In this document: piece after piece, positions 1 to 64,000 of the stretch
Position numbering within the stretch: the first letter of the stretch is position 1
How the letters are laid out: each line of letters begins with the position of its first letter
Source: Candidatus Promineifilum breve
GTDB taxonomy: Bacteria; Chloroflexota; Anaerolineae; Promineifilales; Promineifilaceae
Direction of reading: 5' to 3'
Length of the DNA stretch: 64,000 bases
NCBI RefSeq assembly: GCF_900066015.1
Contig: NZ_LN890655.1
Coordinates: forward strand, 2,024,726 to 2,088,725
Program-made: the position numbers and the translations under genes
Notes under the pieces: generated by a model
What the model was told of the DNA's origin: nothing
Seen by the model: the letters and a program-made list of their open reading frames with translations, nothing else
Databases searched by the model: none

Positions 1-214
1 ACTTGTCAAACGTGGCGGTATCGGCCTGTTTAACAGCCTTGATGGCCCCATCCAAACGGCGCAAGTCATCCCGAATCGGCCTTTTATTTGACGGTGGCGC
101 ACTACTCTCGCTTTTTCCCTGCGGCATCTGCCACGTATCGTCTTGCCGGTAGGGCGAGAAGGTTCCTTTGAGATCGCTTGCTGCAAAAGTCGCCTTCTGT
201 TTGGGTCTGTTCAT
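1..214 (-). CDS. Hypothetical protein, 5' part only (runs off left edge)
   Basis: The reverse strand is open from ATG at 214 to the window edge (71 codons seen). A GGAGAG ribosome-binding site lies 4 nt before the ATG, which supports a real gene start. The visible N-terminus begins MNRPKQKATFAASDLKGTFS and is hydrophilic, rich in Lys, Arg, Ser and Pro, with no signal peptide or membrane segment. I do not recognise a family. It lies 67 bp beyond the stop of the TPR membrane protein gene on the same strand, so the two could be co-transcribed. Confidence 0.55.
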   Translation of the reverse strand, partial: MNRPKQKATFAASDLKGTFSPYRQDDTWQMPQGKSESSAPPSNKRPIRDDLRRLDGAIKAVKQADTATFDK

Positions 215-281
215 TTTTCTCTCCGACTCATCTCTATCGTTGTCGTCCAAATGTGTTCACGGAGCGCGATCATCATCCCGG

Positions 282-3200
282 TTAGGACGTTCCCGCGCTC
301 TGGTCCCACGCGATTTGCGCCGGGCCGCGATAGAGTGAATCCTGCGGCGCGTGCCTGAGAATCCACTCGTAAATAGCTTGCGCCGGTTCCGGGTTGTCCA
401 GCGGCAAATTAGCGGCATACATGAAGGCATTGCCGATGAAAGCGTCAAGCCCCTGTTGGGCCAAATCGTTACAAAGGCCGAGCATTTCCCCATAATCCGC
501 CAACGCGCCGGGCGAATCACCGTTGTTTAACCGATTGGCCGCGCGCGCACTCAAGGATTCACAAAGCGTAGTCATGGCGGCCGTCTGCTTTTCCGGCGAT
601 AATATCTCCGACTGGATCGCTTCTCTCAAGTCGTCTATAGCCGGATCGCGGTTGTCCAGTTCCAGATAGACGCGACCCCTGAGGTATCTCGCTTCGGCAT
701 TATTTGGCTGGATGGCGAGGGCCTGGTCCAGTTTCGGCCGCGCTTTATCATTTTGCCCCGCGTATTGGAGCGCCCTGCCCCAGAGGTGCCAAAAAAGGTG
801 GTTTTCCAAGTCGCCCAATAAATAATATATTTCAAAACTCTCGATCGCCTCACCATAGGAGTTAAGCTCGAGCTGCGCCCGGCCGCGATTTAGATAGGCA
901 TCGGCGTAGCGGTCATCCAGTTGACATGCCCGAACAAAATCAGCTAGTGCGCGGGTCCGCAAGGTCTGTGATACCTCAGGGGCCAAGGCGGCTGCCAGTT
1001 CGAGTCTGGACATTCCGCGACAGAGATAGAGTTCCTTGCGAGTTGCGTCCCACTGGATAGCTACGTTACAGGTGGAGATGGCGTCATCATACTGTCGGAG
1101 TCGATAGTAAGCCCAGCAGAGGGTAATGCGGGCTTCCACCAACGCCGGATTTTGCGCCAGAGACTCCAGGCTATCGGTAACCGCCTGTTGCTTCTTGGCA
1201 TCGTCACCCGTCACTATCCCAATGTTCAGGCGGATGGCTGCCAGGTTGGCTCGTTTTTCGGCGTCCTCGGGCCACAATTTAAGACTGTCCTTAAGCAACG
1301 TTTCTTCATTCCGTAATTTTTCCAGGTCGCGTGTCTTCCGCTCGGCGGGGGTCAAAGCATTCGGCCCTTCCTCGCCCAAAAGACTTGCTAAGGCGTCGGC
1401 CGCGCTGTCTTCGGTTAAACGGTCGCGACTGCGATAATAAGTTCGAATCAAGGTAAAGTTGGCGAAATTGCGGGGGTTCCCCAGCGTGTAGAGGTCTTGG
1501 ACGTTGATCAACCCCAGTTGACCGCGCAGGATTTCGGCTTGGTTCGGCTCGCTTGAGTTGGCACCAGGCAGAGGAAGAGTATCGAGGCGCGCCTTGAAAT
1601 CCGAATAGGTGTTGATGCCGTGGGAGCGAAACTTGACGAACTTCTCCGGCCCGATGCGGGTATACAGAATGGCCTGATCGATCCAGTTAATTATTTGCTC
1701 CGCGCTGAAGCGGGTGGTCAGAAGTAGCTCGAGGACGTTGGCCGTGGCCAGATTCTGGATGTCGTCGATGCCCATTTCCAGCAATCGCGATTCGTGCAAG
1801 TGGCTAATGCCGGCCAAATTGCTGAGTGGCTCAATCGGGGTAACCGGCCGCTCGTTGCCCAATACACTCGACATGCGCTGCGACATCAATCGCGTGCCCC
1901 GCGCCGGTATCATGCCTATCAGGAAGGCCAGGACGATGGCCCAGGCGTCCGCACCGGACGCCGGAACACTGGTTTCTTTACTTTTTTCATCATTACCATC
2001 CGTGTTATCACTCGTTCCCGACGTCGGGGCAGGCGTAGCGCCGGGTTCACCTTCCCCGCCCTCGGTTATCGGTGAGTCCGCTGTGGCATCCGCTCCATTC
2101 GTGGCGGTCAAGGTCTCGGTAGACGTCAAGGTCTCGGTGACGGTCAAGGTCTCGGTGGCGCTCGAGGCCACGGGCAGAGTCAAGGTCACGGGGAAAGTCA
2201 ACGTCACCGGGAGGGTCGAGGTCACCGGGAGAGTCAAGGTCACGGGGAGAGTCGAGGTCACCGGGAGGGTCGAGGTCACGGGCAGGGTCGAGGTCACGGG
2301 CAGGGTCAAGGTCACCGGGAGGGTCGAGGACACGGGGAGGGTCAAGGTCACGGGCAGGGTCAAGGTCACGGGCAGGGTCGAGGTCACGGGCAGGGTCGAG
2401 GTCACGGTGGGAGTCGAGGTAACGGTGGGGGTCGGGGTAACGGTGGGGGTCGGGGTTGCCGCGGCTACCTCGGCGCCGGCCAAACCAATAATGGTGGCCG
2501 CGGCAAAGGTGATCGTTGTGGCAATAACAATGCGGACAAGGATGGTGGCATAGACGTGGGGGCGCAGATCGTTGGTCTGGTAGCGCCGCACCAATTCCTG
2601 GACAGAGAAAACGTAGGCCCCCAGCAAGCTGAAAAAGACGAGTTGCATCGGCTCCTCGATGTTCCTGTTCCCTGGCAGCTTATCCGGGAACAGAAAACCG
2701 AGGACAATGACTAACGACACTACGATAATCGGGATGATGAAAAGCCAGAAATGCCGGGATTTGAACGTCTCATCGACCAGCGCTTCGTTCTTTAATTTTG
2801 AGTCTTCGTCATCAAGGCCCAGGAGTTTGATTTCATTTTTCAATCTCCTTTTTAACCGAGGGTGGACGTTTACTTCGTAGGCCAGGAAGGTGATAGGGTA
2901 GATGGCTAGGAATGCGCCGGTCACAACGACAAACCACCGCCTAAAATCGTCAGCCAGAGTTTCGCCGTCATAACCGAACCAAGTATTAAAAGTATTGCGG
3001 ACATAACCGAACAAAGTAGTAAAAATATTGCGGATATAACCGAAGAAAGTTTTGAGAGGTTCGTGGAAATAACCCAGCAAAACCAGGGGCACGAGCAAAA
3101 TTATGCAGAACCATCGTATCCTTCTAGCCAATGGACGACGGTTCTCAGGCATGAATTGTTCGAGTATATAAAGAACAGCCGCTATTACGACCAGTAATAG

Positions 3201-3374
3201 AAGCGCCCAATTCAAACTGCCGGTAGACTTGAAGGTATCAAGGGTTTTCGGGAGTGAGGCAGGGGGAGGAAAAAACAGATACAGTACAGCGGCAAGAATT
3301 GGGATTAGGAACACGACAAGAAGCCATACATCATCCCTATCCGACTTGTCATTATTACCGGTCGTTCCTGCCAT
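282..3374 (-). CDS. Multi-spanning membrane protein with Thr/Pro hexapeptide repeats and C-terminal TPR domain
   Basis: A 1030-residue protein. The start at 3374 is chosen because AGGAGG precedes it with proper spacing; an in-frame ATG 13 codons upstream has none. The N-terminal 300 residues carry about seven hydrophobic helices, including a short repeat (FGYIRNIFTTLFGYVRNTFN) before the fourth. Residues about 309-424 are a hexapeptide repeat of the STLPVT/LTLPVT type, followed by one more helix (AWAIVLAFLIGMIPARG, about residue 480). The C-terminal third (about 680-1000) is helical with tetratricopeptide-like units (A..Y..RG.....G....A). Known: TPRs mediate protein-protein contacts. Inference: an envelope scaffold whose repeat linker separates the membrane bundle from a TPR platform. 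Function unknown. A promoter lies at 3457-3486. Confidence 0.85.
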   Translation of the reverse strand: MAGTTGNNDKSDRDDVWLLVVFLIPILAAVLYLFFPPPASLPKTLDTFKSTGSLNWALLLLVVIAAVLYILEQFMPENRRPLARRIRWFCIILLVPLVLLGYFHEPLKTFFGYIRNIFTTLFGYVRNTFNTWFGYDGETLADDFRRWFVVVTGAFLAIYPITFLAYEVNVHPRLKRRLKNEIKLLGLDDEDSKLKNEALVDETFKSRHFWLFIIPIIVVSLVIVLGFLFPDKLPGNRNIEEPMQLVFFSLLGAYVFSVQELVRRYQTNDLRPHVYATILVRIVIATTITFAAATIIGLAGAEVAAATPTPTVTPTPTVTSTPTVTSTLPVTSTLPVTLTLPVTLTLPVSSTLPVTLTLPVTSTLPVTSTLPVTSTLPVTLTLPVTSTLPVTLTFPVTLTLPVASSATETLTVTETLTSTETLTATNGADATADSPITEGGEGEPGATPAPTSGTSDNTDGNDEKSKETSVPASGADAWAIVLAFLIGMIPARGTRLMSQRMSSVLGNERPVTPIEPLSNLAGISHLHESRLLEMGIDDIQNLATANVLELLLTTRFSAEQIINWIDQAILYTRIGPEKFVKFRSHGINTYSDFKARLDTLPLPGANSSEPNQAEILRGQLGLINVQDLYTLGNPRNFANFTLIRTYYRSRDRLTEDSAADALASLLGEEGPNALTPAERKTRDLEKLRNEETLLKDSLKLWPEDAEKRANLAAIRLNIGIVTGDDAKKQQAVTDSLESLAQNPALVEARITLCWAYYRLRQYDDAISTCNVAIQWDATRKELYLCRGMSRLELAAALAPEVSQTLRTRALADFVRACQLDDRYADAYLNRGRAQLELNSYGEAIESFEIYYLLGDLENHLFWHLWGRALQYAGQNDKARPKLDQALAIQPNNAEARYLRGRVYLELDNRDPAIDDLREAIQSEILSPEKQTAAMTTLCESLSARAANRLNNGDSPGALADYGEMLGLCNDLAQQGLDAFIGNAFMYAANLPLDNPEPAQAIYEWILRHAPQDSLYRGPAQIAWDQSAGTS
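2160..2450. repeat. 18-bp tandem repeat encoding (S/L)TLPVT units
   Basis: About sixteen 18-bp units of the form GTCACGGGCAGGGTCGAG and close variants, in frame with the TPR membrane protein gene. Units differ at a few positions, so the array is imperfect and probably evolves by slippage. It encodes the Thr/Pro/Val linker. Confidence 0.9.
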
Positions 3375-3456
3375 GATACCCTCCTGTATCGTCGACACGT
3401 TAGCCCAGCACATTGCATCCGCAATTGGATTGCCGCGTTATTCAATTTTCAGGCGC

Positions 3457-3486
3457 ATTGTAACATGAGAATTTGGGGCGTGTAAA
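3457..3486 (-). promoter_or_regulatory. Sigma-70-type promoter for the TPR membrane protein
   Basis: On the reverse strand TTTACA (3481-3486), an 18-bp spacer and TACAAT (3457-3462), about 80 bp upstream of the 3374 start. Confidence 0.5.
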
Positions 3487-3535
3487 GAGGGCACTTTGCC
3501 GCTTTCTCCATAAAACGGCTAGAGATCAGCTGCTC

Positions 3536-3991
3536 CTACGTTATAATCGCACAAAGATTATCAAGTTCACTCCACGCTAACATGAAATCATCTAGCCCAA
3601 CGGAAACTGGCTCCAGCCCGGTATCAGGATCAAGTATCCAAACGGTTTCCTGATCGATACCGACAATAACGACAGCATGCTGTAATTGTTGCCCCCGCCA
3701 ATAAGGTAATTCGCCCGCCTGTACGAACGCAATCACCGGCACGTCATTATTCAGCCACTCCCCCAGCGTTTCTAACGCCCCACTCTCTGTAATAACTTGA
3801 TTTGTGCTTTCCGCCAACCGATGGATATTTCGAGCCGGTGCGCCCAAATATGGTTGGACGCCAAGTTGGACAGCCAGTTCTTCTTGATTGCGGAAAGTCC
3901 CCGAATAAGCCAAGACCATTTGAGCGCAGGCAGCCAGACAGTACCCGGGTTTATTCTGACGATAATATGGAACTAACAAGTGCCTTGGCAT
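3536..3991 (-). CDS. C39-like (papain-fold) cysteine peptidase
   Basis: A 151-residue single-domain protein. The papain-fold catalytic set is visible: Gln12 (oxyanion hole) six residues before Cys18 in QNKPGYCLAACAQM, His105 in LQHAVVIVG, and Asp121 in WILDPD. Spacing and order match peptidase C39-like proteins related to the bacteriocin-leader peptidases. There is no transmembrane or ABC domain, so it is a stand-alone soluble form. It overlaps the 3' end of the upstream 132-residue gene by 41 bp and is therefore probably translationally coupled to it. Inference: it processes or binds a peptide whose identity is not shown here. The family call is solid; substrate unknown. Confidence 0.85.
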   Translation of the reverse strand: MPRHLLVPYYRQNKPGYCLAACAQMVLAYSGTFRNQEELAVQLGVQPYLGAPARNIHRLAESTNQVITESGALETLGEWLNNDVPVIAFVQAGELPYWRGQQLQHAVVIVGIDQETVWILDPDTGLEPVSVGLDDFMLAWSELDNLCAIIT

Positions 3992-4349
3992 TAATTATCA
4001 GTTGTTCCGTTTGTGAATTGTCGTGGAGAACGTCTCCTTGTTGGGCATCCACATCCACGTGCCCGATTGGTCCCCATGGTATGTGACCGCGCCCGGTCAC
4101 ATAAGCGCCGAAGCGCCACAACGGTTGCCCCTCATGCTCCACCAAGCGCCCTTCGTCGGCAGCGAGCATATTACCGACTGACTCAACTAACCAACGATTG
4201 GCCTTCCGCCGCGCGGCGGCCTCATCAACTAATGACTTTGGCCCGGTGAGGATTACAACGACGTGGCTGCCTTCCGGTAGCTCGGCTTGCGCCGACAACT
4301 CAATTCGACCGCGACGGACAATTCCTTCATAGCGCGTTAGGGGTGTCAT
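3951..4349 (-). CDS. AbrB/DUF104-like small protein coupled to C39-like peptidase
   Basis: A 132-residue protein. The first 35 residues (RYEGIVRRGRIELSAQAELP, then EGSHVVVIL) resemble the swapped-hairpin N-terminus of AbrB/MazE or DUF104 antitoxin-like proteins. The rest (WLVESVGNMLAADEGRLV, later GPIGHVDVDAQQGDVLHD) resembles the short domain often placed before C39-like peptidases, with a VDA-x-x-G-x-V hairpin. GGAG lies about 10 nt before the ATG. The gene overlaps the peptidase gene by 41 bp. Inference: it is the partner or regulator of the peptidase; a toxin-antitoxin reading is possible but not shown. It diverges from the molybdopterin oxidoreductase. Confidence 0.75.
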   Translation of the reverse strand: MTPLTRYEGIVRRGRIELSAQAELPEGSHVVVILTGPKSLVDEAAARRKANRWLVESVGNMLAADEGRLVEHEGQPLWRFGAYVTGRGHIPWGPIGHVDVDAQQGDVLHDNSQTEQLIINAKALVSSILSSE

Positions 4350-4502
4350 AGGCGATTATCTCCATCATCAGTATATCAGAAATAGATCTGGTATGGCGAC
4401 TACCCCATTCAGCCACTGACGCCCACACATTGACGCATCTCCATTTCTCTATGATAATTGCCCATTGCTCGCGCAAACGCGCCCAAAAACGAGGTCTCCA
4501 TC

Positions 4503-6722
4503 TTGATCGCTCCAACCCCGGCGACCGACAGCCCACGCGATTCCTATCGCGCGACCGCGGACACCACCCTCATCCGCGGCGCCTGCCCCCACGACTGCCC
4601 CGACACCTGCGGCACGATCGTTGAGGTGGAGGTGTCCGAGGACGGCCAACGCCGGGCCGTGGCCTTCTATGGCGACCCCAACCACCCCATCACCAACGGC
4701 TGGCTGTGCGGCAAGGTGCGGCCGTACCTCGACCACGTCTATCACCCCGACCGGCTGATACACCCGCTGCGGCGCATGGGGCCGAAGGGATCGGGCGAAT
4801 GGGCGCGGATTAGCTGGGATGAGGCCATCGGCGAGATCGGCGACCGCTGGCGGGGCATCATCGCCGAGCACGGGGCGGCGGCCATCCTGCCCTATAGCTA
4901 TAGCGGCACGCTGGGGCTGGTCAACATGGGCGTCAGCAGCGGCCGCTTCTGGAACCGCCTCGGCGCCAGCCAACTCGACCGGGCCATCTGCGGCGCGGCG
5001 GCCGAGTACGCCGTGGAGGCCACGCTCGGCGCGCGCTGGGCCGTGCCCTACGCCGACACGGCCCACGCCAAAGTCATCCTCATCTGGGGCCACAACCCGG
5101 CCAGCACCGCGCCCCACTTCATGCCCTTCCTGAAGGCCGCCCAGCGCAATGGCTGCACCGTCGTGGTCATCGACCCCAAGCGCACGCGCACGGCCCGCAC
5201 CGCCGACTGGCACGTGGCCCCCCGCCCCGGCACCGACGGCGCGCTGGCCCTGGGTATGGCCCACGTCATCATCAGCGAAGGGTTGCATGATGAGGCCTAT
5301 CTGGCGGCCCATACCGTCGGCTGGCCGGAACTGCGGGCGCGCATCATGGAGTTCCCGCCGGCGCGCGCGGCCGAGATCGCTGAGCTTCCCGTCGAGGACG
5401 TGATCCGGCTGGCCCGCCTCTACGCCACCAGCCAGCCGGGGCTGATCAAGATCGCCGACGGGCTGCAACGCAACCACATGGGCGGCCAGACGGTGCGGGC
5501 TATCCTGGCCCTGCCGGCCCTCACCGGGCAGTATGGCGTGCGCGGCGGCGGCCTGGCCTATAGCACCAGCGGCTATTTGAAGTGGGACGGTGAGGCGGTG
5601 AACAAGTGGCACGACTGCCCGCCGCCGGCCCGCGCGGTCAATATGAACCGCCTGGGCGCGGCCCTGACCGGCGAAGCGGCCGACCCGCCCATTCAATCGC
5701 TGTTCGTCTTCGGCTCCAACCCGGCGGCCATCGCCCCCAACGCGGCCCTGGTGCACGAGGGGCTGCGGCGCGAGGATCTGTTCACCGTCGTCCACGAACT
5801 ATTTATGACCGACACGGCCGAGATGGCCGACATCGTCTTGCCGGCCACGTCGAATCTGGAAGCGCCCGACCTGCACAAGGGGTACGGCCACACCTTGCTG
5901 CGCTATAACCACCCGGCCATTGCGCCGTTGGGCGAGAGCAAGAGCAACTGGGACGTGATGCGCCTGCTGGCGGCCGAGATGGGCTTCGCTGAGCCGTGGC
6001 TGCATCAGGACGCCGACGCCGTCATCGCCGAGGTGCTGGCGGCCACGGCGGCGCGCAACCCGCGGCTGGCCGGCATCACCCTGGAACGGCTGAAGCGCGA
6101 GGGGCAGATCGCCCTGGAACTGGACGACGGCGCGCCCTTTGCCGATGGCCGTTTTCCAACCCCTAGCGGCAAAATTGAGTTATACTCACAGCGATTGGCA
6201 AGCGACGGCCACGACCCGCTGCCCGGCTATAGCGGCAAATTTGACGATGGTCGAATGGATCGCCGGATGGATCGCCGGCGTCTCGCCGGCAGCAGCGATA
6301 TTAGCAGCGGCAGCCGTCGGGACGACGGCGATCCGAATGACAGTCGCTTCGATCCGGGGGACGCCTTGAGCCTGATCACGCCCGCGGCTCATCATTTCGT
6401 CACCAGCAGCCTGGCCAACGGGCCGAGCCAGTTGCGTGGCGAAGGCGCGCCCTTCGTGGAGATTCACCCGGCCGACGCCGCCGCGCGCGGCATCGACCAC
6501 GGGATGATGGTCTGTGTGGAGAACGGCCGTGGCGGCGTGATGCTGCGGGCCGTGGTGACCGACGGGGTGCGCCCCGGTGTGGTCGCCTCGCCCAAGGGGC
6601 GCTGGAGCAAATTATTCGGCGGGCGCAACGTCAACTGGACGACGTCCGACGCGCTGGGCGACTTCGCCGGCCAGAGCACGTTTCATAGCAACCGCGTCTG
6701 GCTGCGCCCGGTGGAAGAGTAA
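4503..6722 (+). CDS. Molybdopterin-dependent oxidoreductase (DMSO reductase family) with N-terminal [4Fe-4S] site
   Basis: A 739-residue protein. The TTG at 4503 is preferred because GAGGT precedes it by 7 nt; an in-frame TTG at 4458 is the alternative. The N-terminus has the iron-sulfur pattern CPHDCPDTC with a fourth Cys in WLCGKVRPY. The MGD-binding core (IWGHNPASTAPH, VVIDPKRTRTA, GLIKIADGLQRN, FVFGSNPAAIAPN, VLPATSNLEAPD) and the C-terminal dinucleotide-binding domain (THHF-like AAHHFVTSSLAN) are present. About 35 residues rich in Arg, Asp and Ser interrupt the linker before that last domain and are encoded by repeat-like DNA. No Tat signal is seen, so it is likely cytoplasmic. Substrate unknown. 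nuoN follows by 19 bp, suggesting coupling to a proton-pumping module. Confidence 0.93.
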   Translation: MIAPTPATDSPRDSYRATADTTLIRGACPHDCPDTCGTIVEVEVSEDGQRRAVAFYGDPNHPITNGWLCGKVRPYLDHVYHPDRLIHPLRRMGPKGSGEWARISWDEAIGEIGDRWRGIIAEHGAAAILPYSYSGTLGLVNMGVSSGRFWNRLGASQLDRAICGAAAEYAVEATLGARWAVPYADTAHAKVILIWGHNPASTAPHFMPFLKAAQRNGCTVVVIDPKRTRTARTADWHVAPRPGTDGALALGMAHVIISEGLHDEAYLAAHTVGWPELRARIMEFPPARAAEIAELPVEDVIRLARLYATSQPGLIKIADGLQRNHMGGQTVRAILALPALTGQYGVRGGGLAYSTSGYLKWDGEAVNKWHDCPPPARAVNMNRLGAALTGEAADPPIQSLFVFGSNPAAIAPNAALVHEGLRREDLFTVVHELFMTDTAEMADIVLPATSNLEAPDLHKGYGHTLLRYNHPAIAPLGESKSNWDVMRLLAAEMGFAEPWLHQDADAVIAEVLAATAARNPRLAGITLERLKREGQIALELDDGAPFADGRFPTPSGKIELYSQRLASDGHDPLPGYSGKFDDGRMDRRMDRRRLAGSSDISSGSRRDDGDPNDSRFDPGDALSLITPAAHHFVTSSLANGPSQLRGEGAPFVEIHPADAAARGIDHGMMVCVENGRGGVMLRAVVTDGVRPGVVASPKGRWSKLFGGRNVNWTTSDALGDFAGQSTFHSNRVWLRPVEE
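6245..6360. repeat. In-frame repeat-like insert in molybdopterin oxidoreductase gene
   Basis: Contains the direct repeat GGATGGATCGCCGG and further short GC-rich inverted segments (CGCCGGCGTCTCGCCGGC). It encodes a Arg/Asp/Ser-rich stretch (MDRRMDRRRLAGSS...) between two well-conserved parts of the enzyme, so it appears inserted. Confidence 0.5.
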
Positions 6723-6741
6723 CAATTCCAAGAGGATGGTT

Positions 6742-8223
6742 ATGGATTTTCAACCGCCTGTCATCGATTATCTGGTCGTGCTACCGCTGCTCTTCGTGGC
6801 CGGCACGGGCCTGCTGCTGATGATCCTCGATCTGCTGCTGAGCGCCGACCGCGCCCGCCGGGCGGCCCCGGTGCTGACGATGGTCGGCCTGTTCGGCGGC
6901 CTGATCACGTCGCTGGCCCTCTGGAACGGCGGCCGATCCGCCTTCAGTGTGGCCGGCGGCTACCCCATGCTGGTGGCCGACAACTTCGCCGTCGCCCTCA
7001 ACGCCATCTTTGCCATCTCCGGCATCCTGACCGTGCTGTTGTCGGTCAATTACCTGCAACGCACCGGCCACGACCGGCCGGAGTTCTACATGCTGCTGCT
7101 CTTTTCGCTCAGCGGCATGATGCTCATGGGCATGGCCAACGATCTCATCCTGGTCTTCCTGGCCCTGGAGTTGCTGTCCATCCCACTCTACATCCTGGCC
7201 GGCATGTCCTGGCCGCGCGTGGAGTCGGAAGAGGCAGCGATGAAATATTTCGTCCTCGGCGCGTTTTCGTCGGCCATCTTCGTCTACGGCATCGCCCTGA
7301 TCTACGGCGCGACGGGTACGACCTCGCTGCCGGGCATCGTGGCCGCCGTGGGCGAGACGACCCTGTTGCTGCTGGCCGGGGCGGCGCTGCTACTGGTCGG
7401 CTTCGGCTTCAAGATCGCCGCGGCCCCATTCCATATGTGGACGCCCGACGTCTATGAGGGCGCGCCGACGGTCGTCACGGCCTTCATGTCGGTGGGGGCC
7501 AAGGTCGGCGGGTTCGCCGCGTTGCTGCGCATCCTCATGGTGGCCCTGCCCATGCTGAGCGAGGCGTGGACGGCGGCCATCGGCGTGCTGGCCGCGCTGA
7601 CGCTCATCCTGGGCAACGTGCTGGCTATTGCCCAACCCAACATCAAGCGTATGCTCGGCTACAGCAGCATTGCCCACGCCGGCTACATCCTCATCGCCGT
7701 GACCGCCGCCTTCAATAACCCCGACGGCATCAGCGCGGCGCTGTTCTATATGTTCGCCTATCTCTTCACCAACCTGGGCGCGTTCGCCGTGGCCGTGGCC
7801 GTGGAGCGGCGCGAGGGCGAAGGGGTGCTACTCGACGATTACCGCGGGCTGGGCAAGCGCCACCCGTGGATGGCGATCTGCATGGCCTTATTCATGCTGT
7901 CGCTGACCGGCATCCCCCCGACGGGCGGCTTTGCGGCCAAGTTCTTCGTCTTCCGCACGGCCATCGAGGCCGGCGGGCTGCTGTGGCTGGTCCTCATCGG
8001 CGTCGTCACCAGCGTCATCTCCGGCTACTACTACCTGCGGGTCGTCTTTCTGATGTACATGCACGAGGGCCAGGGGGAGATGATCCTGAAGCCGGCGCTC
8101 ATCTCGGTCGTCGTCGTGGCCGCCGTGGCGACGCTGCTGCTGGGCCTCATGCCCGGCCCGTGGTTCGAACTGGCCCGCCAGGCCGTGATGCAAAGCGTCC
8201 AGGCCGTCGCCGCGGGGGGATAA
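6742..8223 (+). CDS. nuoN: NADH-quinone oxidoreductase subunit N
   Basis: A 493-residue membrane protein with about 14 hydrophobic helices, the normal size for NuoN. Family signatures: MKYFVLGAFSSAIFVYG, then FKIAAAPFHMWTPDVYEGAP, then IKRMLGYSSIAHAGY. Known: NuoN is an antiporter-like proton-pumping subunit of complex I. The ATG at 6742 is chosen because AGAGG ends 6 nt before it; the ATG at 6736 abuts the Shine-Dalgarno. No other nuo gene lies in the window; its neighbour is the molybdopterin oxidoreductase. Inference: either an outlying second NuoN or part of a small oxidoreductase-pump unit. Confidence 0.95.
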   Translation: MDFQPPVIDYLVVLPLLFVAGTGLLLMILDLLLSADRARRAAPVLTMVGLFGGLITSLALWNGGRSAFSVAGGYPMLVADNFAVALNAIFAISGILTVLLSVNYLQRTGHDRPEFYMLLLFSLSGMMLMGMANDLILVFLALELLSIPLYILAGMSWPRVESEEAAMKYFVLGAFSSAIFVYGIALIYGATGTTSLPGIVAAVGETTLLLLAGAALLLVGFGFKIAAAPFHMWTPDVYEGAPTVVTAFMSVGAKVGGFAALLRILMVALPMLSEAWTAAIGVLAALTLILGNVLAIAQPNIKRMLGYSSIAHAGYILIAVTAAFNNPDGISAALFYMFAYLFTNLGAFAVAVAVERREGEGVLLDDYRGLGKRHPWMAICMALFMLSLTGIPPTGGFAAKFFVFRTAIEAGGLLWLVLIGVVTSVISGYYYLRVVFLMYMHEGQGEMILKPALISVVVVAAVATLLLGLMPGPWFELARQAVMQSVQAVAAGG

Positions 8224-8299
8224 ATTAGGAATTACGAATTAGGAATTAGGAATCCAGACCCGCTCTCATTTCCTAATTCCTAATTCCTAATTCGTAATT
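8223..8299. repeat. GAATTAC/GAATTAG heptamer palindrome
   Basis: Iterated 7-bp units (AATTAGG, AATTACG) on the left, and their complement (CCTAATT, CGTAATT) on the right after a 20-bp centre, giving a long hairpin between nuoN and the DUF1269 gene. Confidence 0.85.
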
Positions 8300-8305
8300 G
8301 CTCCT

Positions 8306-8797
8306 ATGAGCCACATGATCGTCTTCGCGTCGCCCACGTTGGACGGCGCCTACGCCATGCGCGACGCGCTGGACGATCTGCGCGCCTTCGATCTGGTGGC
8401 CGTGAAAGACGCGGCCGTGGTGGAACGGCTGCCCGACGGCGCGGTGCGCGTGCGCCAATCGTTTAATCTGGTCGGCGCGGGAGCGTTGGGCGGCGCGGCC
8501 TGGGGGGCGCTCATCGGCCTGGTCTTTCTCTCCCCCTGGCTGGGGCTGGCCGTGGGCGGCATCGCCGGGGCGCTGGCCGGCCGCTTCGCCGACATCGGCA
8601 TCGACGACGCCTTTATCCGCGAGGTGGGCGAGGGCGTGCCGCCGGGCAGCTCGGCCTTTTTTCTGCTCATCGACAACTGGGAACAGAGCAAGGCCCTGCG
8701 CCTGCTGGCCGATTTCGGCACGACCATTATCCACACCAGCATGCCGCCGGATGAAGAAGCGCGGCTGCGCGCCTTCCTTGCCGCGGCCGAAGAATAG
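8306..8797 (+). CDS. DUF1269 family membrane-associated protein
   Basis: A 163-residue protein. The N-terminal segment (about 1-60) is an alpha/beta ferredoxin-like region (FASPTLDGAYAMRDALDDL). It is followed by a Gly/Ala-rich hydrophobic hairpin (LVGAGALGGAAWGALIG, SPWLGLAVGGIAGALAG; about 62-100), then FADIGIDDAFIREVGEGVPPGSSA, which is the DUF1269 signature. Known: the family is widespread and of unclear role, sometimes tied to stress responses. It begins just after a palindromic repeat, and no good ribosome-binding site is seen. Confidence 0.88.
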   Translation: MSHMIVFASPTLDGAYAMRDALDDLRAFDLVAVKDAAVVERLPDGAVRVRQSFNLVGAGALGGAAWGALIGLVFLSPWLGLAVGGIAGALAGRFADIGIDDAFIREVGEGVPPGSSAFFLLIDNWEQSKALRLLADFGTTIIHTSMPPDEEARLRAFLAAAEE

Positions 8798-8866
8798 TAG
8801 ACGTAGACGCCGGTTGCCACCCCCGGCGCAACTCTAGCGGTCTAGAACACCATCTGAGATACCCTT

Positions 8867-11332
8867 ATGGAAATTCAACATCCGACTACCGACCGCACCG
8901 GCCGCACGCCGGAAGCGTTTCGCCAGAATATCGTCAATAATCTCTATTACTCGCGCGGGGCCAACGTGCAGTCGGCCAGCAACTACGACATCTACATGGC
9001 CCTGTCGCGCACCGTGCGCAACCATCTGGTGGAGCGCTTCCGCCGCACGGTCGATATGCGCTACGCCGTTAACCCGCGTTTTGTCTACTATCTATCGGCC
9101 GAATACCTGCTGGGCCGGCAGTTGCCGCAAAATCTGCTCTATAGCGACACCGGTGAACTGGCCGGCGCGGCCCTCGATGGTTCGCAATTCCCCATGACGA
9201 CCATGATCGAGCAGGACGTGGAGCCGGGGCTGGGCAACGGCGGTCTGGGGCGGCTGGCGGCCTGCTTCCTCGATTCGCTGGCGACACTGGACATCCCGGC
9301 CATCGGCTACGGCATTCGCTACGAATACGGCATCTTTCGCCAGGAGATCCGCGACGGCTACCAGGTGGAGCAGCCCGACGAATGGCTGGCCCTCGACTTC
9401 CCGTGGGAGTTCGCCCAACCCGACGACATGATCCCGGTCGGCTTCGGCGGCCATGCCGAGCACTACCACGACGCGCACGGCCACGTGCGCGCCCGCTGGC
9501 ATCCGGCCGAGCAGGTGATGGGCGAGCCGCACCACATCCTCGTGCCCGGCTACGGCACGACCACGGTCAACTTCCTGCGTCTGTGGCGAGCGCGGGCCAC
9601 GGCCGAGTTCGACTTTCGCCTGTTCGACATCGGCGACTACGCCAGCGCCGTGCAGGCCAAGGTGCACAGCGAGAACATCTCCAAGGTGCTCTATCCCAAC
9701 GACAACACGCCCCAGGGGCGCGAATTACGCCTGCGACAACAATACTTCTTCGTCGCCTGCTCGCTGCGCGACATCATCGATCGCTTCCTGCGCTGCGGCA
9801 ATCCCATCGAGGACCTGGCCGAGAAGGTTGTCATCCAACTCAACGACACCCACCCCGTGGTCGGCATCCCCGAACTCATGCGGCTGCTGATTGACGAATA
9901 CGATCTGGAGTGGCACGCGGCGTGGGAGATTACCGGCCGCGTCTTCGCCTACACCTGCCACACGCTCATGCCCGAGGCGCTGGAAAAGTGGCCGGTCAGC
10001 CTGTTCGAGCGCCTGTTGCCGCGCCACATGGTGATCATCAACGAGATCAACCGCCGCTTTCTGGCCGACGTCAGCGCTCGCTACCCCAACGATTACGACC
10101 GCCTGTCGCGGCTATCGCTCATCGAGGACGGCGGCGAGCGCCAGGTGCGCATGGCCCATCTGGCCGTCGTCGGCAGCTTCTCGGTCAACGGCGTGGCCGA
10201 GTTACACTCCCAACTCCTGAAGGATCGCGTGTTGCGCGACTTCTATGAGTTGTGGCCGGAGCGCTTCAACAACAAGACCAACGGCGTCACGCCGCGCCGC
10301 TTCATCCGCCTGGCGAACCCGCGCCTCTCCGGCCTCATCAGCGATACCATCGGCGATGGCTGGCTGCGCGATCTGGATCGGCTGGAGCAACTGGAGAGCC
10401 ACGCCGCCGACGCCGCCTTCCGCGCCCAGTGGCGGGCGGTGAAGACAGCCAACAAGGTCGATCTGGCGGCGGTCATTCTGGCGCGCACCGGCTGCGTCGT
10501 CGATCCCAATTCGATGTACGACGTGATGGTGAAGCGGCTGCACGAATACAAGCGCCAACTGCTCCAGGCGCTCCACATCATCACCCGCTACAACCGGCTG
10601 GTGGCCGACCCCACGCTCGATCTGACGCCGCGCACCTTCATCTTCGGGGCCAAGGCCGCGCCCGGCTACTACATGGCGAAACTCATCATCAAGCTCATCA
10701 ACGCCGTGGGCGAGGTGGTCAACAATGACCCGGTGGCCGGCAAGTTGATGAAGGTCGTCTTTCTGCCCAACTTCAACGTGACCCTGGGCGAGAGCATCTA
10801 CCCCGCGGCCGACCTGTCGGAGCAGATTTCGATGGCCGGCAAGGAAGCGTCGGGCACGGGCAACATGAAGTTCGCCCTCAACGGCGCGCTGACCATCGGC
10901 ACGCTGGACGGGGCCAACATCGAAATTCGCGAGCGCGTGGGGGCCGAGAACTTCTTCCACTTCGGCCTGACCGTCGAGGAGGTGTTCGCGCTGAAGGCCC
11001 AGGGCTACCGGCCAATGGATTACGTGGCGGCCGCCCCTGAGCTGGAAAAGGCATTGAAGCAGATCGCGTCGGGCGTCTTCTCCGACGGCGACCCGACCCT
11101 GTTCGAGCCGATCATCCGCACGCTACTTGACCGCGACGAATTCCTGGTGCTGGCCGACTACGCGGCCTACATCGAAAGCCAGGAAGAGGTCGATCGCGCC
11201 TATCGCGACGAAGAAACGTGGACGCAGCGGGCCATCCTGAACGCGGCGCGCTGCGGCTTTTTCTCGTCCGACCGGGCCATGCGCCAATACGCCGAGGAGA
11301 TTTGGCGGGTGAAGTCCCTGCCCGTGAAATAA
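8867..11332 (+). CDS. glgP: Glycogen/starch/alpha-glucan phosphorylase
   Basis: An 821-residue protein of full family length (800-850). It splits terminal alpha-1,4 glucose units of glycogen with phosphate to give glucose-1-phosphate, using pyridoxal phosphate. Signatures: [30 protein letters not shown], the substrate region [13 protein letters not shown], and the PLP site [19 protein letters not shown] with its lysine in GNMKF. The start gives the usual N-terminus ([18 protein letters not shown]). Cytoplasmic. Presence implies glycogen storage; no synthesis genes lie nearby. Confidence 0.97.
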
Positions 11333-11385
11333 CTCCACCCATTGAGACGGCTGCGACCCTACCGTGTTCATCTGATCCGGTGAGC

Positions 11386-11414
11386 TTGCTTCTCATAATA
11401 CACTTAGTTATACT
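11386..11414 (+). promoter_or_regulatory. Sigma-70-type promoter for DUF308 gene
   Basis: TTGCTT (11386-11391), 17-bp spacer, TATACT (11409-11414), 57 bp before the 11471 start. Confidence 0.6.
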
Positions 11415-11470
11415 AGAATATTAGACCGTTTTCGGTATGATCATTTTACTTACAAGGAGACATCATCACA

Positions 11471-12013
11471 ATGACAACAGCGAAAGCAGCCTTTGGTCAG
11501 CAAAAGCGGGCCGTGCCCTGGTGGATTCCGTTGATCGAGGGCATCGCCCTGATCATCATCGGTATCCTGCTGTTCAGCAACCCGGCGGCCACCATCGTCG
11601 TCCTGGCCCAGGTTCTGGCTATCTATTGGCTTATCTCCGGTATCATGGAGATCGTCAGCCTGTTCCTGGATCGTACCGCCTGGGGCCTTAAGCTCCTGGG
11701 CGGCATCATCGGCATCTGGGCCGGCTTGTTCATCATCAATAACCCTCTCAGCGGCACGCTGGCCCTGGGCCTGACGGTTGTGATCATCCTCGGCATCCAG
11801 TCCCTTATCCTGGGCGTTATCCACCTGCTGCAAGCCTTCCGCGGCGCGGGCTGGGGGATGGGCGTGGTGGGCATCATCAACATCATCTTCGGCCTGATCC
11901 TGCTGGGCAACACCCTCATCGCCGCGGCCACGCTGCCGTGGGTGCTGGGCGCCTTCGCCCTGATCGGCGGCATCGCCACCGTTTTCATGGCCTTCCGCTT
12001 GCGGACGACCTGA
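11471..12013 (+). CDS. DUF308 / HdeD family membrane protein
   Basis: A 180-residue protein with six hydrophobic helices in three hairpins, each with the family's pattern (IPLIEGIALIIIGILLF, WLISGIMEIVSLF, LLGGIIGIWAGLFII). Known: HdeD-type proteins of the DUF308 family are small inner-membrane proteins, with an acid-resistance role in E. coli. AAGGAG lies 11 nt before the start and a good promoter and terminator frame the gene, so it is monocistronic. A second DUF308 gene lies at 28064-28648. Confidence 0.9.
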   Translation: MTTAKAAFGQQKRAVPWWIPLIEGIALIIIGILLFSNPAATIVVLAQVLAIYWLISGIMEIVSLFLDRTAWGLKLLGGIIGIWAGLFIINNPLSGTLALGLTVVIILGIQSLILGVIHLLQAFRGAGWGMGVVGIINIIFGLILLGNTLIAAATLPWVLGAFALIGGIATVFMAFRLRTT

Positions 12014-12080
12014 TCCGATTCCCAACCTTAGTAGGCCGGTGATTCGCGTTTCCTGGCGCGAACGCCGGTTCAACAGCATA

Positions 12081-12130
12081 AACCGGGGGAGCGTGGGCCA
12101 ATAGTGGCCCATTCTCCCCCGGTTTTCATT
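12081..12130 (+). terminator. Intrinsic terminator after DUF308 gene
   Basis: AACCGGGGGAG pairs with CTCCCCCGGTT, with an inner GTGGGCCA/TGGCCC stem, followed by the T-rich tail TTTTCATTTT. Confidence 0.8.
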
Positions 12131-12287
12131 TTCACCCCCAACGCGATTATTCACGTCAGATTCATTGTAAGCTAGACGCCATACTATACACTGTAACGAA
12201 AGCGATTATTGTTAGTTTAATGACATCCCTAAAGTCGTATTGGATTATTAACCTATGGTCGTCAGTTCCGACCGCGGGAGGTAACTC

Positions 12288-13481
12288 GTGAAACAGAGTA
12301 TCGGTTTCTTTGGATTTGTGGCCCTCATGGTTCTGGCCTGGGTCAGCATGATGGGGCCACGTTCGTCCACCGGCGGAGTGGCATTGCAGGAAGTCCCCAA
12401 TCTGCCCAGCGTCACCTTTTTGGGCGAAGGCCCGGCGACATTCACCATCGATCCAGAACACATCTTCGTCGTAAAATACCGGCGCAACGATTACAAGGAA
12501 GAACCCGGCCCCACCTACGAGGCCGAAGCCGGCGAGCGCGTGTGGGACTTCAGCTTTGTACCCGACAACGAGGCCATCCTTTACTCCGAAGAGCACGACT
12601 GGGGTCCGGTGCAGATGGGCTGCGTCATCCAATACGTGCAGATTGACGACGACATCGACGACCGCGTCAATCACTTCTCCGTCAACGGCCTGAAACTCCA
12701 CACGGTCAATCAGGGCATGGTCACCTATGGCAGCTTCAACATTCCCCAGAGCGGCAATTTGATTTTCCAGGCCAACGACAGCGTCGGGCTGGCGATCCGC
12801 ATCTGCTATGACAAGGTCACGCCCACGCCTACCATGACGGCCACGGCCACGGGGACATTCACGCCGACACCCACGGCCACGGCCACGATGACGGCTACCA
12901 CCACCATCACGCCCACGGCCACCATCACGCCGACCATGACGGCCACGGCCACCGCCACGGCCACCGGCACATTGACGCCCACGGCGACCGGCACGCTGAC
13001 GCCGACCCCGACGGCCACGACCATCATCACGCCCACGGCGACGGCGACCGTGACGGCCACGCCGACGGCCACGGCCACGGCCACGACGACTTCCACCCCC
13101 ACGGTGGAGCCGCCGCCCGGCCCCATCGAAGGCACGGTGACGCCATCGCCCAGCCCCACGCCGGATGTGCCGCGGCTCGACTCCTGCCTGCGCATCAACT
13201 TCGAGATTGGCGACGACGAAGCCCGCCGCGGAACGTATTTCGTCCAGGAAGTGGGCGGCCGGTTGCTGGCGAGTTGGTGGGCCGACTCGGGTTGGATGGA
13301 TAGCGGCTGGATTCGCGACATCGACATCACCTTCCAGTCGGTCTACGTGCAGGTGTTCTTCGTCAAGGGCGACGGCTCGCCGCCGCTGGAGATGACCATC
13401 CTGAACCCCGCGCCGGGCACGACCTACGGCTGGCTGACCCGCGGGCGCTGCCACGCGCTGGAAGTGGAGTTCCCTGGATAG
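12288..13481 (+). CDS. Secreted protein with long Thr/Pro/Ala linker
   Basis: A 397-residue protein with an N-terminal signal-like helix (IGFFGFVALMVLAWVSMM). Residues about 35-178 form a beta-rich domain with conserved Cys in MGCVIQYV and RICYDK. Residues about 180-276 are a low-complexity TPTPTATAT-type linker. The last 110 residues form a second beta-rich domain (SCLRINFEIGDDEARRGTYF) that ends close to the C-terminus. GGGAGG lies a few nt before the start. No family recognised. Inference: a surface or extracellular two-domain protein with a flexible, possibly glycosylated linker. A hairpin repeat with a T tract terminates it. Confidence 0.75.
   Translation: MKQSIGFFGFVALMVLAWVSMMGPRSSTGGVALQEVPNLPSVTFLGEGPATFTIDPEHIFVVKYRRNDYKEEPGPTYEAEAGERVWDFSFVPDNEAILYSEEHDWGPVQMGCVIQYVQIDDDIDDRVNHFSVNGLKLHTVNQGMVTYGSFNIPQSGNLIFQANDSVGLAIRICYDKVTPTPTMTATATGTFTPTPTATATMTATTTITPTATITPTMTATATATATGTLTPTATGTLTPTPTATTIITPTATATVTATPTATATATTTSTPTVEPPPGPIEGTVTPSPSPTPDVPRLDSCLRINFEIGDDEARRGTYFVQEVGGRLLASWWADSGWMDSGWIRDIDITFQSVYVQVFFVKGDGSPPLEMTILNPAPGTTYGWLTRGRCHALEVEFPG
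12827..13115. repeat. Low-complexity ACG/CCC repeat encoding Thr/Pro/Ala linker
   Basis: Irregular 6-bp-based repeats (ACGGCC, ACGCCG, ACCATC) encoding a TPTATATAT-like region of about 97 residues. The opposite strand is open here only because of this composition. Confidence 0.85.
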
Positions 13482-13490
13482 CAATCCCTA

Positions 13491-13522
13491 GAAACCGGGT
13501 TTTTTCTTGAAAACCCGGTTTC
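13491..13522. repeat. Palindromic element family A, copy 1
   Basis: 32-bp hairpin with arms GAAACCGGGTTTT and AAAACCCGGTTTC around a TTCTTG centre. It lies 10 bp after the stop of the secreted Thr-rich protein. Further copies: 13541, 23001, 25186, 28687, 35597. Confidence 0.9.
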
Positions 13523-13540
13523 TTTCCTGCTCTGACAAAT

Positions 13541-13581
13541 AGAAACCGAGTTTTCAAGAAAAAACTCGGTTTCTTTTTTTT
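13541..13581 (+). terminator. Palindromic element family A, copy 2, acting as terminator
   Basis: Arms AGAAACCGAGTTTT and AAAACTCGGTTTCT, in reverse internal orientation to copy 1, followed directly by eight T residues. Placed just after a gene end, it should work as an intrinsic terminator. Confidence 0.7.
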
Positions 13582-13646
13582 GTGCCAATCGGCCCATCAT
13601 CCGGCATAATCCCCCTAACTAACCTTCATCAGACCGGAGGCGACGC

Positions 13647-14231
13647 ATGGACGAAACCAGGCCCCCGACCGAACAACCGGAAGAGACCACCGCCGACCCG
13701 CCGGCGGCGGTGCAGTGGATGATGCAACAGGCCGCGGCGGGGCTGTCGGCCGCTTCCCTGCCCGGCGCGTTGGACGAGCGGCTGGCCGCCGCCCCCCAAC
13801 CGACCGAAGCGACCCTGGCGGCGCGGCAACAGCGAGTGGCCGACGCGCTGCGGGCCAACGACCGGCTGACCGCGGGCCTGCCCGACGATGCCGCCACGGC
13901 CCTGCTCGATCTGGGGTTGGCGATGGCCGGGCAAGTCGTGGCCGACACGGCCGAGTTGGACGACGCCGCCGCCGAAGACGTATTGCAGCCGCGGGCGCGG
14001 GCCGTGCGCCGCCTGATGATGGCCGCCACCGAGGCCGCGACGCTGCCCACGCCGCCGGCCGACGCGGTGGCCGAATGGACGCGGCAGGCGGCCGTAGCCC
14101 TGGGCGACCATTTTGCGCCGCCCGACCCCGCCGCCGAGCGCGCCCTGGCCGACGCATGGCGCGCCGCCGGCCAACCTACGGGGCGGATCGCCGCCTTGCG
14201 CCGCTTCATCGAGGAGCACAGCCATCGCTGA
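13647..14231 (+). CDS. Hypothetical helical Ala-rich protein
   Basis: A 194-residue, Ala-rich (about 30%), acidic and mostly helical protein with no signal peptide or membrane segment. GGAGG precedes the ATG. It repeats a theme of short amphipathic helices (LAARQQRVADALRANDRL, DDAATALLDLGLAMAG). I do not recognise a family. It is followed at once by the phospholipase D-like lipoprotein gene, so the two probably form an operon. Strong GC-driven open frames on the other strand overlap it, but this frame has the ribosome-binding site and ordinary codon use. Confidence 0.65.
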   Translation: MDETRPPTEQPEETTADPPAAVQWMMQQAAAGLSAASLPGALDERLAAAPQPTEATLAARQQRVADALRANDRLTAGLPDDAATALLDLGLAMAGQVVADTAELDDAAAEDVLQPRARAVRRLMMAATEAATLPTPPADAVAEWTRQAAVALGDHFAPPDPAAERALADAWRAAGQPTGRIAALRRFIEEHSHR

Positions 14232-14247
14232 GCGGGCCGGCCGGTCA

Positions 14248-15549
14248 ATGGGGCGACGGCGCTGGGCCGGTGGCTGGCTGCTGGTGCTGGCCTTGCTGCT
14301 GGCCGGCTGCGATGGCGGGGCCGCGCCATTCGACCCCACGCCCACCTTCGCCCCACCGAGCACGCGCCGGCCGCTGCCCACGTTGGCCCCCGACGCGCCG
14401 ACGCCACTCGTCAGCCCGTCGCCGCTGCCGCCCACCATCCCCCCGCCCACGCCGGAGGTGCAGCCGACGCCCCTGCCTTCCGCTACCCGGCCGCCGGGCG
14501 GCGGCCCCGCGCCAACGTTGCCCGGCCAGGGGGTCGAGTTGCCGCGCGACATCGGCTTCGATGGCGGCTGGTGGGCGGTATTGTTCAGCCCCGGCCCCAG
14601 CGGCAACGCGGCCAACGGGCAGTACATTTTCGACAAACTGGTGGGCTATATCGACGCGGCGCAGACCTCGATCCATATTGCCGCCTTCGAGACCAACCTG
14701 ACGCCGGTGGCCGCGGCGCTGGCCCGCGCCCACGCGCGCGGCGTCGATGTGCGCTGGATCACCGACGACGAGCACGGCATCGACGCCGACGGCGAGGCGG
14801 GGCGCGGCCAGTTCGCCCTGCTGGAAGAAGCCGGTGTGCCGTTGCGCGATGACCTGCGCGGCGCGCTGATGCACAACAAGTTCATCATCTTTGACGGCCA
14901 TATCGTCTGGACCGGCTCGATGAACCTGACCACCAACGACGTCTACCGCAACAATAACAACGTGGTGGTCATCGAGTCGCCGGAGGTGGCCGCCATCTAT
15001 GAGGCCGAGTTCGCCGAGATGTGGGGTGGCCGGTTCGGGCCGCGCTCGCCGGCCCAGACGGGCCAGGACGTGCTGGATCGCAACGGGCGGCCGTTCGTCA
15101 TCCGCTTTGCGCCGGAGGATGAGCCGCTGGATGCTCTGGTGCAGTTAGCCGGGCTGGCCGAGCACAGCATCCGCTTCATGGCCTTTTCCTTCACCCACGA
15201 CGAGCTGGGGGCGGCGCTACGCGAGCGGGCCGCGGCCGGGGTCGACGTGCGCGGCATCTTCGAGACGTTCGGCAGCGAGACGATCTACAGCGAGTTGACG
15301 CCGCTGGTCTGCGCCGGGATCGATGCCCGCCAGGACGGCAACGCCGGGATGTTGCACCACAAGGTGATCGTCATCGACGAGACGGTGGTGGTCACCGGCT
15401 CGCTGAACTTCTCCAACAACGCCGCCGACAGCAACGACGAGAACGTGCTCATCCTGGCCGACGCGGGCATCGCCGGGTTGTATCTGGAGGAGTTCGAGCG
15501 GCGTTGGGCCGAGGCGCGGCCGTTCCTGCCGGCGGAGGCAGATTGCTAA
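14248..15549 (+). CDS. Phospholipase D-like lipoprotein (two HKD motifs)
   Basis: A 433-residue protein starting MGRRRWAGGW, with a lipobox LLLAGC (Cys21) that predicts a membrane-anchored lipoprotein. A Pro/Thr-rich spacer (about 25-100) follows. The catalytic region has two HKD motifs, MHNKFIIFDGHIVWTGSMN and LHHKVIVIDETVVVTGSLN, each with His-x-Lys and a downstream Asp and the expected G-S-x-N. Known: two HKDs form one active site in PLD-superfamily nucleases and phospholipases. Inference: an extracytoplasmic nuclease or phosphodiesterase. The start is 16 bp after the preceding stop; an upstream in-frame start would overlap that gene and lose the signal peptide. Confidence 0.88.
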   Translation: MGRRRWAGGWLLVLALLLAGCDGGAAPFDPTPTFAPPSTRRPLPTLAPDAPTPLVSPSPLPPTIPPPTPEVQPTPLPSATRPPGGGPAPTLPGQGVELPRDIGFDGGWWAVLFSPGPSGNAANGQYIFDKLVGYIDAAQTSIHIAAFETNLTPVAAALARAHARGVDVRWITDDEHGIDADGEAGRGQFALLEEAGVPLRDDLRGALMHNKFIIFDGHIVWTGSMNLTTNDVYRNNNNVVVIESPEVAAIYEAEFAEMWGGRFGPRSPAQTGQDVLDRNGRPFVIRFAPEDEPLDALVQLAGLAEHSIRFMAFSFTHDELGAALRERAAAGVDVRGIFETFGSETIYSELTPLVCAGIDARQDGNAGMLHHKVIVIDETVVVTGSLNFSNNAADSNDENVLILADAGIAGLYLEEFERRWAEARPFLPAEADC

Positions 15550-15555
15550 AAAGAA

Positions 15556-15633
15556 ATGGCTACGGATAAGAACGGACAAAACGGATGTAATTCAGTAAAC
15601 AAATCCGTTTTGTCCGTTTATATCCGTAGCCAT
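15556..15633. repeat. Long inverted repeat between convergent genes
   Basis: Arms ATGGCTACGGATAAGAACGG... and its complement ending ...ATATCCGTAGCCAT, about 31 bp each with one or two mismatches, around a 16-bp loop. The CGGAC/CCGTTTT units belong to the ATCCGT-rich family seen at 42104 and 63608. It lies between convergent gene ends and may stop transcription both ways. Confidence 0.8.
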
Positions 15634-15638
15634 CAATT

Positions 15639-18137
15639 CTATTCCCCAGCCGCATAGGCGGGGATTTCCAGGGCGCGGCCGGCGCTATCCACCAGGTAAT
15701 GGGGCAGCCAGGCCACGCCGAACAGCCGCACGCGCACGTCGGTCTTGCGCGGGGCCACGGGGATTTCGCGCGTATCGGCCATCAGGGCGTCCCACTTGGC
15801 CTCTACCTCGGCCATGGCGGCCTCCATCTCCTCTTGCAGATCGCCCACCTGTTCCTGCAAATCGGCGATGGTCTGCTGTGATTCCTCGATGTCGGCCTTG
15901 GCCTTATCGGCCATGCGCCGCTTGGAGAGGGAGGCGGACAGGCTCTTGCGCCGCCCGCCGAAGAAGCTGAGCAGCGTCTCGGCGTGCTTGGCGTATTCCT
16001 CGCCCTTGCGCGACTTGAAGTCGGCCTCGTCCTCGGCCAGTTCGCGCTCTTCCCGTTTCAGCTTGTCCTCGGCCGCGCGCAGCCTGGTGGCAAAGCGGGC
16101 CTTCACCTTGTCCAGTTCGGCCTGCATCTGGTCGTCGGCGGCGTCGTCGCACATGGCCTGGAAAGCGGCGTCGTCCACGTCCGGCCCGGCGTAGACCTTC
16201 AGCTTCTCATTGGCCCGCACGTTGACCGCGCCGTTGCGGACGACGTAATCCACGAAGTCGGCTTCTAATGTGCGCAACTGCTTGGCGTCGGCCAGCGGGC
16301 CGCTGAGGGGGGCAAAGCGGGCGTCGGCGCGGGGCGCGCGGTCGAGTTGGCGGTCGTCCACGGGCGGGTTGTGGTTGTCTTCCCAGCGAACGGTGGCCCC
16401 CGGCTCCGGGTCGGGGATGAGCGCCGTCCAGGTCATCGACGTATTGAGACCATATTTAGCGTTGGTCAGCAGCACCTCGGCCTGGGCCAGCAGCGCCGGG
16501 CGATAGAGGACGCCCGCCTCGCGCGCGCCGGGGTCGAGGGTGTAGCGATGCCGTTCGCCCGCTTCGGCCGTGGTCAGATTGGCCGGCAGGAAATATTCGC
16601 CCACGCCGGAGGGCACGGGCGGGCGGGTCAGCGTGCCGCTCGCTTCCGGCGTGCCGGGGGCCACGGGGCGCACCGGCGCGGGGGCGACTTCGACCGGCGC
16701 GGTTTGAGCCGTGGGGCGCGCGGCGGCCTTGTCCACACCCCTCAGCGCGTTGAGGGCCGGTATCTGCGTGCGCGTCAGCGGCCCGGCCAGATAGTTCATG
16801 GCCCAGCGCGTCTGGAAGAGGATGGGGGCCTTCTCGTGGACGTTGCGCATCAGGAAGACGCGCTTGCCGATGCCGGAGATGAGCCGATCCAGCTCGCGCA
16901 CGTCGACGGCCCCCGGCATGGCGCTGGTCAGGCCGTCGAGCAGGCGGGCCTTGTCCTGCTCCGTGCCCAGCTTGCCGATGAACCACGTGCCGGTGTTGGA
17001 TAGCCCCTTGTAGTCCACGTCAACCGGGTTCTGCGTCGCCAGCACCAGGCCGACGCCGAACGCGCGGGCCTGCTTGAGCATCCGCAGCATGACCGTCTTG
17101 GAGGGCGGGTTGCCCAGCGGCGGCATGTAGCCGAAGATCTCATCGAAGTAGACCAGGGCGCGCAGCGAAGTCGTGCCGCTCTGGCCGCGCATCCACGTTT
17201 CGACGTTGGCGAAGAGCAGCGTGACGAAGAACATGCGCTCCTCTTCGCTCAGGTGGGCGATGTAGAAGATGGAGTGGCGCGCGCGGCCGTCGGGCGTATA
17301 GAGCAAGGCGGCCACGTCGAGCGGTTCGCCGGTCATCCACGTCTGGAAGCTGGGCGAGGCCAGCATGCTGTTGAGGCGCATCGCCAGCCCGGCGCGGTCT
17401 TTCTCCGGGAAGAAAGAGTTGACATCGAGCACGCCCAGGCGGGCGAAGGGGGGCGTCTGAATCTGCATGATCAGCTCGCCCAGATCGAGGTCTTGCCCAT
17501 TGCGCCAGGCGTTGGCGACGATATTGGATAGCAGGATGTGCTCGCGGCTCTGCACCGGGTCGATGTCCTTCAGGCCGGTCAGGCTGAGCAGGGCCGTCAC
17601 CGTGCCGCTGATCTGCTCGCCCAGCACTTCCTCGTTGCCCTCCCAGGCCAGGCCGGGCGCGCCGAGCGAGGCCATGACGCTGAGGGGCACGCCCGACGAG
17701 GAGCCGGGGGTGTAGATCGTGAAATTGACGCTGTCGGCCAGCGCCCGCAGCCGCTCCGGGGCGATGCCCCATTGGGCCAGGCCGTTTTTCCACATCTCGG
17801 CCGTCTCGGCCGCGGCCTGCTCCTCGGTCTTGCCCTCTTTCTTGGCCTGGGCGGCGTTGATCCACGGCTGGAAGTCGCTCGGCAGCAGGTCGGGGAAGTG
17901 GAGCAACAGGTTTGTCAGGTCGCCCTTGGGGTCGATCATCAGGGCCGGGACGTTGTTGAGGGCTGCCTCCTCCAGCAGGCCGACGCACAGGCCGGTCTTG
18001 CCGGAGCCGGTCATGCCGACGACGACGGCGTGGGTCGTCAGGTCCTCGGAGTCGTAGCGCAACGGCTCGTCGGTCAGTTCGCCCGTCTTGGGATCCCACA
18101 CCTTGCCCAGAAAGTATTTGCCATCCATCTCACTCAT
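15639..18137 (-). CDS. HerA/DUF87-type ATP-binding protein with C-terminal coiled coil
   Basis: An 832-residue protein. GGAGG lies 9 nt before the ATG. The N-terminal region has Walker A GMTGSGKTG (about residues 41-49) after a short beta domain, then MIDPKGDLTNLL, and a Walker B-like hhhDE in ALVYFDEIFG (about 330), then the arginine-bearing FQTRWAMNYL. These match HerA/VirB4/FtsK-like ATPases that move DNA or proteins. Residues about 660-790 are a long charged coiled coil (KVKARFATRLRAAEDKLKRE). It is not beside the NurA nuclease that partners archaeal HerA. Inference: a stand-alone motor or clamp ATPase; substrate unknown. Confidence 0.85.
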   Translation of the reverse strand: MSEMDGKYFLGKVWDPKTGELTDEPLRYDSEDLTTHAVVVGMTGSGKTGLCVGLLEEAALNNVPALMIDPKGDLTNLLLHFPDLLPSDFQPWINAAQAKKEGKTEEQAAAETAEMWKNGLAQWGIAPERLRALADSVNFTIYTPGSSSGVPLSVMASLGAPGLAWEGNEEVLGEQISGTVTALLSLTGLKDIDPVQSREHILLSNIVANAWRNGQDLDLGELIMQIQTPPFARLGVLDVNSFFPEKDRAGLAMRLNSMLASPSFQTWMTGEPLDVAALLYTPDGRARHSIFYIAHLSEEERMFFVTLLFANVETWMRGQSGTTSLRALVYFDEIFGYMPPLGNPPSKTVMLRMLKQARAFGVGLVLATQNPVDVDYKGLSNTGTWFIGKLGTEQDKARLLDGLTSAMPGAVDVRELDRLISGIGKRVFLMRNVHEKAPILFQTRWAMNYLAGPLTRTQIPALNALRGVDKAAARPTAQTAPVEVAPAPVRPVAPGTPEASGTLTRPPVPSGVGEYFLPANLTTAEAGERHRYTLDPGAREAGVLYRPALLAQAEVLLTNAKYGLNTSMTWTALIPDPEPGATVRWEDNHNPPVDDRQLDRAPRADARFAPLSGPLADAKQLRTLEADFVDYVVRNGAVNVRANEKLKVYAGPDVDDAAFQAMCDDAADDQMQAELDKVKARFATRLRAAEDKLKREERELAEDEADFKSRKGEEYAKHAETLLSFFGGRRKSLSASLSKRRMADKAKADIEESQQTIADLQEQVGDLQEEMEAAMAEVEAKWDALMADTREIPVAPRKTDVRVRLFGVAWLPHYLVDSAGRALEIPAYAAGE

Positions 18138-18180
18138 GCTCAGAAACCTCCGCCCCCAATGTTACCCTAAGAGGAAGAGA

Positions 18181-18284
18181 AACCACAGATTGCACAAGAA
18201 GTGGACAGTGGATAGTGGACAGTGGGCAGTATCCAGACTGCCCACTGTCCACTATCCACTACCCACTAATCCCAATCTGTGGTT
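18181..18284. repeat. Nested palindrome of GTGGACA/GTGGATA heptamers
   Basis: Outer arms AACCACAGATTG and CAATCTGTGGTT enclose 7-bp iterated units (AGTGGAC, AGTGGAT, AGTGGGC) and their complement. A second copy of the heptamer family is at 57884. Confidence 0.85.
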
Positions 18285-18287
18285 TTC

Positions 18288-18923
18288 TTATATCCCCCCC
18301 GTCGCCACGAGGAGGGTGAAGGTGACGATGAACCAGTGGATGAGCCACGGGTAGACGAACGAGCGCGTCTGCCAGGCGATGTAGCCGAAGGCCGCGCCGC
18401 CGAAGAGGGTGCTCAGCGTCTCCAGTTCCGGCTTGCCCAGGTGCATGAAGGCGAAGGGCACGGCTTGCAGGAAGATGGCCGCCCCCGGCCCAAAGGCGCG
18501 GGCGAAGGCGAACAGGGCCAACCCACGCCAGATGAACTCCCAGCCGAATAGCTCCACGCCATTGAGCAGCGTGACCGGCAACAGGCCGTCGGCCGCCTTT
18601 TCGGTGTAGAAGACGCGCATGGCCGGGGTGCGGGCCACGAACCACAGGATGAGGGCCATGCCGCCGCAGGCGGCGACGGTGTAGAGCAGCCCGCGCCGCC
18701 GGTCGCCCAGCCCAAAGCCGAAATTCGATAGCGGTTCGCGGTATACCAGCCAGATGAACAGCACCGAGCCGACGAAGTAGAACAGGAAGCGATCCCAGGC
18801 CTTCACGCCGGTGGGGCTGTGGCCGTAGTAATCGAGCATGGGCACGATGGTGCAGTAGATGATGAGCAGGGTCAGGCGCACGTCGAAGGTGACGCCGCCG
18901 AGGGTGATGTGGCCGTCTCTCAT
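18288..18923 (-). CDS. CPBP-family intramembrane metalloprotease
   Basis: A 211-residue, multi-helix membrane protein. The family's motif 1 appears as GWEFIWRGLALF (the E-x3-R glutamate and arginine), motif 2 as AFMHLGKPELE (His), and motif 3 as a late His in PWLIHWFIV. Known: CPBP (Rce1/Abi) proteins are membrane-embedded proteases, some linked to bacteriocin self-immunity. The start at 18923 is preferred to an upstream in-frame ATG that lies within a terminator. A TATAAT at 18933-18938 (reverse) leaves only about 9 nt to this ATG, suggesting a very short 5' leader. Confidence 0.85.
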   Translation of the reverse strand: MRDGHITLGGVTFDVRLTLLIIYCTIVPMLDYYGHSPTGVKAWDRFLFYFVGSVLFIWLVYREPLSNFGFGLGDRRRGLLYTVAACGGMALILWFVARTPAMRVFYTEKAADGLLPVTLLNGVELFGWEFIWRGLALFAFARAFGPGAAIFLQAVPFAFMHLGKPELETLSTLFGGAAFGYIAWQTRSFVYPWLIHWFIVTFTLLVATGGI

Positions 18924-18943
18924 AGCCTGCCCATTATAACGAA

Positions 18944-18976
18944 ACGTGCCCTGTTTTTCGCAGAAACAGGGCACGT
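18944..18976 (-). terminator. Intrinsic terminator after SWIM gene
   Basis: ACGTGCCCTGTTT pairs with AAACAGGGCACGT over a 7-nt loop, followed on the reverse strand by TTCGTTAT. It separates the SWIM gene from the CPBP gene. Confidence 0.75.
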
Positions 18977-19005
18977 CTGGGTATGAGGTTGTGCGGTTGC
19001 GCCGG

Positions 19006-19254
19006 TTAGGCCGGAACGCCTAGCTCGACCATACTACCGAGAATGCGTTCCATCGCCATCGTATGACTGCACACCTGATGTGAGACGAAGTAGTTGCAGT
19101 CACAGTCCCAGTGACCGTCATCGTACTTCACCTGGTGAGTCGCGTCGTTCTCACCCAGGATGCTCACCTGGAGGGATTGAAAATGGATGCGTTCGTCTCG
19201 CTCGGCCGCGTAGATTTTCGCTTTTTCAATCTTGCCGATCATACCATAATCCAT
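19006..19254 (-). CDS. Small SWIM-type zinc-finger protein
   Basis: An 82-residue protein. The C-terminal half has CDC, then VCSH, spaced as CxCx8CxH (CDCNYFVSHQVCSH), the SWIM zinc-finger pattern. The N-terminal half (EKAKIYAAERDERIHFQSLQ) is a beta-hairpin-like segment often seen before SWIM domains. Known: SWIM domains bind nucleic acids or proteins, and occur in transposases, SNF2 helicases and recombination factors. Here it stands alone. AGGAG lies 8 nt before the ATG. The only promoter seen is upstream of a tiny ORF and a terminator (19302-19411), so its expression may rely on read-through. Confidence 0.8.
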   Translation of the reverse strand: MDYGMIGKIEKAKIYAAERDERIHFQSLQVSILGENDATHQVKYDDGHWDCDCNYFVSHQVCSHTMAMERILGSMVELGVPA

Positions 19255-19301
19255 TGCGTTTATCTCCTCTGAAACTACTTTGAACGACCCTCTGCTGCCA
19301 A

Positions 19302-19329
19302 TAAAAAACGCACGCGGTGAGGCGTGCGT
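19302..19329 (-). terminator. Intrinsic terminator or attenuator upstream of SWIM gene
   Basis: Reverse strand: stem ACGCACGC / GCGTGCGT with loop CTCACC, then five more T residues. The 5' side of the stem begins immediately after the stop codon of the 15-codon ORF at 19330. Confidence 0.8.
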
Positions 19330-19377
19330 CTAGAGACCTATGAAATTGTTGGCTGCTAAAATTATCTTCAGCACCAT
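19330..19377 (-). CDS. Putative leaderless 15-residue leader peptide
   Basis: ATG at 19377 opens MVLKIILAANNFIGL and stops with TAG at 19330. The -10 box (19384-19389) ends 6 nt before the ATG, so transcription should begin at or next to the start codon. The stop codon abuts the terminator stem, so a ribosome that reaches the end would cover its 5' arm. Inference: translation of this ORF controls read-through into the SWIM gene. It could instead be chance within a short (about 75 nt) RNA. Confidence 0.4.
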   Translation of the reverse strand: MVLKIILAANNFIGL

Positions 19378-19383
19378 GCCCTT

Positions 19384-19411
19384 AGTATACAAGAGGCCCT
19401 ATCGCTGTCAA
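19384..19411 (-). promoter_or_regulatory. Strong sigma-70 promoter upstream of leader ORF and SWIM gene
   Basis: TTGACA (19406-19411), 16-bp spacer, TATACT (19384-19389) on the reverse strand. Confidence 0.75.
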
Positions 19412-19473
19412 CCTTGCCAGGCGACGACTCACCTACGATCCGGGTGGCAATTGCGGGGCAAGTGGGGGCGGGG

Positions 19474-21957
19474 CTAGTCCTTTAGTACCACGGCCGCCAG
19501 GCGCAACGTGTCGGCCAGCCAGCGGCCGTCGTCGCCCACCAGTTGCAGCCGCCGCTCAATCGTCGGGTCTATCAGCGCGATCTCCACGGTGTAGGCGCCG
19601 GGCGGCCGGGCCGGATCGGGGCCGAGGCTGTGGCGCTGGGTCACCACCTCGCCCGGCGGCAGGACGGGCAGCGTCCGTAGCGCGCTATAGACGACATTGC
19701 CGGCCTCGTCGAGCAGGCGGAACTCTGTCTCGTAGGCCGACGCCGCGTCGCCCGACGCCCCGTCGCCGGCGGCTTGCCAGTGGAGCGTAATCACCAGCGG
19801 CTCGCCGGGGCCGAGGACGCGCCGGTCGTACTCGTAGCCCAGCAGATGCACCACATCTTCAAAGTTATAGCGCCCGGCGTTGGGCAGCGGCGCGGCCGGG
19901 TCGCTGGGTTGCAGTGCCAGTTCGCCCAGGGTGAAGCTATCGCCCAGGCCCGCGCCCGTCGCCCCGTCGGTGACGCCCAGCCGGTAGCCCTCCGGCGCGT
20001 AGAAGCCGACGCGCAGGATGGCGTTGGCCGGCACGTAGGCCGTCTCCGGCACGTAGAGGCTAAGCCGTTCGACGAAACGGTCGCCCGGCCGCCATTGGCT
20101 GCTGGGGAAGTTGCCCAGGCCGGGGTAGGTGTCGCGCTGGGCGACCATCGCCCCGCTGTCGGCGTCGCTGAGGTGGACGAAGAGGAGGTAGTCGCCCGGC
20201 GGTTGGCCGGTCACTTCCCAGAATAGCTCGATGGCGATTGGCTCGCCGGGTGTCACCACCGCACGATCGACGGTATAGCCGCGCAAGGCCACGAACGTGT
20301 CGAAACGGATATCGACCGGGTTGGGCAAGGCGGCGTCAGCAGGGTAGCTTGCCGGCCGCGCATAGGCCGGGGCCAGATAGCCGAACAGGGCGATGAGGGC
20401 CAGGGAGAGCATGAAACCGTTGGCGGCGAGGGCGAGGTAGGTGGCGGGTGGCGGGTGGCGGGTGGCGGGTGTGGCAGCGCCTTCACTCGTCGATTGTGGA
20501 TTGTCACTCGCCCCTATCAGCAGACTTAACCCATAGAAGATCAACACCGCCAGCGACGACAGCGCCGGGAAGAAGAAGCGGCCCATCGGCCCGGCGGGGC
20601 TGACCAGCAGGTAGTTGAAAAGGACGGCGAAGAAGATGGCGACGTTGAGGGAAAGCAGAAGCAGGGGGGCAGGGGAGCGGGGGTGCAGGGGGGAATGATC
20701 GGATTCCGCTGCTTTTCCTAGGGGACGAAAGTCGTCGCTACCGGAGGGTGGCGTCATGCGGGCGCTCTGCTTCACCCCTGCTCCCCTGCGCCCCTGCACC
20801 CCTGCTCTTACGTAACCGGCAATGGCTAACAACAGAACCACGAACAACGCGCCATACATCCACGCCGGCAACGGTATCTGACCGTAGCCGAAGCGGCCCC
20901 ACAGGCTGGTCCAGGCGTAGGGCAACTCCGACACGGCCAGGGCGAAGCTGTCGCGCGGGTCGCGCACGCCCCATAGCTCGGTCAGGCGCTCGATGCCCGT
21001 CGGCTCGCCGTAGAGCAGCATATTGCGGCCGAACCACCACCCGGACAGCAGCGTGGCGACGCCGACGATGAGCAAGTTCACCACCACCCACTGCCGCCAC
21101 TGGCCGCGCCGCCAGGCGACCCAGGTCACGGCCGCTTCAATGACCACGATAATGGCCGCCAGATTGAACTTGCTGAGCAGCGCCAGACCATAGAGCGCCC
21201 CCAGAATCGCGCCCCAGCGCCACGACAGACCGCGCTCGTCGCGCAGCAGCCGCACGCAGGCATAGATGACCGCCGCCCCGGCCGCCGCGGCGATGACGTC
21301 GTTATTGATGGCCGCGGCCAGATAGAGGAACATCGGATTGAAGGCCACGAAGGCGGCCGACCCGGCGGCCAGCGCCGGCCGGGCGGGCCAGATGACTCGC
21401 GCCGTGGCCCACGTCAGCCAGACGGTCAGCGCGCCGAACAGCAGATTGACGACCCGCGCCAGATGGGCGGCCAGCGCATCGCCGCGCCAGGGGAAGGCCT
21501 CGTCCGGGCCGTGGAGATACTGGTTCTTATTGTCGCGCCCCACTTCCCAGTAGCGATAAGCCCAGAAGGGATTGCCCGGCGGGGCGTAGCAGACATCGCG
21601 GCCGGTCTCGATCCAGAAGGTCGCCAGCGCAGCGGCGGCGTAATAGAGCGGCGGGTGATGCCCCTGCACGGTGCAGTCCAGGCCACTGCCCTCGCCCTGC
21701 ACCGGCAGCGAGCGGCGCTGGATGAGGTGCTGCACGAAGCGGTAGTGGCGCAGCTCGTCGGTGGCCTCGTGCAGCGGATTCACGGCGCTATAGGCGAAGC
21801 CGAGGAGCAAAAAGAGAACGAGGATGGCGGCGAGGGGCCAGTGGCGAGTGGCGGGTAGCGGGTGGCGCGTGGCGAGTGGCGAATTCTCTTCATTCGTAAT
21901 TCGTAATTCGTAATTCGTAATTTCTGCCGTGGTCGGCCGTCCGTCGTCGGTGGTCAT
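19474..21957 (-). CDS. GT-C type membrane glycosyltransferase-like protein, third gene of operon
   Basis: An 827-residue protein. ATG at 21957 overlaps the upstream stop as ATGA, so it is translationally coupled; longer reading upstream lies inside the neighbouring gene. The N-terminal 40 residues are encoded by repeat DNA (ITNYELRITN, then ATRHPLPATRH). After the first helix comes the acidic motif EATDELRHYRF expected of GT-C enzymes. About ten helices follow. The C-terminal 330 residues are soluble and beta-rich, with two similar jelly-roll-like units (GEPIAIELFWEVTG, GEPLVITLHWQAAG). A repeat block interrupts residues about 385-433. Inference: transfers sugar from a polyprenyl carrier at the outer membrane face. 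Acceptor unknown. Confidence 0.82.
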   Translation of the reverse strand: MTTDDGRPTTAEITNYELRITNEENSPLATRHPLPATRHWPLAAILVLFLLLGFAYSAVNPLHEATDELRHYRFVQHLIQRRSLPVQGEGSGLDCTVQGHHPPLYYAAAALATFWIETGRDVCYAPPGNPFWAYRYWEVGRDNKNQYLHGPDEAFPWRGDALAAHLARVVNLLFGALTVWLTWATARVIWPARPALAAGSAAFVAFNPMFLYLAAAINNDVIAAAAGAAVIYACVRLLRDERGLSWRWGAILGALYGLALLSKFNLAAIIVVIEAAVTWVAWRRGQWRQWVVVNLLIVGVATLLSGWWFGRNMLLYGEPTGIERLTELWGVRDPRDSFALAVSELPYAWTSLWGRFGYGQIPLPAWMYGALFVVLLLAIAGYVRAGVQGRRGAGVKQSARMTPPSGSDDFRPLGKAAESDHSPLHPRSPAPLLLLSLNVAIFFAVLFNYLLVSPAGPMGRFFFPALSSLAVLIFYGLSLLIGASDNPQSTSEGAATPATRHPPPATYLALAANGFMLSLALIALFGYLAPAYARPASYPADAALPNPVDIRFDTFVALRGYTVDRAVVTPGEPIAIELFWEVTGQPPGDYLLFVHLSDADSGAMVAQRDTYPGLGNFPSSQWRPGDRFVERLSLYVPETAYVPANAILRVGFYAPEGYRLGVTDGATGAGLGDSFTLGELALQPSDPAAPLPNAGRYNFEDVVHLLGYEYDRRVLGPGEPLVITLHWQAAGDGASGDAASAYETEFRLLDEAGNVVYSALRTLPVLPPGEVVTQRHSLGPDPARPPGAYTVEIALIDPTIERRLQLVGDDGRWLADTLRLAAVVLKD
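20440..20476. repeat. GTGGCGG heptamer block inside GT-C gene
   Basis: Five GTGGCGG-type units in tandem, in frame (residues about 495-506 of the 19474-21957 product), coding ATRHPPPATY-like sequence. Confidence 0.8.
20661..20806. repeat. GCAGGGG octamer palindrome inside GT-C gene
   Basis: Left half: 8-bp units such as GCAGGGGG and AGCGGGGG. Right half: the complement (CCCCTGCT, CCCCTGCA). About 75 bp of other sequence lies between. In frame, codons about 385-433. Confidence 0.85.
21838..21924. repeat. Compound GTGGCGA + GTAATTC heptamer repeat at GT-C N-terminus
   Basis: GTGGCGA/GTAGCGG units, then GTAATTC iterated four times. In frame, encoding residues about 12-40, including ITNYELRITN. 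Confidence 0.85.
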
Positions 21958-24083
21958 TTCTGGTTTAGCTCCAGGGTGACGCGATCCGCCCCGTCCGTGG
22001 TGGGGATGCGCGCGCCGGTCAATGGATCGTAGAGGCCGAAGATGACCGTCGCCGCGGCCGCGCCATCCGGCGCGATCAGGTAGTGGCGTTGCAGAAAGGC
22101 ATCGCCGGGCCATAGCGTCTGCGGATCGACCCACAGGCCATCGTCGCCGGCCACCATGCCGCCCGCGCCGTCCAGCAGTTGGGCGAAGACGGCCAGCCGT
22201 GGCCCGGAATAGACGCCCGGCGGCGGCGGGTTGCTGACCAGGGGGATGTCGGGTAAGTCCAGTTCGCCCTCCAGCCGCCAGACCAGTTCCAGCGTGCCGG
22301 TCGCCGGGTCATAGGCCGCCGCCGACCAGCACAGGCCGTTGGCGAAGCACAGCGGGGCCTCGTTCAGCCACACCTGCCCCTCGGTCAGCAGCGGCGTGAC
22401 CGGCGGGGCAACGCGGGTCAGGGTGTAGCCGCCGGCCAGCAGCGCGTCCTGGGGCAGCGGCTCGAATACGGCGGCGAAGGGGGATTCGACGGCCGGGAAG
22501 CCGCTGAAGCTGACGTCGGGCCACAGCAGCAGCGCCCGCTCGGCGTTGTACCAGCGCGGCCGCACGTCCGCCCCGTCCAGCGCCAGCTCGAGGGCGATGC
22601 GGTTCCACGGCCCGGCCAGCGGCCCGGTGATGCCGAAATCGGCCGGCCAGGGAGCGGCCGGATCGCGGACGATGAAGGCGGCCACGTCCTCCACGTCGGC
22701 ATGGTAGAGGAAGCGCACCATGCCCCGCGCCGGCCATTCGACGAAGTAGGCGCGCAGGTCGCGGGCGGCCGTCGCGCCGATGAGGACGGCCGCGGCCAGC
22801 CCGGCCAACAGGTGGCGGCGTCGGGCGGGCCATCGCGCCCACCCGGCCACGACCCCCACCGGCAGCGCGGCCAGGAGGTAGAAGGCGGGCTGGGCCAGAA
22901 TGACGTGGCCCAGGCTGGCCGGCGGCACACTGAGCACGGCCGGAGCGATGCCGCCCAGCCACCAGATGAGCAGGAAAGCCGAGGCGTCTGCCGGCGGATA
23001 GAAACCGGGTTTTTTCTTGAAAACCCGGTTTCTTACTCCTGATCCAACACTCCCCAACGCCAAAGCCACACCCACCCAAAACAACACCGCGCCCACAACC
23101 CCAAACACCGGCCGGTCAGGAATATTGTAAAGCCATTCAGGATCACCCGCCGCGTGGGCCATGGTCAGCGCGGCCACGGCATGGTCGACCAGCGGCCCAA
23201 AGTTGCCCGCCCGCGCCTCGACCACCGGCACGGCCACTTCGCCGACGCGCCCCTCGGCCGCGGGCTGGGCGGCCACGGCCAGCAGCAGCGGCGCGGCCAC
23301 GGCGGCGGTCACGGCGGCCATGACCAGCAGCCCGCGCCACTTGCCCCGCAATCGCCCCGGCGCGACCAGCAGCAGATAGCCGACAAACGCCGCCGGTACC
23401 AACGGCGCGCCGCGCGAGGCGAAGTAGCTATGGAAGCCGAGGCCGAGGAAGAGGCCGGAGGCGGCGAAGGGGAGCAGGGGGGCAGGGGAGCGGGGGTGCA
23501 GGGGTGCAGGGGCGCTCTTGTCTCCCCTGCTCCCCTGCACCCCTGCCCCCCTGCCCGCTTCCATTGCCTTCCAGAACCAGAAGAAAGCCACCAACGCCAA
23601 CACCGGCGTCAAACTATGGCGGATGCCGACGCGGGAGTACATGAGGCCCCAGAAGCTGACCGCCAGCAGGGTCGCCGCCGACAGCCCCACGGCCGCGCCG
23701 AACAGGCGTCGCCCCAGCGCGTAGGTTAGCGGCACGGCCAGCGTGCCCAGCACGGCCGACAGCAGGCGAATGCCCAGGCCGGTGGGGCCGAAGAGGGCCA
23801 GGAAAACGGCGTTGAGGGCGTGATAGAGCGCCTCATGGCCGGAGGCGTCGGCGTAGTAGAAGGCCAGGTCGCCGCCCAGGATGTTGCGCGAGATGACCAG
23901 CGACTCGATCAGCTCATCGTCGCGCCAGCCGGGCGGGAAGCTCTCCAGCGCCCAGACGCGCAGGCCGAAGCCCAGCAGGGTGATCAGCGCGGCCCACGTC
24001 GCCGGGCGGCGGGCCAGGCTGCCCAGCAGTTCGCGGCCGGGGTGGGTGCGCGGCGCGGGCTGGTAGATGGTCACGTTATTCAT
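21954..24083 (-). CDS. GT-C type membrane glycosyltransferase, second gene of operon
   Basis: A 709-residue protein. Its ATG overlaps the preceding stop by 8 bp. The catalytic-loop acidic pair is in PPGWRDDELIESL (about residues 52-64), after the first helix (TWAALITLLGFGLRVWALE). About 12 helices run to residue 420, then a soluble, beta-rich C-terminal domain. It aligns by eye with the neighbouring 24076-26280 and 30092-32293 products. Two in-frame repeat insertions are seen: octamer family B (about 177-205) and palindrome family A (about 351-362, RNRVFKKKPGF). Known: GT-C enzymes (PMT/ArnT/STT3-like) use lipid-linked sugars. Donor and acceptor cannot be told. Confidence 0.87.
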   Translation of the reverse strand: MNNVTIYQPAPRTHPGRELLGSLARRPATWAALITLLGFGLRVWALESFPPGWRDDELIESLVISRNILGGDLAFYYADASGHEALYHALNAVFLALFGPTGLGIRLLSAVLGTLAVPLTYALGRRLFGAAVGLSAATLLAVSFWGLMYSRVGIRHSLTPVLALVAFFWFWKAMEAGRGAGVQGSRGDKSAPAPLHPRSPAPLLPFAASGLFLGLGFHSYFASRGAPLVPAAFVGYLLLVAPGRLRGKWRGLLVMAAVTAAVAAPLLLAVAAQPAAEGRVGEVAVPVVEARAGNFGPLVDHAVAALTMAHAAGDPEWLYNIPDRPVFGVVGAVLFWVGVALALGSVGSGVRNRVFKKKPGFYPPADASAFLLIWWLGGIAPAVLSVPPASLGHVILAQPAFYLLAALPVGVVAGWARWPARRRHLLAGLAAAVLIGATAARDLRAYFVEWPARGMVRFLYHADVEDVAAFIVRDPAAPWPADFGITGPLAGPWNRIALELALDGADVRPRWYNAERALLLWPDVSFSGFPAVESPFAAVFEPLPQDALLAGGYTLTRVAPPVTPLLTEGQVWLNEAPLCFANGLCWSAAAYDPATGTLELVWRLEGELDLPDIPLVSNPPPPGVYSGPRLAVFAQLLDGAGGMVAGDDGLWVDPQTLWPGDAFLQRHYLIAPDGAAAATVIFGLYDPLTGARIPTTDGADRVTLELNQK
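23001..23032. repeat. Palindromic element family A, copy 3, in frame inside GT-C gene
   Basis: Arms GAAACCGGGTTTT and AAAACCCGGTTTC, identical to copy 1. In this gene's frame it encodes RNRVFKKKPGF within a loop between helices. Confidence 0.9.
23470..23555. repeat. GCAGGGG octamer palindrome inside GT-C gene
   Basis: AGCAGGGG, GGCAGGGG, AGCGGGGG, TGCAGGGG units, then complementary CCCCTGCT/CCCCTGCA units. In frame (residues about 177-205), coding GAGVQGSRG and APLHPRSPAPLLP. Confidence 0.88.
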
Positions 24084-26280
24084 CGACCACCGTCACCGTT
24101 GTCAAGTTGACGCTATCCCGCCCCTCGTCCGTCATCAGCCGCCGGCTGTCGTCGCGGGTGTAGACGCCCACGACCAGCGGATACTCGCCGGGCGGTGCGT
24201 CCGCCGGGATGGTCAGGCTGTGCAGTTGCAGCAGCACGTCGCCGCTGACCCATGCCTCGCCCGGCGCGCCCAGGCCGTCGGCCACAGCTAGCAGTTGGCC
24301 CGGCCCGGTCAGATGGGCGAAGAGCGACGCCTCCGGCAGCGGCGCGAGCAAGCGCCAGGCGGTCACGAGGGTCAGCACGTCGCCCGGCCGGGCGGCGGTG
24401 GCGCTCAATTCGTAGCCCAGCAGTTCCACGTGGTCGCCAAAGCGCGCGGCCCGTGGTTGAACGACCGGCGTCGCCCCGTCCAGCGCGTAGACGCGCACCG
24501 GCCGGTCGAGATCATCGGGCCGCAGGGGCAACTCGTCCACCAGCGTGGCCCCGGCCAGGTAGGGCTGCAACGCGGTCGGAATGGGCGTGAAGCCGGGGAT
24601 GAGCAGCAGGCTATCGGCCGCGCCGGGCAGGATGAGGCTCTGGCGGCCGTCGAACCAGCGCGGCTGAACGGCCGGATCGCGCAGCGTCAGCAAGGCCACG
24701 GCCGGGGTATGGTAGCGGCCGGGGGTGATGGTGGAGACGGCCGCCGCGCCCGCGCCCCGTTCGTCCAGATAGCGCAGCGCGGCCACCATCGTCGTCTCGT
24801 ACTGCACCCGCACCTCCGGCGCATTGGCCCAGCGGACGAAGTAGTCGCGGGCGGTTACGGCCGCAAGGGTGGTGAAGACGATAAGAGCGGCGAGGGGCAG
24901 GTAGCGGGTGGCGGGTGGCAAGTGGCGAGTGGCGGGTAGCGGGTGGCGAGTGGCGCTTTCCGAATTCGTAATTCGTAATTCGTAATTCGTAATTTGCTTG
25001 CCCGTCATTCGCCGCAGCACGACATTGTAGCCCGCCACCAGCGCCAGCGCCGGAAACAGGTAGAGTACCGGCTGCGCGCCGATGGCCTGGGTCATGCTGA
25101 GGCCGGGGCCGGTGACCAGCACCGGAGCGAAGCCGAGGAGCAGCCAGAGCAGGGCCAAGAATGCGCCGGGCGCGGCCGCGTCCGCGAAACCGAGTTTCTT
25201 CTTGGAAACTCGGTTTCTCGCTGCGGCCAACCAGCCGGCAATCACTAACCCCACGTAAAACAACACCCCCATCACCGGCCCCAGAAACGGCTTGCCGGGC
25301 AGGTTGTAGCGCCACGTCCGGTCGCCCTCAATCGTAAACAGTCGCAGCGCGCCGCGGGCGTTGGCCCATAGCGGGGCCAGGTCGCCGCCGGCCGCGGCCC
25401 GCAGCGGCGCGCTCAGTTCATCGATGCGCGCCTCCAGCCCCGGATGGTTCGCCAGATAAAGGAACAGCGGCGCGGCCACCAGAACGGCCACCAACAGCGT
25501 CAGCCCCAGCCCGGCCCACACCCGCCGCGCGGCCACCAACCCGCGCCCGGCCACAAGCAGATAAAGCGCCAAGGCCGGCAAGGCCAGCCACATGACGCGG
25601 GCGGGGATGTAGGTGTAGAACGTCAGGCCCAGCAGGAGGCCGGAGGAGGCGAAGAAGAGCAGGGGAGCGGGGGAGCGGGGGAGCAGGGGAGATCGCGTTC
25701 TCCCCTGCCCCCCTGCCCCCCTGCTCCCCTGCGCGTCAGCCCACAACCCTTGCCAATAGAACAACACCGCCAACGCGAACACCGCCGGCAACGTGATCGA
25801 GCGCAGCGCCTGCCGCCCGGCCATCAGCGGCCAGAAGCCCACGGCCAGCCCGGCGGCCGTCAGCAGCGCCACCGGCCGGCCGAACGCCCGCCGCGCCCAG
25901 GCATAGGTGGCGGCGATCAGCAACAGGCTGAAGTAGACCGACGTAAGACGCGCGGCGAGGATCGTCGGCCCCGTGCCGGCCATGAGCAGAGCCGTAGCGT
26001 AGTCATAGAGCGGTTCGCGGCCGTAGCCGACGGTGAAGTAGAGAGCGCGCGCGCCGTTGACGATCTCCCAGGCGGTCAGGCCGTGGTCGGCTTCGTCATG
26101 GGTCATTCCGGGAGGAATGCTGGTCATTCCAGGAGGAATGCCGGTCATTTCCGGAGGATTATTCGCTAAGGCGAACAGGCGCAATGCGGCGGCCACCAGC
26201 AGGATCAGAGTAATCCAGCCCACTTGCCGAAGATGTCGCGTTGCTGGGTCATTGGCCCGCCCTGGCGCTATGTGTACCAT
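24076..26280 (-). CDS. GT-C type membrane glycosyltransferase, first gene of operon
   Basis: A 734-residue protein with about 12 helices and a soluble C-terminal beta domain of 250 residues (LVTAWRLLAPLPEASLFAHL). The acidic motif is in PPGMTHDEADHGL (about residue 62); just before it a 7-residue unit (MTGIPPG, MTSIPPG) is duplicated. Three repeat insertions are in frame: octamer B (about 184-208), palindrome A (about 355-366, RNRVSKKKLGF), and compound heptamers (about 430-461, ITNYELRITN). Closest relative in the window is 30092-32293. Inference: flips no lipid itself but transfers sugar at the outer membrane face. First gene of a three-gene overlapping operon. Confidence 0.87.
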   Translation of the reverse strand: MVHIAPGRANDPATRHLRQVGWITLILLVAAALRLFALANNPPEMTGIPPGMTSIPPGMTHDEADHGLTAWEIVNGARALYFTVGYGREPLYDYATALLMAGTGPTILAARLTSVYFSLLLIAATYAWARRAFGRPVALLTAAGLAVGFWPLMAGRQALRSITLPAVFALAVLFYWQGLWADAQGSRGAGGQGRTRSPLLPRSPAPLLFFASSGLLLGLTFYTYIPARVMWLALPALALYLLVAGRGLVAARRVWAGLGLTLLVAVLVAAPLFLYLANHPGLEARIDELSAPLRAAAGGDLAPLWANARGALRLFTIEGDRTWRYNLPGKPFLGPVMGVLFYVGLVIAGWLAAARNRVSKKKLGFADAAAPGAFLALLWLLLGFAPVLVTGPGLSMTQAIGAQPVLYLFPALALVAGYNVVLRRMTGKQITNYELRITNSESATRHPLPATRHLPPATRYLPLAALIVFTTLAAVTARDYFVRWANAPEVRVQYETTMVAALRYLDERGAGAAAVSTITPGRYHTPAVALLTLRDPAVQPRWFDGRQSLILPGAADSLLLIPGFTPIPTALQPYLAGATLVDELPLRPDDLDRPVRVYALDGATPVVQPRAARFGDHVELLGYELSATAARPGDVLTLVTAWRLLAPLPEASLFAHLTGPGQLLAVADGLGAPGEAWVSGDVLLQLHSLTIPADAPPGEYPLVVGVYTRDDSRRLMTDEGRDSVNLTTVTVVDE
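24898..24994. repeat. Compound GTGGCGG + GTAATTC heptamer repeat inside GT-C gene
   Basis: GTGGCGG/GTAGCGG/GTGGCGA units and then GTAATTC iterated four times, in the same order as at 21838-21924. In frame at residues about 430-461. Confidence 0.88.
25186..25217. repeat. Palindromic element family A, copy 4, in frame inside GT-C gene
   Basis: Arms GAAACCGAGTTTC and GAAACTCGGTTTC around TTCTTG. Both arms carry matched T-to-C/A-to-G changes relative to other copies, so pairing is kept. Encodes RNRVSKKKLGF. Confidence 0.88.
25658..25732. repeat. GCAGGGG octamer palindrome inside GT-C gene
   Basis: AGCAGGGG and AGCGGGGG units, then complementary CCCCTGCC/CCCCTGCT units. In frame at residues about 184-208, coding GSRGAGGQG and RSPLLPRSPAPLL. 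Confidence 0.88.
26101..26163. repeat. 21-bp tandem duplication at GT-C catalytic loop
   Basis: Three 21-bp units beginning GGTCATTCC/GGTCATTTC; two are nearly identical. They encode MTGIPPG MTSIPPG MT directly before HDEAD. Confidence 0.85.
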
Positions 26281-26382
26281 GCTAAGGGGTGATGATAGCG
26301 GCGGGCCGGAGAGGGGGCAACTACGCTAAACAGGCGATCACCCGCCTGATGGGCCACGGCGCGGCCGGCAATGGCGCGGCAA

Positions 26383-26416
26383 TAAAAAACGCCGCACGGA
26401 CGAGCGTGCGGCGTTG
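26383..26416 (-). terminator. Intrinsic terminator of the infC-rpmI-rplT operon
   Basis: Reverse strand: AACGCCGCACG pairs with CGTGCGGCGTT over a 6-nt loop, followed by TTTTTATT. Confidence 0.88.
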
Positions 26417-26440
26417 GGACAATCGGGGGTTAGATGTGAA

Positions 26441-26794
26441 TCAAGCCAAAGCGGTCTTGGCGATGTCGACGACGGCCGAGAAAGCCGCTTCGTCGCGCAC
26501 GGCCAGGTCGGCCAGCGCCTTACGATCCAGCTTGACGTTGGCCGTTTTTAGGCCGTGCATGAAGCGACTGTAGGACAGACCGTGCTGCCGGGTGGCGGCG
26601 TTGATACGGGTGATCCACAGGCGGCGGAAGTCGCGCTTCTTGTTACGCCGGTCGCGGTAGGCGTACCAATACGACTTCATCATCGCTTCATTGGCCCGGC
26701 GGAACAGCTTGGAACGCGTGCCCCACTGGCCTTTGGTCATGCTGAGTATTTTCTTGTGACGACGGCGGGTTACAAAACCACCTTTTACGCGCAT
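26441..26794 (-). CDS. rplT: 50S ribosomal protein L20
   Basis: A 117-residue basic protein, the normal L20 length. Signatures: [37 protein letters not shown]20 binds 23S rRNA early in large-subunit assembly. It is last in the infC-rpmI-rplT order common to most bacteria and is followed by a strong intrinsic terminator. GAGG precedes the start by 8-9 nt. Confidence 0.98.
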
Positions 26795-26887
26795 ATCTTT
26801 TTACCTCGCATTTCATGGTAGCCTGGGCGCTCAACGCGGGGCGCGAGGCCAGGCAGCGATAGAGTCAACTCATCGATGGCTAGATGA

Positions 26888-27133
26888 CTAGCCCGGCGGA
26901 TTAGCCTTGTACTTCTTGAGATAGGGGGCCAGGCGCTTGATGCGGCGGCGATCGCCGGGCGCGGTGACCACGATCATCTCGGAGAACTGCTGCTTGGTAC
27001 GCTTCGACTTGCGCCGGCGCAAATGGCTTTTGCCGCCCTTGGTGCGGACGATCTTGCCTGAGCCGGTCATACGAAAGCGCTTGGAAGCCGCTTTGTGGGT
27101 CTTCAGTTTGTATTTCTTCGTTGCCTTTGGCAT
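26888..27133 (-). CDS. rpmI: 50S ribosomal protein L35
   Basis: An 81-residue, very basic protein. Signatures: MPKATKKYKLKTHKAASKRF, TGSGKIVRTKGGKSHLRR and SKRTKQQ. It is slightly longer than the usual 64-66 residues, with a C-terminal extension (YLKKYKANPPG). Sits between infC and rplT. Confidence 0.97.
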   Translation of the reverse strand: MPKATKKYKLKTHKAASKRFRMTGSGKIVRTKGGKSHLRRRKSKRTKQQFSEMIVVTAPGDRRRIKRLAPYLKKYKANPPG

Positions 27134-27196
27134 GGTTTACATCCCTTGCTACATCTAAAGTGGCCGGCGCGATCTCGTCCTCGGCCGGCCCTTGCC

Positions 27197-27219
27197 GAAA
27201 AAAAAGCCCCGTAGGGCTT
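27197..27219 (-). terminator. Intrinsic terminator/attenuator between infC and rpmI
   Basis: Reverse strand: AAGCCC, CTAC-type loop, GGGCTT followed by a run of T (27198-27205), starting 3 nt after the infC stop. It may lower rpmI-rplT expression relative to infC. Confidence 0.7.
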
Positions 27220-27222
27220 CTT

Positions 27223-27837
27223 TTATCCTTGGGTTGCTTCCGACTCCGGCTCTTTGGGAGCCTCGGCGCCGGAGGGGCTTTTCTGGGGCACGGCGCTTTC
27301 CGGCGCCAGCGTCAGGGTCATGCGCCACCCTTCCAGGGTCGGTTGTTGCTCCACAACCGCGATATCGCTCAAATCTTCGGCGATCTCCTGCAAGGCTCGC
27401 TGGCCGATCTCCGGGTAAGAGATCTCCCGCGACTTGAACCGGACCATGAACTTGACTTTCTTGCCCTCTTCGAGCCACTTGCGTGCGTTACGCACGCCAA
27501 TATCCTTATGGTAATCACCCGTTCGAGGCGACAGACGAATCGTCTTGATCTCGATCTTCTTCTGGTGCTTGCGGGCTTCGCGCTCTTTCTTCGTCTGTTC
27601 GTAGGCGAACTTGCCGAAATCGAGCACCCGGCACACCGGCGGGTTGGCATTCGGGGCCACTTCGACCAAATCCAGTTCCGCTTCCTCGGCGATACGCAGC
27701 GCATCGAAGAAGGGCAGAACGCCCCGATTGACACCGTTGTGGTCGATCAGGCGCACTTCGCGCGCCCGGATCTGCCGGTTGATCCGGTAATCAACGGTAA
27801 TTGGTTTGGTTACTGGTGGACGTCTTACTCTCTTAAT
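27223..27837 (-). CDS. infC: Translation initiation factor IF-3, starting at AUU
   Basis: The IF-3 N-terminal signature continues upstream of any ATG/GTG/TTG: the reverse frame reads DYRINRQIRAREVRLIDHNG, so a GTG at 27756 would delete it. The frame opens after a TAG at 27838-27840. The next codon is ATT (27835-27837), with AAGAGGG ending 6 nt before it. That gives 204 residues starting MKRVRRPPVTKPITVDYR. Known: infC of E. coli starts at AUU, and IF-3 represses its own mRNA by rejecting this start. The C-terminal domain (IRLSPRTGDYHKDIGVRNA, VKFMVRFKSREISYPE) is normal; the last 25 residues are a low-complexity tail. Confidence 0.93.
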   Translation of the reverse strand: MKRVRRPPVTKPITVDYRINRQIRAREVRLIDHNGVNRGVLPFFDALRIAEEAELDLVEVAPNANPPVCRVLDFGKFAYEQTKKEREARKHQKKIEIKTIRLSPRTGDYHKDIGVRNARKWLEEGKKVKFMVRFKSREISYPEIGQRALQEIAEDLSDIAVVEQQPTLEGWRMTLTLAPESAVPQKSPSGAEAPKEPESEATQG

Positions 27838-27924
27838 CTACTACCCTCTTTTCGGGCATTCCAGCACGCCGGAACCCGCGAATGCAATTGACAACAAAAA
27901 TACAGGCCAATGGCCTAAGCTTTA

Positions 27925-27953
27925 ATATTATCACAGCCTGAGGCCACAGTCAA
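27925..27953 (-). promoter_or_regulatory. Sigma-70 promoter of infC operon
   Basis: Reverse strand: TTGACT (27948-27953), 17-bp spacer, TAATAT (27925-27930). The leader of about 80 nt includes the palindrome TAGGCCATTGGCCT and a GCATTC/GAATGC stem just before the ribosome-binding site. Confidence 0.75.
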
Positions 27954-27989
27954 CCGGAGTGTTAGACCTCCGGCGTACCGAAGTTCTCT

Positions 27990-28048
27990 CAATCGCTATC
28001 GCTATCGTAATCGCAATCGAAGATCGAAAGCGAAAGCGATAGCGATTA
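27990..28048. repeat. ATCGCT hexamer inverted repeat
   Basis: AATCGCTATCGCTATCG... on the left and ...CGAAAGCGATAGCGATT on the right, a hairpin of iterated 6-bp units between infC and the DUF308 gene. Confidence 0.8.
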
Positions 28049-28063
28049 AGTCAGGTCAGTGAG

Positions 28064-28648
28064 CTATTCCACCCCGGCCGTCGGATTGCGCTTCTGCACC
28101 ATATAGCCAAAGGCGATCAGCCCCAGCCCGATGAGGGCCAGCACCGCCCCGGCCCATACGCGCAAATCACCAAGCTCACGGGCACGGAAGTAAAAGACCA
28201 GCACGCCCAGCGCGGCCAGTAACAGGTTGATGATCAGGGGCATGATCTGGAAGCGTTCGTTGCCGCGGGCGAAGAGCATCTCGAACAGGCCCAGCGCGCC
28301 ATAGGCGATGAGCAAGACGGCCAGCAGGGTGTAGGCGGCCGATATCGACAAGACGTCGAAATAGGCCAGCAACAGCAGCGCTCCGCCGCCGATCAGCCCC
28401 ACCAGGCCGCGCACCCGGTCGGTCGTCGAGCCGGGCGTGCCGCGATTCAGCAGGCTCATAAATGTCTGGATAGCCCCGGCCACGGTCAGGTAAATCGCCA
28501 GGGCATAGGCCACAAAGATCGGCGCGGTTTGCGCGTCGAGCAGCAGATAGAGGCCGAGGCCCAGAGCGAAGATGCCCCTGACCAGGGTCCAAATCCAGGC
28601 GTTGGGGTTCGCGGATACAGCCTTGCTTGAGGATTTTTTCGTCGCCAT
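28064..28648 (-). CDS. DUF308 / HdeD-like membrane protein
   Basis: A 194-residue protein. A basic, Ser-rich cytoplasmic N-terminus (MATKKSSSKA) is followed by six helices in three hairpins (TLVRGIFALGLGLYLLL, FVAYALAIYLTVAGAIQTF, LLAVLLIAYGALGLFEMLF). Similar in plan to 11471-12013 but clearly diverged. AGGAG precedes the start. A positively charged tail (QKRNPTAGVE) ends the protein. Role unknown beyond the family. Confidence 0.87.
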   Translation of the reverse strand: MATKKSSSKAVSANPNAWIWTLVRGIFALGLGLYLLLDAQTAPIFVAYALAIYLTVAGAIQTFMSLLNRGTPGSTTDRVRGLVGLIGGGALLLLAYFDVLSISAAYTLLAVLLIAYGALGLFEMLFARGNERFQIMPLIINLLLAALGVLVFYFRARELGDLRVWAGAVLALIGLGLIAFGYMVQKRNPTAGVE

Positions 28649-28686
28649 TTTGATTTCTCCTGTTACTGATGAAGTGCGCCGCGCTA

Positions 28687-28759
28687 GAAACCGAGTTTTC
28701 CCGGAAAGAAACCGGGGATCCCGGAAAGAAACCGAGTTTTCAAGAAAAAACTCGGTTTC
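28687..28759. repeat. Palindromic element family A, compound copy 5
   Basis: Three GAAACCG-type arms (GAAACCGAGTTTTC, GAAACCGGGGATC, GAAACCGAGTTTTC) and one closing AAAACTCGGTTTC arm, which suggests one element inserted in or rearranged with another. Lies between two reverse-strand genes. Confidence 0.8.
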
Positions 28760-29031
28760 TAGGTCAGACTTAGAACAATATTGAGAATAATCAACAGGGC
28801 AAACATCGCCAATGCCAGCAGGAAGACGCGCCGCAGGTCGCCGACGATGAAGCCGTACTCATCCTCGATGCGCTCGGCCGCGGCCTGGCTGCGGCTGAGC
28901 TTGGGCGCTTTGGCGGCGCGGGCTTCGGCCGCGGGCGGTGGGGCTTCGGCCGTCTCAGTGTCAATGATGTCCGGTGTGGCCGCCGGTCGGGCGGCGGGCT
29001 TACTCTTGGGGCGATTGCTCTTCTTAGCCAT
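28759..29031 (-). CDS. Small single-pass membrane protein upstream context of DUF308 gene
   Basis: A 90-residue protein. The first 55 residues are Lys/Pro/Ala-rich and disordered; then comes an acidic stretch (RIEDEYGFIVGDLRR) and one C-terminal helix (VFLLALAMFALLIILNIVLSL) that ends the protein. This resembles tail-anchored small proteins. It lies 17 bp after the sortase gene on the same strand, so it is probably co-transcribed with it. No family recognised; the stop lies within a palindromic repeat arm. Confidence 0.7.
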   Translation of the reverse strand: MAKKSNRPKSKPAARPAATPDIIDTETAEAPPPAAEARAAKAPKLSRSQAAAERIEDEYGFIVGDLRRVFLLALAMFALLIILNIVLSLT

Positions 29032-29048
29032 AAAACTCCTTGGGGCGA

Positions 29049-29972
29049 TTAGCCGCTATCTCCATCCGCCAGCCGGGCGAAGACGACGACGCGCCGGGTA
29101 TTGACGCGGTAGGGATAACAGGAAATGAGGGTCACCTGGGCGTGGTCGGTCGGCCCCATCACCCACACGTCGGTCGGTTCCACCACGCGGACTTCTTCGA
29201 CAACATACGTATACGCCTGCCGCTCGGTGGAGACGACGACCTCGTCGCCGGGCTTCAGCCGGTCGAGGTAGCGGAACGGTTCGCCGTAGATGTCGTTGTG
29301 GCCCGACAGGACGACGTTGCCCGCCCGCCCCGGTTGGCCGCTGCCGGCGTATTGGCCGATGCCCTTCTTCAGTTGTTCCCAATCGTCCCCCTGGACGATG
29401 GGATAATCGCCACTGAGGGCCGGAATCTGCAAGCGGCGGGCGGTCTCCGGGCCGGGGGTGGGGATGGGCGGGGCCACGTAGGCGTTGACCACGGGCATGA
29501 GATGTTCGGGGATGCCGCCGGCCTCGCCCGGTTCGGGGGCCTGGCCGTCGAGCGGCGGGTGGTGGCCGCCGGGCAGCAGGACGACGCCGATGGCCGGCGC
29601 GGGGGTGGCCGTGGGCAGGGCCAGCGCCTGACCCTGGGCGGCCTGGGCCGCGGCCAGCTCGGTGTTCAGCCGGCGATTGGTGCTCCAGAGCGTCAGCAGG
29701 ATCGCCACCAGGGCCACGGCGGCGGCGACCTCGACCAGCAGCAGGCCGCGGTCGGCCAGCCAGCGCCAGAACGGCCGGCGCGGCGCGGGAGCCAGCGCGG
29801 CGGCGATGAGCGCTTCGTCGGGCGCGCCGTCGGCCGCCGGGTCGGGGATGACGATGCGGCCGTCGGCCCTGGCCCGGCGCAGGCGTTGCTCCCGCTCGGC
29901 GCGGCGGCGGGCATAGAGCAGTCGCTCCAGCTCGACGGCGCTCAATTCTTCGGGCGACTTCTTTCCAGCCAT
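29049..29972 (-). CDS. Sortase (class D/E-like)
   Basis: A 307-residue protein. A cytoplasmic, Arg-rich N-terminus is followed by one helix (LLLVEVAAAVALVAILLTLW, about 77-97), a Pro-rich spacer, and a C-terminal sortase domain. Catalytic residues: His225 in VLSGHNDIYGEPF, Cys285 in TLISCYPY, Arg293 in NTRR. The TLISCYP box is typical of sortases. Known: sortases cut a C-terminal sorting signal and join proteins to the wall or to each other. No classical LPXTG-helix-Arg substrate is seen in this window. The gene begins a pair with the small membrane protein gene. Confidence 0.9.
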   Translation of the reverse strand: MAGKKSPEELSAVELERLLYARRRAEREQRLRRARADGRIVIPDPAADGAPDEALIAAALAPAPRRPFWRWLADRGLLLVEVAAAVALVAILLTLWSTNRRLNTELAAAQAAQGQALALPTATPAPAIGVVLLPGGHHPPLDGQAPEPGEAGGIPEHLMPVVNAYVAPPIPTPGPETARRLQIPALSGDYPIVQGDDWEQLKKGIGQYAGSGQPGRAGNVVLSGHNDIYGEPFRYLDRLKPGDEVVVSTERQAYTYVVEEVRVVEPTDVWVMGPTDHAQVTLISCYPYRVNTRRVVVFARLADGDSG

Positions 29973-30015
29973 GGCGGGATCATAGCGCAGGAGAGGGTAG
30001 ATTCAAAGGAGAAGA

Positions 30016-30083
30016 TGTGGCGGGTGGCGGGTGGCGAGTCGCGAGTTACACCCGCCACTCGCCACCCGCCACCCGCTACTCGC
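30016..30083. repeat. GTGGCGG heptamer palindrome
   Basis: GTGGCGG GTGGCGG GTGGCGA units, then complementary CGCCACC/CGCTACT units after a 10-bp centre. It fills most of the gap between the fourth GT-C gene and the sortase gene. Confidence 0.88.
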
Positions 30084-30091
30084 TTCATCTC

Positions 30092-32293
30092 TTACGGAGA
30101 TAAGACAACGAGGGGCGGCACCACGGCCGTATCGCCGCCGGGCGTGAGCAGGCGCGCGCCGGATGTCCGGTCGTAGACGCCGACGACGGCCGCATAATCG
30201 CCGGGCGCGGCCGAGGCGGGCACGACCACCGGCTGCACCTGGAGCACTACGTCGCCCGCCCGCCAGGCCCACGACGGCGCGTCCAGCCCGTCGTGCTGGG
30301 CCAGGATGCCGCCCGCGCCATCCAGCACGTGGGCGAATAGCACCGCGTCGGTGGTGAAGCTGGGCGGCACGACCGGCCCAGCCCGCGCCGGGTCGAGCAC
30401 GCGCCAGACGGTCAGCAATTCGGCCGTGTCGCCCGGCCGCACGCCCTCTTGCAGCCAGCGGGCGGCCGTCAGTTCAATCGCACCGTTGAAATCAACCGGC
30501 TGGGGCAGCGGGTCGCCGGTCAGGGCCGCGGCGGCCGTCGCGCCGTCGATCCAGTAGAGGGTGAAGCGCGGGTCGAGATCATCGGGCCGCAGATCGACCG
30601 TCTCGATGGCCTCCAGCACGGGGATGAAGGCCGGGTGGGGCGGCGTAGAATACGGGATGTAGGCCAGCATACGCTGTGGCGGGATGACCAGGGCGCGCCG
30701 GGCATCGACCCAGCGCGCCGTCTCGGCCACGGCCGGGTAATCGGCGGCCAGCACCAAGGCGATGGAGGAATCGTGGGCCGGGCCGGGGTAGACGGTGGAG
30801 AAAAGGACGGGATCGGCCGTGGGGTAGTTGGCCGTCATGTGGCCGAGGCCCGTCACCAGCGTATGTTGATACGCCCCGCGCACCTCGGCCGAATCGCCCC
30901 AACGCACGAAGTAGTCGCGGCCGGAGGTGAAAGCTACCCAAAGTACCAGGGCGATTGCTAGAAGCGCAGGGGAGCGGGGGAGCGGGGGAGCAGGGGGGAA
31001 AGAGAGAGCGCCCCTGCTCCCCTGCCCCCCTGCCCCCCTGCGCTTGATCACATCCAACACCGCCACACCCCCCACCGCCACAATCAGGTACACCGCCGGC
31101 AGCGCCGCCGCGTTGCGGGTGGTGTTGGCCGTGGGACCGGTGATGAGCGAGGGCAGAATGCCGGCCGCGAACCACAGCAGCAGAAAGGCATGGGCCGTCC
31201 GCCGCCAGCGCCACAGGCAGACCAGCAGCCCGATGACGAAGAAGACGGCCGAGACTACATCGAACACCGGCCGGCCGGGGATGTTGTAGGCCAGGAATTG
31301 GTCGCCGAAGCCGGGCCAGACGAAGGCCAGCAGCGCGTCGCGGACGTTGAGCAGCAGCGGGCCGAGGTCGCCCGCCGCCAGCCCTTGCAGCGGCCGATCG
31401 AGCATGTCCAGCCGCGTCTGCATCTCCGGGTGGGCGCGCAGATAGAGGAACAGCGGGGCCACCAGCAGCCCGGCCAGCAGCAGCCCGCCCACCACCGGCC
31501 GCCAGACGCGCCGGAAGGCCGCCCGGTGGACGAGCGCCAGGTAGCCCAGGAACGCCGGGAACACAAGCCAACTGACCCGCGCCGCCAGGTAGACGTGGAG
31601 CGTCAGGGCGAGGGAGATGGCGAAGAAGAGCAGGGGGGCAGGGGGGAAAGGGAGCAGGGGTGCAGGGGAGCGGGGGAGCAGGGGTGATCTCTCTTTCTCC
31701 CCTGCTCCCCTGCCCCCCTGCTCCCCCGCGCCGCTAACTTCCAACAAACGCCAGAACGCCACCACCGCCAACGCCATAAAGAACGGCAACATCCCCGCCC
31801 GCAGCGCCTCGCGGCCGGCCGCCAGGGGCCAGAAGGAGACGGCCATGAGCGCCGCGCCCAGCAGGGCCACGGCGCGGCCGAGGCGCGGCGCGGCCCAGGC
31901 GTAGGTCAGGGCGATGGCCGCCGTGCTGAAGACGACGTTGACCAGCCGCAAGGCCAATAGCCCGCGCCCCAGCGCGGCCATGAACAGGGCCACGGTGTAG
32001 CTGTAGATCGGCTCGCTGCCGTAATTGAGCGGGAAGAAATAGAGCAGGACGCCATTGAGGATGCCGATGGCCTCGCGGCCGTGGTTGGCCTCGTCGTGGG
32101 TCAGCCCCGGCGGGATGCCGGTCAGATTCCAGACGCGCAGGGCGAAGGCGACCAGGAGGATGAGGACGATGGGTGACCACCGACCGCCGACCGCGGGGGG
32201 AGCAGGGGAGCGGGGGTGCAGGGGGGCAGGGGTGGTCAGAGAAGCAGCGGTCGTTGTGGAATCGCCACCCGCCACTTGCCCCTCGCCACCCAT
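30092..32293 (-). CDS. GT-C type membrane glycosyltransferase coupled to methyltransferase gene
   Basis: A 733-residue protein. The start at 32293 overlaps the methyltransferase stop as TGATG and has AAGGGG before it; a longer open frame to 32698 lies inside the methyltransferase gene. Residues 1-40 derive largely from repeat DNA. The first helix (PIVLILLVAFALRVWNL) leads to the GT-C acidic motif in GLTHDEANHGREA (about 66-78). About 12 helices, then a soluble beta-rich C-terminal domain. Octamer-repeat insertions lie at residues about 189-222 and 418-443, in loops where paralogs carry other repeats. Palindrome A is absent from the loop where two paralogs have it. Confidence 0.87.
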   Translation of the reverse strand: MGGEGQVAGGDSTTTAASLTTPAPLHPRSPAPPAVGGRWSPIVLILLVAFALRVWNLTGIPPGLTHDEANHGREAIGILNGVLLYFFPLNYGSEPIYSYTVALFMAALGRGLLALRLVNVVFSTAAIALTYAWAAPRLGRAVALLGAALMAVSFWPLAAGREALRAGMLPFFMALAVVAFWRLLEVSGAGEQGGRGAGEKERSPLLPRSPAPLLPFPPAPLLFFAISLALTLHVYLAARVSWLVFPAFLGYLALVHRAAFRRVWRPVVGGLLLAGLLVAPLFLYLRAHPEMQTRLDMLDRPLQGLAAGDLGPLLLNVRDALLAFVWPGFGDQFLAYNIPGRPVFDVVSAVFFVIGLLVCLWRWRRTAHAFLLLWFAAGILPSLITGPTANTTRNAAALPAVYLIVAVGGVAVLDVIKRRGAGGQGSRGALSFPPAPPLPRSPALLAIALVLWVAFTSGRDYFVRWGDSAEVRGAYQHTLVTGLGHMTANYPTADPVLFSTVYPGPAHDSSIALVLAADYPAVAETARWVDARRALVIPPQRMLAYIPYSTPPHPAFIPVLEAIETVDLRPDDLDPRFTLYWIDGATAAAALTGDPLPQPVDFNGAIELTAARWLQEGVRPGDTAELLTVWRVLDPARAGPVVPPSFTTDAVLFAHVLDGAGGILAQHDGLDAPSWAWRAGDVVLQVQPVVVPASAAPGDYAAVVGVYDRTSGARLLTPGGDTAVVPPLVVLSP
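30965..31041. repeat. GCAGGGG octamer palindrome inside GT-C gene
   Basis: GCAGGGGA and GCGGGGGA units, then complementary CCCCTGCT/CCCCCTGC units, in frame (residues about 418-443, GAGGQGSRG then PPLPRSPALLA). Confidence 0.87.
31629..31729. repeat. GCAGGGG octamer palindrome inside GT-C gene
   Basis: Same family, longer copy, residues about 189-222 (GAGEQGGRGAGEK, then RSPLLPRSPAPLLP). Confidence 0.87.
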
Positions 32294-32300
32294 CACCCCT
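32195..32300. repeat. Octamer and heptamer repeat remnants at GT-C N-terminus
   Basis: A half-element of GCAGGGG units (32195-32232) and a half-element of CGCCACC units (32263-32290) near the start of the fourth GT-C gene, reaching the end of the methyltransferase gene. Confidence 0.75.
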
Positions 32301-33141
32301 TCCCCGGCTCGGCCACGGCGAAGACCTCGCGCTCGAAGAACCAGCGGAAGGGGGGCAACCCGAAGGCCACGCGGCGCAGCCCGGCCAGCAGCGGCGACTC
32401 GGTGCGGTTTTGCGGCGGCGAATCGAGCCAGACCTTGATGCCGGTGTAGCCCGCATCGCGCAGGCCGCGGCGCATCCGCACTAAATCCTGCTCGTTGACG
32501 TGGACATCCTGATTGACCGGCGTGATGGCCCGCGGGTCTTTGGGGTAGGCGTCGCCCTGGCCCATGAGGATACGCGCCCGGCGCACCCAGGGGTAGGCGT
32601 AGGCGTCGTACCAGCGATTGGGCGCGGTGTGGATGATGAGCCGCCCGCCCGGCTTCAGCACGCGGGCGATGTCGAGATAGGCGCGGTGCAGCTCCCACGG
32701 GAAAAGATGCTCCACCACGTCAAACAGCAGCGCCCGGTCGAAATAATTGTCGGGGAAGGGCAGCGTCTTGGCGTCGGCCTGCAACACGCCCGGCCGGGCG
32801 GGCAGGGTTTCGCCGGCGGCCGTGGCCCGCGCTACCTCGGCGCTGACCACGTCGCGCGACATGCGCGCCGCGGCCACGGCGTAATCCATGCCGTGGGCCT
32901 CCACGCCCAGGCGCATGCAGTGGCGCAGGATTTCGCCCCGGCCGCAGCCCACGTCGAGCACGCGCATGCCCGGCCGCACGCCGGCCAGGGCGAAGGCGTC
33001 GTGGAGCCGCCGCGAAAGGTGCGCCCCTTCCGATTCGATAAAGACGTCGTAGCCCTCGCACGCCGTCAGGAAGTACTCTTCCGTATAGAGGGTCGATGGG
33101 AGCGATGGCGCTCCATTAACGTGTGCCGCTTGTTTAGCCAT
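32293..33141 (-). CDS. Class I SAM-dependent methyltransferase
   Basis: A 282-residue protein starting MAKQAAHVNGAPS. Motif I is VLDVGCGRGEILRH (about residue 66), with the acidic residue in GMDYAVAAARM, motif for post-I, and DRALLFDVVEHLFPWELHRA as motif II, then VLKPGGRLIIHTAPN. This is the Methyltransf_11-like fold. Frame upstream of 33141 lacks a good start and overlaps the sigma-factor gene on the other strand. A TATAAT lies 12-17 nt upstream. Coupled to a GT-C gene, it may methylate a sugar or lipid in the same glycan pathway (inference). Confidence 0.88.
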   Translation of the reverse strand: MAKQAAHVNGAPSLPSTLYTEEYFLTACEGYDVFIESEGAHLSRRLHDAFALAGVRPGMRVLDVGCGRGEILRHCMRLGVEAHGMDYAVAAARMSRDVVSAEVARATAAGETLPARPGVLQADAKTLPFPDNYFDRALLFDVVEHLFPWELHRAYLDIARVLKPGGRLIIHTAPNRWYDAYAYPWVRRARILMGQGDAYPKDPRAITPVNQDVHVNEQDLVRMRRGLRDAGYTGIKVWLDSPPQNRTESPLLAGLRRVAFGLPPFRWFFEREVFAVAEPGKG

Positions 33142-33192
33142 ATGGTGTGCTTTTGGGGCATTATATGTCAGCGGGGCGCGCAGGGGCAAACC

Positions 33193-33218
33193 TGAAACCT
33201 TTGGCCGCGCCGTCCGTA
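33193..33218 (+). promoter_or_regulatory. ECF (sigma-W-type) promoter of the sigma-factor operon
   Basis: TGAAAC (33193-33198), 16-bp spacer, CGTA (33215-33218). This is exactly the TGAAAC-N16-CGTA pattern known for Bacillus sigma-W promoters. It lies 32 bp upstream of the preferred TTG start, pointing to autoregulation. Confidence 0.6.
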
Positions 33219-33249
33219 TAGCTGGATGAGTAGTCAGGAGATTGGTACG

Positions 33250-33837
33250 TTGAATAACGAGCAAGTCTGGTTGGAACAGGCCAGACGTGGCGACAAGTTT
33301 GCGTTCGGGCAGCTGATCGAAGCCTATCAGGGGCCGGTCTATAACCTGGCCTACCGGATGCTGGGCAATTCCGGCGAAGCCGAAGAGGCGGCGCAGGAAG
33401 CGTTTATTCGCGCCTACACCCGGCTCGATAGCTACGACCCGACGCACAAATTCAGCACGTGGCTGTTGTCGATCACGTCGAACTTTTGTATCGACCAGAT
33501 TCGCAAGCGCCGGGCGGTGTTGCTGTCGATTGACGAGCCGCTGCCGCCTCATCCGGCGCTGCATAGCGATAACAACAAGGGGCCGGAAGCGGCCTATGTG
33601 GCCCAGGAACGCGAGGAACTGGTGCAGAACTTATTGAGCGAACTGCCGGAGGAGTATCGCCAGGCAGTTGTGTTGCGGTATTGGTACGACATGGCCTACG
33701 AGGAGATCGCCGAGGTACAAAAAACGACCGTCAGCGCGGTGAAATCGCGCTTGTTTCGCGCCCGGCGCATGTTGGCCGATGCCGGCCTGGCCCGCGGCCT
33801 GCTGCCGGCCGACCAGTTGGAAGAGGTCGCGGTCTAG
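33250..33837 (+). CDS. ECF-family RNA polymerase sigma factor
   Basis: A 195-residue protein from TTG at 33250, preferred because AGGAG lies 9 nt before it; ATG at 33226 would add 8 residues and has no ribosome-binding site. Region 2 (FGQLIEAYQGPVYNLAYRML, EEAAQEAFIRAYTRLDSY, FSTWLLSITSNFCIDQIRKR) and region 4 (LPEEYRQAVVLRYWYDMAYE, AVKSRLFRARRML) are complete, with an acidic linker. Group-specific sigma factor acting with the anti-sigma gene 34 bp downstream. Confidence 0.95.
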   Translation: MNNEQVWLEQARRGDKFAFGQLIEAYQGPVYNLAYRMLGNSGEAEEAAQEAFIRAYTRLDSYDPTHKFSTWLLSITSNFCIDQIRKRRAVLLSIDEPLPPHPALHSDNNKGPEAAYVAQEREELVQNLLSELPEEYRQAVVLRYWYDMAYEEIAEVQKTTVSAVKSRLFRARRMLADAGLARGLLPADQLEEVAV

Positions 33838-33871
33838 GGCTGGGGGTTTTTTTCGCAGAGGGAGAGACGGT

Positions 33872-34423
33872 ATGGAGCATGAAGAGAGATTCTATTTATT
33901 GATGATGGCCGCGCTCGACGACGAGCTGCCGCTCGAAGAACGCGACGAACTGGACGCGCATCTGCGGCTGTGTGCCGACTGCGCCCACGAGTGGCGCACG
34001 CTGACGGCGATCGAGATGCTCTTTCGCCAGACGCCGCTGCTGATGCCGGCCGTCGATTTCGCCGAGCGCACACTGGCCCGGCTGCCCAATCGCCGCGCGC
34101 GCCGCATGGCATTGGGCGCGCTCTATGGCCTCATGTTGCTGTCGGGCATTGTGCCGCTGGTCATTGGCCTGTTCGTGGCCGCCCGCTACGCGCCCATCCT
34201 GAGCCGGCCGGAATTGCTGGGCGGCATCTGGTCGTCCATCAGCGGCGTCGGCCGCGCGCTGGCGACGATCATCGGAGCTTTGCTGAGCGGCGCGGGGCGT
34301 TTTGTCATCGAACAACCGGCCCTCATCGGCTGGTTTATTATCCTTGCGGGTCTTGTATTCCTGTGGGGCGGCGTCTTCCAGCGATTGCTCATGCAACCCG
34401 TCGAGGTCGCCTCACGTAATTAG
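33872..34423 (+). CDS. Zinc-finger anti-sigma factor (membrane)
   Basis: A 183-residue protein. The N-terminal 45 residues contain the ZAS motif His-x3-Cys-x2-Cys in AHLRLCADCAHEW, which binds zinc and the sigma factor in this family. Two hydrophobic segments follow (MALGALYGLMLLSGIVPLVIG and WFIILAGLVFLWGGVF), so the sensor part is in the membrane. GGGAGAG precedes the ATG. It sits directly after the ECF gene. Inference: holds the sigma factor inactive until an envelope signal arrives. Confidence 0.9.
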   Translation: MEHEERFYLLMMAALDDELPLEERDELDAHLRLCADCAHEWRTLTAIEMLFRQTPLLMPAVDFAERTLARLPNRRARRMALGALYGLMLLSGIVPLVIGLFVAARYAPILSRPELLGGIWSSISGVGRALATIIGALLSGAGRFVIEQPALIGWFIILAGLVFLWGGVFQRLLMQPVEVASRN

Positions 34424-34473
34424 GTATACAGGACGCAGGAGTATTGGAAACACAACCTGCAAGGAGCAGTGAA

Positions 34474-35589
34474 ATGAAACGACGTGTCCTCATTCCATTC
34501 GTATTGGCGCTGCTGATCATGGCCGCGCTGGTGCCGGCGACTTTCGCCGCGCCGTCGTTCGACACGATCATCGACGAGAACGAGGTCGTCAACAATGACG
34601 TCGTCGTCTTCGATGGTGATCTGGTCATTCGCGACGGGGCCATCGTCAACGGCGACGTGACCGTATTCAACGGCGACGCGCTGGTCGACGGCCAGATCAA
34701 CGGCAGCCTGGCGCTGTTCAACGGCGATGTGGTGGCCGGGCCGGGCGCGGTCGTGACCGGCGAGTGCGTCCTTCTGAACGGCGGGGTCAGCACCGAAAGC
34801 CCTCTCAGCGGCTGCACCGCCGTCCAGAGCTTTGATTTCGATCAGGATTGGCTCAATGAGATCCCCGGGGTGCCGGCGATGCCGGAATTGCCGGCTGTGC
34901 CCGAAATGCCCGCCGTGCCGGCTGTGCCGGAAATTCCGGTGGCCCCGATTATTCCTTCGCCGGAATCGCGCTTCCGCAATGGGACGGCCGTTTTCTTTGG
35001 CATCCTCTCCAGCAGCCTGTTGTTTGGCTTGCTGGGCTTGCTGGCCGGGGCCATCATGCCCAACCAGTTGCGCCAGATCGTGACCACGGCACGCGATAAG
35101 TCGATGGTCAGTGGCGCGGCCGGGGCGCTGACGGCCGTGGCTGTGCCGTCGCTCATCATCCTGCTGATACCGGTGTCGATCTTGCTGATCTTCGTCTGCA
35201 TCGGCCTGCTGGGCTTCCCGATCATGTTCCTGCTGGCGATGGGGCTGGTGGCCGGTGGCTTCCTGGGCTGGATCGCCGTGGGCACGTGGCTGGGGATGCG
35301 GCTGTTTGGCCGGGGCAAGGGCGGCAACGGTGGCGACCACATCATTCGTTCGGCCGCTCTGGGCACGGCCCTGCTGACCTTCATCGTCCAGTTGTTGGGC
35401 GTGATCTCGTTCGGCATTGCCGGCGGCCTGATGGCCGTGGTGGTGTCGTTCATCGGCCTGGGCGCGGTGGCCCTGACGCAGTTTGGCCTGAAGCCGTATC
35501 CGCGCCGGCCGCAACCGAGCGCGCCGGGCAACACCCCCGACGCGGGCAAGGTTGATGCCGTATTGGGCACGCTGCCGCCGGAAATCTAG
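34474..35589 (+). CDS. Bactofilin-like repeat plus multi-TM membrane protein
   Basis: A 371-residue protein. AAGGAG lies 7 nt before ATG 34474. A signal peptide (IPFVLALLIMAALVPATFAA) is followed by about 90 residues of right-handed beta-helix-like repeats with period 6 (NDVVVFDGDLVIRDGAIVNG), like bactofilin or polymer-forming cytoskeletal domains but exported. Then a Pro-rich hinge (VPAMPELPAVPEMPAVP), and four to five helices to the C-terminus. Third gene of the ECF operon. Inference: an envelope protein induced by the sigma factor. Confidence 0.82.
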   Translation: MKRRVLIPFVLALLIMAALVPATFAAPSFDTIIDENEVVNNDVVVFDGDLVIRDGAIVNGDVTVFNGDALVDGQINGSLALFNGDVVAGPGAVVTGECVLLNGGVSTESPLSGCTAVQSFDFDQDWLNEIPGVPAMPELPAVPEMPAVPAVPEIPVAPIIPSPESRFRNGTAVFFGILSSSLLFGLLGLLAGAIMPNQLRQIVTTARDKSMVSGAAGALTAVAVPSLIILLIPVSILLIFVCIGLLGFPIMFLLAMGLVAGGFLGWIAVGTWLGMRLFGRGKGGNGGDHIIRSAALGTALLTFIVQLLGVISFGIAGGLMAVVVSFIGLGAVALTQFGLKPYPRRPQPSAPGNTPDAGKVDAVLGTLPPEI

Positions 35590-35596
35590 AGCGCTC

Positions 35597-35628
35597 GAAA
35601 CCGAGTTTTTTCTTGAAAACTCGGTTTC
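35597..35628. repeat. Palindromic element family A, copy 6
   Basis: Arms GAAACCGAGTTTT and AAAACTCGGTTTC around TTCTTG. Placed 8 bp after the stop of the bactofilin-like gene. Confidence 0.9.
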
Positions 35629-35636
35629 TCTCCACC

Positions 35637-35678
35637 AAAAAAAGGCGGCTACCCTGTTTAGGGTAGCCGCCTTTTTTT
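35637..35678. terminator. Bidirectional intrinsic terminator
   Basis: AAAAAAAGGCGGCTACCCT and its perfect complement around a GTTT loop. The A run and T run make it work on both strands; ends the ECF operon. Confidence 0.92.
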
Positions 35679-35697
35679 GCGCCCACGCTTGTTTCTA

Positions 35698-35748
35698 CCG
35701 CCGGTTATATCCCGCATCTATATCCGGGTATATAGAACTATCGGCGGC
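35698..35748. other. Imperfect palindrome upstream of small membrane protein
   Basis: Outer CCGCCG/CGGCGG and inner TATATCCCG/CGGGTATATA arms. May be a hairpin in the leader of the 35787 gene or an operator. Confidence 0.35.
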
Positions 35749-35786
35749 TAACCGCTATCCTAAACAGCATCGGTTTGGAGATGTGA

Positions 35787-36059
35787 ATGGCGGACAGGAG
35801 AAACAGCATGAAACAGCGCGCGATGCGGTTGGATTTGGCGGACAAACGAGTGTTCTATTTGATGATGGCGATGCTCATCACGGCCGTTGTGACCTTGTCG
35901 CTGATCAACGCCTTTTTGCTGCCGGACGATCTGTATTCGGCCGGGGCGGGCACGTTGAGCGCGATCGAGATGCGGTTGGTGGGCAACGCGGCGCAGACGG
36001 CCGACCCGGCCAATGGCGCGGTCGAGACGCTGCGGCTGGTGGATTTGCTGTCGCGATAG
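35787..36059 (+). CDS. Small single-pass membrane protein
   Basis: A 90-residue protein with one helix (VFYLMMAMLITAVVTLSLINAFLL shortened: residues about 23-45) after a basic N-terminus, then a soluble tail. Two starts are possible: ATG 35787 (GGAG 6 nt before) and ATG 35808 (AGGAG 7 nt before), so two N-termini may be made. No family recognised. Stands alone between a terminator and a convergent HD-domain gene. Confidence 0.65.
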   Translation: MADRRNSMKQRAMRLDLADKRVFYLMMAMLITAVVTLSLINAFLLPDDLYSAGAGTLSAIEMRLVGNAAQTADPANGAVETLRLVDLLSR

Positions 36060-36065
36060 GGGCAG

Positions 36066-36094
36066 AAATGACGAATTACGAATGACGAATGAAG
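36066..36094. repeat. GAATTAC heptamer remnant
   Basis: ACGAATTACGAATGACGAAT, a short half-element of the GAATTAC family just past the 35787 gene. Confidence 0.7.
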
Positions 36095-36145
36095 AGGGGG
36101 CGAGGCGTTGGTTATTTTTGCCGCGTCTGTGCGGTTGTTAGGGTA

Positions 36146-36790
36146 TTAGAGTAGGTCGGCGCCGGTTAACTCTTTATTGAGAGCCTCATATAGGGCGTGA
36201 TAGGCGGCCAGGCGTTGTTCGGCGGCCTTTCGCGCCGGGGCGGTGTGCATACTGGCGACGGTTTTGGGCAGCCAGTCGTTGGCCTGGGCGCGGTGGATGA
36301 GCCGCTCCAGCGTGTGCATGCGTTCGCCGGCCAGCGCGCCGCCCGTCCAGTGGAAGACGGCCGTCAGCCCTATCTTCGCCAGCTTGTCGGCATCCCATAG
36401 CACCTGTGATTCCAAGACGGTCAGCGGCTCCTCGCGCCACAGCCCCATGTGGTCGGCGATGGCCGCGGCCACGGCGTCGATCTTGCCCGGTGGGAAGTCG
36501 GTCGTGGGCAGGAAGGCGCGGGCATAGGCCGCGCCGGCCTGCGGATGGTGCTCGCCATCGCTGAACTTGCATACGTCGTGGAGCCAGGCGGCGGCCTCGA
36601 CCGTCTCCGCGTCCGCGCCGGTCAGTTCGGCCAGCCGCAAGGCCAGCGTCACGACCGTGGTCACGTGTTCCCAACGATAGTTAAACGACACTTTCTCCGT
36701 GCCGTGGCGGCCGTGCAGTTCGGCCAGGGTGGCGGCGTGCATGTGGTCGCGGGCGGCGTTGCGCCAGGGTATAATGGTGACATCATTCAT
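36146..36790 (-). CDS. HD-domain phosphohydrolase
   Basis: A 214-residue protein. HD-superfamily metal ligands are visible: His in YRWEHVTTVV, His-Asp in AAWLHDVCKF, His in IADHMGLW and Asp in LWDADKLAKIG. Known: such small HD proteins hydrolyse nucleotides or phosphate esters. GGAG lies 8 nt before the ATG. It converges on the small membrane protein gene and is alone on its strand. Substrate unknown. Confidence 0.87.
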   Translation of the reverse strand: MNDVTIIPWRNAARDHMHAATLAELHGRHGTEKVSFNYRWEHVTTVVTLALRLAELTGADAETVEAAAWLHDVCKFSDGEHHPQAGAAYARAFLPTTDFPPGKIDAVAAAIADHMGLWREEPLTVLESQVLWDADKLAKIGLTAVFHWTGGALAGERMHTLERLIHRAQANDWLPKTVASMHTAPARKAAEQRLAAYHALYEALNKELTGADLL

Positions 36791-36887
36791 GGAAGATCTC
36801 CCACAGTAGTCTACATAGAGGCAGCGAAATAGGCCATCTACGCTGCGGCTGGGGCTATATTACCGATTAACAAAATAATCAGGTGTC

Positions 36888-37048
36888 TTGTAGGGGGCAG
36901 GCAACCGGGAGCGGTGTTGCTGAAAAACAGGCGGCCTTCTCTCCCGGTTGCCTGCCCCTCTGCGGCCATGCCGGAAGAAGGGCGAGGCGGCGGCGAGACA
37001 AGGTGATTGGTTTCCACCACGCTTATCGCCGCCGCCTCGCCCCTACAA
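36888..37048. repeat. Composite nested palindrome in the HD-GH113 gap
   Basis: Outer arms TTGTAGGGG/CCCCTACAA enclose two hairpins: GGGGCAGGCAACCGGGAG with its complement (36894-36958), and GGGCGAGGCGGCGGCGA with its complement (36980-37042). It takes up most of the 292-bp gap; no gene or clear promoter is seen there. Confidence 0.85.
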
Positions 37049-37082
37049 CTCGCTTTAAATCCAAACTTGTTCGGAGGTTAGC

Positions 37083-39128
37083 ATGGAAAGAAAGAGAATT
37101 GTCAAGCGGCGGTTCATTCACCTGGCTTTCTGGCTGTCCTTACCGCTAGCCATCCTGACCCTCGCCGGATCGGGCCGCCCTCCGGCCGCCCGCGCCCAGA
37201 CCGAGATGCAGAAAGGCTTCTCCTACGCTACCTGGTGGCCGGGCAATTACAGCACGCCCGACGCTGATCTCGCCCTGGCCCGCCTGGCCGACACCGGCGT
37301 GACCTGGGTCAGCGTCATCGTCACCCAATATCAGGACAATCTCAATTCGACGGCTATCGCCCCAACCGAGGGCACACCGACCGACGCCGACGTCGTCCAC
37401 GTCATTGACGAAGCGCACCAATTGGGCCTGAAGGTGATGCTGAAACCCCACGTCGATCTCTGGGACGACCCGGCCCATTGGCGGGGCGAAATCGGACTCA
37501 ACTTCAACGCGACGCAATGGAACAACTGGTTCACGTCTTACCGGACGTTCATCAACCACTACGCTGATTTGGCCGACGCCCACGGCGTGGAGCAGTTCGC
37601 CGTCGGCGTCGAATTGAGCGGCACGGAGGCCCAGGAAACGCAGTGGCGCACGACCATCGCCGGGGTGCGCGCGCGCTTCAGCGGCCCGATCACCTATGCC
37701 GCCAACCACAGCGGCGACGAAACCTCGCTGACGTGGTGGGACGCGGTCGATCTGATCGGCGTCGATGCCTATTACCCGCTCTCCAACGTCAATAACCCGA
37801 CCCCCAGCCAACTGGCGGCGGCCTGGGAGCCGATCGTCGATCTGCTGGCCGATCTGGCCGCCGCGTGGGACAAACCGATCATTTTCACCGAGGTCGGCTA
37901 CCGCAGTATCGACGGGGCCAACAAGCACCCCTGGGATTGGCAGATCGGCGGCACGGTCGATCTGGTCGAGCAAGCCGATCTCTACCAGGCCGCTCTGGCC
38001 GCCGTCTACGATGAGCCGTGGTTCGCCGGGGCCTATTGGTGGAATTGGGACGTCGATCCCTTGCAGGGCGGGCCATGCGGCGTGGGGTACGAAATCTATG
38101 ACAAACCGGCCGAAAACGTGCTGCGGGCCTGGTATGGCGCGCCGCCCCGTTCTTTCGACCTGCCGCCGGCCGATTACGATACCAAGCTCGACATCTACAC
38201 CGACGCCATAGCCTCCGGCTGGCAAAACTGGTCGTGGGACGCGACGGTCAATCTGGCGGCCACGAACCAGGTCTATAGCGGTGCGCGCAGCATCTCGGCC
38301 GCCATCAACCAGCCGTGGGGGGCGCTCTATCTGCATCACAACGGTGTGAATACGACGCCCTATACCTATCTGGAGTTCTACGCCCGTCTGTCGTCGGCCG
38401 GGCAAGAGATCAGCGTCGTCTCGTTTGACGACGGCGACGAGGTGTTACGCGAGCGGCCGATCGGCGACTGCCGCTATACGGGCGGCGTGCCCATCACCGC
38501 CGGGACGTGGACGCGGGTGCGCCTGCCGTTGGCGCACCTGGCGGCCGATGGCCGGGTGCTGGGCGGGGTGGCAATCCAGGCCGCCCAGACCGGCACGTTC
38601 TGGGTCGATGAGTTGCGCCTGGTGGCCGCCGATACCGACGTCTACGCGCCGATCATCCTGACCCCAACCGACGACGGCTACGTCAGCGCGGCCAAGCCCA
38701 ACACCAAATACGGCAACCAGAAGACCTTGCGCGTGAAGGACGCCGCCAAGGACGTGACCAGCTACCTGAAGTTTGACGTGGCGGGCATCAGCGGCAGTGT
38801 GCTCAGCGCCACCCTGCGCCTCTACGTGACCAACCCCGGGCCGGATGGCGGCGCGGTCTATGGCGTTAGCAATACCTATGGCTCGTCGGCCGCGCCGTGG
38901 CTGGAGAGCGGCCTGACCTGGAACAATGCGCCGGTCATCGCCGGGACGCCGCTGGACAGCGTGGCCGCCGTGGCCCGCAATCAGTGGGTCGAATGGGACG
39001 TCACGCCGGCCATCGCCGGGAATGGGGTCTATAGCTTTGGGCTGCGCAATGGGTCGGGCAATATCGTCCACTATACCAGTGCGGAGGGGGTGGTGCGGCC
39101 GGAATTGGTGATTGAGTGGGGGCCATAG
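37083..39128 (+). CDS. Secreted GH113-like glycoside hydrolase with C-terminal DNRLRE domain
   Basis: A 681-residue protein; GGAGG lies 5 nt before the ATG. A signal peptide (HLAFWLSLPLAILTLAG) is cleaved near PAARAQ. Residues about 42-345 form a TIM barrel: LGLKVMLKPHVDLWDD, FAVGVELSGTE (acid on strand 4) and IIFTEVGYRS (acid on strand 7) match GH113-type beta-mannanases. A beta-sandwich follows (about 370-525). The last 165 residues (DDGYVSAAKPNTKYGNQKTL, YLKFDVAGIS, LTWNNAP) are a DNRLRE/CBM96-like domain. Inference: extracellular breakdown of a beta-glycan such as mannan. Confidence 0.9.
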   Translation: MERKRIVKRRFIHLAFWLSLPLAILTLAGSGRPPAARAQTEMQKGFSYATWWPGNYSTPDADLALARLADTGVTWVSVIVTQYQDNLNSTAIAPTEGTPTDADVVHVIDEAHQLGLKVMLKPHVDLWDDPAHWRGEIGLNFNATQWNNWFTSYRTFINHYADLADAHGVEQFAVGVELSGTEAQETQWRTTIAGVRARFSGPITYAANHSGDETSLTWWDAVDLIGVDAYYPLSNVNNPTPSQLAAAWEPIVDLLADLAAAWDKPIIFTEVGYRSIDGANKHPWDWQIGGTVDLVEQADLYQAALAAVYDEPWFAGAYWWNWDVDPLQGGPCGVGYEIYDKPAENVLRAWYGAPPRSFDLPPADYDTKLDIYTDAIASGWQNWSWDATVNLAATNQVYSGARSISAAINQPWGALYLHHNGVNTTPYTYLEFYARLSSAGQEISVVSFDDGDEVLRERPIGDCRYTGGVPITAGTWTRVRLPLAHLAADGRVLGGVAIQAAQTGTFWVDELRLVAADTDVYAPIILTPTDDGYVSAAKPNTKYGNQKTLRVKDAAKDVTSYLKFDVAGISGSVLSATLRLYVTNPGPDGGAVYGVSNTYGSSAAPWLESGLTWNNAPVIAGTPLDSVAAVARNQWVEWDVTPAIAGNGVYSFGLRNGSGNIVHYTSAEGVVRPELVIEWGP

Positions 39129-39184
39129 GGCCTGCCTTCAGTGGGTTAGTGCAGGCCCTGTTTAATTCACCATTTATTCGACGG

Positions 39185-39451
39185 CTAGTGACGCAATTCG
39201 GCGTCGATGCGCTCCCGCAGGAACATCTTAATGAGCGACTGATACGGTACGTCACGCTTGTTGGCCAACAGCTTTAACTCGTCCAGCATCGATTCCGGCA
39301 TGCGCATGGAGATCGTGCGTGTCGTCGGTTTGAGATTGGGAAAGATGACCCGTTCGGCCCGGTTCCAGTCCACGTACTCGGTTGAGTCGTGGGTGGCCCA
39401 GAACTCCCGTTCTTCGTCTTCATTTAGGAATTCAGGAATCGGCTTTAACAT
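39185..39451 (-). CDS. brnA: BrnA-type antitoxin
   Basis: An 88-residue protein from ATG 39451 (GAGAGG before it). N-terminus MLKPIPEFLNEDEEREFWAT, then TTRTISMRMPESMLDELKLL, the ribbon-helix-helix DNA-binding part of the BrnA family. It overlaps brnT by 20 bp. Known: BrnA neutralises the RNase BrnT and represses the operon. Confidence 0.87.
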   Translation of the reverse strand: MLKPIPEFLNEDEEREFWATHDSTEYVDWNRAERVIFPNLKPTTRTISMRMPESMLDELKLLANKRDVPYQSLIKMFLRERIDAELRH

Positions 39452-39731
39452 AGACCTCTCGTTCCTTGCGGTGCATGTCTCGCGCGGAGATAACTCTGAT
39501 CTTATCTGCCCGAACAACGAACGAAACAAACAATAACCTGCCCTTGTTTGTCCTGCCAAGCGCCAGGTAGCGCTGTTCCGTCTGGGAATGCTTTATGTCG
39601 TCGGCCGTGAGTAAGGGAACATTGAAGAATAATTCTTCACACTCACTGGCCGATACCTGATGCTTCAGCCAGTTTTTATCCTGATTACCCTCATCCCAGT
39701 CGAAGCCGGTTAGACGATGCACATCAAGCAT
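39432..39731 (-). CDS. brnT: BrnT-type ribonuclease toxin
   Basis: A 99-residue protein with the BrnT pattern: FDWDEGNQDKNWLKHQVS, then ECEELFF, EQRYLALGRTNKGRLLFVSF and IRVISARDMHRKEREVY. The late SAR-x-x-x-x-KE segment is typical. Upstream of and overlapping brnA, which is the usual toxin-first order. The pair is complete, so probably functional. Confidence 0.9.
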   Translation of the reverse strand: MLDVHRLTGFDWDEGNQDKNWLKHQVSASECEELFFNVPLLTADDIKHSQTEQRYLALGRTNKGRLLFVSFVVRADKIRVISARDMHRKEREVYVKADS

Positions 39732-39790
39732 AGATGTATATTATCATTATGGACGTGGTAATTCAATGGGTTGTGAGGCTCGACAGAGTA

Positions 39791-39818
39791 TTGACAACCG
39801 GCCACACCGGTTTATAAT
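39791..39818 (+). promoter_or_regulatory. Consensus sigma-70 promoter of the thrS T-box leader
   Basis: TTGACA (39791-39796), 16-bp spacer, TATAAT (39813-39818); both hexamers match consensus. Confidence 0.85.
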
Positions 39819-39831
39819 GGTGTTTCCGATC

Positions 39832-39865
39832 CAGGTGCGACGCACTTCAGAAAGTGCATCGCACC
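39832..39865. repeat. Palindromic element family H, copy 1, inside T-box leader
   Basis: AGGTGCGACGCACTTCAG and its imperfect complement ending GCATCGCACC. The same element is at 56931-56966. It forms the first hairpin of the thrS transcript, before the T-box. Confidence 0.8.
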
Positions 39866-39879
39866 CATATAGAGAATGC

Positions 39880-40170
39880 GTTGACCGGGACGAGTAATCG
39901 CCAAGTGCGCGCCAGAGAGCGGATTGCCAGCGGCTGAGAGCGACCGCCGCGAACAAGGCGACGAAAACCACCCGGGAGCGGCCGACTGAACGGTTGAGGT
40001 GAACCCACGGTTTGCCTCCCAGGGCAGACGAATCGTCTGCCCACCAACTAAGACGGCCCGGCCAGGCCCCGTTATCGGCCCAATCAAGATCGCCGGACGC
40101 TTGCGCCCGGTGAAGTTGGGTGGAACCGCGACCGCCGTCGCCCCAATAGGGGGCGGCGGCGTTTTTGTTT
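39880..40170 (+). promoter_or_regulatory. T-box riboswitch (threonine) controlling thrS
   Basis: Carries GGGACGAGTAATC and AGAGAGCGGATTGCC and GGCTGAGAGC of Stem I, a candidate specifier ACC (Thr, 39967-39969) followed by A, and the T-box core GGGTGGAACCGCG (40118-40130). A strong terminator follows (40132-40170). Known: uncharged tRNA pairs with specifier and T-box and stabilises the antiterminator. Raises thrS expression when threonyl-tRNA is low. The open reverse frame over this region is ignored. Confidence 0.92.
40132..40170 (+). terminator. T-box terminator
   Basis: CCGCCGTCGCCCC, ATAG-type loop, GGGGGCGGCGGCG followed by TTTTTGTTTT; overlaps the 3' side of the T-box core as needed for the switch. 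Confidence 0.9.
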
Positions 40171-40176
40171 TCAGAG

Positions 40177-40260
40177 ACGACAGACGACCGACGACGGCAA
40201 GCGAACAACGCGCGGCAATTCAGTGACTGTGGTCTGTCGTCCGTGGTCTGTGGTCCAACG
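40177..40260. repeat. GACGACAGACGACC-type repeat between T-box and thrS
   Basis: CGACAGACGACCGACGACGG, then the complementary CTGTGGTCTGTCGTCCG and GTGGTCTGTGGTCC; an iterated 7-bp inverted repeat. A related piece (GTCGGCCGTCCGTCGTCGG) lies at 21932-21951. Confidence 0.7.
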
Positions 40261-40269
40261 AGGTGAGAC

Positions 40270-42099
40270 ATGGCAGATAATGGTAACGTACCCTATATCG
40301 AAACAGAGCTATACCGCATCCGGCATTCGGCGGCCCACGTCATGGCCGAGGCGGTGAGTGAGCTATTCCCGGAGGCGCGGCTGGCGATTGGGCCGCCCGT
40401 GGAGGACGGCTTCTATTATGACTTTGACCTGGGGCTGGATGAGCGCGGCAAGCCGCGCACCTTCGCCCCCGAAGACCTGGCGCGCATCGAGGCCCGCATG
40501 GGCGAACTGCTGCGCGACAACGCCGAATTCCAGCATACGACCATGCCCGTGGCCGAGGCGCTGGCCTTTTTCGGCGGCCAACCCTACAAGGTCGAATTGA
40601 TCCGCGATCTGGCCGCGGGCAAGGTAGACGAGAACGGCGAGCCGACGGCCGAACCGGCGACCGAAGTCGGCATCTACCGCCAGCGCGATTTCGTTGACCT
40701 GTGCCGCGGGCCGCACGTCGGCCGCACACGCGACATCAAGGCCAACGCCGTCAAGCTGCTGCGTACCGGCGGGGCCTACTGGCGCGGCGACGAAAAGAAC
40801 CCGCAATTACAGCGCATCTACGGCACGGCCTGGCACAACAAGGCCGAACTGGACGACTATCTCCACCGGCTGGAGGAGGCGCGTCTGCGTGACCACCGCC
40901 GGCTGGGCAAGCAACTGAGCCTGTTCCACATCTCGCCGCTGGTCGGTTCCGGGCTGCCGCTGTGGCTGCCCAAGGGGGCCGTGCTGCGCGAGACGCTGGA
41001 GAATTTCCTGCGCCAGGCGCAATTGGCGCGCGGTTATCTGCCGGTCATCACCCCCCACATCGGCAATCTGGAACTCTATAAGACCAGCGGCCACTACCCC
41101 TACTACAAAGACAGCCAGTACACGCCGATCAAGGTCGATGAGGAAGAGTTCCTGCTGAAGCCGATGAACTGCCCCCACCACATCGAAATCTACCGCAGCG
41201 AGCCGCGCAGCTACCGCGACCTGCCCTACCGGCTGGCCGAGTTCGGCACGGTCTACCGCTACGAAAAGAGCGGCGAATTGACCGGCCTGACGCGCGTGCG
41301 CGGCTTCACGGTCGATGACTCCCACCTCTTCGTGGCCCCGGAGCAACTGGAAGAGGAGTTCATCGCCGTGGTCGATCTGATCCAGTACGTCTTCAGCACC
41401 ATCGGCTTCAGCGACTTCCGCGCGCGGCTAGGCACCAACGACCCGGCCAGCGACAAGTACGCCGGCGAGCCGGAGATGTGGGCGCGGGGTATCGCCGCCA
41501 TCCGCGGCGCGGCCGACAAGCTGGGCCTGAACTACACCGTCGAAGAGGGCGAGGCGGCCTTCTATGGCCCCAAGCTGGACTTCATCTTCCGCGACGTGCT
41601 GAAGCGGGAGTGGCAATTGGGCACGGTGCAGGTCGATTTCCTGCTGCCGGAGCGCTTCGGGCTGGAGTACACCGGCGAGGACGGCCGGCCGCACCGCCCG
41701 GTGATGATCCACCGCGCGCCGTTCGGCAGCATGGAGCGCTTTGTGGGCATCCTGATCGAGCACTTCAACGGCGCGTTCCCGCTGTGGCTGGCCCCGGTCC
41801 AGGCCACGATCATCCCCATCGCCGACCGCCACGTCGAATATGCCCAGCAGGCCGGGGCCGAATTGAAAGCCGCCGGCCTACGGGTCACGGTCGATGACAG
41901 CAACGAGCGAATGAACAAGAAGATTCGCGCCGCCCAGATGCAAAAGACGCCCTACATGCTGGTCGTGGGCGACAAGGAGATGGAGGCCGGGGCGGTGGCC
42001 GTGCGCACGCGCAACGAGGAAGACCGCGGCGCGCAGCCCCTGGCCGATTTCATTGAGCAGGCGACGCAGCTGATAGTCTCAAGGTCGATGGAGTTGTAA
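40270..42099 (+). CDS. thrS: Threonyl-tRNA synthetase, first copy (T-box controlled)
   Basis: A 609-residue protein lacking the N-terminal TGS domain of the 640-residue E. coli enzyme. The editing domain is intact: His19/His23 in RHSAAHV and Cys145/His149 in DLCRGPH. The class II core has LKPMNCPHH (zinc Cys), RYEKSGELTGLTRVRGFTVDD with SHLF (zinc His) in motif 2, and MIHRAPFGSMER in motif 3. The anticodon-binding domain (IIPIADRHVEYAQ, LRVTVDDSNERMNKKIR) is complete. Directly downstream of the Thr T-box. A second, diverged copy follows. Confidence 0.96.
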   Translation: MADNGNVPYIETELYRIRHSAAHVMAEAVSELFPEARLAIGPPVEDGFYYDFDLGLDERGKPRTFAPEDLARIEARMGELLRDNAEFQHTTMPVAEALAFFGGQPYKVELIRDLAAGKVDENGEPTAEPATEVGIYRQRDFVDLCRGPHVGRTRDIKANAVKLLRTGGAYWRGDEKNPQLQRIYGTAWHNKAELDDYLHRLEEARLRDHRRLGKQLSLFHISPLVGSGLPLWLPKGAVLRETLENFLRQAQLARGYLPVITPHIGNLELYKTSGHYPYYKDSQYTPIKVDEEEFLLKPMNCPHHIEIYRSEPRSYRDLPYRLAEFGTVYRYEKSGELTGLTRVRGFTVDDSHLFVAPEQLEEEFIAVVDLIQYVFSTIGFSDFRARLGTNDPASDKYAGEPEMWARGIAAIRGAADKLGLNYTVEEGEAAFYGPKLDFIFRDVLKREWQLGTVQVDFLLPERFGLEYTGEDGRPHRPVMIHRAPFGSMERFVGILIEHFNGAFPLWLAPVQATIIPIADRHVEYAQQAGAELKAAGLRVTVDDSNERMNKKIRAAQMQKTPYMLVVGDKEMEAGAVAVRTRNEEDRGAQPLADFIEQATQLIVSRSMEL

Positions 42100-42103
42100 G
42101 AGT

Positions 42104-42205
42104 TGGAACGCGGATGACACGGATTTCACGGATATACGCGGATCAGAAGAGATAGTCCGGTTCTGATCCGTGAGAATCCGTGCCATCCGTGTCATCCGCG
42201 TTCCA
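42104..42205. repeat. ATCCGTG inverted repeat between the two thrS genes
   Basis: Outer arms TGGAACGCGGATGACACGG and its complement, an inner CGGATCAGAA/TTCTGATCCG stem; built from ATCCGTG/ACACGGAT units also seen at 63608-63646. No promoter or T-box is seen in it. Confidence 0.88.
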
Positions 42206-42228
42206 TTCTTTTTAACGGAGTAACGATC

Positions 42229-44073
42229 ATGCAAACAGTGGAAAGCATGGAGCCATACGAACAGTCGGAGCTATACAAGCTGCGGCACACGACGGCCCAC
42301 GTCATGGCCCAGGCCGTGCTGGAGCTGTTTCCGGGGGCGAAGATCGGCATCGGCCCGCCCATCGACGACGGCTTCTATTACGACTTCGACCTGGGCGAGG
42401 ACGACAACGGCCGCCGCCGCACCTTCACCGCCGCCGATCTGGAGCGCATCGAGAAGCGGATGCGCCAGATCCTGGCCGGCAAGCACCCGCTGCGCTATCG
42501 CGTGGTGACGGCCGACGAGGCCCGCGAACTGTTCCAGGATCAACCCTACAAGCTGGAGATCATCGAGGGCTTGCTGCGCGGCGAGTTCAACGAATACGGC
42601 GACGAGGAAGAGGGGCCGGCGGCCGATCTGGTCATCAGCACCTACCGCCATGATACGTTCGAAGACCTGTGCAAGGGGCCGCACGTGGCCCACACCGGTC
42701 TGATCCCGGTCGATGCCTTCCAGTTGATGAGCAGCGCCGCCACCTATTGGCGCGGCGACGAATCGCGGCCGATGCTGCAACGCATCTACGGCACGGCCTG
42801 GTTCAGCAAGAAAGACCTGAAGCGCCACCTGCAACTGCTGGAGGAGGCCAAGAAGCGCGATCACCGCAAGCTGGGGCGCGAACTGGAAATCTACATCATG
42901 GATGAGGAGGTCGGCCCCGGCCTGCCGCTGTGGCTGCCGAACGGCGTCATCCTGCGCGAGGAGCTGGAGAAGCTGGCCTTCGAGCTGGAGGATGCCGGCG
43001 GTTACCAGCGCGTCGCCACGCCCCACATCGCCAAGGAAGAACTGTACTTGCGCAGCGGCCATCTGCCCTATTACACCGAGTCGATGTACCCGCCGATGGA
43101 ACGCGAGGACATTCGCTACTACCTGAAGCCGATGAACTGCCCGTTCCACCACAAGATCTATGCCAGCAAGCCGCGCAGCTACCGCGATTTGCCGCTGCGC
43201 CTGGCCGAGTTTGGCATGGTTTACCGCTACGAGCAGAGCGGCGAACTGTTCGGCCTGATGCGCGTGCGGGGCGCCGAGCAGAACGACGCCCACATCTACT
43301 GCGCCGAGGATCAGGTGGAGGCCGAGTTCATGGCCGTCATCGATCTCTACCGTTATTACTTTGAGCTATTCGGCATCGACCGCTACGTGATGCGCCTGAG
43401 CCTGCACGAGAAGCGCGAACTGGGCATCAAGTACGCCGACGACGAGGCGGCCTGGCTGAAGACCGAGGACATCGTGCGGCAGGTGATGAAGGCCTCGGGC
43501 GTGCCCTTCGAGGAGGCGCGGGGCGAGGCGGCGTTCTATGGCCCCAAGATCGACGTGCAGGCCTGGAGCGTCATCGGCCGCGAGTTCTCGCTGGCCACCA
43601 ATCAGGTGGACTTTGTGCAGCCGGCGCGTTTCGGGCTGACCTTTACCAACCGCGACGGCCAGCCGGAGATGCCCTATTGCATCCACCGCGCGCCGCTGGG
43701 GGCGCACGAGCGCTACATCGGCTTCCTGATCGAGCATTACGGCGGCAACTTCCCGGTCTGGCTGGCCCCGGAGCAGGCGCGCGTCATCCCCATCACCGAC
43801 GCCCACCACGAGTACGCCCGGCAAGTGGCGGCGCGGCTGCACGAAGCCGGCATCCGCGTGCGGGCCGATCTGGGCAACGACCGCATGGGCAACAAGATTC
43901 GCGCCGCGCAAGGGATGAAAGTGCCCTACATGCTCATCGTCGGCGACCAGGAAGCGGCGGCCGAGACGCTGGCCGTGCGCTATCGCGATGGGGAGCAGCG
44001 GAATGATATGGGGTTGGGGGAGTTTGTTGCCCACGTTGGTAAGCGTATTCGGACCCGGTCGCCGGAGTTATAA
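42229..44073 (+). CDS. thrS: Threonyl-tRNA synthetase, second tandem copy
   Basis: A 614-residue protein, also without TGS. Editing site intact: His20/His24 (RHTTAHV) and Cys148/His152 (DLCKGPH). Catalytic core: LKPMNCPFHH, RYEQSGELFGLMRVRGAEQN then DAHIY, and CIHRAPLGAHERY. It differs from copy 1 in motif 2, with RGAEQND where most enzymes have RGFTQDD. GGAG precedes the start by 8 nt. Divergence across the whole length suggests old duplication or transfer, not recent duplication. Inference: a resistant or condition-specific isozyme, or one with altered editing. Confidence 0.94.
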   Translation: MQTVESMEPYEQSELYKLRHTTAHVMAQAVLELFPGAKIGIGPPIDDGFYYDFDLGEDDNGRRRTFTAADLERIEKRMRQILAGKHPLRYRVVTADEARELFQDQPYKLEIIEGLLRGEFNEYGDEEEGPAADLVISTYRHDTFEDLCKGPHVAHTGLIPVDAFQLMSSAATYWRGDESRPMLQRIYGTAWFSKKDLKRHLQLLEEAKKRDHRKLGRELEIYIMDEEVGPGLPLWLPNGVILREELEKLAFELEDAGGYQRVATPHIAKEELYLRSGHLPYYTESMYPPMEREDIRYYLKPMNCPFHHKIYASKPRSYRDLPLRLAEFGMVYRYEQSGELFGLMRVRGAEQNDAHIYCAEDQVEAEFMAVIDLYRYYFELFGIDRYVMRLSLHEKRELGIKYADDEAAWLKTEDIVRQVMKASGVPFEEARGEAAFYGPKIDVQAWSVIGREFSLATNQVDFVQPARFGLTFTNRDGQPEMPYCIHRAPLGAHERYIGFLIEHYGGNFPVWLAPEQARVIPITDAHHEYARQVAARLHEAGIRVRADLGNDRMGNKIRAAQGMKVPYMLIVGDQEAAAETLAVRYRDGEQRNDMGLGEFVAHVGKRIRTRSPEL

Positions 44074-44078
44074 TACCT

Positions 44079-44112
44079 AGACCTGACAGGTGGGCAGCCA
44101 CCTGTCAGGTCT
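44079..44112. repeat. Perfect palindrome after second thrS
   Basis: AGACCTGACAGGTGG and CCACCTGTCAGGTCT around a 4-nt loop, without a T tract. It may be another dispersed element and could slow transcription. Confidence 0.8.
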
Positions 44113-44135
44113 GAACGAATATTGAGTAGAACGCT

Positions 44136-44345
44136 ATGAAACCTGAATACGATTTCAGCAAGGGTGAGCGCGGCAAGTGCTATAAACCTGATGCCGTGCT
44201 CCACATACCCGTCACTCAGGATGAAATTAGCAAAACGGAGTGGCTACAGGCGGCGGCCGGCAACCCGGCTTTCGATTTCTTGAAGGACGACGATGAGGAT
44301 ATTTATTCAGTAGACGATGGTAAGCCATTTTGTGACGAAAAGTAA
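44136..44345 (+). CDS. Small hypothetical protein with EYDFSKGERGK motif
   Basis: A 69-residue acidic protein. The N-terminus KPEYDFSKGERGKCYKPDA matches a motif frequent in short proteins encoded next to toxin-like genes; then comes VLHIPVTQDE and an acidic C-terminus (LKDDDEDIYSVDDGKPF). No toxin-like partner is beside it here. Only a weak ribosome-binding site (TTGAG). A solitary antitoxin relic is possible but not shown. Confidence 0.6.
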   Translation: MKPEYDFSKGERGKCYKPDAVLHIPVTQDEISKTEWLQAAAGNPAFDFLKDDDEDIYSVDDGKPFCDEK

Positions 44346-44384
44346 GGGCGTCGTCGTTCTATTCCATCCCTGAAAACAAAACGA

Positions 44385-44417
44385 AAAGGGCGCGTAGCTG
44401 CCAACTACGCGCCCTTT
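44385..44417 (-). terminator. Intrinsic terminator of secreted helical protein gene
   Basis: Stem AAAGGGCGCGTAG / CTACGCGCCCTTT; on the reverse strand it is followed by TCGTTTTGTTTTC. Confidence 0.8.
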
Positions 44418-44481
44418 CCCAGGAGAAGAGGAGAACCGTCGGGCGGGCCGCCTTGCCGGAGCGACCCGCCCCATGTCACCG

Positions 44482-45276
44482 CTAAGCGTCCAAAGACGTG
44501 TCGGTCGTCGTATCAGGGGTGGTTTCCGGCGTGGTCTCCGGCAGGGTGTCCAGACTAGAGCCGCCACGCCCACCGCGCCCACCGCCATGCCCACCCCGCC
44601 CGCCGTGCCCACCGAACCCAAAGTCGAAGGTCTGGGTCTCCAGTTGGGCCAGTAGCGCGTCGGCCTGGGCCTGGGTGATGTCACCCGCGGCCACGGCCTC
44701 GGCCAGGGCTTCGGCGTAGGCCGCCCGCACGGTCGCGTTTAGGGCGTCCGTGTCCAGGTAGCTCTGCGCCGCCTTGCGGGCCAGCAGCAGATCGGCCTGT
44801 TCCTGGGTCAGCGTGCCGGCCTCGACCGCCGCGGCGACCATCGTCTGGTAGGCCGTCAGTTCGGCCGCGTTTAGCTCGTCGACGGTGATGCCCAGAGCGG
44901 CGGCCAGGAATTCATCCTTGTCGTAGCCGTACTGGCTGCTGTGATGCAGACGGCTGCCGTCGGTCTTCATCGTCTCGCCTTCCTCGGCGGTCAGGTGGCC
45001 GTCGGCCACCGCCTGATCGATGAGGGCGATGCGGGCCGCTTCCTGGGCCGCGTCCAGTTCATCGACGGTGATGCCCAGAGCCGCGGCCAACGCTTCGTCA
45101 TCGACCCCCAGGCGACTGCCGCCGCGCGAGGGAACGACGGTGGTCGATTCGGGAATCACTTCCTCGGTCGACTCGGCCGGCGTGTCGGTTTGCGCGAAGC
45201 TGACGGCGGCGCTGCCCAGCAGGCCGGTGATCATCAACGCGCTCAAACCCAAAACTGCTAACTTTTTCCGCAACAT
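44482..45276 (-). CDS. Secreted helical repeat protein with Gly-rich tail
   Basis: A 264-residue protein starting MLRKKLAVLG; AAGGAG lies 8 nt before this ATG, against 2 nt before the next upstream ATG. Signal peptide (GLSALMITGLLGSAAVSFAQ). Two similar helical units carry LAAALGITVDELDAAQEAA and LAAALGITVDELNAAELTA, each followed by LTxEEx/LTQEQAD. A third TQAQAD segment precedes a Gly/His/Arg-rich stretch (HGGRGGHGGGRGG) and a Thr/Pro end. The pattern resembles DUF2680-like secreted proteins. Role unknown; the His/Gly tail could bind metal (inference). Confidence 0.75.
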   Translation of the reverse strand: MLRKKLAVLGLSALMITGLLGSAAVSFAQTDTPAESTEEVIPESTTVVPSRGGSRLGVDDEALAAALGITVDELDAAQEAARIALIDQAVADGHLTAEEGETMKTDGSRLHHSSQYGYDKDEFLAAALGITVDELNAAELTAYQTMVAAAVEAGTLTQEQADLLLARKAAQSYLDTDALNATVRAAYAEALAEAVAAGDITQAQADALLAQLETQTFDFGFGGHGGRGGHGGGRGGRGGSSLDTLPETTPETTPDTTTDTSLDA

Positions 45277-45489
45277 ATTCATATCTCCTTCGTTGTGTGC
45301 GCCCTTCTTGGAGGCGCTGGTTGTTTGCTTCACTGTCATCATCATAGCCGCCGAATGTTCAGGAACTTTGAGGATGTTGTTGGGAAGATGTTGGCGAATG
45401 CGAAGAAGAAGATGAGTTAGCCGGGTCTGCTATAATGGAATCGGCAGCGAAAATGCTGGCCGCCACAGGGAGCTATCTGGAGAAAACTC

Positions 45490-46560
45490 ATGGACCCCAT
45501 CAATATTTACGAATACGAAGCCATCGCCCAGGCCAAGCTGACGCCCATGGCCTACGACTATTACGCCAGCGGGGCGCACGACGAGATCACCCTGCACGAG
45601 AACCACGCCGCCTACGACCGCCTGCGGCTGCGCTATCGCGTACTGCGCGACATCAGCCGGCGCAGCACGGCCACGACCGTCCTGGGGCACGCGCTCAATA
45701 TGCCGGTCATCGTCGCCCCCACCGCCTTCCACAAGCTGGCCCAGCCCGAGGGGGAGATCGCCACGGTACGGGCGGCGGGCGCGGCGGGCACGCTGATGAT
45801 CCTCAGCACCCTCTCGACCACCTCCATCGAGGACGTGCTGGCCGCGGCCACCGGGCCGGTGTGGTTCCAGCTATACGTGTACAAGGATCGCGAGGCGACG
45901 AAGGGCCTTGTGCAGCGGGCCGAGGCCGCCGGCTGTTCGGCGCTGGTGCTAACGGTGGACGCCCAAATCTGGGGCCGCCGCGAGCGCGACGTGCGCAACC
46001 GCTTCCAGTTGCCGCCGGGGCTGTCGGTCAAGAACCTGATGCCCGCCGGGCAGGAAGAGTTCCCGCAGACGATGAAGGATTCCGGCCTGGCGGCCTACGT
46101 CGCCTCGCTGTTCGATCAGACCCTTTCCTGGCAAGACGTGGCGTGGCTCTGCTCGCTGACCAAACTGCCGGTGCTGCTGAAGGGCATCGTCCACCCCGAC
46201 GATGCCCGGCTGGCCGTGGAGCACGGCGCGGCGGGGGTCATCGTCAGCAACCACGGCGGCCGGCAACTGGACACCGCCCCGGCGACTATCGAGGCCCTGC
46301 CCGACATCGTGGCCGCGGTTGATGGCCGCATCGAAGTGCTCATCGACGGCGGCATCCGGCGCGGCACCGACGTGGTGAAGGCGCTGGCCCTGGGGGCGCG
46401 GGCGGTGGCCGTGGGGCGGCCGGTGCTGTGGGGGCTGGCCGCCGGCGGGCAGCGCGGCGTGGAGCGGGTGCTGGAGCTGCTGCGCTTCGAGGTGGATCTG
46501 GCGATGGGATTGTGCGGCGCGGCCAACGTTAGCGAAATCGGCCGCGACCTGCTCATGTAG
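45490..46560 (+). CDS. FMN-dependent alpha-hydroxy-acid oxidase/dehydrogenase
   Basis: A 356-residue protein, full length for the family (lactate or glycolate oxidase). Signatures: AYDYYASGAHDEITLHENH, MPVIVAPTAFHKLA, WFQLYVYKDRE, the catalytic His in VSNHGGRQLD, and IEVLIDGGIRRGTDVVKALA for FMN phosphate binding. GGAG precedes the start. Oxidises L-2-hydroxy acids to 2-oxo acids using FMN. Cytoplasmic. The exact substrate (lactate, glycolate or other) cannot be told. Confidence 0.94.
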   Translation: MDPINIYEYEAIAQAKLTPMAYDYYASGAHDEITLHENHAAYDRLRLRYRVLRDISRRSTATTVLGHALNMPVIVAPTAFHKLAQPEGEIATVRAAGAAGTLMILSTLSTTSIEDVLAAATGPVWFQLYVYKDREATKGLVQRAEAAGCSALVLTVDAQIWGRRERDVRNRFQLPPGLSVKNLMPAGQEEFPQTMKDSGLAAYVASLFDQTLSWQDVAWLCSLTKLPVLLKGIVHPDDARLAVEHGAAGVIVSNHGGRQLDTAPATIEALPDIVAAVDGRIEVLIDGGIRRGTDVVKALALGARAVAVGRPVLWGLAAGGQRGVERVLELLRFEVDLAMGLCGAANVSEIGRDLLM

Positions 46561-46590
46561 CCAGTTCAGTGTAGCGGAAGGATTTTGAAT

Positions 46591-46668
46591 TTCGTAGTCA
46601 GCAACTTTAGTTGCGTTCTTAAGAGACGGCTCTTGTCGTCCGACGGCGCTAAAGCGCCTGACTACGAA
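46591..46668. repeat. Inverted repeat with TTCGTAGTCAG arms
   Basis: TTCGTAGTCAG and CTGACTACGAA enclose GCAACTTTAGTTGC and GGCGCTAAAGCGCC hairpins and a GAGACGGCTC segment: a composite element in the 226-bp gap before the PBP gene. No clear promoter seen in the gap. Confidence 0.8.
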
Positions 46669-46786
46669 CAAAGTGCGATTATTTAAGTTACGGTGTACTA
46701 ATTGGATTAGCTAAACATAATATCCTTCTCTCCATATAACCTAACCCGGCTATAATGAAGCGGCGACAGGCACAACGATGTAACCT

Positions 46787-49006
46787 ATGAAATCTAAACT
46801 CGGCTTGCTGCTTCTCATCCTACTTTTGACCCTGGGCGCGACCGCCTGCGGGGCCACGGCCGCCCTGCGTGATTCGCGCGTCGATGCCCCGCCCACCGCC
46901 GCGCCGACGGCCAACCCGACCGAGGCCCCCATCGACGAAGACCCGGCCGGCTATGCCCGCGCCTTCTATCGCGCCAGGGAAGCCGGCGACTATCTGGGCA
47001 TGTATAGCCTGCTGACGCCCAGCAGCCAGGGGTTGGTCGATAGCGCCTCCTTCATCCAGCGCTACGAGGAGACGATGCACACGGCGGCTATCAGCGCCGT
47101 CGGTGCGCAATTTCTGGCCGCCCTGCGCGAGGGGGACACGGCCGAATTCGGCGTGCGCGTCACGCTGACGTCCGACATCGTGGGCGATCTGGTGCGCGAC
47201 CACACCGCCCGGCTGGGCTATGAGGGTGGGCGCTGGGGCATCGTCTGGGACGAGGGGCTGATCCTGCCCGAGCTGGCCGGCGGCAACCGGCTGACGCTGG
47301 AGTCGCGCATCCCGTCGCGCGGCAACATCTACGACCGGGACGGCAAGGCGGTGGCCTATCAGGGCAGCGCCTACGAACTGGGCGTCGTCCCCGGCCAGAT
47401 CGAGGACGAGCCGGGCCTGCTGGCCGCGCTGAGCGAGGCGCTGGGCCTGCCGCCGGAGGAGATCGCCGAGAAGTACGCCACCGCCCTGCCCGACTGGTAC
47501 GTGCCCGTCGGCGTGGTGGCCGAGGAGGAGTTGCAGCAATACGCCCTGGCGCTGGAGCCGTATCTCGACCACGGCCTGGCGACGCCCAAGCGGCGGCCGA
47601 TGCGTCTCTACTCGGATACGGACTCGGCCGCCCACGTCATCGGCTACATGGGTTCCATCCCGCCCGACCAGGTGGCCGACTACCAGGCCCGCGGTTACAG
47701 CGGCGACGAGATGGTCGGCATCGCCGGGCTGGAGGCGTGGGGCGAGGAGTATCTGAACGGCGAGCGCGGCGGCATCCTGAGCGTCGTCGATCCGGCCGGG
47801 CAGGTCATCGAAGTGCTGGCCGACCGCGAGCCGCAGCCGGCGCGCAGCGTCTATACCACGCTCGATCTGGCGTTTCAGGCCGCCGTGGAGCAGGCCCTGG
47901 CCGACGCCATCGCCACCCACCCGGCGGCCAACTACGGCGCGGTGGCCGTGCTCGATCCCAACAGCGGCGCGGTGCGCGCCCTGGCGACCTATCCGACCTA
48001 CGACCCCCAGGCGTTCGACCCGCTGCGGGCCGATTCGGCGGCGGCCGTCGGCGCGCTGCTGAACGACCCTAACCAGCCATTGCTGAACCGGGCCACGCAG
48101 GGCGCGTACCCGGCCGGCTCGACGTTCAAGCTGGTCACCTTCGCCGCGGCGCTCAATAGCGGCGTCTACGATGCCGATTCGCGCTACAGCAGCACCGGCT
48201 CATGGAACCGGCTGGGGGATGAGTTCATCAAGTACGACTGGCTGACCGGCGGCCACGGCACGGTCAGTTTGCGCACGGCGCTAACCGTGTCGTGCAACTC
48301 CTGCTTCTACGACGTGGGCTATACCATCGATGGCATCGACAACACCCTGCTGCCGCGCATCGCCACGGCGTTCGGGCTGGGGCAGCCGACGGGCATCCAG
48401 GGCATCGCCGAATCGGCCGGGCTGATCCCCGATCCGGAGTGGAAGATCAACAACATCGGCGAGGGCTGGGCCACCGGCGACGCAGTCAACATGGCGATCG
48501 GCCAGGGGTACGTGCAGGTGACGCCGCTGCAAATGGCGAATATTGCCGCGGCCATTGCCAACGGCGGCACGCTCTACCGGCCGACGCTGGTCGACCGCCT
48601 GGGCGCGGCCGGCGACGCGCCGGAGGAAGCGCCGCCGCCGGTGGTCAACGGCACGCTGCCGCTGTCGGCCGAGCAGATCGCCACCGTGCGCGAGAGTCTG
48701 TGGAACGTGACCCACGCCGCCAACGGCACGGCCACCCATCGCTTTGGCGGCCTGCTCGTACCTGTGGCGGGCAAGACGGGCACGGCCGAAGCGCCGCCCG
48801 GCCTGCCCCACGCCTGGTTCGTGGGCTATGCGCCGGCCGAGCCGTTCACTGCGCCCGACGGCCGCATGGTCGAAGCGCCGGAACTGGCGATTGCCGTGGT
48901 GCTAGAGAACGCCGGCGAGGGGTCGGAGGTAGCCGCGCCGCTGTTCCGGCGGGTGGTGGAGTTGTATTATGGAATTGAGGTGACGCCGTTTCCGTGGGGC
49001 GGTTAG
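46787..49006 (+). CDS. Class B penicillin-binding protein (peptidoglycan transpeptidase)
   Basis: A 739-residue protein with a lipoprotein-like signal (LLLILLLTLGATACGA), an Ala/Pro/Thr linker, an NTF2-like MecA_N domain (about 50-150; YARAFYRAREAGDYLGMYSL), a PBP dimer domain (SRIPSRGNIYDRDGKAVAYQ, about 175-340) and a transpeptidase domain. Active-site motifs: Ser445-x-x-Lys448 in AGSTFK, Ser502-x-Asn504 in VSCNSC, and Lys663-Thr-Gly in GKTGTAE. Cross-links wall peptides. The domain order is that of PBP2a/PBP3-like proteins, which may affect beta-lactam affinity. A cell wall is therefore likely in this organism. Confidence 0.95.
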   Translation: MKSKLGLLLLILLLTLGATACGATAALRDSRVDAPPTAAPTANPTEAPIDEDPAGYARAFYRAREAGDYLGMYSLLTPSSQGLVDSASFIQRYEETMHTAAISAVGAQFLAALREGDTAEFGVRVTLTSDIVGDLVRDHTARLGYEGGRWGIVWDEGLILPELAGGNRLTLESRIPSRGNIYDRDGKAVAYQGSAYELGVVPGQIEDEPGLLAALSEALGLPPEEIAEKYATALPDWYVPVGVVAEEELQQYALALEPYLDHGLATPKRRPMRLYSDTDSAAHVIGYMGSIPPDQVADYQARGYSGDEMVGIAGLEAWGEEYLNGERGGILSVVDPAGQVIEVLADREPQPARSVYTTLDLAFQAAVEQALADAIATHPAANYGAVAVLDPNSGAVRALATYPTYDPQAFDPLRADSAAAVGALLNDPNQPLLNRATQGAYPAGSTFKLVTFAAALNSGVYDADSRYSSTGSWNRLGDEFIKYDWLTGGHGTVSLRTALTVSCNSCFYDVGYTIDGIDNTLLPRIATAFGLGQPTGIQGIAESAGLIPDPEWKINNIGEGWATGDAVNMAIGQGYVQVTPLQMANIAAAIANGGTLYRPTLVDRLGAAGDAPEEAPPPVVNGTLPLSAEQIATVRESLWNVTHAANGTATHRFGGLLVPVAGKTGTAEAPPGLPHAWFVGYAPAEPFTAPDGRMVEAPELAIAVVLENAGEGSEVAAPLFRRVVELYYGIEVTPFPWGG

Positions 49007-49128
49007 GCGGCCATAGTCGGGCGGCAACATTGCACTGTTTGTGACACGTTGCGTCGTGACAAGGGGCCAACATTTGGCTACTCTATCCTCCTTCATCGTT
49101 TACAACGTGACACAGGAGGGGAAAGCCG

Positions 49129-50430
49129 ATGTTGCTTCGCAAATCCCACGCAGTCCTCAGTCTAGGACTGAGCCTTCTTGTCTGCCTCCTGGCGGCCGCA
49201 TTCGCAACCGGGCCGGCGCTCGGTTCAACCGGCGCTGTGGGCCTCATTGCCTATGAACGCGGCAATGAGATACGGCTGGTCAACTCCGACGGCAGCAACG
49301 ACCGGCGCTTGTGGCAAGAGCCGCTACCGGCCCCCAACTTCAAGGGCGTCCGCGGCCTGCAATGGCGGCCGGACGGCGGCGCGCTGACCTTCGCTTCCGA
49401 TTACCAACAGCTTTGCTCCGTCTACGATGGCGATATCTTTACCATCAACGCCGACGGCAGCGGGCTGAAACGCCTCACCAACTCGCCCGCCTGCGCCGGT
49501 TTGGCCGGTTTCCCCAAGGGAACGGTGCGGGTCGAGGTGGAAAATCAGACCACTGAATCTGAATTCCTCATCTACGTAGAGGGCGCGCCGACGGCCGAGG
49601 TTATCAACATCGCCCCCGGCGCGGCCGTTGCCATTACCTTCCCCAATGTTGCCGATCTGGGCAGCATCCAGCAACAAATCGTCCTCATCAACGGCCATTT
49701 CCGCTGGTACGATGCGGCCGTATTCGTCGACGTCCAGGCGGGCCAGACCGCCGAGGCGTCCACGCGCCTGATCCTCACCGGCAGCAACGCCTATCGGGAT
49801 ATGGGCGCGACGTACCCGGCCTGGCATCGCAGCGGCGGGCAGGTCGGCTTCATTTTTTACGATGGGATTCTGCTGAAGATCGCCGCCAACCCGCCTGTCT
49901 CCGGCGACGATGCGTTGCTGCTGGCGCCCGGCGCCGGCGCTATTGCCACCTCATTGAGTTGGTCACCCATTGACGATTCCGTCCTTTACACCGGCATTGA
50001 TTCCATATTCATCGTGCAGCCCGGCGCCCCTAACCCGGGCACGCCGCTCATTGACAAAGGCGGAAGCCAGTTATGGCTTGGTCTCGATTGGTTACCCGAC
50101 GGCTCCGGCTTCGTTTTCTCGGCCACCGGCGGACCGATCGGCCAGGAAAACAGCAATATCTACCGCTACACGTTCGCCGACGAGGAACTGGTAGTCCTCA
50201 CCGACTTCGAGGATGAATACGCCGGCGCGCTGAGCGTGTCGCCCAATGGCCGGGAGGTTGCATTTGAATATGCCGATGACGCCGGCGACCCATCCCAACT
50301 GTGGATCGTCGGCATCGACGGCGCGAATCCGCATCCGATCGGCATTCAGGGCGAATCGCCCGACTGGAAGCCGGGCACGGGCATCGACTTCACGAACTGG
50401 GCGCTATTGCCGATGATCGTCGATCGTTGA
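49129..50430 (+). CDS. Secreted TolB-like beta-propeller protein with DUF4397-like insert
   Basis: A 433-residue protein; AGGAGGGG precedes the ATG. Signal peptide (LSLGLSLLVCLLAAAFATG). Propeller blades have the WD40-like PD40 pattern (IAYERGNEIRLVNSDGSNDR, GLQWRPDGGALTFASDY, DIFTINADGSGLKRLT, later LGLDWLPDGSGFVFSA and LSVSPNGREVAFEY). Residues about 125-225 (VRVEVENQTTESEFLIYVEG, APGAAVAITFP) look like a DUF4397-type beta-sandwich inserted between blades. Extracellular; binding partner unknown. Confidence 0.85.
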   Translation: MLLRKSHAVLSLGLSLLVCLLAAAFATGPALGSTGAVGLIAYERGNEIRLVNSDGSNDRRLWQEPLPAPNFKGVRGLQWRPDGGALTFASDYQQLCSVYDGDIFTINADGSGLKRLTNSPACAGLAGFPKGTVRVEVENQTTESEFLIYVEGAPTAEVINIAPGAAVAITFPNVADLGSIQQQIVLINGHFRWYDAAVFVDVQAGQTAEASTRLILTGSNAYRDMGATYPAWHRSGGQVGFIFYDGILLKIAANPPVSGDDALLLAPGAGAIATSLSWSPIDDSVLYTGIDSIFIVQPGAPNPGTPLIDKGGSQLWLGLDWLPDGSGFVFSATGGPIGQENSNIYRYTFADEELVVLTDFEDEYAGALSVSPNGREVAFEYADDAGDPSQLWIVGIDGANPHPIGIQGESPDWKPGTGIDFTNWALLPMIVDR

Positions 50431-50440
50431 GGCGACCTCT

Positions 50441-50887
50441 TCACTCCAGGCCGGCCGTCACAATCGCTCTTAATCGCTCGATCATCTCGCTCGGCGAAAC
50501 GATGCTCAGGCTGGACAGAGATGCCACTTGTGGCGTAAAGTCGCGGCTGTTTAGGGTCACCAGATAGTTAACGCCCGCACGAATGGCCGCTTCCAATATC
50601 GGCGCGTCTTTGGCCTCGATGTGGGCCAGCCAACGCTCGAAAGCTTCCTCGGCCGGATCATCCACAATCTCCGGGGCAATATGCCCTAGCAGTTCGGTCA
50701 TAAGAGGGAGAGCCTGAGGCAGTTTGTTCCGCAAATTGCGCTCTACTTCGTCCAGCACCTGGCGCGAGACGACCATGCGAAACATGCCCGCCTCGGCCAG
50801 CATCATCAGCGCCCGGCTGGCCCCGCCGCGCGACATGCTCCCGGCGATGATGACGTTAGCGTCAAAGAAGAGGCGACTGGTCGTCAT
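50441..50887 (-). CDS. PIN-domain ribonuclease toxin
   Basis: A 148-residue protein. PIN active-site acids are visible: Asp9 in RLFFDANVII, Glu near VLDEVERNL, Asp in IEAKDAPILEAA and Asp in VTLNSRDF. Its ATG overlaps the stop of the AbrB-type gene as ATGA. Known: PIN toxins of VapC type cut RNA, often tRNA. The upstream partner should neutralise it. Confidence 0.87.
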   Translation of the reverse strand: MTTSRLFFDANVIIAGSMSRGGASRALMMLAEAGMFRMVVSRQVLDEVERNLRNKLPQALPLMTELLGHIAPEIVDDPAEEAFERWLAHIEAKDAPILEAAIRAGVNYLVTLNSRDFTPQVASLSSLSIVSPSEMIERLRAIVTAGLE

Positions 50888-51180
50888 TCCGCGTTGCCGG
50901 CGCTATATCGCTCGCGATAGATGTCCTCGCGGATGCGTGGCAGGTCGGCCAGGATGTCGGCCATTGTCAGTTCGCCGGCGTCCAGTATGTCGGCCAGGCG
51001 GTCGATTAGCTCGGCCGAACGCAGCGCGCGTGGCACTAACACGAGGGTCTCGCCAATCGGCATAACAGTGAATGTGTCACCATCTTCAATGGCTAGGGAC
51101 TCGCGCAACTTGCGAGGCAGCGTTAGCTGGCCGCGCTGACGAATCTGAATATGGTAGGGCCTGACATCATCGTAAAGCAT
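50884..51180 (-). CDS. AbrB/MazE-type antitoxin
   Basis: A 98-residue protein. Residues about 8-50 (HIQIRQRGQLTLPRKLRESL, DGDTFTVMPIGETLVLVPR) form an AbrB-type swapped-hairpin DNA-binding domain. The acidic, helical C-terminus (LADILADLPRIREDIYRER) probably binds the PIN toxin. Promoter at 51227-51254 with a 15-bp palindrome downstream of it at 51202-51216, the likely autoregulatory operator. Confidence 0.87.
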   Translation of the reverse strand: MLYDDVRPYHIQIRQRGQLTLPRKLRESLAIEDGDTFTVMPIGETLVLVPRALRSAELIDRLADILDAGELTMADILADLPRIREDIYRERYSAGNAE

Positions 51181-51201
51181 AAATTTCCTGCAATTCTTAT
51201 T

Positions 51202-51216
51202 TTCTGAAATTCAGAA
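51202..51216. promoter_or_regulatory. Candidate antitoxin operator
   Basis: TTCTGAAATTCAGAA is a perfect palindrome lying between the -10 box (51227-51232) and the antitoxin start (51180), where a repressor would block transcription. Confidence 0.6.
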
Positions 51217-51226
51217 TATTTATGGC

Positions 51227-51254
51227 ATTATATGGGTTTGCATCCCTCCGTCAA
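51227..51254 (-). promoter_or_regulatory. Promoter of AbrB-PIN operon
   Basis: Reverse strand: TTGACG (51249-51254), 16-bp spacer, TATAAT (51227-51232). Confidence 0.75.
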
Positions 51255-51267
51255 TAGATGCTATAAT
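51238..51267 (+). promoter_or_regulatory. Promoter of tRNA-Val gene
   Basis: TTGCAT (51238-51243), 18-bp spacer, TATAAT (51262-51267), ending 23 bp before the tRNA. It interleaves with the antitoxin promoter on the other strand. Confidence 0.7.
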
Positions 51268-51290
51268 CACTCCCTGCTGGATCATATCCA

Positions 51291-51364
<74 letters not shown>

Positions 51365-51368
51365 CTCG

Positions 51369-51398
51369 CAGCCGCCTTGTGCGGCTGTTTTGGTTCTT
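51369..51398 (+). terminator. Terminator after tRNA-Val
   Basis: CAGCCGC, CTTGT loop, GCGGCTG followed by TTTTGGTTCTT. Confidence 0.75.
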
Positions 51399-51439
51399 AA
51401 TGGGTCTTGGGATCATGCGGGGCGCCGGAGAGCAAACAG

Positions 51440-51832
51440 ATGAGCAACGATATTCAAGTATATAATCAAGCGCAGACGGACGGCGACAGGGCCATCTGCG
51501 AACTGCTACAGCAGGAAATAGACAGCAACCTGCCCGGAGCGGAAAGCAAGGTCTGGCACAGCCACCCGGTCTGGTTTCTTGACGGCAATCCTATCGTCGG
51601 CTATAGCCGGCAGAAGGACTCCGTCCGGCTCATGTTTTGGAGCGGGCAATCATTCGACGAAGCCGGCTTGCAGCCGGAAGGGACATTCAAAGCCGCTGAG
51701 GTTCGTTACACGGCAACGGATCAAGTCAATATTGACGATCTGAAGCGCTGGCTGGAAAAATCTAAAACCATCCAGTGGGACTACAAAAACATCGTCAAGC
51801 GGCGCGGCGTCCTGGAGAAACTGGAGATTTAG
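51440..51832 (+). CDS. DUF1801 / YdhG-like protein
   Basis: A 130-residue protein from ATG 51440 with GGAG upstream. Features: LPGAESKVWHSHPVWFLDGN, then PIVGYSRQKDSVRLMFWSG and GTFKAAEVRYTATDQVN, matching the DUF1801 (YdhG-like) fold of small soluble proteins of unknown function. C-terminal helix DLKRWLEKSKTIQWDYK. It sits between the tRNA and an unknown Rossmann protein gene. Confidence 0.82.
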   Translation: MSNDIQVYNQAQTDGDRAICELLQQEIDSNLPGAESKVWHSHPVWFLDGNPIVGYSRQKDSVRLMFWSGQSFDEAGLQPEGTFKAAEVRYTATDQVNIDDLKRWLEKSKTIQWDYKNIVKRRGVLEKLEI

Positions 51833-51854
51833 TCGCTCACGACAGGAGTGCGGC

Positions 51855-53555
51855 ATGAAACCCGATCGTTGTATCCTCGTCCTCGGCGGCGCGGGGCTGG
51901 TGGGGGCGCAGATCGTGCGCGCCATCGCCCGCGAGATGGAACCGGCGCGCATCATCGTCGCCAGTCTCTACCGGGGCGAGGTGCGCGAATTCCTCCACGA
52001 CGCCCGGCGCGAGTTCTGCAACGTGGAGTTCATCGGCGCCTGGGGCGACGTGTTCGTGCGCGACGAGTTCAAGGAAGAAAATCGCCGCCGCCTGCTACAG
52101 ACCCGCGCCCGGCGCAACGCCCTCTATCAGGACCTCTTCGGCCCCATCGACGACGCCTACGACCGCTCCGGCCTGGCCCAACTCATCCGCCAATATAAAC
52201 CCGACGTCATCGTCGATTGCATCAACACGGCCACGGCCATCAGCTACCAGGACATCGACAGCCTGGGCAAGCAAACCCACGACCTGCTGGAACAACTCAA
52301 CCAGATCGTCGATCATCAGGATTTGGCCGGGCTGGAGGCGCTGGGCCGCGACCTGGAGCAAAACGTCAGTTCGCTGCTCATCTCGCAATCGCTGCCGCAA
52401 CTCATCCGCCACGTGCAGGTCATCCATCGCGCCATGGGCGAGTGCGGCACGCGCCTCTATCTAAAGGTCGGCACCACCGGCACCGGCGGCATGGGCCTGA
52501 ACATCCCCTATACCCACAGCGAAGACCGGCCCAGCTTCAAGCTGATGAGCAAGACGGCCGTGGGCTTTGCCCAGACCGGCCTGCTGTTCCTGATGGCCCG
52601 CACACCCGGCGGGCCGCTGGTGAAAGAACTCAAGCCGGGAGCGATGATCGGCTACCGGCGCGTGGATTACAAGACGGTCAAGCTGCGCGGCCGGCCGCTG
52701 TTTCGCTACCAGAGCCAGGAGCAGCCCATCGGCGACCGGCTGCTGCTGCGCGGCGACGAGACCACCTACGAGCGGCTCGACAAGCTGCAAATGGCCGGCG
52801 TCGATACCGGCGAAAACGGCTTCTTCGCCCGCGGCGAATTCGAGACCATCACCCACCCCGACCAGATGGAGTTCATCACCCCGGAGGAGATCGCCCAGCA
52901 GGCGGTGCTGGAGATCAAGGGCAGCAACACCGGCTACGACGTGATCGCCGGCATCGACAGCAGCATCCTGAACCCCAGCTTCCGCGCCGGCGTGCTGCGC
53001 CAAACCGCGCTCGACAAGCTGGCCCGCATCGAAGAAGAGACCGGCAGCCATAGCGTGGCCCTGGGGCAGCTGGGGCCGCCGCAACTCTCCAAGCTGCTGT
53101 ACGAGGCCCATCTGCTGAAGCTGACCTACGGCACGCTGGAGGCCACGCTGGCGACACCGCCGGATGAGATCGCCCGCACCTTATACGACTACATCCGGCG
53201 TGATGAGAATCTGCGCACGACGATCACCTCCATCGGCCTGCCCATCCTGACCCCCGGCGGCGATTGCCTGCTGCGCGGGCCGCGCATCAACATCCCGGAG
53301 AGCATCTACCGCGAGGTGGAGGCCGACGACGCGCGCCTCAACGCCTGGGCGGCCAAGGGCTGGGTCGATCTGCGGCCGGTCAATTTCCGTCTGTGGCACG
53401 ATCGCTTCGAGCGCATGTTGCGCACCAAGCATATGCTCCACACTCGCGGCACCTCGTCGGTGACGATGAAGACCTATCTGCCGGAGAGAATCGAGATTGG
53501 CGCGGTCGTGGCCTGGATTTTTATCAATGAAGATGGCGGTTATCGTATCAAATGA
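51855..53555 (+). CDS. Large NAD(P)-binding Rossmann protein of unknown function
   Basis: A 566-residue protein; AGGAG lies before the ATG. The N-terminus is a Rossmann dinucleotide site, ILVLGGAGLVGAQIVRAI, with further DVIVDCINTATAISYQD as in short-chain dehydrogenase/epimerase-like folds. The middle has GTRLYLKVGTTGTGGMGLNI and the C-terminal 250 residues have no recognisable motif. The protein is much longer than a standard epimerase (320). I recall no named family. Starts a plus-strand run with the next unknown gene and pyruvate kinase. Confidence 0.78.
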   Translation: MKPDRCILVLGGAGLVGAQIVRAIAREMEPARIIVASLYRGEVREFLHDARREFCNVEFIGAWGDVFVRDEFKEENRRRLLQTRARRNALYQDLFGPIDDAYDRSGLAQLIRQYKPDVIVDCINTATAISYQDIDSLGKQTHDLLEQLNQIVDHQDLAGLEALGRDLEQNVSSLLISQSLPQLIRHVQVIHRAMGECGTRLYLKVGTTGTGGMGLNIPYTHSEDRPSFKLMSKTAVGFAQTGLLFLMARTPGGPLVKELKPGAMIGYRRVDYKTVKLRGRPLFRYQSQEQPIGDRLLLRGDETTYERLDKLQMAGVDTGENGFFARGEFETITHPDQMEFITPEEIAQQAVLEIKGSNTGYDVIAGIDSSILNPSFRAGVLRQTALDKLARIEEETGSHSVALGQLGPPQLSKLLYEAHLLKLTYGTLEATLATPPDEIARTLYDYIRRDENLRTTITSIGLPILTPGGDCLLRGPRINIPESIYREVEADDARLNAWAAKGWVDLRPVNFRLWHDRFERMLRTKHMLHTRGTSSVTMKTYLPERIEIGAVVAWIFINEDGGYRIK

Positions 53556-53557
53556 AC

Positions 53558-53585
53558 TTGACAATTGGCCCACCTGGGCTAGTAT
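53558..53585 (+). promoter_or_regulatory. Sigma-70 promoter upstream of 53671 gene
   Basis: TTGACA (53558-53563), 16-bp spacer, TAGTAT (53580-53585), in the 115-bp gap after the Rossmann protein gene. Confidence 0.65.
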
Positions 53586-53670
53586 CAATTTCATTCTACA
53601 AGTAAGTAAATAAGACTATTCCCCATCGGACCGCTACACAAGAGCCGGGAACAGCCACCTGAGTGTAAAT

Positions 53671-54762
53671 ATGCAAGCATCCAAAGAATTTGCCGGCCTG
53701 CCCATGCCCGTCTTTTCGGCATTCGGCTGGGCCGGGGAAGAAACCGCCCTCAAATTTGCCCTGGCGCAATTGCAATTGTTCATCGATACCCTCTACCTGC
53801 GGTTGCCGGCCGACATCCGCGATGAGTTTCCCTCGCGCGGCCTTAGCCAGGAGACGCAGAACGTCTATCTGGCTACGGGCGATACCTTCGACAAGGAAGC
53901 CTTCATCGCCTTCAACGCTCGGCCGATGAGCCTGGAGGTGCAATTGGGCATCGTCGGCAAGAACCTGCTGTCCAAGGGGCTGGCGGCGGTCAACAAAGAC
54001 CCGGCCGCCGCCCACCACATCCTGACCCAGCTCGACCCGAACTGGACGCTGCGGGTACAGCAGATGCAAGTGGACACGGAAACGGGCGACAATGCCCATC
54101 ACCTCGATCTGTACAAGGACAGCATCAATAACCTGACCGAAGAGCAGGCCCGCGAAATCTTTGGCCGCGCCGCCTATCTGAATGAAGAAGACAAATGGGT
54201 CACGCCGGTCTATTTGAGCCTGCGCATGTCGTCGGAGCGCGTGGCGGCCATGGGGCTGGCGGTGCTCGACATAGCCGGCGACCTGGTTTCGACGCTGATG
54301 CCCACCCTGCGCCTGTTCACGGGCAAGAAAGCCCGCAAGGCCCGCGCGTCGAAAGCGGTCAAACCCGCCCGCCGCCCGACCGATGCCGCCGAGGAAGCGC
54401 CGCCCGGCGAACAGACCATCACCGGCAGCATCAAGTCGATGGCCGACAGCTTCAGCTACGTGGCCGACCTGAAGCCCCTCCACGTGCGGCGCGGCTTCAT
54501 CAATCTGACCCCGGCCCACTGGCCCTTCTTCGCCAGCAGCAACCGCACGGAGACGCGCGACGTGACCATCGTCTTCGGCGGCCGGCAAGATCGCCACAGC
54601 AGCGTGTGGCGCTTGCAACCCGACGACCAGGCGCGCATCGTCCTCGGCTCGCAGGTGCAGGAATGGCTGGAAGAGAACTTCACCGGCAGCGAAACGATTC
54701 GCGTCGTCGCCCGCCGGCTCGATAACGACGAAATTCGCATCACCCTTGATTCGGCGGCCTAG
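53671..54762 (+). CDS. Hypothetical soluble protein upstream of pyruvate kinase
   Basis: A 363-residue soluble protein with its own promoter. A helical N-terminal half (LKFALAQLQLFIDTLYLRLP) is followed by a basic, Ala-rich linker (GKKARKARASKAVKPARRP, about 228-247) and a beta-rich C-terminus (RDVTIVFGGRQDRHSSVWRL, ARIVLGSQVQEWLEENF). No signal peptide or family recognised. The basic linker may contact nucleic acid or membrane (inference). Pyruvate kinase starts 30 bp later. Confidence 0.72.
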   Translation: MQASKEFAGLPMPVFSAFGWAGEETALKFALAQLQLFIDTLYLRLPADIRDEFPSRGLSQETQNVYLATGDTFDKEAFIAFNARPMSLEVQLGIVGKNLLSKGLAAVNKDPAAAHHILTQLDPNWTLRVQQMQVDTETGDNAHHLDLYKDSINNLTEEQAREIFGRAAYLNEEDKWVTPVYLSLRMSSERVAAMGLAVLDIAGDLVSTLMPTLRLFTGKKARKARASKAVKPARRPTDAAEEAPPGEQTITGSIKSMADSFSYVADLKPLHVRRGFINLTPAHWPFFASSNRTETRDVTIVFGGRQDRHSSVWRLQPDDQARIVLGSQVQEWLEENFTGSETIRVVARRLDNDEIRITLDSAA

Positions 54763-54792
54763 AGCAGCCGGCTATCTTTCAAAATCAGCTTT

Positions 54793-56199
54793 ATGGCACG
54801 CACCAAGATCGTCGCAACCATCGGCCCCGGCTCGGCCCATCCGGAGACCATTCGCCGCATGTTGGCCGCGGGGATGACCGTCGCCCGCGTCAACTTCTCC
54901 CACGGCGACCACGCCGCCCACACCAAGACCGTCGCCATGCTGCGCGAGGTAGCCAAAACCGAGGGCAAGATTCTGGCTATCCTGGGCGACTTGCAAGGGC
55001 CTAAGCTGCGGCTGGGCCATGTGAAGGCCGGCGGCATGATGCTGGCCCCCGGCGACGAGATCGTCCTGACGCCCCGCCCCGGCCAGCCGGCCATGATCCA
55101 CCTGCCCCACCCCGACCTCATCGCCGCGGCCATGCCCGGCAACCGGCTGGTCATCGGCGACGGCGAAGTGGAGTTCACCGTGGCCGAAAAGCGCAGCGAC
55201 ACGCTGCGCTGTCTGGTCACCGTGGGCGGCTTGCTCGAATCGCGCAAGGGCGTCAACGCGCCGGGCGTCGATCTGCCTATCTCCTGCCTGTCCGAGAAAG
55301 ATCTGATCGATCTCGAACTGATCTGCGAACTGGACTTCGACTACATCGCCCTGTCGTTCGTGCGCACCGTCTACGACATCCAGGAACTGCGCGACATCAT
55401 GGAGAGCAAGAAGCGCCAGATCCCCATCATCGCCAAGATCGAGAAGAGCGAAGCCATCGATAATCTGCTGGCGATTCGCGACGCGGCCGACGGCCTGATG
55501 GTGGCCCGCGGCGACCTGGGCATCGAGATGCCGCCGCAGGAGTTGCCCCTGTTGCAAAAGCGTATCATCGCCGCCTGCAACCAGGTCGGCAAGCCGGTCA
55601 TCACCGCCACCCAGATGTTGCAATCGATGGTGGAGCACCCCCGGCCGACGCGCGCCGAGGCCAGCGACGTAGCCAATGCCATCCTCGACGGCACCGACGC
55701 CGTTATGCTCTCCGGCGAGACGGCCACCGGCAAATATCCGGTGGAGTCGGTGATGATGATGAAGCAGATCGCCGAGAACATCGAACACGCCTTCCCCTAT
55801 GACCAATGGCGCGACCGGCGGACGGCGGCCCTGCTGACCGGCAGCGTCACCGAGGCCATCGGCGGCGCGAGTTGTTCCATCGCCGAGGAGGTCGACGCCG
55901 CGGCCATCGCCAGCGCCACGCTGAGCGGCTACACGGCCCAGCAGATCGCCCGCTTCCGGCCGCGCATCCCCATTGTGGCCGTCTCGCCCTCGGCCTACAC
56001 CCAGCGACGGCTGGCGCTGGTGTGGGGCGTCGAGACGCTGCTGGTGCCCGACTTCACCGCCACCGATACGATGCTGGAAGAGACGGCCAGGGCGCTGCGC
56101 AACAGCGGGCTGGAGGCCGGGCGGCGCGTGGTCATCACCGCCGGCGTGCCGTTCCGCAAATCGGGCCACACCAACCTCATCAAAGTCCACACCATCTAG
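54793..56199 (+). CDS. pyk: Pyruvate kinase
   Basis: A 468-residue protein of normal length. Signatures: RTKIVATIGPGS, ARVNFSHGDH, the catalytic Lys in IPIIAKIEKSEAIDN, MVARGDLGIEMP (metal-binding Glu/Asp), and TATQMLQSMVEHPRPTRAE. The C-terminal allosteric domain is present (FRPRIPIVAVSPS). Converts phosphoenolpyruvate and ADP to pyruvate and ATP, last step of glycolysis. Neighbour genes do not form a glycolytic operon. Confidence 0.97.
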   Translation: MARTKIVATIGPGSAHPETIRRMLAAGMTVARVNFSHGDHAAHTKTVAMLREVAKTEGKILAILGDLQGPKLRLGHVKAGGMMLAPGDEIVLTPRPGQPAMIHLPHPDLIAAAMPGNRLVIGDGEVEFTVAEKRSDTLRCLVTVGGLLESRKGVNAPGVDLPISCLSEKDLIDLELICELDFDYIALSFVRTVYDIQELRDIMESKKRQIPIIAKIEKSEAIDNLLAIRDAADGLMVARGDLGIEMPPQELPLLQKRIIAACNQVGKPVITATQMLQSMVEHPRPTRAEASDVANAILDGTDAVMLSGETATGKYPVESVMMMKQIAENIEHAFPYDQWRDRRTAALLTGSVTEAIGGASCSIAEEVDAAAIASATLSGYTAQQIARFRPRIPIVAVSPSAYTQRRLALVWGVETLLVPDFTATDTMLEETARALRNSGLEAGRRVVITAGVPFRKSGHTNLIKVHTI

Positions 56200-56220
56200 G
56201 CCGGCCGTCGGAAGTCCGCG

Positions 56221-56952
56221 TTGCCCGATTCACCCTGGCTCACGGCGACCCGCCCGCTCATCATCGGCCACCGCGGGGCCAGCGCCGACGCGCCGGAGAA
56301 CACGCTGGCCGCCTTCGCCCTGGCCCTGGAGCAGAACGCCGACGGCATCGAGTTCGACGTGCAACTCTGCGCCGACGGCACGCCGGTGGTCATGCACGAT
56401 GACACGGTCGACCGCACCTGCGACGGCGTGGGGCGCGTGGCCGATCTGACGCTGGCCGAGTTGCGGCAGCTAACCATCGCCAAAGAACACACCATCCCGA
56501 CCCTCGACGAGGTATTCGCCACGCTCGGCCGCGACGCGCTCTATAACGTCGAATTGAAGGCGCTGGGCCTCGACGATGGAGGGCTGGCCCAGGCCGTGGC
56601 CCGGTGCGTGGCCGCCCACGGCCTGGGCGACCGGGTGATCGTCTCGTCCTTCAGTCCATTCGTCGTGCGGCGGGCGCGGCAGGCGCTGCCGGCGGCCGTG
56701 CCCGTGGCCCATTTGCGCGAGCACCGGCTCATGCGCCTGGCCCATGCCTGCGTGCCGGCGCAGGCCGACCACCCTGCCCACGGGCTGGTCGATGAGGCCC
56801 TCATGGCCTGGGCGCGGCGGCGCGGGCTGCGGGTCAACGTGTGGACGGTGGACGACCCACATGAGGCGGCGCGGCTGATGGGGTTGGGCGTCAATGGGAT
56901 TATTACCAACCGGCCGGGGGCTCTCCTGGCCCAGGTGCGTCGCACTTTCTGA
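56221..56952 (+). CDS. Glycerophosphodiester phosphodiesterase
   Basis: A 243-residue protein with TTG start (21 bp after pyk). GDPD signatures: IIGHRGASADAPENTLAAF (catalytic His), ADGIEFDVQLCADGTPVVMHD, and late VNVWTVDDPHEA. Hydrolyses glycerophosphodiesters to glycerol-3-phosphate plus alcohol; recycles phospholipid head groups. No signal peptide, so cytoplasmic. The last residues (AQVRRTF) and the stop are encoded by palindromic element H, so the natural end may have been altered. Confidence 0.93.
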   Translation: MPDSPWLTATRPLIIGHRGASADAPENTLAAFALALEQNADGIEFDVQLCADGTPVVMHDDTVDRTCDGVGRVADLTLAELRQLTIAKEHTIPTLDEVFATLGRDALYNVELKALGLDDGGLAQAVARCVAAHGLGDRVIVSSFSPFVVRRARQALPAAVPVAHLREHRLMRLAHACVPAQADHPAHGLVDEALMAWARRRGLRVNVWTVDDPHEAARLMGLGVNGIITNRPGALLAQVRRTF

Positions 56953-56966
56953 AGTGCGATGCACCT
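56931..56966. repeat. Palindromic element family H, copy 2
   Basis: CCAGGTGCGTCGCACTTTC and its complement ending GTGCGATGCACCT; matches 39832-39865. Supplies the end and stop of the phosphodiesterase gene. Confidence 0.82.
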
Positions 56967-56991
56967 AAGTTGCATCAAAGTGGAGGGAAGA

Positions 56992-57882
56992 ATGCGCGTC
57001 AAGGTAATCCTCAACCCCTACGCCAACCGCTGGGGCGCCAAATCGCGGGCCGACGAGACGGCCGCCGCCTTTCGCGCCGCCGGCGTCGATTGTGACCTGA
57101 CCATCACCACCACGGCCGGGCAGGGCACGCCCGAAGCCGAGGCCGCGGCCCACAGCGGCGACTACGACGCGATCATTGCCGCCGGGGGGGACGGGACGAT
57201 CAACGAGGTCATCAACGGTCTGCTGCGCGCCGCCGGCGACGGCCCGACGCAGCCGTTCGGTATCCTGCCGCTGGGCACGGCCAATGACTTCAATCTGATG
57301 GCCGGGCTGCCGGGGAGCATCGCCGCCGCTGTGGCCGTCATCGCCGCCGGGCACACGCGCCAAATTGACGCGGGGCAGGTGAACGACCGCTACTTCATCA
57401 ACAACAGCGCCGCGGCGATGGAGCCGATGGTGACGCTGGAGAATATCAAGATGAAGCGGCTGTCGGGCGAGATTCGCTACGTGGTGGCCCTGCTGCGAGC
57501 CTTGGCCAAGCTGAAGCCGTGGCAGATGCGCCTGACGTGGGACGGCGGCGGCTACGACGGCCCGGCCTACCTGCTGTCGGTGTGCAACAGCCCGCGCACC
57601 GGCGGCTTTATGATGGCCCCTGGCGCGGTGCTCGATGACGGCCAACTGGATATGGTCTTCGCGCCGCAGGTGTCGAAGGGCACGGTCATCTCGATCCTGC
57701 TCAAGCTGATGCGCGGCGAACACGTCCACCACCCGGCGGTCACCTTTCGCCGCGTGACGGCCATCGACCTGACCAGCACACCGGGCACGCCGCTGCATAG
57801 CGACGGCGAGATCTTCGCCGAAGCGGCCGAGCGCGTGAGCTACCGCGTATTGCCGGGCAAGGTGACGTTGTTGACGCCGTGA
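56992..57882 (+). CDS. Diacylglycerol kinase-family lipid kinase
   Basis: A 296-residue protein from ATG 56992, with GGAGGG a few nt upstream; earlier ATG lacks this. DAGK catalytic signatures: VILNPYANRWGAKSRA, IIAAGGDGTINEVINGLL, FGILPLGTANDFNLM and late LHSDGEIFAE. YegS/BmrU-like, phosphorylating a lipid with ATP; substrate may be diacylglycerol, sphingosine-like or other. Follows the GDPD gene and could share lipid metabolism with it. Confidence 0.92.
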   Translation: MRVKVILNPYANRWGAKSRADETAAAFRAAGVDCDLTITTTAGQGTPEAEAAAHSGDYDAIIAAGGDGTINEVINGLLRAAGDGPTQPFGILPLGTANDFNLMAGLPGSIAAAVAVIAAGHTRQIDAGQVNDRYFINNSAAAMEPMVTLENIKMKRLSGEIRYVVALLRALAKLKPWQMRLTWDGGGYDGPAYLLSVCNSPRTGGFMMAPGAVLDDGQLDMVFAPQVSKGTVISILLKLMRGEHVHHPAVTFRRVTAIDLTSTPGTPLHSDGEIFAEAAERVSYRVLPGKVTLLTP

Positions 57883-57883
57883 G

Positions 57884-57938
57884 GCAGTGGATAGTGGGTA
57901 GTGGGTAGTGGGCAGTGGGCAGTGGTCAGCGGTCATCG
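57884..57938. repeat. GTGGGTA/GTGGGCA heptamer tandem
   Basis: Six 7-bp units (AGTGGAT, AGTGGGT, AGTGGGC) in one direction only, starting at the stop codon of the lipid-kinase gene. Same family as 18181-18284. Confidence 0.85.
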
Positions 57939-57940
57939 GA

Positions 57941-57992
57941 AAACAAAACGTTTCACCGTGGGCCGCCGATAATATGACGGCGCGGTGAAACG
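57941..57992 (-). terminator. Intrinsic terminator for candidate RNA
   Basis: Reverse strand: CGTTTCACCG and CGGTGAAACG with an inner GCCGTC/GGCGGC stem, followed by TTTTGTTTTCC. Confidence 0.65.
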
Positions 57993-58205
57993 CTGAGTGC
58001 TTCCGATACGGTTCAGGTTGAGTGGGATGATTCCGCCCCACCATGCCGTGAATGCTCTATTGTTTGAACCTGCAATCGCAGGTGGGAATCTCGTTCCGAG
58101 GACCTCTGCCTTGCCTTGCGGCTACTACATCCCCTCTTTCGTATCCTGATTCCCAAGAAAATCAAAGTGGCTCAACGCCAGATACATTCTCGTACACAGC
58201 AGGGT
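57941..58205 (-). ncRNA. Candidate structured non-coding RNA (unassigned)
   Basis: The 393-bp gap between the lipid kinase and MntR-like genes holds no ORF but strong complementary segments on the reverse strand: GATACG (58146) with CGTATC (ending 58004), GGGAT with ATCCC, GATTCC with GGAATC and CCACC with GGTGG, plus hairpins CCTGC-GATT-GCAGG and CTCG-GAA-CGAG. It ends in an intrinsic terminator and has a candidate promoter at 58212-58240. A rod with inner loops of about 200-260 nt is compatible with 6S RNA, but key 6S features could not be confirmed by eye. Confidence 0.45.
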
Positions 58206-58211
58206 GAGGAG

Positions 58212-58240
58212 ATAGTAGCATAGTGTTGCAGAGGGGGCAA
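58212..58240 (-). promoter_or_regulatory. Candidate promoter of the unassigned RNA
   Basis: Reverse strand: TTGCCC (58235-58240), 17-bp spacer, TACTAT (58212-58217). Confidence 0.4.
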
Positions 58241-58275
58241 TAGGACTTTACACATATTTTGGAGCGCAGGTCACG

Positions 58276-58986
58276 CTACACAACCAACTCCACCAGGATC
58301 AACTCCGCCAGATTGCGGCCGATGACCTGGGGGGCATCGTCGACCCGGATGGTCAGCGGGCCTTGGAAGGGGGCCACGGCCGTGACGTGGACGAGCGCCC
58401 CCGGCACGAGACCCAGTCCGGCCAGATAGCGCAGCAGTTCGCTGTTGGAGTCGTCGGGGATGCGCGCCACCCGTGCCTGGCCGCCGGGCGACACGTCGGA
58501 CAGCGCTGTCGTGTCCAGCACGGCCATCGAGCCATCGAGGGCCGGGATGGGGTCGCCGTGGGGGTCGAAGACGGGGTTGTTGAGCGCGGCGGCGATGCGC
58601 TCCTCCAGCTTTTCACTGATGACGTGCTCCAGGATGTCGGCCTGCTCGTGCACCTCGTCCCAGCGAAAGCCGAGGGCCTCCATCAGGAATAGCTCCAGCA
58701 GCCGGTGGTGGCGGATGACCTCCAGGGCCAGCTTTGTGCCCGTCTCGGTCAGCGTCACGCCGTAATGCTTCTCGTAGTTGACCAGCTTCAGCTTGGCCAG
58801 GCGTTGGATCATGCTGGTGGCCGAGGCGGGCTTCACCCCACGCGCGGCGGCGATGCGCGACGTGGACACCGGGCTTTCTTCCTGGGCCAGGGTGTAGATC
58901 GTTTTGACGTAATCCTCGATGGCCTGGTGGCTCAGGCTGTCGCGCTGTTGTGATTGGCCGCGGTCGAGCGTATCGATCTGGGGCAT
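58276..58986 (-). CDS. DtxR/MntR-family metal-dependent transcription regulator
   Basis: A 236-residue protein. Winged-helix part: AIEDYVKTIYTLAQEES, SRIAAARGVKPASATSMIQR; dimer and metal-binding part: HHRLLELFLMEALGFRWDEVHEQADILEH, where the E-x-H-x-x-E and His residues match MntR/IdeR; C-terminal FeoA/SH3-like domain (about 165-236, LLRYLAGLGLVPGALVHVTA). Known: binds DNA when loaded with Mn(II) or Fe(II) to control metal uptake. No transporter lies beside it. Confidence 0.94.
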   Translation of the reverse strand: MPQIDTLDRGQSQQRDSLSHQAIEDYVKTIYTLAQEESPVSTSRIAAARGVKPASATSMIQRLAKLKLVNYEKHYGVTLTETGTKLALEVIRHHRLLELFLMEALGFRWDEVHEQADILEHVISEKLEERIAAALNNPVFDPHGDPIPALDGSMAVLDTTALSDVSPGGQARVARIPDDSNSELLRYLAGLGLVPGALVHVTAVAPFQGPLTIRVDDAPQVIGRNLAELILVELVV

Positions 58987-59042
58987 GGGCGTCCTCCACG
59001 CATAGGGTAGCTTGCGAATGGGGGGGAGTCAAGGGAATAAGC

Positions 59043-59113
59043 GCTGGGGAGCAGGGGAGAAAGGGAGCAGGGGTGCAGGGCGTATGCTCCCCTGCTCCCC
59101 TGCTCCCCTGCGC
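59043..59113. repeat. GCAGGGG octamer palindrome (intergenic copy)
   Basis: AGCAGGGG/TGCAGGGG units and complementary CCCCTGCT units, between the MntR-like and M20 peptidase genes. An intergenic copy of the family found inside the GT-C genes. Confidence 0.87.
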
Positions 59114-59118
59114 TCCAC

Positions 59119-60270
59119 TCAGAACTCGCGCAGGAGCTGCACATGGCCGCGCAAAGCCTCGGCCATCTGGTCGAGGCGGATGCATTCGCCGGCGGTGTGG
59201 GCCATCTCTTCGTCGCCGGGGGCGAAGCCGAGGACGGGGATGCCATACAGCGCCAGATGGCGGCCGTCGGTGGCGAAGCGGTAGCGCGTCAGCTCGACCT
59301 CGCGCCCCATCCCCCGCCCCAGCGCCGCCCGCGCCCGCGCCACCAGCGGGCTATCGGGCGGGGTATAGAAGCCGGCGATGGGCGCGGACGAGGGGGCCAT
59401 CGTCGTCGGCTCCATGCCGTCTTCGTAGCTCAGCGTATGGGCGCTCGGCCCGGCCAGCCGGTCGATGAAGACGCGCAGGCTATCGACGCTCTCGGCCGCG
59501 GTGCGAACATCGAGCAGCACCCGCGTCCAGGCCGGGATGACGTTGGTGCTGGTCGTATCGACCTTGACGATGGTCGGGGCCACGGTCGTGGGGCCGAGCA
59601 CCGGATGGACGCCCAGTTCGCCCACCGCCCCTTGCAGCCGCTCCAGGAACGCCGCCAGGGCATAGTTGGGGTTGTCGGCGCGCTCCGGGGCGCTGGCGTG
59701 GGCCGAGCGGCCGTGGAACGTCAGCCAGAACTGGACGATGCCGCGATGGCCCACGGCCAGCGTATTGGATGACGGCTCCCCCAGGATGACCAGTTCCACC
59801 GGATAATCGAGATGTTCGGCCCAATAGAGCGCCCCCGCGCCGCCGACCTCTTCCTCGACCACACCGCAGAACACCACGTCGCGACGTGGGCGCTCCCCGG
59901 CCCGCAGCAGCCCGGCGGCGCTGTAGACCTGCACCGCCAGCGGCCCCTTGATGTCACACGCGCCGCGGCCGACCAGGCGGCCGTCTTGCACCACGGCGGC
60001 GAACGGCGGCGACGGCCACAGCGCCGGATCGCCGGGATCGACGTGGTCGAGGTGGGTATTGAGGGCCAGCGCCGGCAGGCTACGGTCGTGGCCGAACACG
60101 CGGCCGTAGACGTTGCCGCGGGCGTCGCCCCACACTTCGTCGTAGCCCAACCGGCGCAATTCGTCGGCGATGACGGCGGCGATGGCCGCCTCGGCGCCGG
60201 GCATACTCGGCGTGCGGATCAGGCGTTGGGCAAAGTCCAGGCAGTCGGCTTGTAGCTGTTCCCAGTCCAC
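59119..60270 (-). CDS. M20-family metallopeptidase (ArgE/DapE-like)
   Basis: A 383-residue protein. Metal-site signatures: ALNTHLDHVDPGDP (His, Asp), GRGACDIKGPLAVQVYS (bridging Asp), VVEEEVGGAGALY (catalytic and metal Glu) and late MAHTAGECI (His). A dimerisation domain sits between (GIVQFWLTFHGRSAHAS). Hydrolyses peptides or acylated amino acids. It lies 3 bp after the next M20 gene on the same strand, so both are one operon. Substrate unknown. Confidence 0.92.
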   Translation of the reverse strand: MDWEQLQADCLDFAQRLIRTPSMPGAEAAIAAVIADELRRLGYDEVWGDARGNVYGRVFGHDRSLPALALNTHLDHVDPGDPALWPSPPFAAVVQDGRLVGRGACDIKGPLAVQVYSAAGLLRAGERPRRDVVFCGVVEEEVGGAGALYWAEHLDYPVELVILGEPSSNTLAVGHRGIVQFWLTFHGRSAHASAPERADNPNYALAAFLERLQGAVGELGVHPVLGPTTVAPTIVKVDTTSTNVIPAWTRVLLDVRTAAESVDSLRVFIDRLAGPSAHTLSYEDGMEPTTMAPSSAPIAGFYTPPDSPLVARARAALGRGMGREVELTRYRFATDGRHLALYGIPVLGFAPGDEEMAHTAGECIRLDQMAEALRGHVQLLREF

Positions 60271-60273
60271 GTA

Positions 60274-61536
60274 TTATGCTCCCGCCGCGCCCACGCCGCC
60301 GGCGGCCACCAGGCGGACGATGGCGTCGATATTCAGCAGCGCCTTGGGCACGAACGACGAGGCCAGCGCGTACTCCTGATCCTTGCTGCCGTCGGCGCTG
60401 CGCTCCGAGGAGTGGGCGTTGCCCCCCTCCGGGCCGAGGCCGTCGATGGTCGGCAGCAGATCCCACAGCCAGTTGCCGTCACTGAGGCCGCCGCGCGCCT
60501 GCCGGGCCACCGCGCCCAGGCCTAGTTCGGCCGCCGCCGCGTTCCACACCGCCAGCAGGTCGAAGGTGGCCTCGTTGGGCGGCCAGGGTTGCCAGCGCCC
60601 CTCCAGTTGCACATCAACGCGGCAGGGGTAGCCGTCATCGGCGCTGCGCACGCTGCAAAACTCGTTGAGGGCCAGCATTTGGGCCACGCCGTCCTCGAAG
60701 GCGACGGTGTCGAAGGCGCGCATCTCGACGCTGGCCGCCGCCTGATGGGGCACGCGGTTCATCACCGTGCCGCCCAGCACCGTGCCCACGTTGAAGGTCA
60801 GGCCGCGGCTATAGTCGGTGAAGCCGGCGATCTGGCGGATGACGTCGGCCAGTTGCACGATGGCGTTGGCGCCCTTGTCGTGGGCCGCACCGGCATGAGA
60901 GCCGCGCCCCTCGACGGTGATGTGATAGCGGGCCATACCCTTGCGGGCCGTGACCAGTTGGTATTGGCCGTTTTCCACGTCGCCACCCTCGAAGACCAGC
61001 GCCGCCAGCGCGCCGTCCAGCCGCTCGCGGGCCAGCGCGCCGAAGTCGGGGGCCAGGATTTCCTCGGCGGCATTGAGCAAGATATGCCAGGTGACGCCCT
61101 CGAAGACGGCCGGGTAGAAGTGGCGCAGCCCGTCGAGCACCATGTAGATCATCACCGTGCCGCCCTTGATATCGACCGAGCCGGGGCCGTAGATGCGGTC
61201 GCCGACGATGCGGAAGGTGAAGTCGTTGGATTGCTCCTCGGCCGAGGGGAAGACGGTATCGAGGTGGGAGATGAGGCCGATGGTCGGGCCGCCCGGTTGC
61301 CCGTCGCGGCTCAGGACGAGGTGGCGGCCATAGCGAAAATCAGGCGAGGGCACGAAATCGGCCGCGAAACCGAGCGGCGCGAATAGCTCGGCCGTCAGCT
61401 TGCCCACGGCGTTGACGCCCCGGGCGTTGAGCGTGAAGCTGTTCAGCGCGACCATCTGGTGCAGCAGATCGAGATAGAAGGTCAGATGATGTTGCAGGAA
61501 ATCATGAAGTGACGGATGGGGATCGGTGGCGTTCAT
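60274..61536 (-). CDS. M20-family metallopeptidase (carboxypeptidase G2-like)
   Basis: A 420-residue protein from ATG 61536 (AGAGG upstream). Signatures: IGLISHLDTVFPSAEE (His, Asp), GPGSVDIKGGTVMIYMVL (bridging Asp), LLNAAEEILAPD (Glu pair), VFEGGDVENGQY, and GRGSHAGAAHDKGANAI with late GNAHSSERSADGS (His). Resembles the glutamate carboxypeptidase/CPG2 subgroup. First gene of the two-gene M20 operon. Divergent from ssb. Confidence 0.92.
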   Translation of the reverse strand: MNATDPHPSLHDFLQHHLTFYLDLLHQMVALNSFTLNARGVNAVGKLTAELFAPLGFAADFVPSPDFRYGRHLVLSRDGQPGGPTIGLISHLDTVFPSAEEQSNDFTFRIVGDRIYGPGSVDIKGGTVMIYMVLDGLRHFYPAVFEGVTWHILLNAAEEILAPDFGALARERLDGALAALVFEGGDVENGQYQLVTARKGMARYHITVEGRGSHAGAAHDKGANAIVQLADVIRQIAGFTDYSRGLTFNVGTVLGGTVMNRVPHQAAASVEMRAFDTVAFEDGVAQMLALNEFCSVRSADDGYPCRVDVQLEGRWQPWPPNEATFDLLAVWNAAAAELGLGAVARQARGGLSDGNWLWDLLPTIDGLGPEGGNAHSSERSADGSKDQEYALASSFVPKALLNIDAIVRLVAAGGVGAAGA

Positions 61537-61648
61537 GCCTCTGTTATAGCACAACTTTGCCCGCCCTGACAGGGGGGCGGACACCGTTTTTGGCGGGAAC
61601 AATGGCGCTCAAACGCCCCACTGTCCGGCCTATTATCAGACTAAACGC

Positions 61649-61677
61649 TTGCATTTTAAGAACATCTGTGCTATACT
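61649..61677 (+). promoter_or_regulatory. Sigma-70 promoter of ssb
   Basis: TTGCAT (61649-61654), 17-bp spacer, TATACT (61672-61677), leaving a leader of about 110 nt. Confidence 0.7.
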
Positions 61678-61793
61678 CTGTTGTAGCTACGCAACAAATG
61701 GAACGTTTGCGGAGAATATGCTACTATTTGCCTTGGCGGCTTCGAGGACACCTCGGCCGAAATGCGCAAGGCACAACTTAAGGAGAATCGCAA

Positions 61794-62237
61794 ATGTATC
61801 AGAAAATCGTGATTGTGGGACGTCTTGGCCGAGACCCAGACATGAGATACATGCCGGATGGCACGGCCGTGACCAGCATGAATGTCGCCACCGACCGACG
61901 ATGGACCGACAAGGCCACCGGCCAACCCACGCAAGAAACCACGTGGTTCCGCGTGTCGGTTTGGGGACGACAGGCAGAGACGGCTAATCAGTACCTTAGC
62001 AAGGGCAAGATGGTCCTGATTGAGGGACATTTAAGACCCGATCCGCAAACTGGTTCCCCCAAAATGTATACCCGTCAGGACGGGACAATGGGCACATCTT
62101 TTGAGGTAACGGCCGAGCTTGTCCGTTTCCTGAGCGGCCGTGAAGATGGCGGCGGCGCCAGCGGCTATGACGACCGCGCTTCTTCCGGCGGCGGCGGCAA
62201 GCCCGCGGCCCAGGAAGAAGACGATATTCCCTTCTAG
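61794..62237 (+). CDS. ssb: Single-stranded DNA-binding protein
   Basis: A 147-residue protein; AAGGAG precedes the ATG. OB fold: KIVIVGRLGRDPDMRYMPDG, TTWFRVSVWGRQAETANQYL, KGKMVLIEGHLRPDPQTG. A Gly/Ser-rich linker leads to the C-terminal tip EEDDIPF, the acidic tail that recruits repair and replication proteins. Single gene with its own promoter, not next to rpsF/rpsR as is common. Confidence 0.97.
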   Translation: MYQKIVIVGRLGRDPDMRYMPDGTAVTSMNVATDRRWTDKATGQPTQETTWFRVSVWGRQAETANQYLSKGKMVLIEGHLRPDPQTGSPKMYTRQDGTMGTSFEVTAELVRFLSGREDGGGASGYDDRASSGGGGKPAAQEEDDIPF

Positions 62238-62263
62238 CCCCAGGTTCAACGACAAAGCGTAAA

Positions 62264-62384
62264 GGGTAGCAAGTGGCGGGTAGCGAGTGGCGAGTGGCGA
62301 CTTGCTACCCGCCACCCGCTACTCGCCACCCGCTACTCGCGACCCGCTACTCGCCACCCGCTATTCGCCACCCGCCACCCGCCC
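62264..62384. repeat. GTGGCGG heptamer palindrome, longest copy
   Basis: AGTGGCG/GTAGCGA units, then about ten complementary CGCCACC/CGCTACT units. Fills the gap between convergent ssb and arsM and extends into the end of arsM, supplying its last residues and stop. Confidence 0.9.
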
Positions 62385-63164
62385 CGTCACCCGCGCGCTG
62401 AACAGACGCGCCGGGCCGCTCTCGGCCGGCAGGCCGGCCAGTTCCACCCCCGGCTCAGCCTTATCCACAATCGACACGTCCACGAAGCCCGCGGCGCGCA
62501 TGGCCGCGGCATAGGCCGCTACGTCCTCGGCCCCGCTGACGCAGCCGGCCCAGGCCGAACGGTCGGCCCGCTCCTCGGCGGTGAATTGCCCGCGCGTCAT
62601 CATATCCGACACGGCCACGCGCCCGCCCGGTCGCAACACGCGATAGGCCTCGCGGAAGACGGCCGCCTTGTCGGGGCTGAGATTGATGACGCAGTTGGAC
62701 AGAATCACGTCCACCGAGTCATCGGCCACGGGCAAGGCCTCGATGAAGCCGTGGCGAAATTCGACGTTGGATAGTCCCACGGCGGCCTTGTTGCGCTCAG
62801 CCTTGGCCAGCATCTCCGGCGTCATGTCCACGCCGATGACGTGGCCGCCCGGCCCCACCTGCCGCGCGGCCATGAAGGCATCGATGCCGCCGCCGGAGCC
62901 GAGGTCGAGCACCGTCTGCCCCGGCCGCAGCCCGGCGAGGGTAATCGGGTCGCCGCAACCCAGCGACAGGCCGGTCACCTCCTGCGGCAGCCAGCTCGTG
63001 TCGGCGCTATACAGGTTGCCATAGAGCGCATCGAGCGAGACGTCAACCGTCGCGCCGCAACAATCGCTGTCGCTGGAGCAACAACCGGCGTCACCGCCCG
63101 CCTCGGCCAGACGGCCGTACCGCTCGCGCACTGCTTCGTGAATCTGTTCTTTCTCCGGGGTCAT
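62361..63164 (-). CDS. arsM: Arsenite S-adenosylmethionine methyltransferase
   Basis: A 267-residue protein from ATG 63164 (GAGGT 8 nt before); ATG 63179 would add five residues. SAM motif [17 protein letters not shown], then [14 protein letters not shown]. Arsenic-binding cysteines of the ArsM family: an N-terminal CC pair (two CC in [16 protein letters not shown]), NCVINL and WAGCVSGA. Methylates As(III) in steps to volatile or less toxic species. Follows arsR on the same strand with an ArsR-type palindrome between them. The C-terminal residues (GRVAGGE) come from heptamer repeat DNA. Confidence 0.94.
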
Positions 63165-63179
63165 TTCCTCATACCTCAT

Positions 63180-63195
63180 ATTGATATATATCGAT
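63180..63195. promoter_or_regulatory. ArsR-type operator between arsR and arsM
   Basis: ATTGATATATATCGAT, a near-perfect AT-rich palindrome in a GC-rich genome, next to the arsM start. A matching ATCGATAT half lies at 63553-63560 at the arsR start. AT-rich palindromes of this type are the usual ArsR-family sites. Confidence 0.7.
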
Positions 63196-63215
63196 GGGTG
63201 GCGGCAAAAAATTTT

Positions 63216-63554
63216 CTAGCCGGCGTTGACGGTAATTTTGTCCACACCCACGTCCACACGCTCCGGGGCGAACACGCGCATGATCTGGCCGCAGCAGACG
63301 GCCACCTTGGCCTGATCGAGCGAGTAGAACACCTGCTTGCCTTCGCGCCGCACGTAGACGAGACCGGCCTCGCGCAGCACAGCCAGGTGGTGGGAGACGG
63401 TCGGCTGGCCGACGCCGCCCAGTTCCTCGACGATGTCGCCCACGCACAGCCAGCGGCAACACAGCAGGCTCATCACCCGTTGCCGCGTTTCGTCGGCCAT
63501 CGCCTTGGCGAAGATCACCGGATCGGCCGTGCTACCCATCACATTGACGTTCAT
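63216..63554 (-). CDS. arsR: ArsR-family arsenic-responsive repressor
   Basis: A 112-residue winged-helix protein (FAKAMADETRQRVMSLL, DIVEELGGVGQPTVSHHLAV, LVYVRREGKQVFYSL). Metal-binding Cys candidates are LLCCRWLCV near the N-terminal helix and VAVCCGQIM near the end, rather than the E. coli CVC motif. Promoter at 63565-63592 leaves only about 10 nt from the -10 to the ATG, so the message is nearly leaderless. Should repress itself and arsM until As(III) binds. Confidence 0.94.
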   Translation of the reverse strand: MNVNVMGSTADPVIFAKAMADETRQRVMSLLCCRWLCVGDIVEELGGVGQPTVSHHLAVLREAGLVYVRREGKQVFYSLDQAKVAVCCGQIMRVFAPERVDVGVDKITVNAG

Positions 63555-63564
63555 CGATATGTTT

Positions 63565-63592
63565 ATTATACAAATGGCGAAAGGAATGTCAA
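63565..63592 (-). promoter_or_regulatory. Promoter of arsR
   Basis: Reverse strand: TTGACA (63587-63592), 16-bp spacer, TATAAT (63565-63570), both full consensus. Confidence 0.82.
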
Positions 63593-63607
63593 TACACCGG
63601 AGAGATC

Positions 63608-63646
63608 AATCCGTCCCATCCGTGAAATCCGTGCCCATCCGTGGTT
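63608..63646. repeat. ATCCGTG repeat fragment
   Basis: AATCCGTCCCATCCGTGAAATCC and similar units; same ATCCGTG family as 42104-42205, one arm only, downstream of hom. Confidence 0.7.
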
Positions 63647-64000
63647 AATTCATTCTCCGGTTCAACTCCAGCAAATCGCTCAGCACCCCATAGCCCGTCT
63701 CCACCCGCCCCGCGCCGGGGCCGGTAATGGTCACCTCGCCCAGCAGCTTGGTGACGAAGGTGACGGCGTTCATGGCCCCGGAGACGGAGGCCAGCGGGTG
63801 GCTCTGCGGCAGGCGAATCGGCCGCACACTGGCCTTCACCATGTCCGGCGCGCGCTCCACCCAGCCGACCAGCTTCCACACCTCGCCCACCTTCTGGGCC
63901 CGGACGATGTCCTTGCTGGTCAGTTCGCGGATGCCCTCGCGCTCCACGTTGGCCAGCTTGAGGGGTATGCCCAGCAGCAGATTGGCCAGGATGACGATCT
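63645..64000 (-). CDS. hom: Homoserine dehydrogenase, C-terminal part (continues past right edge)
   Basis: 118 C-terminal residues seen. KIVILANLLLG-like opening (IVILANLLLGIPLKLANVER), then EGIRELTSKDIVRAQKVG, the catalytic-domain pattern of homoserine dehydrogenases, and ATFVTKLLGEVTITGPGAG (MNAVTFVTK here), where GPGAG is the family's typical late motif. Makes homoserine for Thr, Met and Ile synthesis. No ACT domain: the frame stops shortly after GPGAGRVETGYGVLSDLL. Reads off the right edge. Confidence 0.9.
   Translation of the reverse strand, partial: IVILANLLLGIPLKLANVEREGIRELTSKDIVRAQKVGEVWKLVGWVERAPDMVKASVRPIRLPQSHPLASVSGAMNAVTFVTKLLGEVTITGPGAGRVETGYGVLSDLLELNRRMN

Follow-up and report, generated by a model that had tools for sequence, protein, structure and literature searches.

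A 32-nt hairpin that recurs in a 64,000-nucleotide stretch of Candidatus Promineifilum breve DNA (the window) is very probably a non-autonomous, RAYT-linked mobile element of the REP type that lacks the usual GTAG tag, and not specifically a Rickettsia palindromic element (RPE). The first-pass annotation of the window had described it as an RPE-like element in a different phylum. That description holds insofar as the palindrome is dispersed and some of its copies are in frame within genes, but RPE is not the most fitting name for it. REP/RAYT comes closest, as judged from the RAYT genes bracketed by the hairpin in a congener and in Poribacteria, a polarity of the REP type, the inverted pairing of copies, and the extragenic location of 100 of 113 copies. 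In addition, given that in-frame REPs outside Rickettsia and REPs of Chloroflexi have already been described (PMC3733652), finding an RPE-like element in another phylum is by itself no novelty.

Matches to the arms of this hairpin, referred to here as family A, number 13 in the window, compared with 0.5 expected, and none of 100 shuffles reached 13. The six occurrences annotated previously were all recovered, with the start of the second corrected from 13541 to 13542. The first two copies, 13491..13522 (+ strand, a GGG/CCC arm variant) and 13542..13573 (- strand), form an intergenic '+-' inverted doublet. Two others, both on the + strand, are located within genes for GT-C membrane proteins. 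The copy at 23001..23032 lies in GT-C gene 1 (21954..24083, - strand, Pfam PMT_2), where its - strand reading is RNRVFKKKPGF, and the copy at 25186..25217, a TTTC/GAAA arm variant, lies in GT-C gene 2 (24076..26280, - strand, a weak PMT_2 match) and encodes RNRVSKKKLGF. The start of gene 2 may be internal to the listed ORF (24076-26280), as the gene caller prefers 26106. The fifth occurrence is a compound element (28687..28759, - strand) in which a full hairpin (28728-28759) and two partial arms, one of them at 28687-28699, are arranged in tandem at approximately 20 nt; the full hairpin supplies the last base of the TAG stop of a small predicted - strand ORF. The sixth (35597..35628, + strand) follows the stop codon of gene 34474-35589(+) at a distance of 7 nt. 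The region 21954-33564 of the window also contains heptad-type arrays (for example at ~23470-23560 and ~24900-24990) that traverse the GT-C genes in frame and translate to SPLLPRSPAPLL and ITNYELRITN stretches. Counting both strands, GCAGGGG.GCAGGGG arrays number 22 in the window and 207 in contig C2 of the same genome, and AATTCGTAATTCGTAATT arrays number 5 and 39, respectively.

The genome of the window (G000; 5.03 Mb, 99.96% complete) contains the further copies for which the annotation had proposed a search: a pattern search allowing up to 3 mismatches detected 108, whereas the reversed control pattern detected none. The hairpin is built of 13 stem pairs and a loop of 6 nt that in most copies reads TTCTTG or TTCCTG, giving an element of 32 nt, or about 34-36 nt including the flanking TA/T. 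The loop lends the element a polarity. Stem pairs 1, 8, 10 and 13 covary on both sides across copies. The paired arm change reported for the 25186 copy is real, representing T-A to C-G at stem pair 13, and is found in 22 of the 108 copies; the proposal that the hairpin itself is kept is likewise upheld by paired stem changes across copies, although some of this covariation may reflect the copying of a few master variants and not repeated compensation. Composite hairpins, in which a second palindrome (GGCGAAC..GTTCGCC) sits inside the family A loop, occur at C2:148542, C2:857481 and C2:206088 and in the C1:2167734 region. The genomic context of 113 copies was classified on 1.66 Mb, comprising all of contig C2 and the hairpin-bearing parts of C1, using gene calls from a home-made dicodon scorer. 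Contig C2 (1.0 Mb; 1,004,044 bases), which makes up a fifth of the genome and holds over half of these copies (64 of 113), is possibly a second replicon.

The strongest evidence for a link to RAYT transposases is that the pairing of this hairpin with a RAYT recurs in another phylum. In a congener (G002), locus L178 carries a REP-type tyrosine transposase (ORF 615-1184, - strand), one of the Y1 genes of the genus, with family A hairpins on both sides, at distances of 7 and 13-15 nt; a third copy is close by. These copies are a close variant of the 32-mer and not exact matches, having TTTC/GAAA arms and loops of TTCTGA or TTCTTG. The gene was missed by PF01797 and was spotted on reading L178 beside the hairpins. 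NCBIfam REP_Tyr_transpos is the best match of both this protein and that of a second congener (G005), with the G002 protein scoring 54.5 bits, under the NCBIfam cut-off of 80. RAYT homologues in seven further genomes of the family or class (G022, G072, G019, G008, G030, G014 and G034) have matching hairpins on both sides, of the same build and of other sequence, compared with 7 of 489 control genes that have any 13-pair hairpin at both ends.

In a scan of named genomes, the exact 32-mer was present many times in Candidatus Poribacteria, and these copies are identical to the commonest hairpin sequence of G000. At Poribacteria locus L289:1383-2036, exact 32-mers lie 8 and 6 nt off the ends of a RAYT (ORF 1423-1998, - strand) that is 52% identical to the G002 RAYT, and the genome carrying it has the highest 32-mer count, at 107 (at most 1 mismatch). 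Several other Poribacteria genomes contain hairpin copies with weak or no RAYT matches. In a tree of the RAYTs, G002 groups with G022, which has a different hairpin, and is not sister to Poribacteria despite the common hairpin. The histories of RAYT and hairpin therefore disagree, and exchange of either one is possible. Within the near-complete G000 assembly, no RAYT of the matching clade was detected (best identity, 31%), so its hairpins look orphaned, either acquired or left over. Three Y1 genes of G000 identified with PF01797 were considered as the RAYT of the element and rejected, as their flanks contain no family A hairpin. Two of them (L041 and L043) sit among other palindromes, of CCGTGGGATGAATCCCACG and GGTGAACTGGAAGTTCACC types, that probably represent further repeat families.

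Although coding sequence makes up 84% of the DNA sampled, 88% of the 113 classified copies are extragenic and 13 lie wholly within predicted ORFs, one of which scores poorly and may be spurious. Three of the carriers are GT-C proteins, two of them those of the window. Others include another membrane protein, a GH13 enzyme, a radical SAM protein, a histidine phosphatase and an amidase, and a type ISP restriction enzyme carries the hairpin twice. In total, in-frame copies are found in at least 11 plausible genes. The annotation had raised the question of whether intragenic copies keep one frame, and they do not, with three readings in use among well-supported carriers. A reading that starts at the flanking TAG would stop, and so that reading is found at gene ends instead. 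The available relatives are mostly metagenome assemblies and too diverged to provide exact empty sites. The exception is the length of the insert in the GH13 gene, the sole site at which it can be measured: 11 orthologues are insert-free and read HRIATRVGQAQARVAQM or close variants, whereas the sequence in G000 is HRIATRVRKETEFPGRNSVSGDPARLAQM, longer by a net 36 nt exactly (12 codons). In the radical-SAM gene the hairpin sits in a variable linker, and for the histidine-phosphatase gene no close orthologue spanning the insert was found.

As annotated, the inserts of GT-C genes 1 and 2 are in frame and at aligned positions, in a loop between membrane helices, and the third close paralogue (30092..32293, - strand) has no insert; nor do three of its orthologues, and no hairpin was seen in gene 3 of any genome examined. 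At the gene 1 loop, the congener G005 has the hairpin at the same place and in the same frame with changed arms, G006 has a decayed composite hairpin, and G007 has an unrelated palindrome (CCACAGATT type), while in distant relatives the loop is short. At the gene 2 loop, G005 has a hairpin with a different loop sequence, G006 has two tandem hairpins, G003 has a decayed hairpin, G007 has the same other palindrome as in its gene 1, and G008 has no hairpin. At L264 (G007:C413), both GT-C genes carry a CCACAGATTTCACAGATT-type palindrome where G000 has family A. The annotation had held that orthologues keeping RNRVxKKKxGF in the absence of a DNA palindrome would speak against an inserted element; the distant GT-C relatives do not have that stretch, which leaves the insertion standing. 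Two histories would fit these sequences equally, an old insertion with later remodelling or repeated new insertions, and whichever holds, the loop tolerates additions. In both genes the in-frame insert resides in a tolerant loop and is most likely neutral.

Were the hairpin an RPE of the Rickettsia type, in-frame insertion into proteins would be its main niche, and its mobilisation would not be assigned to any known system. The in-frame copies just described, with their conserved hairpin, and the several kinds of palindrome found in a single GT-C loop among orthologues could be read in this way. However, most copies are extragenic, not one of the 97 copies sampled in Poribacteria falls inside a gene, and the element flanks RAYT genes in two phyla. 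We therefore consider an RPE in this sense unlikely, and favor the RAYT-linked REP-type element.

The 5' side of the element tends to face gene ends. Gene 3' ends no more than 10 nt away lie on the 5' side of the hairpin in 28 cases versus 6 on its 3' side (p=0.0002), and eight genes have a TAG stop whose final base is also the first of the hairpin. Most clusters (71 of 91) are single copies. Among 22 adjacent pairs, 18 are arranged '+-', none '-+' and four in tandem, but the doublet interiors are neither conserved nor alike, in contrast to classical REPINs. The tetranucleotide GTAG or GTGG is rare on the 5' side (4 of 113 copies), where CTAG, CCCG and ATAG are the commonest, and a CGTC tag is absent among the listed frequent tetranucleotides at either end. 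The bias toward gene 3' ends, an RNA stem predicted at -16 to -20 kcal/mol and the paired stem changes would also suit a hairpin that serves mainly as a transcription terminator or 3' mRNA stabilizer, kept by selection and spread by gene conversion. Nevertheless, the number of copies in divergent intergenic regions is close to that expected from their length (21 versus 23.6), and termination as the sole role was rejected; a strong U tract is absent, copies exist inside genes, and congeners differ in copy number, from roughly none to over 100. Such a main function is highly improbable, although termination or stabilization may be a secondary role of the REP-type element.

An insertion sequence of 1.45 kb is also associated with the hairpin. 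It encodes a DDE_5 domain (121 bits), matches IS701 models below their cut-offs, and has the DDE transposase, terminal inverted repeats (TAATACCTTCGCCAAA) and short target duplication of an IS701/IS4-type element. All nine full copies in G000 (L124, L126, L128, L130 and L132-L136) split a family A hairpin at its loop, with the 6 nt of the loop as the target duplication. In G005, hairpin loops likewise hold four copies or ends of the IS, and a 69% relative there (L125) shows the same placement with the loop duplicated. This IS701-like element appears to take the hairpin loop as its target. That the hairpin is instead a MITE of a DDE transposon such as this one is scarcely credible, despite the element always being found in the hairpin, because its TAATACCTTCGCCAAA ends differ from the hairpin arms, and the duplicated 6-nt loop marks the hairpin as target and not derivative.

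By analogy with the established REP/RAYT model, the RAYT would recognize the folded single strand and copy or move the hairpin elsewhere in the genome. Most insertions into genes would be purged, and the survivors would be those in stop-free reading frames at places where the protein can accommodate additional residues. More tentatively, and in our estimation with the odds against it, the 32-nt REP may have moved between Chloroflexota and Poribacteria, alone or together with its RAYT, being mobilizable in trans where the gene is absent, with a 36-nt length that keeps the frame and makes it a supplier of 12-residue loops, reused at one membrane-protein loop. A RAYT/REP pair in Chloroflexota and Poribacteria that combines one hairpin sequence with divergent RAYTs makes hairpin recognition testable by swapping, and the set of in-frame REP insertions, one of them with insert-free orthologues, makes the neutrality of inserts testable. 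The same system provides an IS701-like element that apparently targets the hairpin loop.

Small dispersed repeats of cyanobacteria, reportedly treated by Elhai and colleagues in 2008, are comparable in being very small, dispersed and mobile-looking. The pairing of RAYTs with REPs has been documented (PMC6006769, PMC3116915), as have REPs in Chloroflexi, REPs inside ORFs, REP-supplied TAG stops and placement near gene 3' ends (PMC3733652). Similar to the REP/REPIN-RAYT systems of E. coli and Pseudomonas with their GTAG REPs (PMC3733652, PMC6006769, PMC3116915), family A is a hairpin within the 20-40 nt range, present in approximately 100 mostly extragenic copies that lie near gene 3' ends, form inverted doublets, supply TAG stops, flank a RAYT in some genomes and occasionally fall within ORFs. 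Unlike canonical GTAG REPs it has no consistent GTAG/GTGG tag, and it is therefore filed as a REP-type variant. Further differences are the near-perfect, symmetric stem of 13-16 bp, the unconserved doublet interiors, the lack of a RAYT in G000, and the occurrence of one 32-nt hairpin family beside RAYTs only 52% identical in two phyla. Like an RPE, the palindrome is read in frame inside proteins (the 36-nt gain in GH13 and the GT-C genes), but it is mostly extragenic, RAYT-linked and free of the CGTC tag, the comparison being made by tag; some RPEs have been placed with CGTC-tagged repeats (PMC3733652). Precedents for insertion sequences that target REPs include ISRm22 (IS4 family), ISPpu9, IS621 and IS1397 (PMC1525189). 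As with ISRm22 of Sinorhizobium, for which 10 of 10 copies are tabulated in REPs (PMC1525189), every copy of the IS701-like element lies in the repeat; unlike the elements listed, it has an IS701-like DDE_5 transposase, inserts exactly at the 6-nt loop with duplication, and occurs in two Chloroflexota species. Intragenic REPs, REP-supplied stops and REP-targeting insertion sequences are already known, and the variant features here are the missing tag, the cross-phylum hairpin identity and the reused GT-C loop.
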